Below, piece after piece: positions 1 through 64,000 of a stretch of 64,000 nucleotides of DNA. The stretch is taken from positions 64,315,949 to 64,379,948 of the forward strand of contig OY987298.1 in the NCBI GenBank assembly GCA_963920635.1, read 5' to 3'. This DNA is from Pseudeuparius sepicola. Taxonomy: Eukaryota > Arthropoda > Insecta > Coleoptera > Anthribidae. Positions within the stretch are counted from its first letter, which is position 1. Every line of letters starts with the position of its first letter. Both the position numbers and the translations under genes were made by a program. Under the pieces are notes generated by a model. The model did not search any database, was not told where the DNA came from, and was given only the letters and a program-made list of their open reading frames with translations.

Positions 1-769
1 TATTGGAAAATTTTATTTACGGTGCACCCAGACCCAGTTATTTTGTATTTTTTGAAACTTACAAAGTAAAACAAGATACAACACACACACTTTACAGGTA
101 CTTTTCGCTGCTTTGTATTTATTTAAAAAGGTTAAATTTTCTTGCAAAAGCACAAAATTGTAAAATTCTGAACAGCTCATATTTTTTAAATTATAAGTAG
201 TCATAAGTATTCCTTTCATAGAAGATAAAAGCAGACTATTTCTTTCTTTGATCCACTGAGCAGCAGTAAGTGAAAATATTCTCTCCACATTGACATTATG
301 AGATGGGATTGCAAAAAAAAATCGGCTGCTTCTAGTAACTGTGAAAAAAATTCTTCACAAATATACTTGCATTAAAAATATTTTGCCCATTTTTCTTGAA
401 TAAGCATATTGTGGTCATCGGAGTCAAAATTTTGCGATATATATATTTTTAAATTACTAAATTCGTTTTGATATTAAATATATAGTACCTAATGAGGGCA
501 TAACGTCACTAACGTGCACCAGGTTTGGCTGATAGTTTGTCCAAATATGCGCAATATAATGTAGTGTGCGTTGGTAGTATTCAATGTCATTTGTGAAATA
601 CCACCTTAATAAAGAAATCGAGGTGTTGCCCGTTTTAAAAAATTAGGGCCCAACGGAAAGTTTATCGACCCTGAAACCCTGAAGTGACTATTTTATTTAT
701 TTCTTTTTATCTTAAATAAATGAAATTAGAAATTTTGACGTTTATCTAACACGCTTCTGACGTCACATT
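1..769. other. AT-rich intergenic DNA, no gene seen
   Basis: No coding frame with family similarity, RNA gene or clear repeat is visible. The short open frames are no longer than expected by chance in AT-rich DNA. Confidence 0.6.
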
Positions 770-778
770 GGTAACATG
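770..778. repeat. Target-site duplication of P-like copy 1 (left)
   Basis: GGTAACATG here is repeated exactly at 2027-2035, on either side of the 779-2026 element. The duplicated target is 8 or 9 bp, because one flanking G could belong to the element end. An 8-bp TSD is usual for the P and hAT superfamilies. Confidence 0.65.
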
Positions 779-2026
779 CAAGGCCTACTATAAAGACAGG
801 CCCTGGCGCACAAAAATCACGTGACCATCTTAGTCAGACGTTACATGTCATTTGTCACATAACTGAAAGCGGCAGCTTGGGTTTTGAGAAGTTTTCAATG
901 TTTAAAGTGTTTTTAAACGTCTTAGTTTATATTTTAGAAACAAGTTTGTGTCTAGTGCGCGTGTGTCCTGGCGGAGGGGAACCGCCCAGGTGTTATTATG
1001 GCCTCTGGGTGTCTGGGTGGGAGTCGTGCCGTCCAAGAGTATTGGTGCCGCTCGCACCGACGCGACGCGACGCGTGAGCGCTGTAAGGGGAACTCTCCCC
1101 CGAACCACAAAATAGGGAACCCTGAATGGACTATTATGGACATGGGACAGTATTAGTATTGGACAGTGGAGCCTGAGACACAGAGGGGTGAACTGCTTAC
1201 GGGAGATCCGCGAGTTCAGACGGTCCGGGTGGCTGGAAGCCGTTCCCGTTGACCACGTTCGGATTTGTGTATTTATTGTATTCACCATTCACCTTGTGCG
1301 AAATAAATCAGTGTTGTAACGTACTCCAGGATTTTCATTGTCGACCCACGCCCTGATATGGTTTCTATTCGGTCTTTCACGCTGCCGATCAACTGAGACC
1401 TCGTCAATATTTACAGTATACCTACTAAGGTTAGTGTTCATTTTTATTTCGTAAAAAAATAACCGAAATACCAAATATTCAGTCTGTTTATATTATATTT
1501 ATACATATTACAAAAGCCAGGAAGAAAGTGTCGCCATAACAAACATTTGTTTTGCCTCGGGATGAAAATTTCCGCCAAAAATGGATTCGTCAAATCCCAA
1601 CTGAGATTTAATTTCTAAAAAACCCTTAAGTATGTGTGGCTAACACATTTTCAAGAAAGTGAAACAATAATTAAAGTGGACAAAAGTGTTGTGGGAGGAA
1701 AATACCTATAGAGAATATCACCTAAGCTAAAGGAAGGTGATGTCCCAACAATTTTTGAGAATGTGCCAAAATATTGTGAGTGCAGTGCCGTTTAACTCTC
1801 AGCCTAAAACAGCTGAGGCAGGTTGAAAATTTTGAAAAAACATTTAGAGGAAGCTTGGATGCACAAAACCAATAATGTAATAGATGAAAGAAAACTTGCC
1901 AAATTGTTACGAAATTTGTTTTTTCTACTTATCTCCAAAAATGCCTTTCATTATATAGAACTAAGTTGGTCACGTGACTACGCGATTATGCGTTAGCGCC
2001 GTGGCCTGTCTTTATCGTTGGCCTCG
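779..2026 (+). mobile_element. P-superfamily-like TIR element, copy 1, with THAP relic
   Basis: About 1.25 kb, bounded by imperfect inverted termini: CAAGGCCTACTATAAAGACA on the left, and on the right the reverse complement of CGAGGCCAACGATAAAGACA. The 8-9 bp repeats at 770-778 and 2027-2035 look like its target duplication. The first half (about 880-1320) is relatively GC-rich and contains an AATAAA at about 1303. The second half carries a decayed THAP domain, the N-terminal DNA-binding domain of P-element transposases. THAP domain plus 8-bp TSD argues for the P superfamily, but the catalytic part is missing, so the copy is non-autonomous or internally deleted. A second, inverted copy is at 9238-27560, split by the giant palindrome. 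hAT is the main alternative, since it shares the TSD length. Confidence 0.6.
1543..1795 (+). pseudogene. Broken THAP zinc-finger domain (P-element transposase N-terminus)
   Basis: Two reading frames on the plus strand together look like a THAP domain. The first (1543-1611) reads LPRDENFRQKWIRQI, matching the P-x-D-x3-R-x-KW core, and ends in a stop. The second (about 1634-1795) reads HFQESE, then an in-frame stop, then LKEGDVPTIF, matching the C-x2-H-F and AVPTIF-like landmarks; the expected Cys before HF is lost. THAP domains bind DNA through a C2CH zinc centre and form the N-terminus of P transposases. The frames are interrupted and no start codon or downstream RNase H-like domain follows, so this is a pseudogene. 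Host THAP genes are an alternative source, but the repeated TIR-bounded context favours a transposon. Confidence 0.55.
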
Positions 2027-2035
2027 GGTAACATG
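2027..2035. repeat. Target-site duplication of P-like copy 1 (right)
   Basis: GGTAACATG, identical to 770-778 and directly abutting the inverted terminus of the 779-2026 element. Confidence 0.65.
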
Positions 2036-3024
2036 AAGTATGCGTTATGTCTAATGCCAAAATATTGCTGTTAGCATCAGTATAAGGCTATAAGGGGTAA
2101 AATTAGTAACTAAGAAGAAGACAAGAACCCACATGAATTATGTTTTGTGACTTTCACTTCAAGAAAATGTTAGTTTTTTCGCAATTCCCAGTTGTTTTGA
2201 GATTTAAACATAAGAAACGCCGATGCGAAGGCTCTATCAGAAGGCATAAGTGGACACCTATTACTATAAAAAGAAGAGTTCATAACAAAAGGCAAATTAA
2301 GGTTTGTTGGCGTATGTTCAAAATATTTAATTAGGTAGGTAATCAGAGTTTTGTACACCTGCTTCTAAGAAAACTTTCAATAATGGGCCTTGTTCACTCA
2401 ATCGAATTTCGATATTTCTTACTACTAGAATGAAATTAATCACATAACTCTTTAATAAAATCCCCCTCAGCATCTTTCTCGTCAATACCTAATATTGTTA
2501 TTAACTAAAAAAATATACCTATAAAAATTTTAAATTGCGCGCTTAAATTTGGAGCAATGAAATTGCGTTTGCGACGTTGCCGGTTATACTAGTAATTGAA
2601 GCCCTAAAAATTCGATCTCCGTTCTAATCTCAGACGTGCACATTGAATCGAAGTCGATTCTCTAGAGAAAGACAGTTGTATAAACGGTTGTCCGAACTCG
2701 AGCGTACAGACGCAGGTAGTTGTTTTGTGGGTCGTGTGTCGTGTCTATATCAATCTGCCATATCATTCAGTCATTCTCTAATGTAAACCGAGCTAATAAA
2801 ACTAAATGTTTTTTGAAAAATTGCAAACAGTTAAGTTAAAGCGTATACCGTATGCCGATTTGAAATCAAATTTAGTTGGGCTTGTAATAAGGATGGTGAT
2901 GGTGCTAGGCACTTATTTAGCATTATCAGTATTGTTACCTCCCTGAAGAACCGAAAAGTTATATATTCCGTAATTGAGAGAAAGTTTTGGTCATCCGGAA
3001 AACCTTTTGATAGCCATTTCAGGG
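2036..3024. other. Intergenic DNA, no gene seen
   Basis: A 64-residue open frame at 2140-2334 has no family resemblance that I recognise. A somewhat GC-richer stretch at about 2560-2760 has no further landmarks. Confidence 0.5.
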
Positions 3025-3075
3025 GATGATAGAAAACACATTCGAGAGTTAGCTTTAAGAATAATTGCAAAATGA
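3025..3075 (+). pseudogene. Short relic resembling a transposon-associated protein
   Basis: Sixteen codons before a stop read DDRKHIRELALRIIAK. I recall a D-x-R-K-x-I-R-E-L-A motif in uncharacterised proteins that are repetitive in arthropod genomes, probably transposon-encoded. The match is short and rests on memory. It lies 400 bp upstream of a hAT transposase fragment on the same strand, so both could be scraps of one decayed region. Confidence 0.2.
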
Positions 3076-3480
3076 AGAAGATCAACGGCAAAAAACCAAC
3101 GATGTCAGAATATTTCAAGTTAATAAATTAAATTTTGATTGTCAAGATTATGTCTAGTTATAAACCAGATTTATTTAGGTTTGGACGACTTACAAATTGG
3201 TGATCATTCTGCAAGTAACTTTTAACTCAAAAAGGGGAAAACATTGCGATTGTGGTGTATATTATTAAATTCATTGATATTGAGGTTATTTTTTTATTTC
3301 TTTTTATGGCCTTTGACTCATCCATATAAAACATTGGAATTCTACAAATGGTTTGAGCCAGTTTTTTAAGTATTTAATTGAATTATTATACAAATGAAAA
3401 ACTATAATTTTAGTTTGTCACATTCGTGTTCTAAACCATTTTCAATGCATTTATTTAACATTTCGCGCACTTTTAGAGGT

Positions 3481-3570
3481 ATGAATTTGTTAGCTGCTCA
3501 TTCTTCTAAAGCAGAAAGAACATTTTCTAAAATTGCCATTGTTTCGTCAAAAGAAGTCAACAAATATTAG
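3481..3570 (+). pseudogene. hAT transposase C-terminal fragment
   Basis: A short plus-strand frame ending in TAG reads LLAAHSSKAERTFSKIAI. The ERTFSK core, preceded by small residues, is the landmark of the hAT C-terminal dimerisation region, normally at the end of a transposase of about 600 residues. Nothing else of the protein is recognisable upstream, so this is a 29-codon remnant. A TIR element is inserted 27 bp downstream. Confidence 0.5.
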
Positions 3571-3589
3571 AGCGACAAACATTAAGTAA

Positions 3590-3597
3590 GTAACTTC
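3590..3597. repeat. 8-bp target duplication (left) of the 434-bp TIR element
   Basis: GTAACTTC here and at 4032-4039 flanks the 3598-4031 element exactly. Confidence 0.8.
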
Positions 3598-4031
3598 CAA
3601 TGACGTCAGAACCTATAGACAGGTTTGTTTTGATAAACGCTTGACGCCCAGAACTAATCACAATCTAAGCGCTCCATTAAATCATTCCGAAAATGTCGCG
3701 AGATTGTCAGAAATTGCCCCTTCTTGTCGAGCCGTAGCGAACTTATTTCGACTCTGGGCTCGGAGGCTGGCATCGTTAGACCATCCCCCAAGTCTTCAGG
3801 TGAGGTTCCGATGCTTCCGGCGCCCCCAAACAACAAAAAACATGCGATATCTAAGTGTGATTCTGGAGGAACTATAACCAGGAATCACCGGGTGTATAGT
3901 TGGTTGATGGTTGACTTTCTGCCTTTGTTTGTAGCATGTTGTTAGAGTAGTATGGATATATTTAATCTTGGAGTCAAAATAAAGGGCATTTTAACAATGG
4001 GGCACCACGTCTATAGGTTTTGACGTCATTG
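3598..4031. mobile_element. 434-bp TIR element (MITE) with 8-bp TSD
   Basis: The element begins CAATGACGTCAGAACCTATA and ends with the reverse complement of CAATGACGTCAAAACCTATA, a TIR of about 23 bp with one mismatch. The 8-bp direct repeat GTAACTTC abuts both ends. No transposase is encoded, so it is a non-autonomous element. An 8-bp TSD fits hAT or P. The interior (3640-3880) is GC-richer than its flanks; overlapping open frames of 73-78 residues there have no recognisable family. Confidence 0.8.
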
Positions 4032-4039
4032 GTAACTTC
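4032..4039. repeat. 8-bp target duplication (right) of the 434-bp TIR element
   Basis: GTAACTTC, identical to 3590-3597. Confidence 0.8.
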
Positions 4040-4479
4040 CATCCCTGTTTTGGAGATTCACGGGCTTGCAATGCACCTATAAAATGATAATACCCATTAT
4101 GGAAATAAAAACAAAAGTTAGAGCGCTCCTTCGTCGTGAACAGACCAAATATAATAACCACTCAAGAAGGCAAAATAAATGGGCTTCTCAATTGGCTGGA
4201 AAATTATTGGACAGAAAAATAATAAATGACCTGAAATTCTCAAACACTTGTCACTAATATCTACAGTCTACGTAATACCCAGTTGTTTAACTTACTGGCT
4301 TTTGATCTCGGCGGAAGTGACGATTTTTATGCAAACGCATTCACCAATAGAAAGTCACTTCGTTTCCTCATTTTGGACCACGCCCTTCCAATCTGGTATA
4401 AAAATAGATGTCATTATCTATAATCATTTCGGTCTGTCCAATAAAAACATTCTACCAGTAGGTAGGTAACAGCATCCAG
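4040..4479. other. Non-coding stretch with promoter-like sequence
   Basis: A CCAATAGAAAG at about 4343 is followed by GGTATAAAAATAG at about 4394, which resembles CCAAT and TATA boxes on the plus strand, upstream of the GC-rich patch at 4480-4920. No gene can be attached to it, so a promoter reading is only possible. Confidence 0.25.
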
Positions 4480-4920
4480 TTAGTTTACTGTGCACGCCGC
4501 CTGTGGTGCCTGCTCCGAGAACTCCACCTCAAGTTCTCTGCGCCTGCCATGCCGGAGAGCCGACAGCAACCGAACCGTGCCGAATTAGAAGGGGTCTGCG
4601 ATCGTGGCGCCCTTCGGCACGAGAGAGACCATACGGGTCTGGGGCCCCACGCCAAAGTTGAACTCGATCTACGATCTAGGTTCAAAACGAAGGCCCCTTA
4701 AAGAAATCGGGAAAAAAATTCCAGGGGCCAAACGGCTTTTCCGATTCGGGCGCCCTTCAATAGGCATAGAGTCCATACGCGTGCGCCACCCTGCGCGAAA
4801 TTTCGACTCGAAAAATCGAAAACTGCGCCCCGTAGAGGCCGGCGCATATTTTTTCCGTACACACACACGCACACCCACCCATACATACGGCCAGGAGCTG
4901 GGGCGACTATAAACACGTTG
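4480..4920. other. GC-rich patch of unknown nature
   Basis: About 440 bp with much higher G+C and CpG than the surroundings. It ends with a CA-rich run at about 4858-4885. Open frames exist on both strands (plus 4604-4912, minus 4669-4878), as expected in GC-rich DNA, and none resembles a known family. It could be the 5' end of an unrecognised gene, a repeat fragment, or part of an old LTR. Confidence 0.3.
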
Positions 4921-7007
4921 GAGGTCCGACTGGGCCGGACTATGCGTTTATAACATGGACTCTGAGATACATAGTAAGCGCAGAAATAATTATGTGTAAG
5001 ATAATATGAAACAAAAAATGCAAAAATATAATTTTATGATGATATTATGTTTTTTTGAGAAAATCATTGAATTAGAGATACTATATCTTGAATGGTTCTA
5101 TCAACGAAGTTAGGACATAAATTTACAGATAAGAATATTATGTTCTTTTTTAGTACATTTCTAAATAACATGTTGCATCCTAACTAAATATGCTATTTTG
5201 TCAAGGAACTTCAATAAAACCTTGTTTATTAAAAAATATATTCCAACTTTTAAACATTCAAAAATAATTTTCTTAGACATATACAAACCAAGTCAAACCT
5301 TGTAGAGATATGTAAGTGGTGGTAAGTAAGATTCCGTCATCAGTTTTGTTCTAAAGAACCGATAACAGGACTTCTTGAAATTGGGACCCCTGAAAGTGAT
5401 TTTTTGATTGAAGATTGAATGGTGCATCGAATGGCATTTTCAGAGTCAAAACAAAACAAAACAAAAACATTTACAAATTCTGTGCACAAATAAAACTTTT
5501 AGAGAGGTGACTTAGCCTTAAGTGGGACCTACTGTATAAGAAGATTGGAGTTAAAATCTGTAAAGAATAATCATTCAGGTTAATGCTTGCTCGTTATAGG
5601 CAATTTCGTATAATAAATAGTGCAACTGAATTTTAGATTGCTCCGAAAATCGTTAAAAAATTGAAGTAATTTATATCGGTCGTGGCATATACACGGCCGA
5701 ACTACGCCTTATTTACATATTATCTTATTAATTAGTATTAACCAGAACGGTCTCCCATTTATTTAATGATTTTACCATAAACGTGCGCTCGTAAGCTAAT
5801 TGTAATCTGCCATCGTTTTAAATTAAATAACGCCCATCTGCTGTTATTTTATCTGCTAATGTTAGCAAGTGCTAAGTAGGGCCATAAATTTAAGCGGCGG
5901 ATGCAGTTTTAACGGCGTAAATCATTGGTGCGATTCCACCTGAAAATAAGTAGGTATTTTAATCCTGGTATGTCGACGCTGGAGCATGCCTTTCGGCGGA
6001 AAAACGAATTGTGTCATGATTCAGTATTGAACGGTTGTGAGTATTGGTCGATGGAATTTTCTCCATTCATGTTGAAATTTTGTTTAATCCAATTGCATTA
6101 TTGTAATTTGCATCATAGTAGACCGAATCCCCGGAGTGCAGTAGTGTAGCACAAAAATAGATTGACGTGAAAGGCTCTTAGATGTTATGGTGTTGAAGTC
6201 TTTTAATATCGACATATTATATTCAAGCACCTCGAAACAAATTTCCATAGGTATACCTAAGACACTGGCACAGATTAACCATCTGTGACACTGGTCTGAA
6301 GAACGAGTTTTATGCAAAAGTTACGTAGATATAGCCCTTTCAAAGGATATGATTATTTATGGATAGTCTCAAAAATTTTACAGGCACTAACTTATATTTT
6401 TACTTCCGCATCACTGAGTATTGTTTGTCGGTATCAGCAGTAAACAATAACTTTGTTAGTAGTTTTGTCTTTTCTACCTCGTTGTTAGCAAATAAAATCA
6501 ATCACCAGTTGACTCAAGTATCAATTTTTTTTTCATTCATTTGAACTGTATGACCTTGAACAACAATTAATTTGTCCCCCTCCGCCATCGTCGAATTTTA
6601 ACTACGCGGCCCTGAATATTATTATCTGACAAGTTATCCCCTCCAAGACTTTACTCTAGATGTGCCATTAGTTTAGACTGTAAGTTTTACCTTTCACTGT
6701 CCTACTACTCCACATCAAGATATGGACTGTTTACTATACGTTTATTATAACAGAAATTTTTCTTCCTGGTCGTTTTTATTAATTTTTCTGAATAGAATTT
6801 CCTGGGGTTCGACCAATTAAATTTTGTTTTAACACATTAAAATTTTTTTATTTATTAAAAACATGACACGGTGATGTTCTGGTCCTGGATTAAACAACAA
6901 TAATTTTCAAAGTAACAAAATTTCCTACTGATCAAAAATATGAAAATAAGTAAAATGTTTGAAAATATTATTTATATAGCCATTTAAGTATATCATTATA
7001 AAACACA
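4921..7007. other. AT-rich intergenic DNA, no gene seen
   Basis: No frame with family similarity, no RNA gene and no clear TIR pair was found. The open frames of up to 77 residues look like chance. Confidence 0.5.
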
Positions 7008-7015
7008 CCGAGTGC
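7008..7015. repeat. 8-bp target duplication (left) of the hAT element
   Basis: CCGAGTGC, identical to 8603-8610, directly abutting CAGTGGCGG. Confidence 0.85.
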
Positions 7016-8602
7016 CAGTGGCGGCTCGTGGGCGAATATATCGAGGGTTCACATGTGACATCGATAATAAATCTTTATAGGGGGGGCGACATTTTTTTGT
7101 GGTGTTACGCCCACTTTTTACCCAAAAGATCAAATAAAAAATATAAAACCTACTAACGAGCCTACTAACTTACCTGGGGACCTATAGGGTAGTAGTCCGT
7201 GGAAGCGGCAGAATAAATAAATAGCGGAAGTAGCGTAAATAGTGTGGTCCAGGTACACTACACACATACAGACTCCATAAAGAACAGAGTAATGAACAAA
7301 AAACTATACAATAAAGAACACAAAATTAAATCCAAACTTTTGTTTAAATAAATTTTAAAGTTATTAAAATTTAAGAGGGGGTTGCCGACAGCGAAAGTGA
7401 CGTTAGATTTCGTATTTTTTTAAGTTGTATAGCATAAAATCTAATAACATTTTACCTGGCAAAAATTTAGTACAAACATCTCTGTCTTCACTTTAATCAT
7501 AGGATCATAAAAGCATATGCACTGGAATTATTATTTTCCCCAAGGTTTTCATAACCTATGAAACAAAACTCTGCTGGTAAAAGCTTATGATTAAAATGAA
7601 GACAGAGATGTTTGTACTAAATTTTTGCAAGGTAAAATGTTATTAGATCTTATGTTATACAACTTAAAAAAATATGAAATCTAACGTCACTTTCGCTGTC
7701 GGCAACCCCCTCTTAAACAATTTTTTCATAAATAAATTATTGTTCTCGCCTTTTTTCGCATGGACAAAATGTTCTATTACTTTGTCGTTAAAGTCTGGTA
7801 TATCATGTAGGTATGTTCATCGTCCATGACTATGACACTGACACTGCTACGACTATTTTTTTAACGCGTCTTCGTGTTGCATAATTTATTATTTTAAAAC
7901 AACCCGCGACGGCCGCGAAGTGCCTGTACCTGTACCGGCACCGGCATTTGTTTACATTTTTTCGCAGACGACGCAGAGTGACGCAGACTGAGAGGCGGGC
8001 GAGGCGGCCCAGCTGGGCCCGCGGCGTTGTCGGTTATTTACTGTCTTGCTTGCAAAAATTTGAATAACACTATTTTGTTAGTTGCCTTTTGCCTTGCAGC
8101 CTGCAGGCATGGGTCATAGTATAAAGTATAAACAATTTGTTTTTATTGTCACAAAGAAATGTCACTCAAAATCAGGACCTGGCCACCTGGCCTGGCTATG
8201 GTCTTAAAAAATAGATATTGCCTTCGCTATTCCTATCAATCGAGCCAAACGGCAATGCCGCGACGAAACCCACTGCTGGATCACGATTTTAATGTGCTCC
8301 TCGGCTATATAGCGGTCCTTGTTTATCATACATATTTTGGCTGTTTCGCTCCTTGCGATATTAGACAGAGACGGGCGCTATTTTATCGGATCTCGCACTT
8401 TTTAGGAGCAAGTGCTCATGAGATTAGTTATTATGGTTATTCATATTTTCACCAACGGTTCCGCCAGCCAGGATAAAACCTGTTTGCGACTGATTGACTT
8501 GCCTTATAACTTATAGGTAATTAAATACCTAACAAAAAATATTTTCTCGGTTTTAGAGAGGGGGACACGTGCTCCTGTGCTCTTACATAAAAACCGCCAC
8601 TG
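7016..8602. mobile_element. Non-autonomous hAT-type element, 1.59 kb
   Basis: It starts CAGTGGCGGCTCGTG and ends with the reverse complement of CAGTGGCGGTTTTTATG. A perfect 8-bp repeat, CCGAGTGC, lies on both sides. CAGTGGCGG termini and an 8-bp TSD are typical of hAT elements. No transposase motif is visible. A 105-residue open frame at 8159-8476 has no recognisable domain and cannot be claimed as a gene. The interior is a mosaic: a foldback element is nested at 7375-7712, and 7900-8020 is a GC-rich segment unlike its flanks. Confidence 0.8.
7375..7712. mobile_element. 338-bp foldback element in a TTAA target, nested in hAT
   Basis: TTAA at 7371-7374 and 7713-7716 flanks GAGGGGGTTGCCGACAGC and its reverse complement. 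The two arms (7375-7505 and about 7585-7712) are near-perfect inverted copies of about 130 bp with an 80-bp loop, so the whole insert would fold into one hairpin. A TTAA target duplication is the hallmark of piggyBac-type transposition, although the terminus lacks the usual CCC start. Confidence 0.75.
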
Positions 8603-8610
8603 CCGAGTGC
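8603..8610. repeat. 8-bp target duplication (right) of the hAT element
   Basis: CCGAGTGC, identical to 7008-7015. Confidence 0.85.
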
Positions 8611-9237
8611 GCTATTTGTTAGAAATATCAAGAAGAAATAGTACACCTCTAAATTTTTTTAGGTATTTAGAAATTGTAAGTCAAGCAATACCAGATAAAT
8701 AAATAACTTATTATAAGATGGAACATAAATGAATAAAAATAAACAAAACATCTTTTTAAAAACCATCGTTTACGTATTTAAGCTATGTACTAAAACGAAT
8801 CAAATAAGTTAAGGTTTTCATTACGGTAAGTAATTCAATGCTAAATTGCGATAAGATTTTTTAAATGAAAAAGCTTGTTGGGCAACATGTTCATAAAAGT
8901 AGGTACCTACCAATTAATTTTATATATTGGGCAGTGATTGATAGTGTGATAGTGAATGATACGCAGTACTTACCGAAGTATATGTTTTCATTATAATTCG
9001 CCTGACAAGCTTTTTGAATTCAAAAAGCTTGAAATCAAAAAGCCTGTCGCAATTTGGCAACCTAAATTTATTTTATTTGTTTTAATATATACCTATAGCA
9101 TAAATAAAAGTTTGTTTTTAAAAAGGCTATTTTTATTTTTATCTTATTTCGTGCTTTTTAGTATTTGATTTCCATATCGCGAGGATGGTAAGAAATTTAA
9201 TCCGCCATCTTGGGGCAGCCGCTATATTGAGTTTCGA
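8611..9237. other. AT-rich intergenic DNA, no gene seen
   Basis: A 70-residue open frame at 8956-9168 has no recognisable similarity. The stretch ends at the degraded terminus of the second P-like copy. Confidence 0.5.
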
Positions 9238-9617
9238 AACAGGCCATGACGCTATCGCATAATCGCGTAGTCACGTGACCAACTTGGTCCTATATCCTAT
9301 ATACCTAATAAAAGGCATTTTTGGAGATAAGTAGAAAAAAAATTCCTAACAATTTGGCGAGTTTTCTTTCATCTATCACATTATTGGTTTTGTGCATCCA
9401 GGCTTTGTATAATTGTTTTTTTTTTCAAAATTTTCAACCTGCCTAAGCTGTTTTGAGCTGAGAGTTAAACGGCACTACACTCAAATATTTTGGTACATTC
9501 TCAAAGATTGTTGGGACAGCACCTCCCTTTAGCTTAGGAGATATTCTCTATAGGTATTTTCCTCCCACAACACATTTATTTGTCCACTTTCTTGAAAATG
9601 TGTTAGCCACACATACA
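9238..9617 (-). mobile_element. P-like element copy 2, terminal half left of the palindrome
   Basis: This is the reverse complement of about 1630-2012 of copy 1, with scattered substitutions and small indels. Shared landmarks include CATAATCGCGTAGTCACGTG near the terminus and the THAP C-terminal segment at about 9450-9610. Homology stops at the CATACA target duplication (9612-9617), where the giant palindrome starts, and resumes at 26459 with the continuation of the same element. Copy 2 was therefore a contiguous inverted copy before the palindrome inserted into its THAP region. Confidence 0.75.
9612..9617. repeat. 6-bp target duplication (left) of the giant palindrome
   Basis: CATACA, repeated at 26459-26464. 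The uninterrupted copy 1 has the corresponding single target (reverse complement around 1625-1636), differing by one base next to the duplication. Confidence 0.8.
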
Positions 9618-9900
9618 AGTAGTATAGCTATGCCGGTTCTGGCGCAATTTCCCCATGTATTTCTTATGGGGGCTAAAACGTGGTCAAAACGTGACCAAAC
9701 TTACCCCCTCCACTCCCAAACCACGCCCCCCCAGCCAATCGCACCGACTCTGAACCCTGCGATAGCCCGAGGGGTGCCGAAGATGTCCGAGTTCGCTGAC
9801 CTTCGCCCCTGCCGCGACCTTCGCGCGCTCGACAGCGAGGGGTGCCGAAGTGCCCGGCTTTCACCGACCGTTGACCTTCGCTCCAGCCGCGACATGTCGA

Positions 9901-10196
9901 GACTCGCAACTAATAAAAACCCTAAATCATAATTAAGCCATGACGTCCCCCTGTCGACCTTTAGCCGCGGCCATGCATGGATTTTTGCTACCACCTCTGC
10001 CTGCGTATTTTTGCGTCCGCGACGCCGAGACACGTCGAGACTCGCAACTAATAAAAACCCTAAATCATAATTAAGCCATGACGTCCCCCTGTCGACCTTT
10101 AGCCGCGGCCATGCATGGATTTTTGCTACCACCTCTGCCTGCGTATTTTTGCGTCCGCGACGCCGAGACACGTCGAGACTCGCAACTAATAAAAAC
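9901..10196. repeat. 138-bp tandem repeat (left arm)
   Basis: Two complete units and the start of a third have period 138 (GACTCGCAAC recurs at 9901, 10039 and 10177). Because 138 is a multiple of three, a 223-residue minus-strand open frame (9701-10372) runs through the array and repeats a 46-residue unit twice. The unit contains the partly self-complementary GCCGCGGCCATGCATGG. Its mirror is at 25880-26175. Confidence 0.9.
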
Positions 10197-10940
10197 CTAA
10201 CACCTATAGAAAAAATATCAGCTTGCAATATGTACGTGATGTAATTCCGCTGAAAAAAAGTACTTTCTCTTTGTCGGAATAAGCGCCTATGAAACGGGCA
10301 CGCTGATCTCATCGGTACTGGCGATAAACAATTTGTAGGAAAAGTGTAATAAAGAATAGATATGAGATACATATGAGTGTATACATTTTCTTGACTACAT
10401 TACCTAAGGATGTATCAAAAATCTATCTTCCTATATTTAGAGACTGCTTCTCAAAGGAAAGTGGACATTACATTTGGGGCATAAATTAACCATTTTTAGT
10501 TGAGTTTATAACCATCTAGGTAAGTAAATTTCTTTAATTCCGAGAAAGCCAGGCCCTGTTTTAAATTACTTGACTAAAATATAATAGGTGCAAAGTTCAC
10601 CAGTTTTTAAAAATATCCCGTCACACGATTATCAAGTTGAAAGACTAGCTGCAAAATCGGATTTTGTACAACGCGTTTCCTGTTTAAAATTTCACCCAGA
10701 AAAAAAAGGTACTAATTCTTACTTATGCCATGTTCACCGTATGATTTTTATACTATTCCGACTTCGAAAACCCAAAGGTATAAGTGTAGCGTGTGGAAAA
10801 AGGTGGAATTAAGGGTTTAAAACCCTTAAACGGTCTATATATGGAATAAAATGAGGGCATGCAACATGTTCTTCAATAATGAAAATTAAAACAATGTTCA
10901 TTTTTTGACTGTCCATTATCCTACCAAGAAAAAGCTTATA

Positions 10941-11217
10941 GCGTCTAAGCGACTATAAAAACGACTCTAAAAACGTCTAAACGACTCTAAAAAACGACTA
11001 GACGACTCGTAAAAACGACTAGACGATTCGAAAAACGACTAGACGATTCGGAAAAAACGACTAAACGACTCTGAAAACGACTAAACGATTCTGGAAAACG
11101 ACTAGACGATTCGAAAAACGACTAGACGATTCGGAAAAAACGACTAAACGACTCTGAAAACGACTAAACGATTCTGGAAAACGACTAGACGATTCTGAAA
11201 AACGACTAGACGACTTG
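10941..11217. repeat. Short-period tandem array (left arm)
   Basis: Units of about 18-22 bp, such as AACGACTAGACGATTCG and AACGACTAAACGACTCTG, alternate irregularly. The right arm carries about 80 bp fewer (24941-25135), a normal sign of slippage after the palindrome formed. A second, shorter run based on GGAATACCATC follows at about 11229-11310. Confidence 0.85.
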
Positions 11218-11374
11218 AAAAAGCGATATACCATGGAATACCATCGAATACCATGAAATACCATCAAAGAAAATGGAATACTATCGAAAACCACGGAATA
11301 CCATAAATGGTCTTGGATATCCCTGTGAAAAAATTTGCCTCGGGGAGAGCATAAAAGGAAATTATCCGTGATCG

Positions 11375-11666
11375 ATGCTCTGTGATCGAAAGATATATAA
11401 GCCTTTGATAATACAATCACTCTCAGTTAAAGACATGTTTTTGTCACTTGAGATTGAACCTAGGAGTTATGGTATCCAACACACCAATGACGGATTAGTC
11501 ATGGGACAAATACCAGTAACTGTTGAAGATAACGTATTATGTATTGGAGATCAAAATTACCCTTACACCAGGTCTGTCTCAACTGCTTTTGAAGAACAAA
11601 CCACAAGGTATTAATGAGAGTGACCTAAAAATATACAAACAATTGTTGATTACTAATTTTCGATAG
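11375..11666 (+). pseudogene. Broken gene fragment resembling the Polinton-associated DUF8207 domain (left arm)
   Basis: One frame (11375-11614) contains YGIQHTNDGLVMGQ, then NVLCIGDQNYPYTR. The next frame (11571-11666) continues with GLSQLLLKNK and then INESDLKIYKQLL before a stop. Tyr-Gly, then a Gly-rich strand, then I-x-G-x-x-Y-x-x-T-x-G-L and a D-L-x-x-Y-K-x-L-L segment is the pattern I associate from memory with DUF8207. That domain occurs in proteins of Maverick/Polinton-type elements; its biochemical role is unknown to me. The frame change falls between the two halves and is present identically in the mirror copy, so the gene was already broken when the palindrome formed. No start codon can be defended. 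Confidence 0.5.
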
Positions 11667-14600
11667 GTTCAACAAATCAGGTTTTAAAAGTGTGTTTAGG
11701 TGCCTATGGTTTCATCTGGTATATGTTCCATACAGGATTCGAACATTAGCCCACATTCCAAAGCCAAACACTCGGCATTTATGTAAAATTCTAGGAAATG
11801 CTTGGCAGTGTGGTAATAATCTCGACGCGCTGTTGTAGCAGGGCTCCGCTGGCTCCCGCAGGCCTCGCCGGTCTCTGTAGACTCAGCAGGTCCCTTTAAT
11901 GATGTGTACCGCAGGCTCCGATTAAATTAAAAAAATTACTATTAACACTAAAATACCCGGACAATAACCATCATTCCAACGCCAAAACACTCAACAGTAG
12001 TATTTCTGAGAATGCATCGCAGCCGGGCGCGGAACTTGTCAGGACAGGTTGACGACCTAAAAACAATTCTCTCTACTTAGATAAAAATAGAATGTCCAAT
12101 AAGATTTTTTTCACACACTTTTATATATAAGCACAGATAACGTAACCATATAAGTATATATTAGAATATTATAAAATATTTAAGCCCCATATAGTTCGAA
12201 TTTGAATGGGATACATGGGTAATATATCTCAACACTTCGTACACAAACAAAACTCGCTCGTTCTTTACAGTTTTATTACTGTGAATTCGGTACCTACTAA
12301 AGCGGCAATATGAAGCGCAGCTCTGATGTATACTAAATATGTTATTATCAAACTTGAGACGCACACATATTTAAAAATATAAATACCGCCGGATGAATGC
12401 AAGGCCAATTTACGGAATATAGCAAAACAATTAGATTATGGACATGGATATTAATTTCTTTAGGTAAAGGTAATAAACATTTGATACTATCGACAGGAGT
12501 CTACGCAAAATAATTGTATCAGTATTCAGCAAATAAAAAAGTTATGGGTACCCGTCACCGATGAAAAAGAATACAAAACTGATAAAATGTTCGTGGGATC
12601 TTGTATATTAAAATATTTAATCGCGTATCTAAGTTGTTATTTTATTCATTGCCCATCCCACAAATTTGGATTTTTTAGCTCTTGTAATCGCTCGATCACG
12701 ATTGAAACTACACTCATAAAATGTTTAAAAAAATGCCCACCCCACGTGATCGCTCGACAAAAACAAAACGTGCAAAGTGGCTACTGCTCGAGGTTTGACC
12801 TTTGTCCTTAGGGACACGTGTGACCCAGTTGATGTAGAATCTAAAAAAACCCTGTAAATCATACTTCCATAGCATAGAATCTAAAATCCCCCGGTACAGT
12901 ACGGATGAAAATTTCAAACCAGGCATAATCAACATGTACGTTCAAAGTAAAAAAAACTTGTCGGTCAACTGTTTAACCCCGAAATTTTGTTGATTTCTAG
13001 GAATAAAAAGAAATACTGCAATTGTAAGTCCAAAGCTATTTACGCTATCAAATTCGTTTAAAATGCGAATGATAATTTGCCGCATTAAAACCAGGCGTGA
13101 AAAATTCAACATACGTCCCTAAGAAGTTCAACCAATTTTACCCTGGAAATACAACATTTTTAATGAATAAAATATCGAACATACAACAACCCCCTTCTAA
13201 ATATAGTATAAATCATGTTTTTTTTTTGATAATGTAGAAAGCTAAACTGAAAATTGTTGCTAGAGGTTCTAAAAACCGGGGTGCCAAAAATCAACTATTA
13301 TTAGAAAATACGCTGATGTCATAATATAGCCGTCGATGTCACCGTTAGCGTGTCCTATGAAAAATGCGTTCTGCTTAATAAGGTGTAAAAAAATCCATGA
13401 CGGGGCTTAGATGAATAAATAAAGTTTGATGTATGTGAAAGTATAGACTAAATTTTCGTATAGCCCGCGTGATCGCTCGAGGTGGCGGTATCCTCTGGAC
13501 TAGAAAATATCATATCGGCTCAATCTCCAAACATTTTCATTTTGAATTATACGTTTTCATTGATGATAGATCTAGCAAGAAAATTGGACTGGACTCGATA
13601 TGAGAGACATTAATCTAACTTTCACTAAACTGCACGTACTACTTAGAGGGTTGTAAGCCGTTTTAATAAAAGCACCAGACTTGCTTAAAATTCATGGCTA
13701 AACGTTAACATAATGTCATACAAACATGCGGCACGCAAAATATTAAGAATAGATATATGAGCTCAAACATGTTGATCAAAAAATATATTTATTTCTGGCG
13801 ATTTAGTTTACCAGTTATCATTTAAAAACAAAACCTGGTCCCAATATTCAGTGAAAATAATAATTGAAAACTTTGTACCTTATAAACCACCACTAAATAG
13901 CGAGTCGGAAATAAGTAAAAAAATATATATAAATATATTATTTTGATATTATAGCCGAAACTGAATTTATTGGGGTGAAGATGTAAGGAAATATTTTTAG
14001 CTAGGAAAAAGTAATGCAATTATCATAGGTACTGGTTGCAGAACCCGTTGTCAGTTTTGCAAGGATTTTTGATACAAATATAATTGCTAACGTTTAATTT
14101 GTTTACCCCATTTACGAAAATGATAACAAAATTGGATCAGACAAGATGTTTTTTCGAAGTATAGTTTTTAAACACAGGGTGCCACCACCGGTTTTACGAT
14201 ATAGGTTTAAAAATGCGACGCAAATACATAAAAAAATACCCTAGAGATAAGAAAACAAAATACAACTCACCAAAAGATTCTTGGTGATGTATAAAAAGAA
14301 ATCAGGTTACATCTAATGCCCCAGACAGTAGAATAAACATCCCCCGAGCGATGAGATATAACCAAACATCATTTTTCCAACGGCACAGTCATTTTCACGG
14401 GAAAAACAACCAGTAACCGTTCAAATTCCATAGATAGATACTGCCGTAATCCAAAATTTCACTGAACTACGCGTATCTATTATACTGAAGTAGGTACTGA
14501 TACACTTCCATCTTTCCAAAGAAAAACAAACACGAAACTCAGACTTTTCATATATTACAACGCCTCGATAGAGTCTTTGTGGCCACGACCGAGAATCTAC

Positions 14601-14950
14601 TGAAGCAAGTGCGACGCATAGGACGTGAAAAGTGCCGAGTTGGTTTTATTAAACAATGAAACTTATACCTACGTATATATATAAAATAAATGAGAAATAT
14701 GCCAGAGATTTGAAACCTAATTGAGTTGCAAGTTTGAGGTCCAAAAAAATATTGGTTTTAATTTTTTAAGGTGAGAAACACATCTAACAGCCAGTTTGGA
14801 AATATACAAGGCAAAAAAAAGTAGTGATGTGGCTGCCCCATTTTATGTTTTATACAGGTTGGATTATTTTAGAATAGTTGTTCAATAGACCGAGACAACA
14901 TCATAAACGCTTCCCGTTAGAACAGAATCTGATGAAAAGAAAAATTCCAT

Positions 14951-15185
14951 CTGAGTCAAGCTACTAGATAACCAAAATAAAAAATACTGAACGTTATAAA
15001 ATTTAAAAAATCATATTTTCAACGGATTTTTATCCTCTGAAAATGGCGTAAAATTCAGTTTCACTGGGTCAAGCTAGGTGGTAACTATATAACCAAAATA
15101 AAAAAAATACTGAACGTTATAAAATTAAAAAAATCATATTTTCATGGGATTTTTGTCCTCTGAAAATGACTCAAATTCAGTTTCA
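14951..15185. repeat. Duplicated unit of about 120 bp (left arm)
   Basis: Two diverged copies share ACCAAAATAAAAAA, TACTGAACGTTATAAAAT, AAATCATATTTTCA and TCCTCTGAAAATG. The mirror is at about 21052-21286. The repeat carries no coding potential. Confidence 0.75.
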
Positions 15186-16254
15186 ATAAGTTACTAATTG
15201 GGGTAATAGAGGAAAAATCTTAAATAGGAATTCTGAGACAACGAGGCTGAGAGTAAATAACATACAAAAATCTTGTGCGTTGACTTTGAACTGAATTTAA
15301 TAATTAGGTTTAATAACGACAATTTTCTCGATTATCTAGAATCAAAAATATTGCAAGTGACAATTCACTATTTTCTCGACATTATGTAAAGCCTTATTAT
15401 TGCGTCGTAAATTAAAAGATCCAAAAATATTGGCATCAATTGTTTAGTAAATGTGGTTAAAATATGTCTACTTTATCAACAGTTATTTGTAACAGCTTAT
15501 TATCTTGGAAGCGTAAACTCTTTGAATTTTTTAGACAAAAAGTTGTAGTTTAATAATGGTCAGTTGGATTCCTTTTTGAATCATGTTTGCGTATTACCTA
15601 CAAGGATTTACAACCTCCAAACATAGAAATCGCTCATTTTAACCCGATTTAATAAAAATTTCACCAAAAACAATACTTTCAGTCATATAATACACTTCTG
15701 ATTAATAAAAAAGGCACTATAGTAATAATGAGATTTTCAATGGAATTTTTATAGACTGTTTGCCCATTTTGAGAGTCTGTTTGCTAGCTTTTGGGGGTAT
15801 TCCTTGATATTTTAGACGGATAAAAATGAATAACATTGGGTTTCCTAACTAAAATACAAAACGCACTGTTGACTTTACTTCCGTGGATAGTAAGCCTATA
15901 ATACGTATCGAAAACAGAGAAATATTCAGGTCAAGAAAAAAGTAGCCTAATTTACAAGTTTGGGAATCAAAAACTACCTTTTGTCTTTTAATTTTGATGA
16001 GAAAATACGTCTAATTCGTAAGTCAAATAAATGGGACATCATGAAAGATATACTAATAATTGAACAAATGCTATCTCAGTTCTATAGGCACAAAGGTACT
16101 ATGGGTAGTAATAGTTTTGGGATCAAAAGACAAGCTTTTAAATTTGTTAAGAAAATACGTCTAATGAAATTGAAAGTAGTAACTAGATTTTGGTTAACAT
16201 TTCGTTAACGCGTTGATGAATGTTTGATGCAAGTGAAAAGTAGATCGAATTTTC

Positions 16255-17455
16255 CAAAAAACGGTGACTGACCAAACAAGTTATTATAAAAAGTTGCTCA
16301 GGAGACCGATGTAACCTAGAAAACGCCTTTCCTTCGAATAGAAAGTGACATAAATAGTTACAAAATGGGACTTAGACGGATATTCGATGCAAGTGAAAAG
16401 TAGGCAGAATTTTTGAAAATCGGGACGGACCAAAAAATTATTAAGTTGATCGGGAGGTTGAGATAACCTATGAAACGCCTTTCATTCGAATAGAATCTGA
16501 CAAAAAAAATCCAAGAAAATTTTAGACGACTGTTTGCAAGTGAAAAGTATACAGATTTTTTTCGAAAACCGGCGACTGACAAAAAAAATATACTTATTAG
16601 AAAATTTTGCTCGGGAGACCGAGGTAACCTAGAAAACGCCTCTCGTCCGAATATAATCTGAAATAAAATTCCATGATGGGGACTTAGGCGAATGTTTGAT
16701 GCAAGTGAATAGTATAGACCGAATTCCCGAAAAAAACGCCATTCGTTTGAATATAATAAAAAAATCGAATAAGGAACGGGACTTATTAGACGAATATTTG
16801 ATGCAAGTGGAAAAGTATAGATAGGTTTTTTCGAGTGACTGATAAAAATAGTTAGTCGGAAGGCCCCCCAGATAACATTGATATTTTGTTTGAACAAAAT
16901 CTGAAAAAAAACTAGACGTGACTTAGACGAATGTTTGCAAGTGAAAAAAAAAAAACAAAAAAATTATTAGAAAAGTTGACCGGAAGGTTTAACCTAGGAA
17001 ACGCCTTTCATTCGAATAGAATATGACAAAAAAAAATCCGAGACGTGACTTAGACGAATGTTTGCAAGTGGAAAAAAAAAACAAAAAAATTATTAGAAAA
17101 GTTGATCGGAAGGTTTAACCTAGGAAACGCCTTTCAATCGAATAGAATATGACAAAAAAATCCGAGACGTGACTTAGACGAATGTTTGCAAGTGAAAAAG
17201 AAACAAAAAATTATTAGAAAAGTTGATTGGGAGGCCGAGGTAACCTAGGAAACACCTTTCATTCGAATAGAATGTAACAAAAAAAAAATTCCAAGACGTG
17301 ACTTAGACGAATGTTTGCAAGTGAAAAGCATACAGATTTTTTTTTTCGAAAAACGGCGGCTGACCAAAAATTATTAGAAAAGTTGTTCGGGGCCGTGGTA
17401 CCTAGGAAACGCCTTTCATTCAAACAAAATGCGACAAAAAAAAATTTAGACATAG
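16255..17455. repeat. Array of degenerate units of 110-165 bp (left arm)
   Basis: About nine units share AACCTAGGAAACGCCTTTC, CATTCGAATAGAAT, GACTTAGACGAATGTTTG and AAAATTATTAGAAAAGTTG, with spacing between roughly 110 and 165 bp. The inner units near 17000-17250 are the most alike. Long open frames on the minus strand (for example 16358-16897) simply translate the repeat. The mirror is at about 18785-19985. Confidence 0.85.
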
Positions 17456-18112
17456 ATGAATAAGAATGCAAGGACGATTGGAGTGATCTATAACCCTAAA
17501 CAGAAGGGAGAAAATGCCCCTCAATAAGTCGAAATTTGTGTGTTTTCCATATGATTCAATGAGATTTTTACAAATTATTGGAAACTTAATGACGTGAGAA
17601 AAATAAAACGTCCATTGTCTGCTCACATTTTAGGAAATTTATCACAATTTATTCTAATTAATAATACCCTTTGTTTATGGAATCCCTAGTTAGCCAATGT
17701 GTCATGAGTAAGTATATGACAGGTCAAATACGTATATAATGTAAAGTAAAAATATAGTTAACAAGGCGTTAACGAGCATTGACAACATGTTAACGAACGA
17801 GGTGCTAACAACGCGATAACTTAACTTTGACAACTCGTTAACGAAGCGTTGACGAGTGTGGACCCTCCAAATCTTAGGAGATACATTCGCAACCTTACAC
17901 CGGATCACGCGTCACAAAGATGCTACCTTAAATTAATGCGTTGACAACTCGTTAATCCCAGGAGATACAATCGCAACTTACACCAGATCAAACTCAACTG
18001 TGGAATCCTGTGACGTCACAGAGATGCTACCTTACATTTCTTTTAGGTAGATAACCTAACCTAACATTATTGTCGCGGTGTCCAAGAGGTTAGCGACTGG
18101 TAAACCGATTGC

Positions 18113-18208
18113 AATTGGATTTGGGAGAGGTGTATCAGAGGCGGATTAAGTCAGTTTTGGATTTGGGAGAGGTGTATCAGAGGCGGATTAAGTCAGTTTT
18201 GCTCAATA
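18113..18208. repeat. Central spacer of the palindrome with a 42-bp tandem duplication
   Basis: The last paired bases are at 18112 and 18209. The unpaired centre contains two consecutive copies (18119-18160 and 18161-18201) of a 42-bp unit starting ATTTGGGAGAGGTGTATC, plus a few bases on either side. Such a short asymmetric centre is what one expects at the junction where an inverted duplication formed. Confidence 0.85.
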
Positions 18209-21200
18209 GCAATCGGTTCACCAGTCGCTAACCTCTTGGACACCGCGACAATAATGTTAGGTTAGGTTATCTACCTAAAAGAAATGTAAGGTAGCATCTC
18301 TGTGACGTCACAGGATTCCACAGTTGAGTTTGATCTGGTGTAAGTTGCGATTGTATCTCCTGGGATTAACGAGTTGTCAACGCATTAATTTAAGGTAGCA
18401 TCTTTGTGACGCGTGATCCGGTTAAGTTATCGCGTTGTTAGCACCTCGTTCGTTAACATGTTGTCAATGCTCGTTAACGCCTTGTTAACTATATTTTTAC
18501 TTTACATTATATACGTATTTGACCTGTCATATACTTACTCATGACACATTGGCTAACTAGGGATTCCATAAACAAAGGGTATTATTAATTAGAATAAATT
18601 GTGATAAATTTCCTAAAATGTGAGCAGACAATGGACGTTTTATTTTTCTCACGTCATTAAGTTTCCAATAATTTGTAAAAATCTCATTGAATCATATGGA
18701 AAACACACAAATTTCGACTTATTGAGGGGCATTTTCTCCCTTCTGTTTAGGGTTATAGATCACTCCAATCGTCCTTGCATTCTTATTCATCTATGTCTAA
18801 ATTTTTTTTGTCGCATTTTGTTTGAATGAAAGGCGTTTCCTAGGTACCACGGCCCCGAACAACTTTTCTAATAATTTTTGGTCAGCCGCCGTTTTTCGAA
18901 AAAAAAATCTGTATGCTTTTCACTTGCAAACATTCGTCTAAGTCACGTCTTGGAATTTTTTTTTGTTACATTCTATTCGAATGAAAGGTGTTTCCTAGGT
19001 TACCTCGGCCTCCCAATCAACTTTTCTAATAATTTTTTGTTTCTTTTTCACTTGCAAACATTCGTCTAAGTCACGTCTCGGATTTTTTTGTCATATTCTA
19101 TTCGATTGAAAGGCGTTTCCTAGGTTAAACCTTCCGATCAACTTTTCTAATAATTTTTTTGTTTTTTTTTCACTTGCAAACATTCGTCTAAGTCACGTCT
19201 CGGATTTTTTTTTGTCATATTCTATTCGAATGAAAGGCGTTTCCTAGGTTAAACCTTCCGGTCAACTTTTCTAATAATTTTTTTGTTTTTTTTTCACTTG
19301 CAAACATTCGTCTAAGTCACGTCTAGTTTTTTTTTCAGATTTTGTTCAAACAAAATATCAATGTTATCTGGGGGGCCTTCCGACTAACTATTTTTATCAG
19401 TCACTCGAAAAAACCTATCTATACTTTTCCACTTGCATCAAATATTCGTCTAATAAGTTCCGTTCCTTATTCGATTTTTTTATTATATTCAAACGAATGG
19501 CGTTTTTTTCGGGAATTCGGTCTATACTATTCACTTGCATCAAACATTCGCCTAAGTCCCCATCATGGAATTTTATTTCAGATTATATTCGGACGAGAGG
19601 CGTTTTCTAGGTTACCTCGGTCTCCCGAGCAAAATTTTCTAATAAGTATATTTTTTTGTCAGTCGCCGGTTTTCGAAAAAAATCTGTATACTTTTCACTT
19701 GCAAACAGTCGTCTAAAATTTTCTTGGATTTTTTTTGTCAGATTCTATTCGAATGAAAGGCGTTTCATAGGTTATCTCAACCTCCCGATCAACTTAATAA
19801 TTTTTGGTCCGTCCCGATTTTCAAAAATTCTGCCTACTTTTCACTTGCATCGAATATCCGTCTAAGTCCCATTTTGTAACTATTTATGTCACTTTCTATT
19901 CGAAGGAAAGGCGTTTTCTAGGTTACATCGGTCTCCTGAGCAACTTTTTATAATAACTTGTTTGGTCAGTCACCGTTTTTTGGAAAATTCGATCTACTTT
20001 TCACTTGCATCAAACATTCATCAACGCGTTAACGAAATGTTAACCAAAATCTAGTTACTACTTTCAATTTCATTAGACGTATTTTCTTAACAAATTTAAA
20101 AGCTTGTCTTTTGATCCCAAAACTATTACTACCCATAGTACCTTTGTGCCTATAGAACTGAGATAGCATTTGTTCAATTATTAGTATATCTTTCATGATG
20201 TCCCATTTATTTGACTTACGAATTAGACGTATTTTCTCATCAAAATTAAAAGACAAAAGGTAGTTTTTGATTCCCAAACTTGTAAATTAGGCTACTTTTT
20301 TCTTGACCTGAATATTTCTCTGTTTTCGATACGTATTATAGGCTTACTATCCACGGAAGTAAAGTCAACAGTGCGTTTTGTATTTTAGTTAGGAAACCCA
20401 ATGTTATTCATTTTTATCCGTCTAAAATATCAAGGAATACCCCCAAAAGCTAGCAAACAGACTCTCAAAATGGGCAAACAGTCTATAAAAATTCCATTGA
20501 AAATCTCATTATTACTATAGTGCCTTTTTTATTAATCAGAAGTGTATTATATGACTGAAAGTATTGTTTTTGGTGAAATTTTTATTAAATCGGGTTAAAA
20601 TGAGCGATTTCTATGTTTGGAGGTTGTAAATCCTTGTAGGTAATACGCAAACATGATTCAAAAAGGAATCCAACTGACCATTATTAAACTACAACTTTTT
20701 GTCTAAAAAATTCAAAGAGTTTACGCTTCCAAGATAATAAGCTGTTACAAATAACTGTTGATAAAGTAGACATATTTTAACCACATTTACTAAACAATTG
20801 ATGCCAATATTTTTGGATCTTTTAATTTACGACGCAATAATAAGGCTTTACATAATGTCGAGAAAATAGTGAATTGTCACTTGCAATATTTTTGATTCTA
20901 GATAATCGAGAAAATTGTCGTTATTAAACCTAATTATTAAATTCAGTTCAAAGTCAACGCACAAGATTTTTGTATGTTATTTACTCTCAGCCTCGTTGTC
21001 TCAGAATTCCTATTTAAGATTTTTCCTCTATTACCCCAATTAGTAACTTATTGAAACTGAATTTGCGTCATTTTCAGAGGACAAAAATCCCATGAAAATA
21101 TGATTTTTTTAATTTTATAACGTTCAGTATTTTTTTTATTTTGGTTATATAGTTACCACCTAGCTTGACCCAGTGAAACTGAATTTTACGCCATTTTCAG

Positions 21201-24200
21201 AAGATAAAAATCCGTTGAAAATATGATTTTTTAAATTTTATAACGTTCAGTATTTTTTATTTTGGTTATCTAGTAGCTTGACTCAGATGGAATTTTTCTT
21301 TTCATCAGATTCTGTTCTAACGGGAAGCGTTTATGATGTTGTCTCGGTCTATTGAACAACTATTCTAAAATAATCCAACCTGTATAAAACATAAAATGGG
21401 GCAGCCACATCACTACTTTTTTTTGCCTTGTATATTTCCAAACTGGCTGTTAGATGTGTTTCTCACCTTAAAAAATTAAAACCAATATTTTTTTGGACCT
21501 CAAACTTGCAACACAATTAGGTTTCAAATCTCTGGCATATTTCTCATTTATTTTATATATATACGTAGGTATAAGTTTCATTGTTTAATAAAACCAACTC
21601 GGCACTTTTCACGTCCTATGCGTCGCACTTGCTTCAGTAGATTCTCGGTCGTGGCCACAAAGACTCTATCGAGGCGTTGTAATATATGAAAAGTCTGAGT
21701 TTCGTGTTTGTTTTTCTTTGGAAAGATGGAAGTGTATCAGTACCTACTTCAGTATAATAGATACGCGTAGTTCAGTGAAATTTTGGATTACGGCAGTATC
21801 TATCTATGGAATTTGAACGGTTACTGGTTGTTTTTCCCGTGAAAATGACTGTGCCGTTGGAAAAATGATGTTTGGTTATATCTCATCGCTCGGGGATGTT
21901 TATTCTACTGTCTGGGGCATTAGATGTAACCTGATTTCTTTTTATACATCACCAAGAATCTTTTGGTGAGTTGTATTTTGTTTTCTTATCTCTAGGGTAT
22001 TTTTTTATGTATTTGCGTCGCATTTTTAAACCTATATCGTAAAACCGGTGGTGGCACCCTGTGTTTAAAAACTATACTTCGAAAAAACATCTTGTCTGAT
22101 CCAATTTTGTTATCATTTTCGTAAATGGGGTAAACAAATTAAACGTTAGCAATTATATTTGTATCAAAAATCCTTGCAAAACTGACAACGGGTTCTGCAA
22201 CCAGTACCTATGATAATTGCATTACTTTTTCCTAGCTAAAAATATTTCCTTACATCTTCACCCCAATAAATTCAGTTTCGGCTATAATATCAAAATAATA
22301 TATTTATATATATTTTTTTACTTATTTCCGACTCGCTATTTAGTGGTGGTTTATAAGGTACAAAGTTATCAATTATTATTTTCACTGAATATTGGGACCA
22401 GGTTTTGTTTTTAAATGATAACTGGTAAACTAAATCGCCAGAAATAAATATATTTTTTGATCAACATGTTTGAGCTCATATATCTATTCTTCATATTTTG
22501 CGTGCCGCATGTATGTATGACATTATGTTAACGTTTAGCCATGAATTTTAAGCAAGTCTGTTGCTTTTATTAAAACGGCTTACAACCCTCTAAGTAGTAC
22601 GTGCAGTTTAGTGAAAGTTAGATTAATGTCTCTCATATCGAGTCCAGTCCAATTTTCTTGCTAGATCTATCATCAATGAAAACGTATAATTCAAAATGAA
22701 AATGTTTGGAGATTGAGCCGATATGATATTTTCTAGTCCAGAGGATACCGCCACCTCGAGCGATCACGCGGGCTATACGAAAATTTAGTCTATACTTTCA
22801 CATACATCAAACTTTATTTATTCATCTAAGCCCCGTCATGGATTTTTTTACACCTTATTAAGCAGAACGCATTTTTCATAGGACACGCTAACGGTGACAT
22901 CGACGGCTATATTATGACATCAGCGTATTTTCTAATAATAGTTGATTTTTGGCACCCCGGTTTTTAGAACCTCTAGCAACAATTTTCAGTTTAGCTTTCT
23001 ACATTATCAAAAAAAAAAACATGATTTATACTATATTTAGAAGGGGGTTGTTGTATGTTCGATATTTTATTCATTAAAAATGTTGTATTTCCAGGGTAAA
23101 ATTGGTTGAACTTCTTAGGGACGTATGTTGAATTTTTCACGCCTGGTTTTAATGCGGCAAATTATCATTCGCATTTTAAACGAATTTGATAGCGTAAATA
23201 GCTTTGGACTTGCAATTGCAGTATTTCTTTTTATTCCTAGAAATCAACAAAATTTCGGGGTTAAACAGTTGACCGACAAGTTTTTTTTTACTTTGAACGT
23301 ACATGTTGATTATGCCTGGTGTCCCTAAGGACAAAGGTCAAACCTCGAGCAGTAGCCACTTTGCACGTTTTGTTTTTGTCGAGCGATCACGTGGGGTGGG
23401 CATTTTTTTAAACATTTTATGAGTGTAGTTTCAATCGTGATCGAGCGATTACAAGAGCTAAAAAATCCAAATTTGTGGGATGGGCAATGAATAAAATAAC
23501 AACTTAGATACGCGATTAAATATTTTAATATACAAGGTCCCACGAACATTTTATCAGTTTTGTATACTTTTTCATCGGTGACGGGTACCCATAACTTTTT
23601 TATTTGCTGAATACTGATACAATTATTTTGCGTAGACTCCTGTCGATAGTATCAAATGTTTATTACCTTTACCTAAAGAAATTAATATCCATGTCCATAA
23701 TCTAATTGTTTTGCTATATTCCGTAAATTGGCCTTGCATTCATCCGGCGGTATTTATATTTTTAAATATGTGTGCGTCTCAAGTTTGATAATAACATATT
23801 TAGTATACATCAGAGCTGCGCTTCATATTGCCGCTTTAGTAGGTACCGAATTCACAGTAATAAAACTGTAAAGAACGAGCGAGTTTTGTTTGTGTACGAA
23901 GTGTTGAGATATATTACCCATGTATCCCATTCAAATTCGAACTATATGGGGCTTAAATATTTTATAATATTCTAATATATACTTATATGGTTACGTTATC
24001 TGTGTTTATATATAAAAGTGTGTGAAAAAAATCTTATTGGACATTCTATTTTTATCTAAGTAGAGAGAATTGTTTTTAGGTCGTCAACCTGTCCTGACAA
24101 GTTCCGGCTAGCGGATGTGAGTCATCCGCGCCCGGCTGCGATGCATTCGCAGAAATACTACTGTTGAGTGTTTTGGCGTTGGAATGATGGTTATTGTCCG

Positions 24201-24491
24201 GGTATTTTAGTGTTAATAGTAATTTTTTTAATTTAATCGGAGCCTGCGGTACACATCATTAAAGGGACCTGCTGAGTCTACAGAGACCGGCGAGGCCTGC
24301 GGGAGCCAGCGGAGCCCTGCTACAACAGCGCGTCGAGATTATTACCACACTGCCAAGCATTTCCTAGAATTTTACATAAATGCCGAGTGTTTGGCTTTGG
24401 AATGTGGGCTAATGTTCGAATCCTGTATGGAACATATACCAGATGAAACCATAGGCACCTAAACACACTTTTAAAACCTGATTTGTTGAAC

Positions 24492-24783
24492 CTATCGAAA
24501 ATTAGTAATCAACAATTGTTTGTATATTTTTAGGTCACTCTCATTAATACCTTGTGGTTTGTTCTTCAAAAGCAGTTGAGACAGACCTGGTGTAAGGGTA
24601 ATTTTGATCTCCAATACATAATACGTTATCTTCAACAGTTACTGGTATTTGTCCCATGACTAATCCGTCATTGGTGTGTTGGATACCATAACTCCTAGGT
24701 TCAATCTCAAGTGACAAAAACATGTCTTTAACTGAGAGTGATTGTATTATCAAAGGCTTATATATCTTTCGATCACAGAGCAT
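24492..24783 (-). pseudogene. Broken gene fragment resembling DUF8207 (right arm)
   Basis: Mirror of 11375-11666. The first frame (24544-24783) is identical in protein sequence to the left-arm copy, and the second half follows in another frame below 24587. The same frame break is present, so the lesion predates the inverted duplication, or gene conversion has kept the two arms alike. Confidence 0.5.
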
Positions 24784-25879
24784 CGATCACGGATAATTTC
24801 CTTTTATGCTCTCCCCGAGGCAAATTTTTTCACAGGGATATCCAAGACCATTTATGGTATTCCGTGGTTTTCGATAGTATTCCATGGTCTTTGATGGTAT
24901 TTCATGGTATTCGATGGTATTCCATGGTATATCGCTTTTTCAAGTCGTCTAGTCGTTTTTCAGAATCGTCTAGTCGTTTTCCAGAATCGTTTAGTCGTTT
25001 TCAGAGTCGTTTAGTCGTTTTTTCCGAATCGTCTAGTCGTTTTTCGAATCGTCTAGTCGTTTTTACGAGTCGTCTAGTCGTTTTTTAGAGTCGTTTAGAC
25101 GTTTTTAGAGTCGTTTTTATAGTCGCTTAGACGCTATAAGCTTTTTCTTGGTAGGATAATGGACAGTCAAAAAATGAACATTGTTTTAATTTTCATTATT
25201 GAAGAACATGTTGCATGCCCTCATTTTATTCCATATATAGACCGTTTAAGGGTTTTAAACCCTTAATTCCACCTTTTTCCACACGCTACACTTATAGCTT
25301 TGGGTTTTCGAAGTCGGAATAGTATAAAAATCATACGGTGAACATGGCATAAGTAAGAATTAGTACCTTTTTTTTTCTGGGTGAAATTTTAAACAGGAAA
25401 CGCGTTGTACAAAATCCGATTTTGCAGCTAGTCTTTCAACTTGATAATCGTGTGACGGGATATTTTTAAAAACTGGTGAACTTTGCACCTATTATATTTT
25501 AGTCAAGTAATTTAAAACAGGGCCTGGCTTTCTCGGAATTAAAGAAATTTACTTACCTAGATGGTTATAAACTCAACTAAAAATGGTTAATTTATGCCCC
25601 AAATGTAATGTCCACTTTCCTTTGAGAAGCAGTCTCTAAATATAGGAAGATAGATTTTTGATACATCCTTAGGTAATGTAGTCAAGAAAATGTATACACT
25701 CATATGTATCTCATATCTATTCTTTATTACACTTTTCCTACAAATTGTTTATCGCCAGTACCGATGAGATCAGCGTGCCCGTTTCATAGGCGCTTATTCC
25801 GACAAAGAGAAAGTACTTTTTTTCAGCGGAATTACATCACGTACATATTGCAAGCTGATATTTTTTCTATAGGTGTTAG

Positions 25880-26175
25880 GTTTTTATTAGTTGCGAGTCT
25901 CGACGTGTCTCGGCGTCGCGGACGCAAAAATACGCAGGCAGAGGTGGTAGCAAAAATCCATGCATGGCCGCGGCTAAAGGTCGACAGGGGGACGTCATGG
26001 CTTAATTATGATTTAGGGTTTTTATTAGTTGCGAGTCTCGACGTGTCTCGGCGTCGCGGACGCAAAAATACGCAGGCAGAGGTGGTAGCAAAAATCCATG
26101 CATGGCCGCGGCTAAAGGTCGACAGGGGGACGTCATGGCTTAATTATGATTTAGGGTTTTTATTAGTTGCGAGTC
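25880..26175. repeat. 138-bp tandem repeat (right arm)
   Basis: Mirror of 9901-10196, with the same two-and-a-fraction units. A plus-strand 223-residue open frame (25704-26375) runs through it and is identical to the left-arm frame. Confidence 0.9.
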
Positions 26176-26458
26176 TCGACATGTCGCGGCTGGAGCGAAG
26201 GTCAACGGTCGGTGAAAGCCGGGCACTTCGGCACCCCTCGCTGTCGAGCGCGCGAAGGTCGCGGCAGGGGCGAAGGTCAGCGAACTCGGACATCTTCGGC
26301 ACCCCTCGGGCTATCGCAGGGTTCAGAGTCGGTGCGATTGGCTGGGGGGGCGTGGTTTGGGAGTGGAGGGGGTAAGTTTGGTCACGTTTTGACCACGTTT
26401 TAGCCCCCATAAGAAATACATGGGGAAATTGGCCTTGAACCGGCATAGCTATACTACT

Positions 26459-26464
26459 CATACA
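26459..26464. repeat. 6-bp target duplication (right) of the giant palindrome
   Basis: CATACA, identical to 9612-9617, directly after ...CTATACTACT. Confidence 0.8.
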
Positions 26465-26610
26465 TAAGGGTTTTTTAGAAATTAAATCTCAGTTGGAATT
26501 TGACGAATCCATTTTTGGCACAAATTTTCATCCCGAGGAAAAGCAAATGTTGTTATGGTGACATTTTTTCCTGGCTTTTGGAATATCTATAAATATAAAA
26601 TAAACAGACC

Positions 26611-27040
26611 CAATAGCGGTGGCGTCGCTCGTACTGGCGTTGACTTATTAGACTGCATGTTTTTCTGCCTTCAATCGACCTTGGTTCGAACCGATGGCGA
26701 GGCAGGGGCATGCACATGTCTTTAAAGAAAAACACCGCTATGGCCAAGAGCGCTGAACAAATGTGGGTTCGTGGTATTGCTCCTAAATAGCTTTATACGT
26801 GTGATTTACTAATTGTCCTATACTCCCTGGGATTACTACGGTTTTCTAGGATTTTCCGAAGTACTGGAGCGAATGCTATCCTAGTTCTATCGGAAAAAAG
26901 TCGGCCCTAGCCGCAAATGGCAACGAAGACAAAATAATAGTAATTGCCCCCCTCCCCCGCACAAGCATGTGGTTGCTTCTGGGGTACTCCTAGTTTGGAG
27001 TATTTTGAGGGTGAGAATTATTATTATTATTATTATATTT
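26611..27040 (+). mobile_element. tRNA-derived SINE inserted in P-like copy 2
   Basis: A block absent from the homologous copy 1. It starts with a tRNA-like head (GGTGGCGTCGCTCG as a degenerate box A at about 26618) and carries a perfect RNA polymerase III box B, GGTTCGAACC, at 26693-26702. It ends in an ATT simple repeat at 27017-27038, a usual SINE tail. The A-to-B distance of about 70 bp is longer than in a tRNA, so the head is rearranged or has an insertion. No target duplication is evident. It is non-coding; movement would depend on a LINE reverse transcriptase. Confidence 0.65.
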
Positions 27041-27560
27041 GCTATTTAGGTTATTTTTTAGGAAATAAAAATTAAAACGGAATCGTATCAGGACGTGGGT
27101 CGGCAACGAAAATCCTCGAGTGCGTTACAACACTGATTTATTTCGCACAAGGTGAATGGTGAATACAAAATACACAAACCCGAATGTGGTCAACGGGAAC
27201 TGCTTCCAGCCACCCGGACCGTCTGAACTCGCGGATCTCCCGTAAGCAGTTCACCCGTCTGTGTCTCAGGCTTCACTGTCCATTCCGGGGGAGAATTCCC
27301 CTTACAGCGCTCACGTGTCAGCGCGAGCGGCACCAATACTCCTGGACGGCACGGCTCCCGCCCAGAGGCTTTAATAACACCTGGGCGGTTCCCCTCGGCC
27401 AGGACACACGCGCACTAGACACAAACTTGTTTCTAAAATATAAACTAAGACGATTAAAAACAGTTTAAACATTTAAAACTTCTCAAAACCCAAGCTGCCG
27501 CTTTCAGTTATGTGACAAATGACATGTAACGTTGAACGTTGGACTAAGATCGTCACGCGC

Positions 27561-28051
27561 CTCGATTGAGTTTAGTATGACGTCAGTCACCTTATCGTCT
27601 CCATTAAAAAATATTGAATTTTTTGGAAATGGCACAGAGAAAACTAGCCTGTATATTTTTATTGGTCAAATTCAAATCCGACATAATTGTTCCTGTATCT
27701 CAGGAGTAGTATAATTTAGGAGTATACATGGCAATTACGTCAAATTTATGAACATTACACAGGTTGATGTATTCCACGATTTATTTCTTATAGTTATATT
27801 TTTCTGAAGAAAACCATCCTCGATAATTGGCAATATACAACTTACAAATAAATGTAATAATTCCAGATTCGAGATGTCGCTAGCGTTTACCCCCTAATTA
27901 ACTCCAGGCGTGTACTAAAACTGTCCAGCGTCCAGCGACCAATAGCGAAACTATGACGGGAGAAGTTCAACTTGAGACTATCAACCGTAGAGGGCGGTAT
28001 GTTACGAGTAAAAAACTTTGCATGTAGCGGTGATTATTAGCATTCTAATCA
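27561..28051. other. Intergenic DNA, no gene seen
   Basis: No coding, RNA or TIR feature recognised. A 60-residue frame at 27532-27714 looks like chance. Confidence 0.5.
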
Positions 28052-28599
28052 TAGGCCAGGAAACGAAAACATGAATTCGGAAATAAATAGTACTCAACGG
28101 ATTATTGTTTTAAGTTGCAGGGTTGACCCTTAGGAGTAACATACCAAAAATCCCCAGACGTGGACCTTATGCGTTAAGCGAGAGGTGGGTGGAAAGGGCC
28201 GGTTTTAAGGTTTTTCGCTATTATCTCGAAAACTAAGCATCCTAGCGAAAAGGTCATTCTATACAAAATGAAAGAAAATTAAATTTTCTGTAAAAAAATT
28301 CTATTCATGTTTTTGCTGAGAGTAGTAGTTAAGGATGTAGACTAGTTTGAACATGCGAAGAGCTGGAAAAAAAGGGTGTATTGTGGGAGGTAATGCTTAA
28401 CGAGTAGAAAATTTTACTATATTATTATTTGCATTATATTATTATTATTGTTATTATTCTTGATTGCCTTAATAGCATTATTTTTATTTATTTTTCTTTC
28501 ATTCCTGAAGTCGTTAGCACTGTATCAGTCCCTCATTAGAACCTGATGATAGATTAAATCGATTAAACTATTCTTTAATTTTCTCTATTCTTATTTCCA

Positions 28600-29090
28600 T
28601 GTTGGCCCCTTATCGGCAAGAGCCAACAGTCCAGTCGTTGGTCGGTCAGTCGTCTCGAAGTCAGTTCCATCTTCACCGCCGCCGTCAGTGGCCCAATCCT
28701 CCGGGCGTCCCTCGGCGTGCGCTCCATCCCAGGGAAGTCCTCTTCTTCAATCCATTGGTCCATTGTCCGTCAGTGTCCGTCGTTGTCCTTATTATTATTT
28801 ACAAGGCAATATCAAGTAATTGGTCGAATTCATCATCAATAGCATCGTCGTCGTCGTCGTTATTAAGGCTGATGATTGGAGGGCCATTGGTACACGAAGT
28901 GCGGCAAGCAATCAGAGTGTGCCTGCTTTGCGGCACCCGCAACGGCCCCAGCAACCAGTTTTGCACCCGCAAAATATGTTATTTAGGACGGATTCTGGCG
29001 CAACTGGGTCCGTACTTATGACAGGGGTGAGGAAGCCATCCGATCCCCTCATCCATCCCCAAGCAGTTGGCTCCTGCTGTTGATCTCCAT
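28600..29090. other. GC-richer segment with open frames, unidentified
   Basis: A compositionally distinct stretch with a CGT microsatellite at about 28845-28860 and overlapping plus-strand frames (28599-29021 and 28820-29083). I recognise no domain in any of them. It may be a captured gene fragment or part of the original 4-kb element. Confidence 0.25.
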
Positions 29091-29216
29091 ATAGCCATTG
29101 CTGAATCTACAAACAATAATTAATTCGTCCTTTGTAGTTTAAAAAGATGTGACACAATCTTGTCTAAGCATTCAATACAAAATATAAGCTAATGTAAACA
29201 AGCATATATTAATACA

Positions 29217-31276
29217 CACGGCAAAAAAGGAATTGTAATATTACACAATTTACGTTGGTTAAATTACGACCAACGTTATGTTGTGTAAAGTTCCATAACT
29301 CTGTGTAAAACAGATTTCCATAATAAAATATGTAATGAAATTTACATAAATTTTCCAGTAAATTTTCTGTTTATGATTATGTAATTTTCCAAAAACATTT
29401 TTGTAGAATTAGGTATTTAAAAAAAATCGTGTAAAGGAACATATGCTTTTATGTGATTTTCAATATTGTTACACGCATTTTCACATTTTAATCTGGAAAG
29501 TTACATAAGCTTAAAAGTAACTTACCATGTATTATTATGTGATTTTACTATCTTTTCGTGGATTTAAAGAAAACTACATAATTTTATAATTAATATACCA
29601 TATTTTATTATGTAAAATTTCAGTACTTTTTCTTTGTTTTTCCATTGATTCTGTATTTTTTATGCTATATAGGGTGTTCCGGAGCGAGCCTACATAAATT
29701 ATTGCAGGAAGTGACTTATACATACAACATTGTACAGGGTTTCCCATATTAAAACACCCATTTTAATATGGGCATAAAATTCAAACGAGGAACTGATGGA
29801 ATTTTTCTTTATTTGACCATGATTCGCTATCTTTGGGATTAATTAAATTACATCATGAAGCAAGTATCTGTCACCAAATCACTTTAATTAAGTATTGTTG
29901 AATGGTGTTTTTTTTGTTGTTATTTGTGATTTTAAAGTCCAACAATATGGGCTGTGTGGAGATTTACACGCGGAACCTATCGTGTTAATAAAAGTGATTT
30001 GGTGACAGGTGCCTACCTGATGACAGTAATTTAACCTCAAATTTTATGCGTATATTAAAATGGGTACTTTCATATCGAGAAATCTTTATTTCCTTTAACT
30101 TATTTATTTTTTTAGATTAGAAAAAAATGTTAATAAATAAGATACTAAGGTGTAGATTAGAAGTACAATTACGAATTTGAAATAAGTTTGATTTTTCTTC
30201 TATATATATTATTATTATTTGCATTTTGAAATATATTGTTCATTTTGCCAAAAATATTATAACATTATCACATATTTAATAGTTCAATTGTTGTTTTGTA
30301 AATTGAAATTTTTAATATAGACAGCAGATTTAAATAATTCATAAAGTACCTTATAGGGAATTTTATTAAAGTTTGGATCTTATCTGGAAATCGTCGTGTA
30401 TAAGTTTTCTTCTAGGTTAAGCCCAGACAATTTCCTACAACTTTTGCATTTTTTTCTTACTTAAAAAATAAAGAAATTATTCAAACAGGCGAAATGGTGT
30501 ATACCTACTATACAGTCTACAATACAAATCATATAGTGAACTACATTTAGTTTTTTTCGCAACATTTACAACTTCGAAAAAATTTTCTCTGTAGATACGC
30601 TCCCTCCGGAACATTCAGAATTATAAATAAAAATACCAGTATAATTTTGAACGGTTTATTAGACAAACCAAATTAAGGAACATAAAAAAAAACATTATAC
30701 CTACTGTTTTATAATAAGTATCTACATAAGTAGGTATATCATGATTTTGAAAACTGACCTTATCCTATCTGGATGCACGTATAAATAAACACTATAAACA
30801 ACACGTACCTACTTATAGACACAGCAATGTTCATCCACAACACTGGCTTTTCACTTATCTTCGTCCGTAAAGCTCAGCAGCGTAAGCATGTATCCGCACT
30901 TGTTACTAGAATTTTAGAACTGAGTCTGAGGGTGATGAGAAACAGACGAGACCCTTTGCCGTGTGATTCACGACTTTGGCAACGCGCTTGTAGTTACTTG
31001 TGCCTTAGAATTCGCATAATTTGTTGCGTGAAAATACAGAAATGACGTAGGATCACATATATTTTGGAATTTTTCATTGTGCCATTACAGACTTATGTTT
31101 GGGATTTAAAATTCCACAATTTTCAGGTGTTTTTTCCATTTTACATACGAACTTCTCCGTTTTTGTGGAAAATAGCATACAACCGTGAAATTACATATTT
31201 TATAGTGCACGTACAGAATAAGCTATGTAATTTATTTCACGTAAGGTTATGTACTATTCCACCCATTTTTTACTGT
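29217..31276. mobile_element. Nested 2.06-kb element with TATGTAA-type subterminal repeats
   Basis: The left end CACGGCAAAAAAGG and the reverse complement of the right end, CACAGTAAAAAATGG, form a weak short TIR. Both ends are dense in short motifs such as TTACATAA, TATGTAAT and GTAAAATTTAC in either orientation (29240-29620 and 31080-31260), like subterminal transposase-binding repeats. No transposase is visible and no target duplication is clear, so the boundaries are tentative. Confidence 0.4.
29671..30616. mobile_element. Foldback element nested in the 2-kb element
   Basis: AGGGTGTTCCGGAGCGAGCC on the left is matched in inverted orientation by GCTCCCTCCGGAACATTC at 30599-30616. Inside, about 29765-29895 and 29985-30070 are inverted (shared AAAGTGATTTGGTGACAG). 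A perfect small hairpin CCCATATTAAAA/TTTTAATATGGG is at 29750-29780. The AGGGTGTTCC terminus is typical of Tc1/mariner-type MITEs. Boundaries are approximate. Confidence 0.4.
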
Positions 31277-31289
31277 GCAAACCTGCAAA

Positions 31290-31534
31290 TGAACTCTAAG
31301 AGATGAGTGTTGGCGAGCAACCCATCTGGTAGGTGAAAGTGCCTCAAAATCAGGCTTCGGCTTTGTTGAGGGTTTAACAAAAGCCTGGTGTCGTACCCGG
31401 TTTAGCTCTGCTGTTTCTGGGGCCTGGTAAAATGCGAACAAAAGGTGCTCTCCTGCATCAGCTATCATATCCTGTAGACTTTGTAGATGTCTGTGACCTG
31501 CTCCTCTGCCTTCAATACAAAATACTTTCACCAC
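31290..31534 (-). pseudogene. Fragment resembling a hAT-like (DUF4371-type) transposase
   Basis: A minus-strand frame contains LSPTRWVARQHSSL. The PTRW-x-x-R-H-like motif is one I associate with DUF4371/ZMYM-type hAT transposases. The frame reads on into the TIR of the neighbouring element, so the C-terminal residues are not native. Only about 80 residues remain. It may belong to the 28052-32026 element. Confidence 0.3.
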
Positions 31535-32179
31535 ACCTTCCTTGCTCTTGAGTGAAGCTGTAAAGCTACAACTATATGCCTAGCAATCTGTATTATCTAG
31601 TTAGCAAGATGTCACTATCAATGCATACATTCATTTTTCGTAATTAGGTGATATGGTCTACTGACATGAACTTTGAACAGCAAAACCATGGTTTTTCATA
31701 CTTTTTGCATTTACAAAGTATTATACACCCTTAACTACTGCTCCTAGCGAAAAAATGATTAGGACCTTTTTTGTAGAAAATTAAATTTACCTTCATTTCG
31801 TATAGAATGACCTTTTCACTAGGACGCTTAGTTTTTTAGATAATATCGAAAAACCTTAAAAACGGCCCTTTCCACCCCCCTATCTCCTAACGCATAAGGT
31901 CCACGGCTGGGGACTTTTGGTATGTTACTCCTAGGTGTCAACCCTACAACTTAAAATAATACCTAATTCGTTGAGCACTATTTATTTCCGAATTGGGGGA
32001 TTTTTCGGTATTCGTTTCCTGGCCTATCAGTACACATGGAGCTGTCAGCCGACAGCTTGTATAACTTGAATGCACAGTGGTCGGATATCTTCTCAATACC
32101 ATAATCACTGACCAAAAGTGGAATACTGTATGCTTACTAAGTACTTGCTTGGTTCTTCGGATATACATTTTTTAACATG

Positions 32180-32370
32180 TTCAATGCCGCGGCCTTTCGC
32201 CCCCAATCTGCCGCACACGATTCACTTCATCTGGGCGCGGCGCGGGGGGGCTCAGGGGCGCGCCCGTCTCCCGGGGGCCCGCGGCGGGGGGCCCCGCGGG
32301 GCGCCGTCCCCTCCGCGGGACGCCCCCAGACCCGCAGTTGATGCCCGGCTCGCGTCCTGCTATTTATGAC
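32180..32370. other. Extremely GC-rich, CpG-dense patch
   Basis: About 190 bp dominated by G and C, with runs such as GGCGCGGCGCGGGGGG and GGGGGCCCGCGGCGGGGGGC, in otherwise AT-rich DNA. No RNA gene or protein family is recognisable. An 83-residue frame (32118-32369) is an expected by-product of composition. A CpG-island promoter, foreign sequence or assembly contamination are possible. Confidence 0.5.
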
Positions 32371-33069
32371 GACGGCGAACAGTGTGAGCTCTCCTATTAT
32401 TTTACATGTTTGTTTCTAAGATGAATAAGCATGCAATATTCTGCTAAATATTTCCATATTTCTGCATTTTGTCTTTCAACTCTAACAGCAAACCAAAGTG
32501 GGACAAGTTAGTGTGTGGAATGTGGAAGTCCGTCCAGTGTCTGTGGACATACTCACTAAAACCTCTCCTCGAGTGAAGGATAGAACGGGTCTTCGTTTAC
32601 TTGTCTGGAAAAGATTTTTTTAGGCCCCACCCTACTGTGGGGGTATATAGATGTGTCCTATATAGAGTGAGCGGATTACTCGTTTCCGAAGGCACAAACT
32701 TGAGCTTATAGTTTCGTGTGGGCCGAGACAATAATGACGGGGTTTTGTGAGCGAGAATTTTGGTCAATAAGGGCAACCGAGATTGGGTTATGTTTACAGC
32801 GGTGTTACTCCTGAGTAACGAAAATGCTGCACTCAAGTTTCTAATCTTTGAAAATGAGTAATAATGATGGGTTCATCCGGTTCATATGTAAATATGTCCT
32901 TTTCAAAGCGGTACTGCAAGAGGGCTCTCCCTTTGGACCGACGTTCTCGAAAAGAAGAAGAACACAGCTATCTTGTCTGAAATATGGCATGGAGGGAACT
33001 TCAACAGGTTCCTTTAAAAACTTTAAATGGAAAAGTGGGTCGTGTGATACATCATTACAGATCTCTTTA
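32371..33069. other. Intergenic DNA, no gene recognised
   Basis: A 79-residue minus-strand frame (32597-32836) has no family I know. A CTATATAGG box at about 32659 could be a TATA element on either strand. Nothing else was seen. Confidence 0.4.
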
Positions 33070-33082
33070 CATTAGTTTTAAT
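33070..33082. repeat. 13-bp target duplication (left) of the Penelope-like element
   Basis: CATTAGTTTTAAT, repeated exactly at 34535-34547. Penelope-like insertions have target duplications of variable length. Confidence 0.75.
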
Positions 33083-33130
33083 TGGGTATAGGATAGCGGG
33101 ATGAGGACAAGTAACACTATCTGTATGTTT

Positions 33131-33174
33131 AGATTATGCCGACGTTTCGACGTTTATTTTGCGTCTTCTTCAGG
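33131..33174 (-). ncRNA. Hammerhead-ribozyme-like motif at the PLE 3' end
   Basis: On the minus strand, CTGAAGA is followed by GACG, a short A-rich loop, CGTC and GAAA. This matches the CUGANGA / stem II / GAAA core of minimal hammerhead ribozymes reported in Penelope-like elements. One unpaired A sits next to stem II, so activity is uncertain. Confidence 0.5.
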
Positions 33175-33639
33175 GCTAAAATTTGTTAATTCTTTTTTTA
33201 TACACTTACGTACATACATAATATTGTAACACTTGAACAAAACAAAACATACACATCACAATTAATCAACAAACATTGCGACATACTAGTCAGCTTACCT
33301 TATCGAGATTACAGATATTTAGTCAACATATTAAAATAAAAAACTCTTCAAATTATCAACGAAGGAATACACAGGTGACAGATTAAACGCTTGGTTAAAA
33401 CAGCTGTTAATTTGCTAGGCATGGCAGTACGTTTCCGGTCTAGTGAAATTATAGTTATCAAAATTTAAACTCGTTGTGTGTGACTTTGGTGAGCAAAAAG
33501 CAAAAAAGGACAAAAAACACCAAGTAAAAATGAAGTATATTTTAGTCTAGGCAAGACTGTAGTCCAGGAGAGCAAGAACGTGACAATTCGACTTCGTCTA
33601 CAATATGTTATTTCTGGAAAACTATTGAGGCCTTGTTTG

Positions 33640-34433
33640 TTTGTATAAAGAAACCAAATTGTTGTAGCCAGCAACATCGCTTCTGTCATTCACCGCCTTG
33701 TTCATACTAATATCAATCATCTCACTGATTATACGTTTATAATAATGATGTTCCTTGTCCAAGATTTTTACATTTTCAAAATCAAAGCTGTGATCTTCTG
33801 AAAAGTGATGCTGAGCTAGGGCAGTTTTTCTGTTTTATTTCTATTTATTTCTCGGCAATCGTATTTGTGTTGGTATAACCTTTGTTTAAGGTATTGTTTG
33901 GTGATTCCGATGTAACACTGGTCACAATCTTTACAACTGATTGAATAAACTACATTTGAATTTAAGATGAGTGGTGTTTTATCTTTTAACGTTGAGAATA
34001 TCGAACTTATCTGTCATACAGGATATAATCCAAGCTTGATGTTAGGAGTATTATTCTTTAAAATGTTTTTTATTATATTGTCCGAAAGTTTAGGAACATA
34101 TGGAAATTTGAAGTAAACGGGTTTGTTTATGGTGGTAGTCTCCTTATTGACGCATTTTGTTTGAATGTTATGATAAATTCTATTGATTATACTTATAGGA
34201 TAGTTATTCAGTTTCAGAATAGATTTTACTTTTTGTCATCAACATAGCTATGTGGACTGGTAAGAGTAGTTGATCTATGTATTAAGTTTTTTATAGTGGC
34301 TATTTTTTGGGCTTCTGAATGATTCGACAAATAGAGGTTTAGTGTACCAGTTTGTGGACTACGTCCCATCGGGGTTTCTTATCACCATGACATCGAGAAA
34401 GGGAAGTTTATTGTCTGATTCAACCTTCAAGAA
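33640..34433 (-). pseudogene. Penelope-like polyprotein remnant (RT end + GIY-YIG endonuclease)
   Basis: Reading on the minus strand, the first part (about 34360-34430) has VESDNKLPFLDVMVIRNPDG, the E-x-x-x-LPFLDV block of PLE reverse transcriptases. Further down (about 33880-33960) come VVYSISCKDCDQCYIG and TKQYLKQRLYQHKYDC, the Cys-containing GIY-YIG endonuclease start that is characteristic of Penelope. FDFENVKILDKE and ISEMI follow at about 33720-33790. Several stops and frameshifts separate these blocks, so no functional enzyme is made. The RT palm and its catalytic aspartates are lost to the 5' truncation. Normally RT and endonuclease act together in target-primed reverse transcription. 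Confidence 0.75.
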
Positions 34434-34434
34434 C

Positions 34435-34478
34435 CTGAAGAAGACGCAAAATAAACGTCGAAACGTCGGCATAATCTG
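34435..34478 (+). ncRNA. Hammerhead-ribozyme-like motif in the inverted PLE tail
   Basis: The same core as at 33131-33174 but on the plus strand: CTGAAGA at 34435-34441, stem II GACG (34443-34446) with CGTC (34456-34459), then GAAA at 34460-34463. It lies immediately beside the truncated RT in inverted orientation. Confidence 0.5.
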
Positions 34479-34534
34479 AACATACATCCCGCTATCCTCT
34501 ACCCACTTAATTTGAAGGACGTTAAATCTTGTAC

Positions 34535-34547
34535 CATTAGTTTTAAT
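34535..34547. repeat. 13-bp target duplication (right) of the Penelope-like element
   Basis: CATTAGTTTTAAT, identical to 33070-33082. Confidence 0.75.
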
Positions 34548-35117
34548 GCAATAATGTTTCATTTTTGAAATTTTGTTAATCGGTCTGGAAGATTCATTGA
34601 ACTGGAAAAGTTTGATCTACCTATAACAGGAAGTGCATAATTTAGAAGTAGTTCGTCCTGTTGAAACACCAGTTGGTCTTCGAGATAGGGAATTAGGAAG
34701 GTTATTAGGTCGGTTTCGTTTTCGCATTAATTATCATATAATTATCTTTAAATCAGTTGTCAGAAGTGAAAAAATACTGCATTTTGAATTTAAAGAACTC
34801 TCCAAGGTGTAGGCATAACACAATGTGTCACATGGGTTGATATATTCTCAAAATTTGTTTTCTAAAATATGGTAGGTACTCCAAGTTCCGATTTTTGTTT
34901 GCAATTTTTACTTAATTAAAAAAAGTAAAAAGCCTAAATTAAATTAAAAATCAGATCAAAAATAGTTTGTAAAGTTATTTTTAATTTAATTCATGCATTT
35001 TACCATTGAGTAAAATTTAAGATATTACAAGATATTCTGTTCCCAGAAATACTAAAAAACCGGTCTCGCATCGGCTTCGCTTGACTTATTACTTTAGTCA
35101 AAGATATAGGTTGTATA
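34548..35117. other. AT-rich intergenic DNA, no gene seen
   Basis: No recognisable coding or RNA feature. Confidence 0.5.
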
Positions 35118-36560
35118 CAGGGTGTATATAAATTAATTTTTATTTTTTTAATTAATTTATTTTCTCCACTATGGAAAGAGGTAGAAAGTTGAAATTTGGT
35201 GGACCAGTTGCACTCATGGAATGACATTTTGTGAAATTTTTTGAACCCTAAAATATGAGGGGATGGAGTGAAAGAACCAACCCCTAAATTATTTTTCGCC
35301 AGAATGTTTTAACGTGTCAAAATTTCAAAACAAAAAAAAATGATTTGTAATGACAAATGCGTTTACAAACTTTTTCAACTCTTGTCTTTTTGTCCTAAAA
35401 TTAAAAGATTTTTCAGAAAAAAATAAAACTTGTTGACACCCGGGCGACTTACGCATGGTTGATGATTAGGTAATAATAATTTTTTTATGTATCAGAAGAT
35501 AATCTAGTAGGCTAATGTCAAACATCTAATTACTATTCTTAGGTGTCATAACTATAATTTGTGTTGTGTCCGTTATAACAAAAAAATTGTGAACTTTTAC
35601 AAATGAAGAAATGCGGGATATGCATTTTGTTATGGCCTCATGCGAAACTATTAGAAATACTCCCGGAATCTTTCAAAGAATTCGGAATTCTATGGCCCGA
35701 AGAACAGAGTCGTGCATTTTAGCAGACGGGAGACATTTCGAGGATTTGTTGTGCTTTTTAGAATTCAAATTATTTATAAGTTGTTCTTATTATTTATAGT
35801 TGTTAAAGTTCTCAGATCAGTGGCGTTCCTACATGTGTGGCCGCCCGTCTGCAGAATATAATAAAAATTTCTTTCAGGTTATAAAAATTTCAAAAATCTT
35901 GCATTTCTAGAGTTTTCCGTCTCTTGTAATTACCTACGAGGTAATAGCAAAAATTATTATGTAGGTATAACAAAAATAATAATAGGTATTCTCAAAAATA
36001 TACAGTGTCTGCCAGAGAGTTGGAAACAAATAAAAATTTACTTCTCTCAATTATGTCCAATTCTGAACAAAAACAAAAAAAAACCTAAAAATTTTTAAAC
36101 GCAGTAATTAGATGTTTGACATTAGTCTACTAGATTACCGGATTCGTAAAATAATTTTTAACCATGCGTTAAGTCGCGTGGGTGTCAACAAGTCAGGTTT
36201 CGGACAAAAAGGCAAGAGTTGAAAAAGTTTTCAAACGCATTTGCCATTATAAATCAATTTTTTTTTTTAATTTTGACACAATAAAAAATTCTGGCGAAAA
36301 ATAATTTAGGGGTTGGTTCTTTCATCCCCATCCACTGATGCTTTAGGGTTGAAAAAATGTCACAAAATGTCATTCCGTGAGTGCAACTGGTCCAACAAAT
36401 TTCAACTTTCTACATCTTTCCATAGTGGAGAAAATAAATAAAAACAATTTTTTTACCCTCATATTTGGAGGGGTGTAACTCGGAAGGGGAAGGGTTTTGA
36501 GGAATAATTTATATGAGAATCGCCCTGTAAAATATTTTGGTGCAATTTAGAAACACCCTG
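35118..36560. mobile_element. Tc1/mariner-type foldback element, 1.44 kb
   Basis: CAGGGTGT at the left and ACACCCTG at the right are each flanked by TA, the target of Tc1/mariner elements. Long imperfect inverted arms (about 35140-35540 and 36090-36470) share segments such as CTCCACTATGGAAAGA, TTTAGGGGTTGGTTCTTTCA (in inverse) and TAATTAGATGTTTGACATTAG. The right arm has about 90 bp extra before the homology starts. A second mariner-like end, ACAGTGTCTGCCAGAGAG, at about 36002 suggests another insertion inside. No transposase is seen. Confidence 0.65.
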
Positions 36561-36986
36561 TATATCTTTGCTTTAGTGCAAATGGTCGCCGTTATATCTC
36601 CCGATTCTTCAGGCTTCGCGTGTTTCTCCCGCACCATTTATTTGTGAATTGAATATAATCTTCTAAAAAAAAGTTGTTTATTTTTAGAATGCAATTTTTT
36701 ACGTTCATACCAAATTCCGGGAAATCAAATTATACATATATTTTTTTAATTTTCCATTTTGCCAATAAATATAATTCGTTATTTTTATACCACGAATGCC
36801 GCATAAAATATTATAACAAATAATAAATATGAAAAAGGGTCCATACTAATTTATTATAATAAGCAATATTATAAAATATTCGTCAATCAATATTTTAGTC
36901 AAAGTTGCTGTGACAACCCTAACATGGAAAAGTTTTGACGTCATAAAATATCACAGCTGATTTTTTCAGGATAATAATAGTTATTT
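36561..36986. other. AT-rich intergenic DNA, no gene seen
   Basis: No recognisable feature. Confidence 0.5.
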
Positions 36987-37164
36987 ATGTACCAAGGCAC
37001 TGAACTTCAACTTTTTATGACTCATGTGGAATTTAGTTGCAGAGGCCTCTGGCCGAGGCAAATAAACCATATGAGTCATAAAAGAACTTTAGTGCCGAAG
37101 TACATATTATATTTTTTTTTAAATCGGAAAAAAAAAGTTTTATTAGGCAAGAAAATAATAATAA
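36987..37164 (-). repeat. Body of a possible SINE with an inverted pair
   Basis: The 5S-like head at 37165-37226 (minus) is followed on the same strand by this stretch. It contains an inverted pair (36990-37027 and about 37068-37104, shared TTTTATGACTCATATGG) around a GGCCTCTGGCC core. Together they could be one 5S-derived SINE of about 240 bp, but the 3' boundary is not defined. Confidence 0.3.
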
Positions 37165-37226
37165 GGGATCACCCGTCCATGAACCGACTACGCGCGGCGT
37201 TGCTTGACTTTGACGATCGCTCTACC
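37165..37226 (-). pseudogene. 5S rRNA-derived sequence (SINE head or 5S pseudogene)
   Basis: On the minus strand the sequence runs CGATCGTCAAAGTCAAGCAA, then CGCCGCGCGTAGTCGGTTCA, then TGGACGGGTGATC. Order and spacing match the internal promoter of eukaryotic 5S rRNA genes: box A AAGTTAAGCAACG, the intermediate element and box C TTGGATGGGTGACC. The 5' portion of a 5S gene is poorly conserved upstream and the terminal stem is missing, so this is not a functional gene. A 5S-derived SINE (SINE3 type) is the likeliest origin; a dispersed 5S pseudogene is the alternative. Confidence 0.55.
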
Positions 37227-37500
37227 TAGGTCAACTATGATGAGACACACGGCACCTTCTGACAGAAAAACCAAACTACTGCTTCTTGTACAGCCTACAC
37301 AACAAATCTATTGATATTCAAATTTACTAAAATATGTATACTGAAGGATTGCGCTTCTATAGGAAACAATTTCGCAATGTGTACGAAAAGTTAAATGGGC
37401 CTTTATCGGCCGGGTTTTGAATATTTGGTCACTTTTGACGGGCGATTTCTCCGCGTCTGACGTTTGATGTTTACATCTCGCCAAGGCCTACTTATTGAAA

Positions 37501-37537
37501 AAATCGTACAATAATGGGCAACATTATTGTACGATTT
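37501..37537. repeat. Perfect 16-bp hairpin
   Basis: AAATCGTACAATAATG (37501-37516), the 5-nt loop GGCAA, then the exact reverse complement (37522-37537). No T-run follows, and no gene is nearby to regulate. It may be the centre of a decayed foldback element. Confidence 0.8.
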
Positions 37538-38216
37538 CTGTGCTTTTAATGACGATTTTGGGACACTTTACTGCCGATTTCAAGAAAAAATATTTAAAAT
37601 CAAGTGGTTACCCTGTACGACAAAAATTTTCGGGAAATTCCGTTATTGGATGCCTTTAAAAGTTTAGAAGGGCCCCAGAAAGGGTAGGTATCCCGAGGAC
37701 TATACTATGCCTGATATATGCGCCAACATTTTCGTTTATTTATGTTTACGTCTGGGTTTTTAATTCTAAATAATCAGCCATGGGCGCCCGCAAGGGGGGA
37801 GCAAGGAGGGAGGGCAGTTGCCTCCCCTGGAAAATCATTGTTTCCCTTCACACTTTTATAATAGTCGGAGAGCTGGCATCAAAAAAGTGCAAGAGTTTTC
37901 GGAAGGCTGCGATATTTTCAGATTTAGTTGTGTCTTAGTGATATATAGAGAGCCACGGTAGAGTCGGCACTTCAGCGGTCGGGACACCTGACGCTGGGAC
38001 GCCCGGAAAGGTGTAAAATTAATTAGCATACCTAAACTGTTTCCCGAAAGCTCAAAAGTTGTATGTAATTAGGTACTGAATGTAATACAAAGCACGAATC
38101 CAACAGTCAGATAGCAAAATGAGACAGCAGTACAGTATACACTATACATATCTAAAAAGTGAAGTTTAAAAGCCCTGTATTGTAAAAACGACTGGAGCAA
38201 ATATATGACATATATA
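37538..38216. other. Intergenic DNA, no gene seen
   Basis: No recognisable feature. Confidence 0.5.
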
Positions 38217-38560
38217 TACACCGTGTCCCGCTCTGATGTCCGGAAGAGGGAAAAGTTTTTTATTCGTAAGTTTACGACAAAAAGTCATTCTCAAAAAAAA
38301 CTCCTGCTTGTTCCAAAACGCCTAAAACTGTTAAAATATTTTTAATTTTTTATACAAGGTGTTCAGTATTTCGAAAAATTAGAAAAAAATTGTTAGTCAC
38401 CAAGAGTAAAGGACCGTTGTTTTTGACAATATCAAAAAATATTATTAAGGATTTTAGAATACACAGGGGGTTACAAATTTGAGGTATCACCAATTTGGGC
38501 GTTTTGGAACAAACAGGAGTTTTTATAAGGAGTGACATATCTATAGAAGGCATATTGGGA
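38217..38560. mobile_element. Relic foldback / mariner-type MITE
   Basis: It begins ACACCGTGTCCCGCTC, a mariner-like terminus after a TA-rich stretch. An inverted pair (ACTCCTGCTTGTTCCAAAACGCC at about 38300-38322 and its complement at 38497-38519) flanks the centre. The outer right terminus is not recognisable. Confidence 0.35.
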
Positions 38561-39000
38561 AAACACCGTAGGATGTCTGGTGGTAACTATGATGTTACTG
38601 TTACACGAATTTTAGAATCGTAACAACAACTATTAAGTAGGGTAAAAAAAAGTACGCGGTGGGGTAAAAGTCCGTTTCGCGAGTCCAAGCACCTCATAAA
38701 TATTGTGCAACCCAGCATAATATTTTACCAACAGCGCAACCCACCCGAAGTTAATTTATAGGATTTAGTCGGAACCAGAGTGTCAGAGAGTAGTCAGGCT
38801 GCTAGTTTCAAAAATCATGCCGAGATAATTTCTTGAGTAAAATGTAAAAATCTTGAAGGGATAATCCAAAACAATATATGCCTACTATTTTTTTGTGATA
38901 TTTAAGTCTGTTTTTTGTGTGCGTACTCGTAATCCTACGAATGGTTGTATATTAAATTTGGAGATTAAGTTTAATGTGACTTCAAATTATAGATTTAACA
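38561..39000. other. Region with GGGGTAAAAGTCCG repeats next to the pogo relic
   Basis: GTGGGGTAAAAGTCCG occurs at about 38659 and again at 39001, and a related inverted TTTTACCC at about 39048. These may be remnants of pogo-type termini. No gene was seen. Confidence 0.35.
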
Positions 39001-39078
39001 GTGGGGTAAAAGTCCGATTTTTTTCTGGGCAAATGTACGCGCGAACTTTTACCCTCGTCGATACCCCCTTTATGCTTC

Positions 39079-39990
39079 AAGAAACTCAGAGAAGAAATTG
39101 AAATGGGAAATCAGTGCGAGCTATTTTGCAAAAGATTTTGAAGTCGACGAATAGACTTTGCGAGCACGTCTAAAGAATGGTTATGTAGAGGAAACTCTAG
39201 GGCGGTTCGAAAACCTTTTTAGCAGTGAACACGAGCAGGAACTAGGTGTACATTGCAAACAAATGTATAACAAATTATACTGTGTAACTAGAAAGATGTT
39301 TATAAAAATGGCTCATGATTTTGCACATACAGATTTATCGCCAAGAACACCTCAAAAACTATAGCCTAGGCTGAATTATGGGATTCAACAAGATTCAAGT
39401 TGAACAATTTTATAATAACCTAACAAAGCTCATGTCTGTTTATTGGTTTCCTCCAAGTAGGATTTACAACATGGATGAGAACGGTATTACTACAGTGCCA
39501 AACAAATACCAAAGGTCATTGCTGCTAAAGGAAAGCGTAGTGTAAACAAAGTTACATCCGCTGATAAAGGGCAATTAATTACCAGTCTGCTGTTTTAGTG
39601 CTAATGGACATTATAGTCCGCCAGAATTAATATTCCCAAGGAAGCGAACAAAACCTGCTCTTATGATTGGTGCACCGCCTGATTCAATACTCTTTGTCGG
39701 CGATTCAGGAAACATAAACTTAGAGCTTTTTATTGAATATTCGAGGCACTTATAGAAGCTACTAAGGAAAGCCCGATATTATTGATCTTATAGACAATCG
39801 TTCTTCACACTGTAGCCTTGATGCTATCATATTATTTTGTAGAGAAATCAGCATATACATCTCTTATTAGGTATTCCGCCACATTCTAGCCATCGAGCAC
39901 AACCCTTGGATAGGTGCTTCTTCAAAGCACTATTGGGGCTTGCACTAAATTCCCAAATCCAGGGGATGTGGACTTCCATTTACTACTTCC
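39079..39990 (+). pseudogene. pogo-type (DDE) transposase relic
   Basis: Plus-strand frames keep the order of a pogo transposase. A helix-turn-helix end with LRARLKNGY lies in the frame at 39158-39364, followed by GRFENLFSSEHEQELGVH and LTR-like VTRKMFIKMAHDFA. After a break come FPPSRIYNMDENGITTVPN (about 39446, first Asp block), VIAAKGKRSVNKVTSADKG, YSPPELIFPRKRTKPALM and GAPPDSILFVGDSG. Then comes the second-Asp block ILLIL and DNRSSH (about 39775-39815), and PPHSSHRAQPLD near 39885. At least four frameshifts or stops separate these segments, so it is dead. Such enzymes cut and paste pogo/Tigger elements at TA sites. Confidence 0.75.
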
Positions 39991-40039
39991 CAAATCATAG
40001 CTATCTTTTTCATTTGTTTAACGTTACACCATACTGATA

Positions 40040-40452
40040 ATGGGTAGAAAGGTGGAGAAGGTACAGAATACATTTCTAAGATATTTATATTACAAAAAAT
40101 ATCATCACTGGCCAAGTTATATAACTGTCAGATCCACAGATTTAAGGGAGGAATTTTCAATTGACTCCTTAGACATCCGGCACAAGTACATGTCACTTTT
40201 CTTCCTGTACAAAATTATTAACTCGGAAGGCTGCTTTATCAAATTCCCTTCAATGTGCCTCGAGTAAATTCAAGATCCAGTATTTTATTTAGATTTCCTA
40301 CCTCAACTACTACTGCAAGTCAGCGTTCTTCATTAAACACTATGTTGAGCCTAGCGAATGAGTGTAACGTGACCACCGACGTCGATTTTTCTGTCGGCTT
40401 TCCTCAATATAAAATTACAATTGTAAACTACTTCAAAAATTGTTATGCTTAA
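40040..40452 (+). pseudogene. LINE ORF2 C-terminal fragment (Jockey/CR1/I-like)
   Basis: A frame at 40040-40267 reads VEKVQNTFLRYLYYKK and later IDSLDIRHKYMSLFFLYKII. A second frame (40255-40452) continues with RVNSRSSILFRFPTSTTTA and DVDFSVGFPQYKITIVNYF. The pattern Q-x-x-FLR..., S-L-x-x-R-R...FLYKI..., R...F, then a C-terminal D-x-F segment is the region after the RT thumb in many non-LTR retrotransposons. The frame changes at about 40255. No catalytic RT motifs are present. A different LINE fragment begins 140 bp downstream. Confidence 0.6.
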
Positions 40453-40595
40453 TTATATTTCGTAATCTGTAGCTAAATAAGATACTTAGACAATGTAATG
40501 CCTAGGTACATTAAGTTGCTCTAGCCTAGGCACGTAAAAATGGGATATAATACCTACTTTAAATAACACAGAATCAGAACCAGATCATACTGGCT

Positions 40596-40728
40596 GAGAC
40601 TAAAAGCATAAGCTACTTGGGAATTGAAATTGACAATTTCTTAAAATGGGACGTACATTTATCAGTATTAACTAAAAAGTTAAGATCTATTTTATATAAG
40701 TTTAAAAAAATATGTTGCATCTTAAATA
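40596..40728 (+). pseudogene. LINE RT thumb fragment, part 1 (upstream of mariner insertion)
   Basis: The frame reads ISYLGIEIDNFLKWDVHL, then LTKKLRSILYKFKKICCIL. This is the YLG-I-x-ID-x2-L-x-W-x-x-H block after the RT catalytic core of Jockey/CR1/I-type LINEs. It breaks off at the mariner-type element at 40731 and resumes at 42344 in the same order, so the LINE copy was there first. Confidence 0.7.
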
Positions 40729-40730
40729 TA

Positions 40731-42341
40731 CAGTGTGTCCCAAATTCGATGCTCACCATTGGGATCTCGGTAACTACAAGAGATAGCGAGTCGGTTAAAT
40801 GGGGAAAGTTTTAGACAATTTTATGGTCAATCTGATGCCGCCGAGAAATCAAGGCTAACTGGGATCGTTTTCGAGTTATTACAAAAAAAACCGAATTTTA
40901 TCATTTTCGTTTTTCTTAAATATCTTAGAAACCGATGGTTTTTCAAAGACAGGACTTTGACATTGTTAAGGCACATTTGTCCAGCCTTTTAAGCGGTAAT
41001 GTCAGTTTCTTTAAGAAAGTTTTCATTTTCGAGATATGACTCACAACTTTTGATTTTCTTATGGACGCTATCTTGGATTTTTTTACATGAAATTCTCTTT
41101 CCAATGATGTGTCACACTAATGATTTTTTCGTTAGTTGTAACACTTAAAAGCGTTTTTTTGCCTAATACTAAGTAGGCCATGACAAGTCTGTCAAAACAA
41201 ATGCAACAAGCCAAACATTGAATCCAAATTTTTGTTGAGATCTGGATTCCTTAATACCATATGGGTTATTAACAGCCCAGTAATGGTGCTTATGTTTATT
41301 AAAAATGCCATTGTTATGAAATCTTGTTTCATCGGTCCAGCAAATGTTTAATGGAAAGTTATCAATAACTTCACACTGACTGTTAAACCAATGACAGAAA
41401 TCAAGTCGGCGTTCAGTATTTCCCGGCCTTAACTTTTGCACTATCACGGGTTTATAGGGGTGATATTTTTTGTCAAGTATGTATGAATAGTCGTTTTCGG
41501 CAAAAGAGTTCTGCAACTTATCTCTCGAAATGAAATCGTCGGTGCTTCATTAAACTTTGTTCAATGTTTTCAACATCTATTGGCGCAATCGATTGGAACC
41601 ATATTTCGGTCTGGGCACAACAAAACTCTCATGTTGTTCTAAATTCCTACTCAATCTAAGAAAAATGTAACGGTGAGGCTGCTGCCTTTCAGGGAATAAT
41701 GTATGATAAACTCTTGTTGCCACTGTACTACTTCTATAGTTTTTTTGTGTAACAATAATTGTACATATCCACCTTTTCGCTAGTACTAAACGGCATTTTT
41801 ACACATATCTCAAAACACTGACGGCTTTATAACAATAACAACAACTGAGAGTTTCATTTGTTTTGACGGACTTGTCATGGCCTACTTAGTATTAGACAAA
41901 AAAAAACGCTTTTAAGCGTTACAACTAACGAAAAAATCATTAGTGTGACATATCATTGCAAAGAGAATTTAATGTAGATTTCGAATTTGTAAAAATCCAA
42001 GATGGCGTCCATAAGAAAATCAAAAGTTGTGAGTCATATCTCGAAAATGAAAACTTTTTTAAAGAAACTGACATTACCGCTTAAAAGGTTGGACAAAAGT
42101 GCCTTAATAATGTCAAAGTTCTGTCTTTGAGAAACCATCGGTTTCTAAGATATTTAAGAAAAACGAAAATGATACAATTCGGTTTTTTGGTAATAACTCG
42201 AAAACGATCCCAGTTAGCCTTGATTTCTCGGCGGCATCAGATTTACCATAAAATTGTCTAAAACTTTCCCCATTTAACCGTCTCTCTATCTCTTGTAGTT
42301 ACCGAGATCCCAATGATGAGCATCGAATTTGGGACACACTG
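40731..42341. mobile_element. Tc1/mariner-type element with TIRs of about 480 bp
   Basis: It starts CAGTGTGTCCCAAATTCGAT and ends with the inverse, ATCGAATTTGGGACACACTG. TA lies on both sides (40729-40730 and 42342-42343). The arms at 40731-41210 and 41855-42341 are near-identical inverted repeats, very long for this superfamily. Between them lies a truncated minus-strand transposase. It sits inside a LINE open frame, which gives an unambiguous insertion point. Confidence 0.85.
41169..41796 (-). pseudogene. Truncated Tc1/mariner-like transposase
   Basis: Minus strand. The start MPFSTSEKVDMYN is followed by a stop and frame change, with residues resembling the N-terminal helix-turn-helix of this family: STVATRVYHTLFPERQQPHR and PRPKYGSNR. 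The last frame (41169-41516) has RRLDFCHWFNSQ, then NICWTDETRFHNNGIFN and HKHHYWAVNNPYG and FGFNVW. This is the D-E-x-x-F...N-x-H-x-Y-W...NVW block around the first catalytic Asp (WTDE). The protein then runs into the TIR, so the second Asp and last acidic residue are missing. It is inactive and internally deleted. Confidence 0.7.
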
Positions 42342-42343
42342 TA

Positions 42344-42553
42344 TACAAGATTAGACAAGTATATTTTGCTCTGGTTTATTCATTGTTACAATATGGCGTT
42401 GTGGGCTGGGGTGGAGCATAGAAATATGGTTTGCAAAAAATCTTTCAAGAAACATTTAACCAGTTGGATAAGATCCCTACCACGGTCAGTTATTAAAAAA
42501 TATATATTAATCTTTCATAAAAGGGAAATACATAACCACCTCTATTCGTGACT
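42344..42553 (+). pseudogene. LINE RT thumb fragment, part 2
   Basis: Right after the mariner element the LINE frame continues: YKIRQVYFALVYSLLQYGVV and GWGGA, then QKIFQETFNQLDKIPT with stops and frame changes. The S-x-LQYG-x-x-x-WGG-A block normally follows the segment at 40596-40728, which confirms one LINE split by the insertion. Confidence 0.7.
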
Positions 42554-43013
42554 ATGTTTTACTTACCTTTATAATATCCATAAATGCGTCCACTAATTTT
42601 AATTTTAATTACAACTAGATATAAGAGATACTTACATATTTATGTTTTATATTTACTGGCTTTACTCGGTGTATGTTTATATGATGGCTTTACTTTGTGT
42701 ACCTATGTGTTTAGCTCTGTATTTATATTTGGTTGGAAAGCAATAATTATTATGCTTAGTACATGGCAGTCACGTACTTTGTATCTGAATAGTTTTCCAT
42801 TTTCTTTTGTCCTAACATAATGTACAGTATGGATAGTATAGAATGAGGAATGTATATGTATATGTACATATTGTTAAAGGAAACAGTTCTCGGTAGGTCA
42901 CGCACACGCCTTAATTGGTGTTTGTGACATACAATTTTTTCTTTTTTATATTATACTTTAGGTGTATATTTTCTGGAGAATAAAAATTATTATTATTAAA
43001 AAATATATATATA
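42554..43013 (+). other. Probable LINE 3' untranslated tail
   Basis: AT-rich, without coding. It ends with GGAGAATAAAAATTATTATTATTAAAA, which includes an AATAAA and a simple-repeat tail just before the next MITE, as expected for a LINE 3' end. The 78-residue frame at 42584-42820 is not credible. Confidence 0.4.
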
Positions 43014-43526
43014 CAGTGTGTCCGTGGATGGAGTCCCCAAGAGGACAAATGGACCAAAAAGTTTCTGCTTTTCGAAAAAATATGGTCTACGGAGAGAATT
43101 TTGGATTTTTTTATACAGGGTGCCCAAAAAATACAAAAACATGAAATACCATCAACAATAAACTACCTTTATTTTTAAAAATATCAAAAACTTTCACTTC
43201 AAGCAATTCGGCAGACTTTGATTTTTTGTTTTTTTTACCTATTTAAATCAAAGTCGGCAGATTTGCTTGAAAAGTTACAATCGGACACTACTTTTAATTC
43301 TAAATAAATGTTTTTGTTATTTTTAAAAATAAAGGTAGTTTATTCTTGATGGTATTTCATGTTATTGTATTTTTTGGGCACCCTGTATAAAAAAAAACAA
43401 AAATTCCTAAGTACTTAGACCATATTTTTTCGAGAAGCAGAAACTTTTATCAAGAATGACGTTTTGTCGAAAAATGAAATTTTTGGTCCATTTGTCCTCT
43501 TGGGAACTCCATCCGCGGACACACTG
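43014..43526. mobile_element. Foldback MITE with CAGTGTGTCC ends, 513 bp
   Basis: CAGTGTGTCCGTGGATGGAG and its inverse with TA on each side (43012-43013 and 43527-43528). The arms are about 100 bp (shared CCAAGAGGACAAATGGACC and AAAAAATATGGTCTA). The first ten terminal bases match the 40731-42341 element, so both are probably mobilised by the same kind of transposase. Its centre is occupied by another palindromic MITE. Confidence 0.8.
43116..43385. mobile_element. 270-bp palindromic MITE nested in the centre of the 513-bp MITE
   Basis: CAGGGTGCCCAAAAAATAC and its inverse GTATTTTTTGGGCACCCTG, with TA on each side. The arms, of about 85 bp and sharing ACATGAAATACCATCAA and AAACTACCTTTATTTTTAAA, surround a loop with a second inverted motif (AATCAAAGTC...GACTTTGATT). 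Confidence 0.8.
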
Positions 43527-43528
43527 TA

Positions 43529-45887
43529 TATTAGAATTATTCATCCATGTAATAAGACTTATTAGTCTGTATGGGTTGAAATAAATAAATAAATAATTGC
43601 CAAACAAAAATAGCACGAAACACGTGAATACGGTCACTATTTTTTTTTATTTTCAGTGCTTGAACCAACTTTTCTTGTATGTAAATACTATTACACCCGC
43701 TAATATTACATCCTTATAGTTATATTGGTTCTTAGACGAAAAGGTATTAACATCAAATTCGGTGACTTGGGCACTTCAAACTTTAGAACAATAACTATAA
43801 ATTATTAAAGGCTAATAAATGCAATTAAATTTCTTAAAGCATATGAAATGGGTCCCCGGGCCAATAAATCTAATTACAAAACCAGACCGCCAGAGAGTTA
43901 TAATGGCCCCACTGATTATTTACGATGCCACCGGTTGCTGGGAGTTGCTCGCTGTAGAGCTGTTTTTGCGGGCCGCGTCCTCGTCCAACTTCCTTATAAC
44001 TGCATAATTAATAAAACTATATGCTCCCACAACCACCGGGCCCCACATCGATTAGCATTAAGTCACTCCATTAACGACTCCATCTCGTCGCCATTAATTT
44101 TATATCGATTATCGAGTCGCCTCTGATCGCCGGTGAATTTGCATATCCTTATCTCCCGGCTGACTTGCCGGAGTCGCTAGTCTGCCAGGAAGAGTCACCT
44201 CAAAGGAATGTTTCTTACGCCTGGCGTAAATAAAAGCACGTGTTCGATGACGTTCCGCGAAATAAGGAGATTGGTCAATAGGCCATAAAATATCATCGCG
44301 TCTGGCAACAGGGATGTACTTGATCGCAAAATCTTGTTTATGCGGTTTTATCTTGTCGTTTTCAGCTATTTAGACACTGCCACAAATAATTTTATAGATG
44401 TTTTGACTCATTTTAATTAAGCCAATAAATTTTTTCAGAAATATTTTGACGTAAACAATTGTAAAAGTAAAATTAAATAAAGGTAGTGCCTCAGTGCGGT
44501 TCTGGTGAAAATCTCAACGCACACGTTCTTGTTTACATCAGGCGTAAGAGTTATTTGCTTTTAGTATAGGGACAGCATTTTTCTCTGTGGAATACATATA
44601 CTTATTGTTAATTTGTGTTCTAATGGGCGTTGAAGTTCTATATTATCAACTTTTACTTAATCAGATGTTGGAAAACTTATTAGTTAGTTTACTTGATCGA
44701 ACAGTTTATGTGAATCAATCGTATTTCAACTGAATGTTGAGCAAAGTTAACGATGTTGTTTGGATTTTATATAAATTTCATATTTTTGTAGCATCACTGT
44801 GTCCAGATAGATTTTTTACTTGGCCAACTGTTAATGTATTTGTATAATTTTCAGCATGGGTTTTTAGAGTCAAGACACCCTGTAACTATAGCACAGATTG
44901 GTGATAAGATCGTTCGCATCAAGTCGAACCTTATATACAATGGTATCTAGATGTATAATAGGCATACTGCAGTTGAGGGCAGAAAATATATAAGAATGAC
45001 GGGGAAAGATCTGAATCTTTGCGCTAAAGAAAGAATGCAAAATCACAAGGATAGGTTGGCTTTATAGACTATCAAAAGAACGGATAAATAAATACGGGAG
45101 GAACGGGTATAAGAATATGAAACGGATAAGGATTTTTTCGAAACCAAGGACGAGTAGGTACCTAAACTGTTTATTTGTAAACAACTTTCATAATAAGTGC
45201 TTGTTCGAAACTGAAAACTGTACAGGGAGTACCAAAACTTTTCAAACCAAGATTGAAGCATATTAAAAACCATTTGTTACTTATACTATGAATATTATAA
45301 GTATATTATATTTAGTATATATTATATCAAATCGATACAGGGTCAGGGTGTCTCCTAAAGATGCGGCAAAAATTTAAGGGAATATTCCTTGTGTCAAAAT
45401 AAAAAAAAGTTGCTATAAACATATGTTCAGATTTGCTTCATTTGCAAAATACAGGGCGTTAAAAGTTTGCATTTATTATTTTTGCCGTATATGTTTACAA
45501 AACACCCCATATATACCTACCCTGTATTTTTGAAACAATAAAAAACAACAATAAAATAAATTTGTCGTATAGTGTCTAAATTATAAAACAAATGGTTGCG
45601 ATGTTTAGGAAACACCCTTTATATACAGTGACACACATATAAAATCCACACAAAAATGATGTCAAATGATGTGCCAATAAGCAACCACATGAATTTCGTT
45701 ATCTGTCAAATTAGTCATTTAAAAAAATGCTGAAATGGGGTTATGTTAACGAATCTCATGGAAAAATGATATATAAATTAATATCAAAACTGTAATAGAA
45801 AAATTATTTTAAAGATAAATAACTTACTTCTCCTTTTTTTTACCATCTAAACACTATTATTCTTTGGCGGCGAGGATGGGATTTAAA
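43529..45887. other. Intergenic DNA with scattered mariner-type ends, no gene seen
   Basis: A LINE-like tail (AAATAAATAAATAAAT) sits at about 43580-43596. Isolated CACCCTGTA, TACAGGGCG and ACCCTGTATTT motifs at about 44875, 45452 and 45523 look like fragments of Tc1/mariner MITEs. A moderately GC-richer stretch at 43840-44230 contains open frames without recognisable domains. Confidence 0.4.
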
Positions 45888-46071
45888 GCTCACCTATGAC
45901 ATAGAAGGCTCACCAATGCCATAGAAGGCTCACCAATGCCATATAAGGCTCACCAATGCCATAGAAGGCTCGCCAAGGCCATAGAAGGCTCCCCATTGCC
46001 ATGCAAGGCTCACCAATGCCATAGAAGGCTCACCTATGCCATGCAAGGCTCGCCAGGGCCATAGAAGGCTC
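45888..46071. repeat. 20-bp minisatellite, about nine units
   Basis: Units of the form GCTCACCAATGCCATAGAAG with a few substitutions (for example GCTCGCCAAGGCCATAGAAG). The open minus-strand frame through it is a composition effect. Confidence 0.9.
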
Positions 46072-46499
46072 ATTGTTACTAAAAGGGGCCTTCCTTTATT
46101 TTCTAGGCTCATTAAATAAGGCTATCACTTTCAAAACTACTAATTTATTTGCCCAACAACAATAACCGGAGTGAACTTGGCGACGAATCCCAGCGACGAA
46201 TTTTCACTATTTCAAGCAAGCGGCAAATGTGAACATAGCGACGATTGCAGCGACGATTTTAGAAAACGGCTTGAAATTAACTACATGATTATCTTTCTAC
46301 CGTGGTGTAAACATATAGTAATGAAGATTATTATATTTCCCTGACCTTTATTTTAGCAATAATATACTTACAGCTCAAGGTATGAATTACATATAATAAA
46401 AAATGATATTTTAAGACATGAAGGGATGTACCTAACTGACTAAAGAAATATGGTTAGCAAATAATAACAATATATCTTTTTATGGTAAAGGTAGGTGTA

Positions 46500-48899
46500 C
46501 TTGCCACATTTTCGTGAAGATGGAAGGTCCAATGGATTTCTTGATTTTTGAGGCCGAGCGACGGCTGGACTTTGGGGTGGGAAATATTTAAAACGCAGTT
46601 CAGGGTTTCTAGGGGTATTGGTAATGAAGGAGTGCTTGAGCCACAATTTGGTGAAGAGGGAAGGTCCACCGGATTGTTTTGTCTCGATTTTTAAGAAAAA
46701 AGTCCCAGCGACGGGGGGACTAGGGGGCGAGAATAAATATTTCGCGGTGTGGGGCCTCTAAGGGTGTCGGAACCGAACGAGTGCTTGAGCCACAATTTGG
46801 TTAACAGGGAAGGTTCGCCGGACTGTTTTGTCTCGATTTTTGAGAAAAAAGTCCCAGCGACGGGGGGACTAGGGGGCGAGAATAAATATTTCGCGGTGTA
46901 GGGCCTCTAAGGGTGTCGGAACCGAACGAGCGCTTGAGCCACAATTTGGTAAAGAAGGAAGGTCCACCGGACTGTTTTGTCTCGATTTTTGAGAAAAAAG
47001 TCCCAGCGACGGGGGGACTTGGGGCCGAAAATAAATATTTCGTGGTTCAGGGTCTCTAAGGGTGTCGGAACCGAACGAGTGCTTGAGCCACAATTTGGTG
47101 AACAGGTAAGGTTCACCGGATTGTTTTGTCTCGATTTTTGAGAAAAAAGTCCCAGCGACGGGGGGACTAGGGGGCGAGAATAAATATTTCGCGGTTTAGG
47201 GTCTCTAAGGGTGTCGGAACCGAACGAGTGCTTGAGCCACAATTTGGTGAACAGGGAAGGTTAACCGGATTGTTTTGTCTCGATTTCTGAGAAAAAAGTC
47301 CCAGCGACGGGGGGACTAGGGGGCGAGAATAAATATTTCGCGGTTCAGGGTCTCTAAGGGTGTCGGAACCGAACGAGTGCTTGAGCCACAATTTGGTGAA
47401 CAGGGAAGGTTAACCGGATTGTTTTGTCTCGATTTCTGAGAAAAAAGTCCCAGCGACGGGGGGACTAGGGGGCGAGAATAAATATTTCGCGGTTCAGGGT
47501 CTCTAAGGGTGTCGGAACCGAACGAGTGCTTGAGCCACAATTTGGTGAACAGGGAAGGTTCACCGGATTGTTTTGTCTCGATTTCTGAGAAAAAAGTCCC
47601 AGCGACGGGGGGACTAGGGGGCGAGAATAAATATTTCGCGGTTCAGGGTCTCTAAGGGTGTCGGAACCGAACGAGTGCTTGAGCCACAATTTGGTGAACA
47701 GGGAAGGTTAACCGGATTGTTTTGTCTCGATTTCTGAGAAAAAAGTCCCAGCGACGGGGGGACTAGGGGGCGAGAATAAATATTTCGCGGTTCAGGGTCT
47801 CTAAGGGTGTCGGAACCGAACGAGTGCTTGAGCCACAATTTGGTGAACAGGGAAGGTTAACCGGATTGTTTTGTCTCGATTTCTGAGAAAAAAGTCCCAG
47901 CGACGGGGGGACTAGGGGGCGAGAATAAATATTTCGCGGTTCAGGGTCTCTAAGGGTGTCGGAACCGAACGAGTGCTTGAGCCACAATTTGGTGAACAGG
48001 GAAGATTCACCGGATTGTTTTGTCTCGATTTTTGAGAAAAAAGTCCCAGCGACGGTGGGACTAGGGGGCGAGAATAACTATTTCGCGGTTCAGGGTCTCT
48101 AAGGGTGTCGGAACCGAACGAGTGCTTGAGCCACAATTTGGTGATCAGGGAAGGTTCACCGGATTGTTTTGTCTCGATTTTTGAGAAAAAAGTCCCAGCG
48201 ACGGGGGGACTAGGGGGCGAGAATAAATATTTCGCGGTTCGGGGTCTCTAAGGGTGTCGGAACCGAACGAGTGCTTGAGCCACAATTTGGTTAACAGGGA
48301 AGGTTCACCGGATTGTTTTTTCTCGATTTTTGAGAAAAAAGTCCCAGCGACGGGGGGACTAGGGGGCGAGAATAAATATTTCGCGGTTCAGGGTCTCTAA
48401 GGGTGTCGGAGCCGAACGAATGCTTGAGCCACAATTTGGTGAACAGGGAAGGTTCACCGGATTGTTTTGTCTCGATTTTTGAGAAAAAAGTCCCAGCGAC
48501 GGGGGGACTAGGCGGCGAGAATAAATATTTCGCGGTTCAGGGTCTCTAAGGGTGTCGGAACCGAACGAGTGCTTGAGCCACAATTTTGTTAACAGGGAAG
48601 GTCCACCGGATTGTTTTGTCTCGATTTTTGAGAAAAAAGTCCTAGCGACGGGGGGACTAGGCGGCGAGAATAAATATTTCGCGGCTTAGGGTCTCTAAGG
48701 GTGTCGGAACCGAACGAGTGCTTGAGCCATAATTTGGTGAACAGGTAAGGTTCACCGGATTTTTTTGTCTCGATTTTTGAGAAAAAAGTCCCAGCGACGG
48801 GGGGACTAGGGGGCGAGAATAAATATTTCGCGGTTTAGGGTCTCTAAGGGTGTCGGAACCGAACGAGTGCTTGAGCCACAATTTGGTGAACAGGGAAGG
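46500..48899. repeat. 149-bp-monomer satellite array, about 16 units
   Basis: Successive monomers are spaced 149 bp apart and share GAGCCACAATTTGGTGAACA, AGAAAAAAGTCCCAGCGACG, AATAAATATTTCGCGG and TCTCTAAGGGTGTCGGAACC. The first unit (about 46500-46650) is clearly diverged. Units from about 47200 to 48000 are nearly identical, and those after 48000 vary more. The array stops inside a monomer where the gypsy LTR begins at 48900. Overlapping 74-residue minus-strand frames are translations of the monomer (149 is not a multiple of three), not genes. Confidence 0.95.
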
Positions 48900-51250
48900 T
48901 GTGACGTTGTCACAAAAATAATTTGGAATTTTAAGAAAACATCAGATAATCTTCTACTTTATTTAACACTCACACTAATGCATCCTTAGTGGTTGTCTCG
49001 GAGACACTCACCGGCCACATCTGTTTCACTATCACTTAAGGTCACGCGCGTTTTCACTTTTCACTGTCGCTGGCTGCTGTCTATTCGTTCTCTGCGGGTT
49101 TCGGTTTGGTTGTTGTCCGACAGTACATTTTTGCTCCGCTGAAATCAGAAGGGCACTATTAGTTAACACTTCCTAGGTAGTCCTATCTCGTACTCACCTA
49201 AGTCGCAGATGGTTGTCTTCAATGTAGATTTTAGCCACTCTTGGCATTTCTTTTCTTCTTGGACTAGATTTGGGGACTCATATTCTTGAACTCGTTGTTT
49301 CGTCTTTTCTTTCTGTCTTTGCTTCTTGTTCTTTAGTAGTTCTTTATTTTCCTTCTTTGTAGGTACGTTACCGGGATTTTCCCAATGGGAACATACCGAA
49401 TCTTGGTCTTGGGCATTTCTTTTCTATTCTTTTTTCTTGCCCTCCAATTTAGTTATAAGATGTTTGGGATTGTTTTACATTTTTGGTTCTGGAATTTCTT
49501 TTGTTTTGTTTTTGGGTATCAATTTGAGGTTATGTATGACGCTTGACACTGTTGACACTATCTTGACGTTTGACAACTGTCACTGGTCTCAGCTGGTGAA
49601 GGAACTTTTGCTATCATCTCTTAGGTGGCGCAAGTTGTGTCATTTTGAAGAACTCAAGCAGTCGGCCATTTTAGTCTTGCTCATAGTGTTGTGGCCTTGA
49701 GGTGGTCGACTTTACTGGTCCAAGATAGTGGCAAGCATGTTTTTACGCTATTTTTTTTTTGTGCGCTTTTCAAAACGCAAATTTCGTGGGTTGAGAGTCC
49801 GAAAACGTCGGATATTATTCGGTTTTCGGCAGTTGAGTGAACTAGGTGATTTGGTGTGGCATAAGTGGAAGTGATTTTTGGAGTTATTTGCCATTTGGAA
49901 ATTTGTGGAAAATTCTTGGCAAACCTCATTAGGAGGGAGTATAATCACTGGATCCACCATAGGAGCACCCAGAGTTGGAAATATTGGAATTTTGGTAGTT
50001 TGGTTTTCCGGGGCTCCACCATTTTATATGGGGTTTAGAAGCCACCCACGCCTAATCGCTTTGCCGTCTTATTTTCCATCAGGCCGAATCACTGTCCTAC
50101 AACTAGTACCAAGTCTTCGAGCGTCTGCCACAATCAAATGGTTGTTTTATGAGGTCATTTTGGACATTTGAGTAGTGACCAAGAAGGTTATTTGGGTTCA
50201 AATTCGAAGAAGCTGATTTATTGTTTGGTTTTTCTCGAAGAAAAAAAAAACCCTCAACCTAGAGGTAAGTTTTCTTTGGCGGCTTTGTAAGGTACTTAGC
50301 CGGACATTTTGTTTTAGGGTTTTTATTTTGGGGCATATATTGTCGTTGGAGTTTGTGGAGTGTGGTTTGTCTCCGTGTTGTCAGTCTCCGCCTGTCAACG
50401 TCGTGTATTGAGGAGTCACCGACAGCCAAGTAGAGTGTGGCTTGTCTCCGCTGTGGCCTATCCGTGGATTGTCGACCTCCGCCTGACGACGTTTTGTTTT
50501 GAAGAGATACCGACAGCTAAGTCTTGCATGTTCATTTTACTTTTTCTACATTTTGCTGTACCGCAGCTAGAACAACTAGATTTATCGCATGCATAACTGT
50601 TATCACAGTTTATTACTGGCGTACGTTGTGAACTTTAGCGTACGTTGTGAACTCTTGCGGTCGTTTTTTTTTGAACTTTTGTGTTAGTCGTGTGAACCTT
50701 TTTGCGTTAGTTGTGTGAACTGCGCGTGTACACGCCCGGGGGTTTAAACCAACCTGTAGATATCAATTCACTTTTGCGGAACCTTGTTTATTTTATATCG
50801 GTATAGATAGATACTGTACTCCACCACGAAAGTGTGTTACCTTAAGTCTTGTTTACATGTCAAATACTGCTTATTAATGTTTTACGCTTTATCTTAAGTT
50901 AATATTACTTAACGTACGTGTACAGGGAGATTGTATCACCTTGTGGAATAAACGTTGTAAATCTAGAAAGACCTTCTAGCTTTTCTTGTTTTGGCTTAAT
51001 ATGGCGAGGACCAACACGTAAATAAAACAAGTGGCGCCTGTATATTAGAGATCTTATAGTTGACCCAGCCCGTCTCCACTGTCTAAAAGCTGGCGGCCGT
51101 GTTGTACTCGTAGGACTGCACTAAGAAGGTAACGAGTAACGTTTGGGAGTTGTTGGAATTTATTCCACTCTGTCCACCTGTACTTAGCAAACTTAGGAGA
51201 GTTGTTAATTAATTTTTTTTTCTTTTGTTCTCTTATTTTAAAACGCCACA
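48900..51250 (+). mobile_element. Gypsy retrotransposon LTR 1
   Basis: Starts TGTGACGTTGTCAC and ends ...CGCCACA, 2.35 kb, which is long for a gypsy LTR. It is repeated at 55946-58296 and, truncated by the window, from 63092. Internal landmarks are an imperfect duplication of about 95 bp at 50350-50530 (shared GTGTGG-TTGTCTCCG and CCTCCGCCTG), a doubled GCGTACGTTGTGAACT at 50618-50655, AATAAA signals at about 50945 and 51020, and AGAGGTAAGT at about 50260, a good 5' splice-site match. It differs from LTR 2 at several positions (for example C versus A at 49187). The open frames of 70-124 residues inside it have no recognisable domain. Confidence 0.9.
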
Positions 51251-51253
51251 TTT

Positions 51254-51271
51254 TGGCGCCCAACGTGGGGC
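51254..51271 (+). promoter_or_regulatory. Primer-binding site, copy 1
   Basis: TGGCGCCCAACGTGGGGC, three bases after the LTR end, where a tRNA 3' end would prime minus-strand DNA synthesis. The TGGCGCC start is of the tRNA-Lys-like type common in insect gypsy elements; the exact tRNA is inferred. Confidence 0.8.
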
Positions 51272-51533
51272 ACGATTCTTCAGAGGGGCCTGTTGTTTTT
51301 AAAGGGGGCCTGTTTTTGAAGGAGTTTGTCCTATTTTTGAGAGGTTACACGTTTTTGCGGAGGCAGTTGGTTGTCTTACAGTTTTAGGGTTGGTAAGTGA
51401 CTCGGGTTCTGGTGAGTGAACTTCTTGGTAATAGTTTTGTCTTGCGATCGGTAGTATTAGTGGAAGCGTGGTATATGGTACTATAGTTGTTTAATAGGGT
51501 ATCGTGTACACCGCATTGGGACCAATCGGCAGG

Positions 51534-52783
51534 ATGGCCACCAGGAAGATGAGGCCTAATAGGCTCACTCAAGAGGAACTAGTGTACGAATTGACAGTGC
51601 GAGGTATGGAAGTAGGTAACGTGGAACCTATGAGGGCGTCGTTGTCACGCGTTTTGCAAATGGAGAGAGATGGCACTGGGGTAGAGCGACCGGCTTACCC
51701 CTACACTTTTGCGCAGGATTTGTCGGCGGTAACTGACAAATTGGAAGAGATTTCGACGGGTTTGGCAGGTTTCGCTGATGGCAAGGCTAGCCATGCCTAC
51801 GCTAAGTGGGAGTCGAAGTTGAACCATGTTTATGGCAGGATCGAGAACATGCGACCAGAAGTAGAAGGTGATGCTGAGGTAACGCAGGGGAACCAGGCGA
51901 AGAAGGCAGATTTGTTGGCCCAGGTTGCGGGATTGATGCTTCTTTTGGAGGAAAAAGAGAGGAAGTTCGAAGTTGAGCGGGATGCCTCTCCGGACATTTC
52001 GATTTTGGAGGTTGCATCTTCGTCAGAAACAGACGACGAATTTGTGGGTGTGACCGCAGAGGCTGATGTATCTAGAAGGTCGGAAATAGCACCTACAAGG
52101 CGTTATATAAGGTCAACTCCGGTTTCACGTTGGGATCTGAAGTTTTCAGGTGAGAAGAAGGGTATATCGCTGAATTCGTTTCTGCAGAGAGTCGAGGAAC
52201 TTATGGTTGCTCGACATGTAGATTCTGAGGAGCTTTTTGACACTGCAGTGGACCTGTTTACAATGAGAAACTTTTTGAGGAGATCAAGAGGCGGACACAA
52301 GGTCCAGACGAATCTATAGGGATCTATCTCTCGATTATGTCGGCGATGTTTAGTCGTCTCACTTGTTCGGTGTCGGAATCTGTGCAGTTGAAGGTTATTT
52401 TGAGGAACATCTCTCCGTACTATCAGACACAGCTGGGGCTTGTAGATATCACTTCCATCGCACAATTGAGAACTCTCGGAAGAAGATTGGAATCTCGTCG
52501 TGAGGCGGTAGAAGCCTTTTCGTTGCCAAGTCGCCGGCCGCATGCAACGTTGGAGCCAGATTTGGCTTACGTTGGCGCTAGCACATCGGAGACCTGTAGT
52601 ACTGTGTCGGAGAACCAGTCTACGAGTCAACTCGTTTGTTACAACTGCCATAGGCCTGGTCACAAGGCGATAGGGTGCCTTGAGAAAAGAAGACTCCATT
52701 GCTATAGATGCAAGAAGGAGGGGGTGACAACTAGGAACTGTCCGAACTGCAATAGGCAGGGAAACGGGCCACAGCGTTCCTAA
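51534..52783 (+). pseudogene. gag: Gypsy Gag, copy 1, broken by a 100-bp deletion
   Basis: The ATG at 51534 (context CAGGATGG) opens the Gag frame, almost identical in its first 240 residues to copy 2. Around 52260, 100 bp present in copy 2 (59306-59405) are missing, which shifts the frame and stops translation at 52317-52319. The remaining C-terminal Gag, including the zinc knuckle CYNCHRPGHKAIGC and the degenerate CYRCKKEGVTTRNC, lies open in another frame up to the stop at 52781. The capsid-like core is therefore disrupted, and this copy cannot make full Gag or Gag-Pol. The deletion junction shows no more than one base of microhomology. Confidence 0.9.
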
Positions 52784-52803
52784 ATAGTCGTAATAGGAAC
52801 GCT
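52759..52803 (+). promoter_or_regulatory. -1 programmed ribosomal frameshift signal, copy 1
   Basis: The heptamer GGGAAAC (52759-52765) has zero-frame codons GGA AAC, the canonical X-XXY-YYZ layout. It is followed by a 7-nt spacer and a perfect 9-bp stem, AGCGTTCCT (52773-52781) with AGGAACGCT (52795-52803), and a 13-nt loop. The gag stop UAA begins at the last base of the first stem strand. Slipping back one base joins the protease frame, which is open through this point. Confidence 0.85.
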
Positions 52804-52998
52804 GATTTTCGAGTACCGGCCCCTAATATTAAGGTCATTTTAAATTACATCATAGACCATGCGCAAGGGGATGAACGTCCTTACTTGAAGGTTAGTGTGT
52901 TGGGCAGAGATATACTAGGATTGTTGGATAGTGGTGCTTCAGCGACAATTTTAGGTGGACCTGGTTGGGGATATCTTTGGACTTTGAAGCTTAGTTGA
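52759..52998 (+). CDS. Gypsy aspartic protease N-terminal part, copy 1
   Basis: In the -1 frame relative to gag, the sequence is open from the slippery site to a TGA at 52996-52998. It contains LGLLDSGASATILGGPGW, the retroviral-type aspartyl protease active site (DSGAS, Asp at 52927). The C-terminal half of the protease, with LPHMLILGVNLW and the usual ILG motif, lies in the next frame at the start of the RT reading frame. The protease is thus split by a one-base frame break at about 52990-52996. Copy 2 has the same break, so it was inherited. No slippery motif is present there, so a second programmed shift is unlikely. Confidence 0.7.
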   Translation, partial: GKRATAFLNSRNRNADFRVPAPNIKVILNYIIDHAQGDERPYLKVSVLGRDILGLLDSGASATILGGPGWGYLWTLKLS

Positions 52999-55922
52999 AC
53001 TCGGATGATGTTAGGAAGGTTACCGTGGCTAATGGTCAAAGATGTCAAAGTACAGGGAGTTGTGTGGTACCATTTTGCGTCAGAGGTAGGCTACGGCTAA
53101 TTAAGGCAATGGTGGTGCCGGAGCTACCTCATATGCTGATTCTTGGGGTTAATTTATGGAAGCAGATGGGAGTGGTACCTGATCTACTCCATGATGAATG
53201 GCATTTTTCCACTGATGAGGAGGTCCTAAGCTTGACAGAGGTGGACGAATCGACACACAGCTCGGGGCTGACGAGTCAACAGGAGCTTATCTTGGCGGAA
53301 ATTGTGAGTAGGAACAAGGCACTTATGGGGAAGAAGTTGGGGTGCACCAGCTTAGTTGAGCATGTCATACGTACTACTTCACCACCCATTAAACAGCGGT
53401 ATTACCCTGTGTCTCCAGTGGTTCAAGCCCAAATCAACAAGGAACTTGATGAGATGCTACAGCTCGGCGTGGTGGAACCTTCCACGAGTGCGTGGTCATC
53501 TCCTATATTGTTAGTCAAAAAGAAGGATGGGAGTTTTCGCTTTTGTGTAGACTACAGGAAGCTGAACTCAGTTACGGAAAGAGATGGATATCCTTTGCCT
53601 TATGTGTCACATACTTTGGACAAGTTACGTGAGGCCCATTACTTGTCTTCGCTGGATATTAAGAGCGCCTTTTGGCAAGTGAGCGTTGCGAAAGAATCAC
53701 GATCTTATACGGCTTTCACGGTACCTGGTAGAGGGTTGTTTGAGTTCACCAGGATGCCGTTTGGTCTTCATAACTCCCCAGCGACATGGCAACGTCTTAT
53801 GGATTCTATTTTGGGACCAGAACTACATCCCCATGTGTTTGTTTATTTGGATGACGTGGTGATAGTCTCGCAAACTTTTGAGAAACATGTTGAAGTTTTA
53901 GAAGAGGTTTTTAGGAGGCTTCGAGAAGCCAACATCACTGTTAGTTGGGAGAAATGTAGGTTTTGTACTCCGGAGATGAAATATCTGGGGTATGTTGTCG
54001 ATAGCAAAGGCCTTCATGTTGATCCGGACAAGGTTCGAGCGATGGTGCAGCTTCCTAGTCCCTCTTCTGTCAAGGGGGTACGAAGACTCCTAGGCACTTT
54101 TAGCTGGTATCGGAGATTTTTGCCGGACTTTTCTACTCTCGTAGCTCCCTTAACTGCGCTTTTGAAGAAGTCCAAGAGTTTTGTGTGGACACCTGTGTGT
54201 GAGAACGCGCTTACGAAAATAAAGGAACATCTCATTTCTGCACCTGTCCTTAGCTGTCCGAATTACGAATTGCCATTTACGGTAGAGACCGATGCTTCAG
54301 GTTTTGGTTTGGGTGCCGTTCTTCTGCAGCAGTATCCAGATGGAGATAGAGTGATTTCATACCTCAGCCGTTCCTTAACAAGACAGGAAAGGAATTATTC
54401 TACGACAGAAAGGGAATGCCTTGCAGTTCTTTGGGCAGTGGAGAAATTGAGACCCTATTTGGAGGGCATACCTTTCCAGGTGGTTACGGACCACCATTCC
54501 TTGGTGTGGTTACAGAATTTGCGTGATCCTACTGGACGACTTGCGAGATGGAGTTTGCGGATGCAACAATTCGATTTTAAGATTATACACCGGAAAGGGA
54601 AGGATTTGGTAGTGCCTGATACTCTTAGCAGAAGTGTGCCTGTCCTAGACGCCGTCACCACAACCATTGAAGATCCATGGTATAATAAGATGGTGGATGA
54701 AGTGGCGAAGAGTCCTAGGAAGTTTCCCAATTGGAATATAATCGATGGGCAACTTTATAAGCACGTGAGAGTGCCATATGCGGACTTACGGGATCCGTCG
54801 GAAAGATGGAAGCAAGTTGTCCCCAAAAGAAGAAGAAGAGAAGTCATTGCTAGTCTCCATGATCCCCCATTGGCTGGTCATTTCGGTGTGGCAAAGACAT
54901 ACAACCGTCTTGCAGAGAAGTACTACTGGCCGAAGATGAAACGGGATGTTGCCAGTTATGTAAGGGCATGTAAAGTGTGTGCCATGCACAAGTCTGAAAA
55001 TGCTCCTCCAAGGGGCCACATGACCATTCAGCCTAGGGCACTTCGTGCATGGGAGATAGTGTCTACTGATCTTATGGGGCCTTTGCCAAGATCTAAGCGA
55101 GGACATCAGTACATTCTAGTTGTGACAGACCTATTCTCGAAATTCTCTGTAATCGCTCCTTTGCGTTCTGCTAACGCTGAGATTGTGTCAAGAAAAATAG
55201 AGGAAGGTGTCTTTTTGATGTTTGGGGTTCCCCGTTTAATTATCTGTGATAACGGTCCTCAATATCGTTCCAGGCAGTTCCAGAAGTTGGCGGAGGAATA
55301 TCACTGCAAGATACGTTATAATGCACACTATCACCCTCAAGCGAATCCTACGGAGAGAGTAAACCGAACACTTAAGACAATGTTAGCTAGCTATGTATCT
55401 GAGAGTCATAGAGATTGGGATTTAAATTTGGCGAAAATAGCATGCGCTTTGAGGACTGCGACTCACGATTCAACGGGTCAGACACCATTTTTTGTGAACT
55501 TTGGGAGACGTATGGTTCTGAATGGTGAGGAATATAGTAAGTCATTGGCTACAGGAGATTCTCAGGAGGTCCCTGGTGTACCAAACCTCGACAGTCGGAC
55601 TCGGAACTTTAAGAAGTTATTTGAAGACGTACGGAAGCGATTAGATATAGCTGCTAGGAAAAGTGTCTCAACCTACAATCTTAGGCGAAGGGCAGAGGAA
55701 TTTTATCCTGGACAAGCTGTTTGGAGACGCAATTTTGCTTTGTCAGACGCAGCCAAGTATTTTTCTAAGAAACTGGCACCTCAGTTTATAGGACCATTTT
55801 TGGTCAAGAAGCGGCTTTCACCCTGGACTTATGAGTTGGAAGGTGAAGATGGGCGAGTAGCTGGTACGTGGAGTGCGAAAGATCTGAAACCGGTTGTGCC
55901 TGGTGAAAATTTACTGAAGTAA
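52995..55922 (+). CDS. pol: Gypsy Pol (protease C-terminus, RT, RNase H, integrase), copy 1
   Basis: A 975-codon open frame. It begins just after a stop, with no true ATG, because Pol should be reached from protease. Domains: protease C-terminal half with LPHMLILG (about residues 44-51); RT with SSLDIKSAFWQ (first Asp about 220) and the catalytic YLDD at 284-287; RNase H with TDAS (Asp 433), TTERECLAVLWAVEK and VTDHHSLVWL; the integrase HHCC zinc finger (about 622-662) and the DDE core D692, D752, E787 in STDLMGPLP, CDNGPQY and PTERVNRTL; and a C-terminal GPFLVKKRLSPWTYEL module. There is no chromodomain and no envelope gene. The product would copy RNA into DNA and integrate it. The frame is intact, but it depends on upstream lesions in this copy. 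Confidence 0.95.
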   Translation: MNSDDVRKVTVANGQRCQSTGSCVVPFCVRGRLRLIKAMVVPELPHMLILGVNLWKQMGVVPDLLHDEWHFSTDEEVLSLTEVDESTHSSGLTSQQELILAEIVSRNKALMGKKLGCTSLVEHVIRTTSPPIKQRYYPVSPVVQAQINKELDEMLQLGVVEPSTSAWSSPILLVKKKDGSFRFCVDYRKLNSVTERDGYPLPYVSHTLDKLREAHYLSSLDIKSAFWQVSVAKESRSYTAFTVPGRGLFEFTRMPFGLHNSPATWQRLMDSILGPELHPHVFVYLDDVVIVSQTFEKHVEVLEEVFRRLREANITVSWEKCRFCTPEMKYLGYVVDSKGLHVDPDKVRAMVQLPSPSSVKGVRRLLGTFSWYRRFLPDFSTLVAPLTALLKKSKSFVWTPVCENALTKIKEHLISAPVLSCPNYELPFTVETDASGFGLGAVLLQQYPDGDRVISYLSRSLTRQERNYSTTERECLAVLWAVEKLRPYLEGIPFQVVTDHHSLVWLQNLRDPTGRLARWSLRMQQFDFKIIHRKGKDLVVPDTLSRSVPVLDAVTTTIEDPWYNKMVDEVAKSPRKFPNWNIIDGQLYKHVRVPYADLRDPSERWKQVVPKRRRREVIASLHDPPLAGHFGVAKTYNRLAEKYYWPKMKRDVASYVRACKVCAMHKSENAPPRGHMTIQPRALRAWEIVSTDLMGPLPRSKRGHQYILVVTDLFSKFSVIAPLRSANAEIVSRKIEEGVFLMFGVPRLIICDNGPQYRSRQFQKLAEEYHCKIRYNAHYHPQANPTERVNRTLKTMLASYVSESHRDWDLNLAKIACALRTATHDSTGQTPFFVNFGRRMVLNGEEYSKSLATGDSQEVPGVPNLDSRTRNFKKLFEDVRKRLDIAARKSVSTYNLRRRAEEFYPGQAVWRRNFALSDAAKYFSKKLAPQFIGPFLVKKRLSPWTYELEGEDGRVAGTWSAKDLKPVVPGENLLK

Positions 55923-55935
55923 ATTTTCAGGAAGT

Positions 55936-55945
55936 AAAGGGGGAG
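55936..55945 (+). promoter_or_regulatory. Polypurine tract, copy 1
   Basis: AAAGGGGGAG directly before the TGTGACG start of LTR 2; primes plus-strand DNA synthesis. It lies 14 bp after the pol stop codon. Confidence 0.85.
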
Positions 55946-58296
55946 TGTGACGTTGTCACAAAAATAATTTTGGAATTTTAAGAAAACATCAGATAATCTT
56001 CTACTTTATTTAACACTCACACTAATGCATCCTTAGTGGTTGTCTCGGAGACACTCACCGGCCACATCTGTTTCACTATCACTTAAGGTCACGCGCGTTT
56101 TCACTTTTCACTGTCGCTGGCTGCTGTCTATTCGTTCTCTGCGGGTTTCGGTTTGGTTGTTGTCCGACAGTACATTTTTGCTCCGCTGAAATCAGAAGGG
56201 CACTATTAGTTAACACTTCCTAGGTAGTCCTATCTAGTACTCACCTAAGTCGCAGATGGTTGTCTTCAATGTAGATTTTAGCCACTCTTGGCATTTCTTT
56301 TCTTCTTGGACTAGATTTGGGGACTCATATTCTTGAACTCGTTGTTTCGTCTTTTCTTTCTGTCTTTGCTTCTTGTTCTTTAGTAGTTCTTTATTTTCCT
56401 TCTTTGTAGGTACGTTACCGGGATTTTCCCAATGGGAACATACCGAATCTTGGTCTTGGGCATTTCTTTTCTATTCTCTTTTCTTGCCCTCCAATTTAGT
56501 TATAAGATGTTTGGGATTGTTTTACATTTTTGGTTCTGGAATTTCTTTTGTTTTGTTTTTGGGTATCAATTTGAGGTTATGTATGACGCTTGACACTGTT
56601 GACACTATCTTGACGTTTGACAACTGTCACCGGTCTCAGCTGGTGAAGGAACTTTTGCTATCATCTCTTAGGTGGCGCAAGTTGTGTCATTTTGAAGAAC
56701 TCAAGCAGTCGGCCATTTTAGTCTTGCTCATAGTGTTGTGGCCTTGAGGTGGTCGACTTTACTGGTCCAAGATAGTGGCAAGCATGTTTTTACGCTATTT
56801 TTTTTTGTGCGCTTTTCAAAACGCAAATTTCGTGGGTTGAGAGTCCGAAAACGTCGGATATTATTCGGTTTTCGGCAGTTGAGTGAACTAGGTGATTTGG
56901 TGTGGCATAAGTGGAAGTGATTTTTGGAGTTATTTGCCATTTGGAAATTTGTGGAAAATTCTTGGCAAACCTCATTAGGAGGGAGTATAATCACTGGATC
57001 CACCATAGGAGCACCCAGAGTTGGAAATATTGAAATTTTGGTAGTTTGGTTTTCCGGGGCTCCACCATTTTATATGGGGTTTAGAAGCCACCCACGCCTA
57101 ATCGCTTTGCCGTCTTATTTTCCATCAGGCCGAATCACTGTCCTACAACTAGTACCAAGTCTTCGAGCGTCTGCCACAATCAAATGGTTGTTTTATGAGG
57201 TCATTTTGGACATTTGAGTAGTGACCAAGAAGGTTATTTGGGTTCAAATTCGAAGAAGCTGATTTATTGTTTGGTTTTTCTCGAAGAAAAAAAAACCCCT
57301 CAACCTAGAGGTAAGTTTTCTTTGGCGGCTTTGTAAGGTACTTAGCCGGACATTTTGTTTTAGGGTTTTTATTTTGGGGCATATATTGTCGTTGGAGTTT
57401 GTGGAGTGTGGTTTGTCTCCGTGTTGTCAGTCTCCGCCTGTCAACGTCGTGTATTGAGGAGTCACCGACAGCCAAGTAGAGTGTGGCTTGTCTCCGCTGT
57501 GGCCTATCCGTGGATTGTCGACCTCCGCCTGACGACGTTTTGTTTTGAAGAGATACCGACAGCTAAGTCTTGCATGTTCATTTTACTTTTTCTACATTTT
57601 GCTGTACCGCAGCTAGAACAACTAGATTTATCGCATGCATAACTGTTATCACAGTTTATTACTGGCGTACGTTGTGAACTTTAGCGTACGTTGTGAACTC
57701 TTGCGGTCGTTTTTTTTTGAACTTTTGTGTTAGTCGTGTGAACCTTTTTGCGTTAGTTGTGTGAACTGCGCGTGTACACGCCCGGGGGTTTAAACCAACC
57801 TGTAGATATCAATTCACTTTTGCGGAACCTTGTTTATTTTATATCGGTATAGATAGATACTGTACTCCACCACGAAAGTGTGTTACCTTAAGTCTTGTTT
57901 ACATGTCAAATACTGCTTATTAATGTTTTACGCTTTATCTTAAGTTAATATTACTTAACGTACGTGTACAGGGAGATTGTATCACCTTGTGGAATAAACG
58001 TTGTAAATCTAGAAAGACCTTCTAGCTTTTCTTGTTTTGGCTTAATATGGCGAGGACCAACACGTAAATAAAACAAGTGGCGCCTGTATATTAGAGATCT
58101 TATAGTTGACCCAGCCCGTCTCCACTGTCTAAAAGCTGGCGGCCGTGTTGTACTCGTAGGACTGCACTAAGAAGGTAACGAGTAACGTTTGGGAGTTGTT
58201 GGAATTTATTCCACTCTGTCCACCTGTACTTAGCAAACTTAGGAGAGTTGTTAATTAATTTTTTTTTCTTTTGTTCTCTTATTTTAAAACGCCACA
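55946..58296 (+). mobile_element. Gypsy retrotransposon LTR 2 (shared, central)
   Basis: Serves as the 3' LTR of copy 1 and the 5' LTR of copy 2. No host sequence separates the two internal regions. It matches the visible 909 bp of LTR 3 at all the positions I compared, whereas LTR 1 differs from both at several of these (for example the A in CTATCTAGTAC, the C in TCACCGGTC, and the T-run near 56800). Confidence 0.9.
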
Positions 58297-58299
58297 TTT

Positions 58300-58317
58300 T
58301 GGCGCCCAACGTGGGGC
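58300..58317 (+). promoter_or_regulatory. Primer-binding site, copy 2
   Basis: TGGCGCCCAACGTGGGGC, identical to 51254-51271 and three bases after the end of LTR 2. A leader follows with GGTAAGTG at about 58438, a possible splice donor upstream of gag. Confidence 0.8.
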
Positions 58318-58579
58318 ACGATTCTTCAGAGGGGCCTGTTGTTTTTAAAGGGGGCCTGTTTTTGAAGGAGTTTGTCCTATTTTTGAGAGGTTACACGTTT
58401 TTGCGGAGGCAGTTGGTTGTCTTACAGTTTTAGGGTTGGTAAGTGACTCGGGTTCTGGTGAGTGAACTTCTTGGTAATAGTTTTGTCTTGCGATCGGTAG
58501 TATTAGTGGAAGCGTGGTATATGGTACTATAGTTGTTTAATAGGGTATCGTGTACACCGCATTGGGACCAATCGGCAGG

Positions 58580-59929
58580 ATGGCCACCAGGAAGATGAGG
58601 CCTAATAGGCTCACTCAAGAGGAACTAGTGTACGAATTGACAGTGCGAGGTATGGAAGTAGGTAACGTGGAACCTATGAGGGCATCGTTGTCACGCGTTT
58701 TGCAAATGGAGAGAGATGGCACTGGGGTAGAGCGACCGGCTTACCCCTACACTTTTGCGCAGGATTTGTCGGCGGTAACTGACAAATTGGAAGAGATTTC
58801 GACGGGTTTGGCAGGTTTCGCTGATGGCAAGGCTAGCCATGCCTACGCTAAGTGGGAGTCGAAGTTGAACCATGTTTATGGCAGGATCGAGAACATGCGA
58901 CCAGAAGTAGAAGGTGATGCTGAGGTAACGCAGGGGAACCAGGCGAAGAAGGCAGATTTGTTGGCCCAGGTTGCGGGATTGATGCTTCTTTTGGAGGAAA
59001 AGGAGAGGAAGTTCGAAGTTGAGCGGGATGCCTCTCCGGACATTTCGATTTTGGAGGTTGCATCTTCGTCAGAAACAGACGACGAATTTGTGGGTGTGAC
59101 CGCAGAGGCTGATGTATCTAGAAGGTCGGAAATAGCACCTACAAGGCGTTATATAAGGTCAACTCCGGTTTCACGTTGGGATCTGAAGTTTTCAGGTGAG
59201 AAGAAGGGTATATCGCTGAATTCGTTTCTGCAGAGAGTCGAGGAACTTATGGTTGCTCGACATGTAGATTCTGAGGAGCTTTTTGACACTGCAGTGGACC
59301 TGTTTTCGGGAAAAGCGCTCATCTGGTACCGTGCCGTGCGAAAGGAGGTCACAAGTTGGGACAGCCTCGTGAAGTTGTTGAGGGAGGAATTCCAACCCAC
59401 TGACTACAATGAGAAACTTTTTGAGGAGATCAAGAGGCGGACACAAGGTCCAGACGAATCTATAGGGATCTATCTCTCGATTATGTCGGCGATGTTTAGT
59501 CGTCTCACTTGTTCGGTGTCGGAATCTGTGCAGTTGAAGGTTATTTTGAGGAACATCTCTCCGTACTATCAGACACAGCTGGGGCTTGTAGATATCACTT
59601 CCATCGCACAATTGAGAACTCTCGGAAGAAGATTGGAATCTCGTCGTGAGGCGGTAGAAGCCTTTTCGTTGCCAAGTCGCCGGCCGCATGCAACGTTGGA
59701 GCCAGATTTGGCTTACGTTGGCGCTAGCACATCGGAGACCTGTAGTACTGTGTCGGAGAACCAGTCTACGAGTCAACTCGTTTGTTACAACTGCCATAGG
59801 CCTGGTCACAAGGCGATAGGGTGCCTTGAGAAAAGAAGACTCCATTGCTATAGATGCAAGAAGGAGGGGGTGACAACTAGGAACTGTCCGAACTGCAATA
59901 GGCAGGGAAACGGGCCACAGCGTTCCTAA
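58580..59929 (+). CDS. gag: Gypsy Gag, copy 2 (intact)
   Basis: Gag is the structural polyprotein that assembles the retrotransposon particle and packages its RNA. This frame has 449 codons from ATG 58580 (context CAGGATGG); earlier in-frame codons lack an ATG. The N-terminal half is charged and probably helical. The middle, with FSGEKKGISLNSFLQRVEEL (about residues 209-228) and LWYRAV-like LIWYRAV and WDSLVKLLREEFQP, matches a gypsy capsid core. The C-terminus has one CCHC zinc knuckle, CYNCHRPGHKAIGC (402-415), and a second, CYRCKKEGVTTRNC (423-436), in which the His is replaced by Val. The stop lies inside the frameshift hairpin. Protease-Pol follows in other frames. Confidence 0.92.
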   Translation: MATRKMRPNRLTQEELVYELTVRGMEVGNVEPMRASLSRVLQMERDGTGVERPAYPYTFAQDLSAVTDKLEEISTGLAGFADGKASHAYAKWESKLNHVYGRIENMRPEVEGDAEVTQGNQAKKADLLAQVAGLMLLLEEKERKFEVERDASPDISILEVASSSETDDEFVGVTAEADVSRRSEIAPTRRYIRSTPVSRWDLKFSGEKKGISLNSFLQRVEELMVARHVDSEELFDTAVDLFSGKALIWYRAVRKEVTSWDSLVKLLREEFQPTDYNEKLFEEIKRRTQGPDESIGIYLSIMSAMFSRLTCSVSESVQLKVILRNISPYYQTQLGLVDITSIAQLRTLGRRLESRREAVEAFSLPSRRPHATLEPDLAYVGASTSETCSTVSENQSTSQLVCYNCHRPGHKAIGCLEKRRLHCYRCKKEGVTTRNCPNCNRQGNGPQRS

Positions 59930-59949
59930 ATAGTCGTAATAGGAACGCT
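59905..59949 (+). promoter_or_regulatory. -1 programmed ribosomal frameshift signal, copy 2
   Basis: GGGAAAC at 59905-59911, a 7-nt spacer, and the perfect stem 59919-59927 with 59941-59949. Identical to copy 1. Here it follows an intact Gag frame, so this is the copy where it could still operate. Confidence 0.87.
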
Positions 59950-60144
59950 GATTTTCGAGTACCGGCCCCTAATATTAAGGTCATTTTAAATTACATCATA
60001 GACCATGCGCAAGGGGATGAACGTCCTTACTTGAAGGTTAGTGTGTTGGGCAGAGATATACTAGGATTGTTGGATAGTGGTGCTTTAGCGACAATTTTAG
60101 GTGGACCTGGTTGGGGATATCTTTGGACTTTGAAGCTTAGTTGA
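59905..60144 (+). CDS. Gypsy aspartic protease N-terminal part, copy 2
   Basis: Same layout as copy 1: the -1 frame is open from the slippery site to a TGA at 60142-60144, with the frame break before the protease C-terminal half. One substitution changes the active-site segment from DSGAS to DSGAL (codon near 60085). The fifth position is usually Ser or Thr and supports the active-site hydrogen-bond network, so this copy's protease is probably weakened in addition to being split. Confidence 0.65.
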   Translation, partial: GKRATAFLNSRNRNADFRVPAPNIKVILNYIIDHAQGDERPYLKVSVLGRDILGLLDSGALATILGGPGWGYLWTLKLS

Positions 60145-63068
60145 ACTCGGATGATGTTAGGAAGGTTACCGTGGCTAATGGTCAAAGATGTCAAAGTACA
60201 GGGAGTTGTGTGGTACCATTTTGCGTCAGAGGTAGGCTACGGCTAATTAAGGCAATGGTGGTGCCGGAGCTACCTCATATGCTGATTCTTGGGGTTAATT
60301 TATGGAAGCAGATGGGAGTGGTACCTGATCTACTCCATGATGAATGGCATTTTTCCACTGATGAGGAGGTCCTAAGCTTGACAGAGGTGGACGAATCGAC
60401 ACACAGCTCGGGGCTGACGAGTCAACAGGAGCTTATCTTGGCGGAAATTGTGAGTAGGAACAAGGCACTTATGGGGAAGAAGTTGGGGTGCACCAGCTTA
60501 GTTGAGCATGTCATACGTACTACTTCACCACCCATTAAACAGCGGTATTACCCTGTGTCTCCAGTGGTTCAAGCCCAAATCAACAAGGAACTTGATGAGA
60601 TGCTACAGCTCGGCGTGGTGGAACCTTCCACGAGTGCGTGGTCATCTCCTATATTGTTAGTCAAAAAGAAGGATGGGAGTTTTCGCTTTTGTGTAGACTA
60701 CAGGAAGCTGAACTCAGTTACGGAAAGAGATGGATATCCTTTGCCTTATGTGTCACATACTTTGGACAAGTTACGTGAGGCCCATTACTTGTCTTCGCTG
60801 GATATTAAGAGCGCCTTTTGGCAAGTGAGCGTTGCGAAAGAATCACGATCTTATACGGCTTTCACGGTACCTGGTAGAGGGTTGTTTGAGTTCACCAGGA
60901 TGCCGTTTGGTCTTCATAACTCCCCAGCGACATGGCAACGTCTTATGGATTCTATTTTGGGACCAGAACTACATCCCCATGTGTTTGTTTATTTGGATGA
61001 CGTGGTGATAGTCTCGCAAACTTTTGAGAAACATGTTGAAGTTTTAGAAGAGGTTTTTAGGAGGCTTCGAGAAGCCAACATCACTGTTAGTTGGGAGAAA
61101 TGTAGGTTTTGTACTCCGGAGATGAAATATCTGGGGTATGTTGTCGATAGCAAAGGCCTTCATGTTGATCCGGACAAGGTTCGAGCGATGGTGCAGCTTC
61201 CTAGTCCCTCTTCTGTCAAGGGGGTACGAAGACTCCTAGGCACTTTTAGCTGGTATCGGAGATTTTTGCCGGACTTTTCTACTCTCGTAGCTCCCTTAAC
61301 TGCGCTTTTGAAGAAGTCCAAGAGTTTTGTGTGGACACCTGTGTGTGAGAACGCGCTTACGAAAATAAAGGAACATCTCATTTCTGCACCTGTCCTTAGC
61401 TGTCCGAATTACGAATTGCCATTTACGGTAGAGACCGATGCTTCAGGTTTTGGTTTGGGTGCCGTTCTTCTGCAGCAGTATCCAGATGGAGATAGAGTGA
61501 TTTCATACCTCAGCCGTTCCTTAACAAGACAGGAAAGGAATTATTCTACGACAGAAAGGGAATGCCTTGCAGTTCTTTGGGCAGTGGAGAAATTGAGACC
61601 CTATTTGGAGGGCATACCTTTCCAGGTGGTTACGGACCACCATTCCTTGGTGTGGTTACAGAATTTGCGTGATCCTACTGGACGACTTGCGAGATGGAGT
61701 TTGCGGATGCAACAATTCGATTTTAAGATTATACACCGGAAAGGGAAGGATTTGGTAGTGCCTGATACTCTTAGCAGAAGTGTGCCTGTCCTAGACGCCG
61801 TCACCACAACCATTGAAGATCCATGGTATAATAAGATGGTGGATGAAGTGGCGAAGAGTCCTAGGAAGTTTCCCAATTGGAATATAATCGATGGGCAACT
61901 TTATAAGCACGTGAGAGTGCCATATGCGGACTTACGGGATCCGTCGGAAAGATGGAAGCAAGTTGTCCCCAAAAGAAGAAGAAGAGAAGTCATTGCTAGT
62001 CTCCATGATCCCCCATTGGCTGGTCATTTCGGTGTGGCAAAGACATACAACCGTCTTGCAGAGAAGTACTACTGGCCGAAGATGAAACGGGATGTTGCCA
62101 GTTATGTAAGGGCATGTAAAGTGTGTGCCATGCACAAGTCTGAAAATGCTCCTCCAAGGGGCCACATGACCATTCAGCCTAGGGCACTTCGTGCATGGGA
62201 GATAGTGTCTACTGATCTTATGGGGCCTTTGCCAAGATCTAAGCGAGGACATCAGTACATTCTAGTTGTGACAGACCTATTCTCGAAATTCTCTGTAATC
62301 GCTCCTTTGCGTTCTGCTAACGCTGAGATTGTGTCAAGAAAAATAGAGGAAGGTGTCTTTTTGATGTTTGGGGTTCCCCGTTTAATTATCTGTGATAACG
62401 GTCCTCAATATCGTTCCAGGCAGTTCCAGAAGTTGGCGGAGGAATATCACTGCAAGATACGTTATAATGCACACTATCACCCTCAAGCGAATCCTACGGA
62501 GAGAGTAAACCGAACACTTAAGACAATGTTAGCTAGCTATGTATCTGAGAGTCATAGAGATTGGGATTTAAATTTGGCGAAAATAGCATGCGCTTTGAGG
62601 ACTGCGACTCACGATTCAACGGGTCAGACACCATTTTTTGTGAACTTTGGGAGACGTATGGTTCTGAATGGTGAGGAATATAGTAAGTCATTGGCTACAG
62701 GAGATTCTCAGGAGGTCCCTGGTGTACCAAACCTCGACAGTCGGACTCGGAACTTTAAGAAGTTATTTGAAGACGTACGGAAGCGATTAGATATAGCTGC
62801 TAGGAAAAGTGTCTCAACCTACAATCTTAGGCGAAGGGCAGAGGAATTTTATCCTGGACAAGCTGTTTGGAGACGCAATTTTGCTTTGTCAGACGCAGCC
62901 AAGTATTTTTCTAAGAAACTGGCACCTCAGTTTATAGGACCATTTTTGGTCAAGAAGCGGCTTTCACCCTGGACTTATGAGTTGGAAGGTGAAGATGGGC
63001 GAGTAGCTGGTACGTGGAGTGCGAAAGATCTGAAACCGGTTGTGCCTGGTGAAAATTTACTGAAGTAA
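60141..63068 (+). CDS. pol: Gypsy Pol (protease C-terminus, RT, RNase H, integrase), copy 2
   Basis: A 975-codon frame that appears identical in protein sequence to copy 1: YLDD at 284-287, RNase H Asp 433, the integrase zinc finger and D692/D752/E787, ending with the GPF module. It lies exactly 7146 bp after the copy-1 frame. The same upstream stop and lack of ATG show that it too depends on readthrough from protease, which is blocked by the shared frame break. Confidence 0.95.
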   Translation: MNSDDVRKVTVANGQRCQSTGSCVVPFCVRGRLRLIKAMVVPELPHMLILGVNLWKQMGVVPDLLHDEWHFSTDEEVLSLTEVDESTHSSGLTSQQELILAEIVSRNKALMGKKLGCTSLVEHVIRTTSPPIKQRYYPVSPVVQAQINKELDEMLQLGVVEPSTSAWSSPILLVKKKDGSFRFCVDYRKLNSVTERDGYPLPYVSHTLDKLREAHYLSSLDIKSAFWQVSVAKESRSYTAFTVPGRGLFEFTRMPFGLHNSPATWQRLMDSILGPELHPHVFVYLDDVVIVSQTFEKHVEVLEEVFRRLREANITVSWEKCRFCTPEMKYLGYVVDSKGLHVDPDKVRAMVQLPSPSSVKGVRRLLGTFSWYRRFLPDFSTLVAPLTALLKKSKSFVWTPVCENALTKIKEHLISAPVLSCPNYELPFTVETDASGFGLGAVLLQQYPDGDRVISYLSRSLTRQERNYSTTERECLAVLWAVEKLRPYLEGIPFQVVTDHHSLVWLQNLRDPTGRLARWSLRMQQFDFKIIHRKGKDLVVPDTLSRSVPVLDAVTTTIEDPWYNKMVDEVAKSPRKFPNWNIIDGQLYKHVRVPYADLRDPSERWKQVVPKRRRREVIASLHDPPLAGHFGVAKTYNRLAEKYYWPKMKRDVASYVRACKVCAMHKSENAPPRGHMTIQPRALRAWEIVSTDLMGPLPRSKRGHQYILVVTDLFSKFSVIAPLRSANAEIVSRKIEEGVFLMFGVPRLIICDNGPQYRSRQFQKLAEEYHCKIRYNAHYHPQANPTERVNRTLKTMLASYVSESHRDWDLNLAKIACALRTATHDSTGQTPFFVNFGRRMVLNGEEYSKSLATGDSQEVPGVPNLDSRTRNFKKLFEDVRKRLDIAARKSVSTYNLRRRAEEFYPGQAVWRRNFALSDAAKYFSKKLAPQFIGPFLVKKRLSPWTYELEGEDGRVAGTWSAKDLKPVVPGENLLK

Positions 63069-63081
63069 ATTTTCAGGAAGT

Positions 63082-63091
63082 AAAGGGGGAG
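63082..63091 (+). promoter_or_regulatory. Polypurine tract, copy 2
   Basis: AAAGGGGGAG directly before LTR 3, as in copy 1. Confidence 0.85.
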
Positions 63092-64000
63092 TGTGACGTT
63101 GTCACAAAAATAATTTTGGAATTTTAAGAAAACATCAGATAATCTTCTACTTTATTTAACACTCACACTAATGCATCCTTAGTGGTTGTCTCGGAGACAC
63201 TCACCGGCCACATCTGTTTCACTATCACTTAAGGTCACGCGCGTTTTCACTTTTCACTGTCGCTGGCTGCTGTCTATTCGTTCTCTGCGGGTTTCGGTTT
63301 GGTTGTTGTCCGACAGTACATTTTTGCTCCGCTGAAATCAGAAGGGCACTATTAGTTAACACTTCCTAGGTAGTCCTATCTAGTACTCACCTAAGTCGCA
63401 GATGGTTGTCTTCAATGTAGATTTTAGCCACTCTTGGCATTTCTTTTCTTCTTGGACTAGATTTGGGGACTCATATTCTTGAACTCGTTGTTTCGTCTTT
63501 TCTTTCTGTCTTTGCTTCTTGTTCTTTAGTAGTTCTTTATTTTCCTTCTTTGTAGGTACGTTACCGGGATTTTCCCAATGGGAACATACCGAATCTTGGT
63601 CTTGGGCATTTCTTTTCTATTCTCTTTTCTTGCCCTCCAATTTAGTTATAAGATGTTTGGGATTGTTTTACATTTTTGGTTCTGGAATTTCTTTTGTTTT
63701 GTTTTTGGGTATCAATTTGAGGTTATGTATGACGCTTGACACTGTTGACACTATCTTGACGTTTGACAACTGTCACCGGTCTCAGCTGGTGAAGGAACTT
63801 TTGCTATCATCTCTTAGGTGGCGCAAGTTGTGTCATTTTGAAGAACTCAAGCAGTCGGCCATTTTAGTCTTGCTCATAGTGTTGTGGCCTTGAGGTGGTC
63901 GACTTTACTGGTCCAAGATAGTGGCAAGCATGTTTTTACGCTATTTTTTTTTGTGCGCTTTTCAAAACGCAAATTTCGTGGGTTGAGAGTCCGAAAACGT
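63092..64000 (+). mobile_element. Gypsy retrotransposon LTR 3 (cut by the window end)
   Basis: TGTGACGTTGTCAC start and the first 909 bp of the LTR, apparently identical to LTR 2. Whether a third internal region or the satellite follows cannot be seen. Confidence 0.9.

Follow-up and report, generated by a model that had tools for sequence, protein, structure and literature searches.

The genome of the anthribid beetle Pseudeuparius sepicola contains a young, multi-copy family of giant palindromic transposons in which no genes were detected; its structural type is foldback, and we file it as a giant non-autonomous foldback family. The distribution of sequence variants between arms and copies suggests, in addition, that the two arms of a copy appear to have been made equal before insertion. 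To explain these observations, we favour a model, to which we give roughly even chances of being correct, in which an integrase or transposase acting in trans, with cuts staggered by 6 bp, mobilizes the family, and copies arise via a fold-back intermediate. The ends shared among copies, the 6-bp target site duplications (TSDs), an empty site, the dispersal of the copies, the arm in which no coding capacity was found and the variant pattern all support this model.

A palindromic insertion of 16.8 kb

The window, by which we mean the whole stretch of 64,000 nucleotides of contig OY987298.1 that was analysed, carries at 9618-26458 a single insertion of 16,841 bp, delimited by self-comparison and arm-to-arm alignment. 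Its parts, together with the related empty site, are as follows.

9612-9617, plus strand: left copy of the TSD, CATACA, read from the sequence
9618-18117, plus strand: left arm of the palindrome, 8,500 bp, with the end AGTAGTATAG, from the arm alignment
9886-10197, plus strand: 138-bp tandem repeat in the left arm, 2.3 copies, mirrored at 25879-26190
10961-11226, plus strand: 20/21-bp tandem array in the left arm, with a shorter mirror copy at 24936-25114
16914-17327, plus strand: 126-bp tandem array in the left arm, with a mirror copy at 18917-19335
18118-18203, no strand: central loop, non-palindromic, 86 bp, in which a 42-bp unit occurs in about two exact copies
18204-26458, minus strand: right arm of the palindrome, 8,255 bp, from the arm alignment
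26459-26464, plus strand: right copy of the TSD, CATACA, read from the sequence
1482-2009, minus strand: relative of the flanks without the insertion (empty site), from alignment to the joined flanks

The original prediction had described one transposon insertion with inverted arms of 8.3-8.5 kb, an exact 6-bp TSD and an empty-site relative at 1590-1640, and all of this holds: CATACA is duplicated exactly, the arm alignment gives the two lengths listed above, and the empty site is real. Both flanks joined through one CATACA align to 1482-2009 on the minus strand with 475 of 543 columns identical and 34 gaps, and the alignment runs unbroken across the insertion point. Only the centre, put at 96 bp, had to be corrected, to 86 bp. 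The proposed self-alignment likewise returned a near-perfect palindrome: its longest exact inverted match measures 1,260 bp or more, while none exceeded 24 in 20 mononucleotide shuffles. In an alignment of 8,526 columns, the arms show 19 mismatches and 297 gap positions; about 100 bp present additionally in the left arm at 12818-12917 and the different length of the array 10961-11226 in the two arms contribute to the gaps. Inverted repeats thus account for 8,500 plus 8,255 of the 16,841 bp, tandem repeats lie inside the terminal inverted repeats (TIRs) and the middle is non-coding, which is the organization of a foldback element. Just inside the ends, 9640-9644 and 26432-26436 differ at four of five bases, and the letters at 9640-9644 are those of a sibling family (L054), a pattern that exchange of a short tract between the two families would produce.

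Protein-coding arms were considered and rejected. A Pfam search of the left arm with 72 stop-to-stop open reading frames (ORFs) of at least 42 codons, a cut-off at which spliced genes with shorter exons would escape detection, gave weak matches only, the best of them (E 0.0078) at chance level. The largest frame in the arm, of 223 aa at 9701-10372 on the minus strand, overlaps the 138-bp repeat at 9886-10197 and matched no Pfam family at E 1. A tblastn comparison of the left arm with the proteins of 66 ORFs, taken in and around loci that bear polB, gave no match at E 0.01, Rfam and tRNA scans of the window returned nothing, and an exact 26-base pattern of the terminal motif did not occur in IMG/VR viral contigs. 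The expectation of a giant non-autonomous foldback form lacking a replication or capsid gene is therefore upheld for the arm, in which none was found.

Other repeats occupy the remainder of the window. A 149-bp satellite at 46594-48900 (15.5 copies, 95% match) adjoins LTR-type repeats, and tandem Gypsy-type elements with 975-aa pol frames extend over 48899-64000; their LTRs of about 0.9 kb, at 48899-49808, 55945-56854 and 63091-64000, are seemingly shared between elements. A 1.6-kb element with TIRs of 490 bp lies at 40727-42345 and includes a fragment (41211-41546) that is related to a DDE_3-type transposase.

Dispersed copies and the symmetry of their arms

Searching the genome with the terminus, a check suggested at the outset, revealed that further copies exist, so the family does not fall to the refutation named beforehand, the lack of any second copy. 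Queries of 383 and 103 bp were run against 769 Mb in 16 contigs, and the best 40 of more than 900 candidates were scored for each; at least 76 distinct ends were obtained. These combine into at least 32 convergent pairs with a spacing below 60 kb, and 12 listed ends have no partner. Among the pairs listed, the spacing is 15.2-17.8 kb in 20 of 32 and exceeds 25 kb in seven, the shortest pair measuring 10.4 kb and the longest 53.8 kb. Nine copies were read (the window copy, C4, C11a, C8, C3a, C3b, C2a, C9 and C11b), and all nine are palindromes of one common arm. Eight have an exact 6-bp TSD, different in each; in the ninth, C11b, the left end is altered and no TSD was found, and this end is also the exception to the presence of AGTAGTATAG at 17 of the 18 ends. 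The central part is gone in C3b, one arm ends early in C11b, and C4, C3a and C2a carry several kb of additional DNA on one side only. Where the centre is intact, the copies looked at have a common loop, which stands in either orientation and contains the 42-bp unit once or twice. In C8, element positions 407-2690 form a diverged block that is symmetric across both arms, each about 94% like the window copy there and 98% elsewhere.

Arm blocks were aligned across up to 18 arms of the nine copies, and six blocks entered the main count, the loop-nearest block being excluded because it was covered by only 10 arms. In these six blocks, divergence was 0.130% within a copy versus 0.777% between copies, and the variable columns comprised 66 confined to one arm and 60 found in both arms of one copy only; one column had more than two states. 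The nearest neighbour of an arm was its own partner in 17 of 18 cases, the exception being the left arm of the window copy, which is nearest to a C4 arm. Of the 41 variants common to several copies, 37 occupied both arms symmetrically and four were asymmetric, two of these four falling in a gap-rich stretch. When the loop-nearest block was included, 59 of 67 within-copy differences were private to one arm. Private variants were also tallied copy by copy, at places where both arms of that copy were aligned, as follows.

Window copy: 10 in one arm, 1 in both arms
C4: 5 in one arm, 1 in both arms
C3a: 8 in one arm, 1 in both arms
C2a: 9 in one arm, 1 in both arms
C8: 2 in one arm, 38 in both arms
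C3b: 1 in one arm, 5 in both arms
C9: 7 in one arm, 6 in both arms
C11a: 4 in one arm, 3 in both arms
C11b: 6 in one arm, 4 in both arms
All nine copies: 52 in one arm, 60 in both arms

Because shared variants are mostly symmetric and later differences are mostly limited to one arm in four of the nine copies, the arms appear, on this comparison of sequences, to have been equalized before insertion. Unrenewed inheritance of the palindromes would make shared variants asymmetric, and 37 of 41 are symmetric instead; conversion after insertion would place the private variants of the window copy, C4, C3a and C2a in both arms or erase them, and this is not what these copies display. C8 and C3b may each have inserted recently from a diverged source or be old copies that were converted, and C9, C11a and C11b are intermediate between the patterns of renewal and conversion. 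Polishing by the assembler could have inflated the identity of the arms.

An unlikely alternative that nevertheless deserves weight is a foldback element that moves by ordinary cut and paste and whose arms are homogenized, once inserted, by gene conversion, a process that keeps the arms of Y-chromosome palindromes alike. It would account for the greater identity within than between copies, and the private variants of C8 and C3b, mostly present in both arms, would fit conversion as well as renewal; the four asymmetric shared variants and the window arm nearest to C4 may also be counted against renewal. Conversion is, however, at odds with the 32 one-arm versus 4 both-arm private variants of the window copy, C4, C3a and C2a together, and with the large one-arm insertions that remain in C3a and C2a. 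Moreover, if conversion were that slow, the daughters of a source would inherit its one-arm differences, whereas asymmetry is seen in only 4 of the 41 shared variants.

Polintons, other superfamilies and the search for a partner

Polintons (Mavericks) have AG termini and an overall size comparable to that of the window element, and they are the leading candidate superfamily for this family, although membership is unproven. The original prediction had proposed it, and the family's size, 6-bp TSD (eight of nine copies) and AG termini (17 of 18 ends) do fit, whereas neither a Polinton gene nor a coding partner with these ends was found. The TSD of Polintons is also 6 bp according to a published account (PMC10045372); the difference is that the window element is almost entirely TIR, and genes for PolB, a retroviral-type integrase, or an ATPase, protease or capsid were not found among the left-arm ORFs.

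It is possible, but doubtful, that the family is a true Polinton derivative whose TIRs grew until nothing else was left and which relies on the protein-primed PolB and the integrase of Polintons; this reading overlaps the model that we favour, which leaves the machinery open. The TSDs and termini speak for it, as does the presence in the same genome of Polinton genes and of a palindromic polB element. The genome has at least 152 DNA_pol_B_2 matches, and in one family polB is accompanied, in neighbouring frames, by an integrase and a Pox_A32-type ATPase. On the other side, the arm retains no trace of a Polinton gene, and among the matches listed, none of 86 polB places, hand-picked at about one per gene, lies inside any of the 32 end pairs, one polB being located 11.6 kb outside the pair C11:37042266-37058646. 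In addition, about 20 kb of one Polinton family (two loci, with its ends not reached) contains no related end and no similarity to the window family, two matches of 16-19 bases being at chance level.

A young Polinton family occupies ten loci (L036, L038-L041 and L043-L047, on C1, C2, C3 and C11), which share about 99.1% identity or more over their main aligned piece, 4.1-4.3 kb long; its polB frame reaches 1,254 aa, and integrase and ATPase neighbours are present at one locus. A Pfam scan of the whole L038 frame did not return DNA_pol_B_2, which we take as a filter effect, the previously matched part scoring 103.6 bits.

A palindrome that does carry polB also occurs in this genome. The element G000 (C5:31295471-31310982, L048-L050) is a palindrome of 15.5 kb, each side of which has a polB frame of 1,272 aa. 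Its arms are 99.9% alike over their outer 1.83 kb, the 148 bp read at its centre are palindromic (90.5%), and its left arm scores 144 bits for PF03175. Neither a TSD nor an AG end was found at its ends. Since a polB-bearing palindrome exists, palindrome formation extends beyond the geneless family; G000 is a parallel to that family, and a link between the two is a possibility. Five more inverted convergent polB pairs are listed (C7:27.33 Mb, C3:42.02 Mb, C3:44.26 Mb, C11:39.47 Mb and C2:74.77 Mb), of which, by the match listing, three share the pattern of G000 and two have another.

No autonomous partner was found among the ends and polB matches listed. The sibling family has ends that are 93% like those of the window family over the first 114 bp and 91% over positions 132-174, has its own end pairs among the ends listed and, in the one member sampled, has internal arrays 77% like those of the window family. 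The first sibling end found, C4:32675597, lies 8.2 kb from a polB; because it has no partner among the ends listed, this proximity is probably due to chance. A second candidate, the 4.75-kb sibling pair C1:97431451-97436203, holds in 301 midpoint bases a piece resembling the HTH part of a Tc1-like transposase, with weak Pfam matches only and 32% identity over 73 residues to a Tc1-like transposase. Across the genome this gene family is matched 151 times, and no match besides that at its own place coincides with an end pair in the lists compared by eye; we therefore read the fragment as a nested insertion and rejected the pair as a partner.

Derivation from another superfamily with 6-bp TSDs, for example IS3EU or GingerRoot, is improbable: the TSD length agrees, but according to the same account (PMC10045372) their termini are TA..TA, and occasionally TG..CA in GingerRoot, compared with AG..CT here. 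The family also has neither the TA TSD of Tc1/mariner elements nor the 8-10 bp TSD of Mutator-type elements, its TSD being 6 bp in eight of nine copies and none being found in the ninth. Finally, false palindromes are a known long-read artefact, but an origin from misassembled fold-back reads is very hard to credit when the same ends occur at dozens of places, each of eight copies has a different 6-bp TSD, an empty site exists and each of the nine copies has at least one private one-arm variant.

Proposed fold-back copying and comparison with known elements

Because the loop is common to the copies and one arm seems to have been renewed from the other, we infer a fold-back DNA intermediate. 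A single strand of the element would fold on itself at the 86-nt loop and pair over 8.3 kb. One arm would then serve as template for the other, either because synthesis primes itself and continues beyond the loop or because mismatch repair acts on the hairpin, and the renewed palindrome would enter the target as a duplex. The leading, though unproven, candidate for supplying these activities would be a PolB and integrase of Polinton type. A close alternative to such an intermediate is that a break in one arm is repaired from the other, as proposed for Galileo (PMC3573991).

Besides Polintons, two Drosophila elements are the nearest comparisons. As described (PMC4079207), Tetris of Drosophila virilis resembles the window family in being non-autonomous, in having long TIRs with internal tandem arrays and a non-coding middle, and in sharing its TIR tips with another family; its TSD, in contrast, is 8-10 bp, and its authors suggest Mutator, whereas the TSD here is 6 bp, the arms exceed 8 kb, the middle is 86 bp and 20 of the 32 listed pairs are near full size. 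Galileo, of the P superfamily, likewise has copies consisting of two TIRs, which are 98-100% alike within a copy and longest on non-autonomous copies, and its authors propose that TIRs grow by break repair from another TIR; the TIR length given there, 1,107 bp, is however far shorter than arms of more than 8 kb (PMC3573991). Among open-access papers, as judged from titles and the beginnings of abstracts, we found no palindromic Polinton and no foldback element with arms this long.

A bolder and still more tentative proposal is that these elements are selfish palindromic replicons, which would be copied via an 8-kb DNA hairpin with the help of a protein-primed PolB and an integrase of Polinton type, one arm rewriting the other in each cycle; the palindromic polB elements would then be autonomous or parallel forms.

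The symmetry test, applied to many copies, can tell renewal at the time of transposition from repair after insertion, and is thus relevant to foldback elements generally. Instability would be expected of near-perfect palindromes this large with so short a spacer, yet those described here spread recently as whole palindromes. The family offers a natural system in which to seek a fold-back DNA intermediate.
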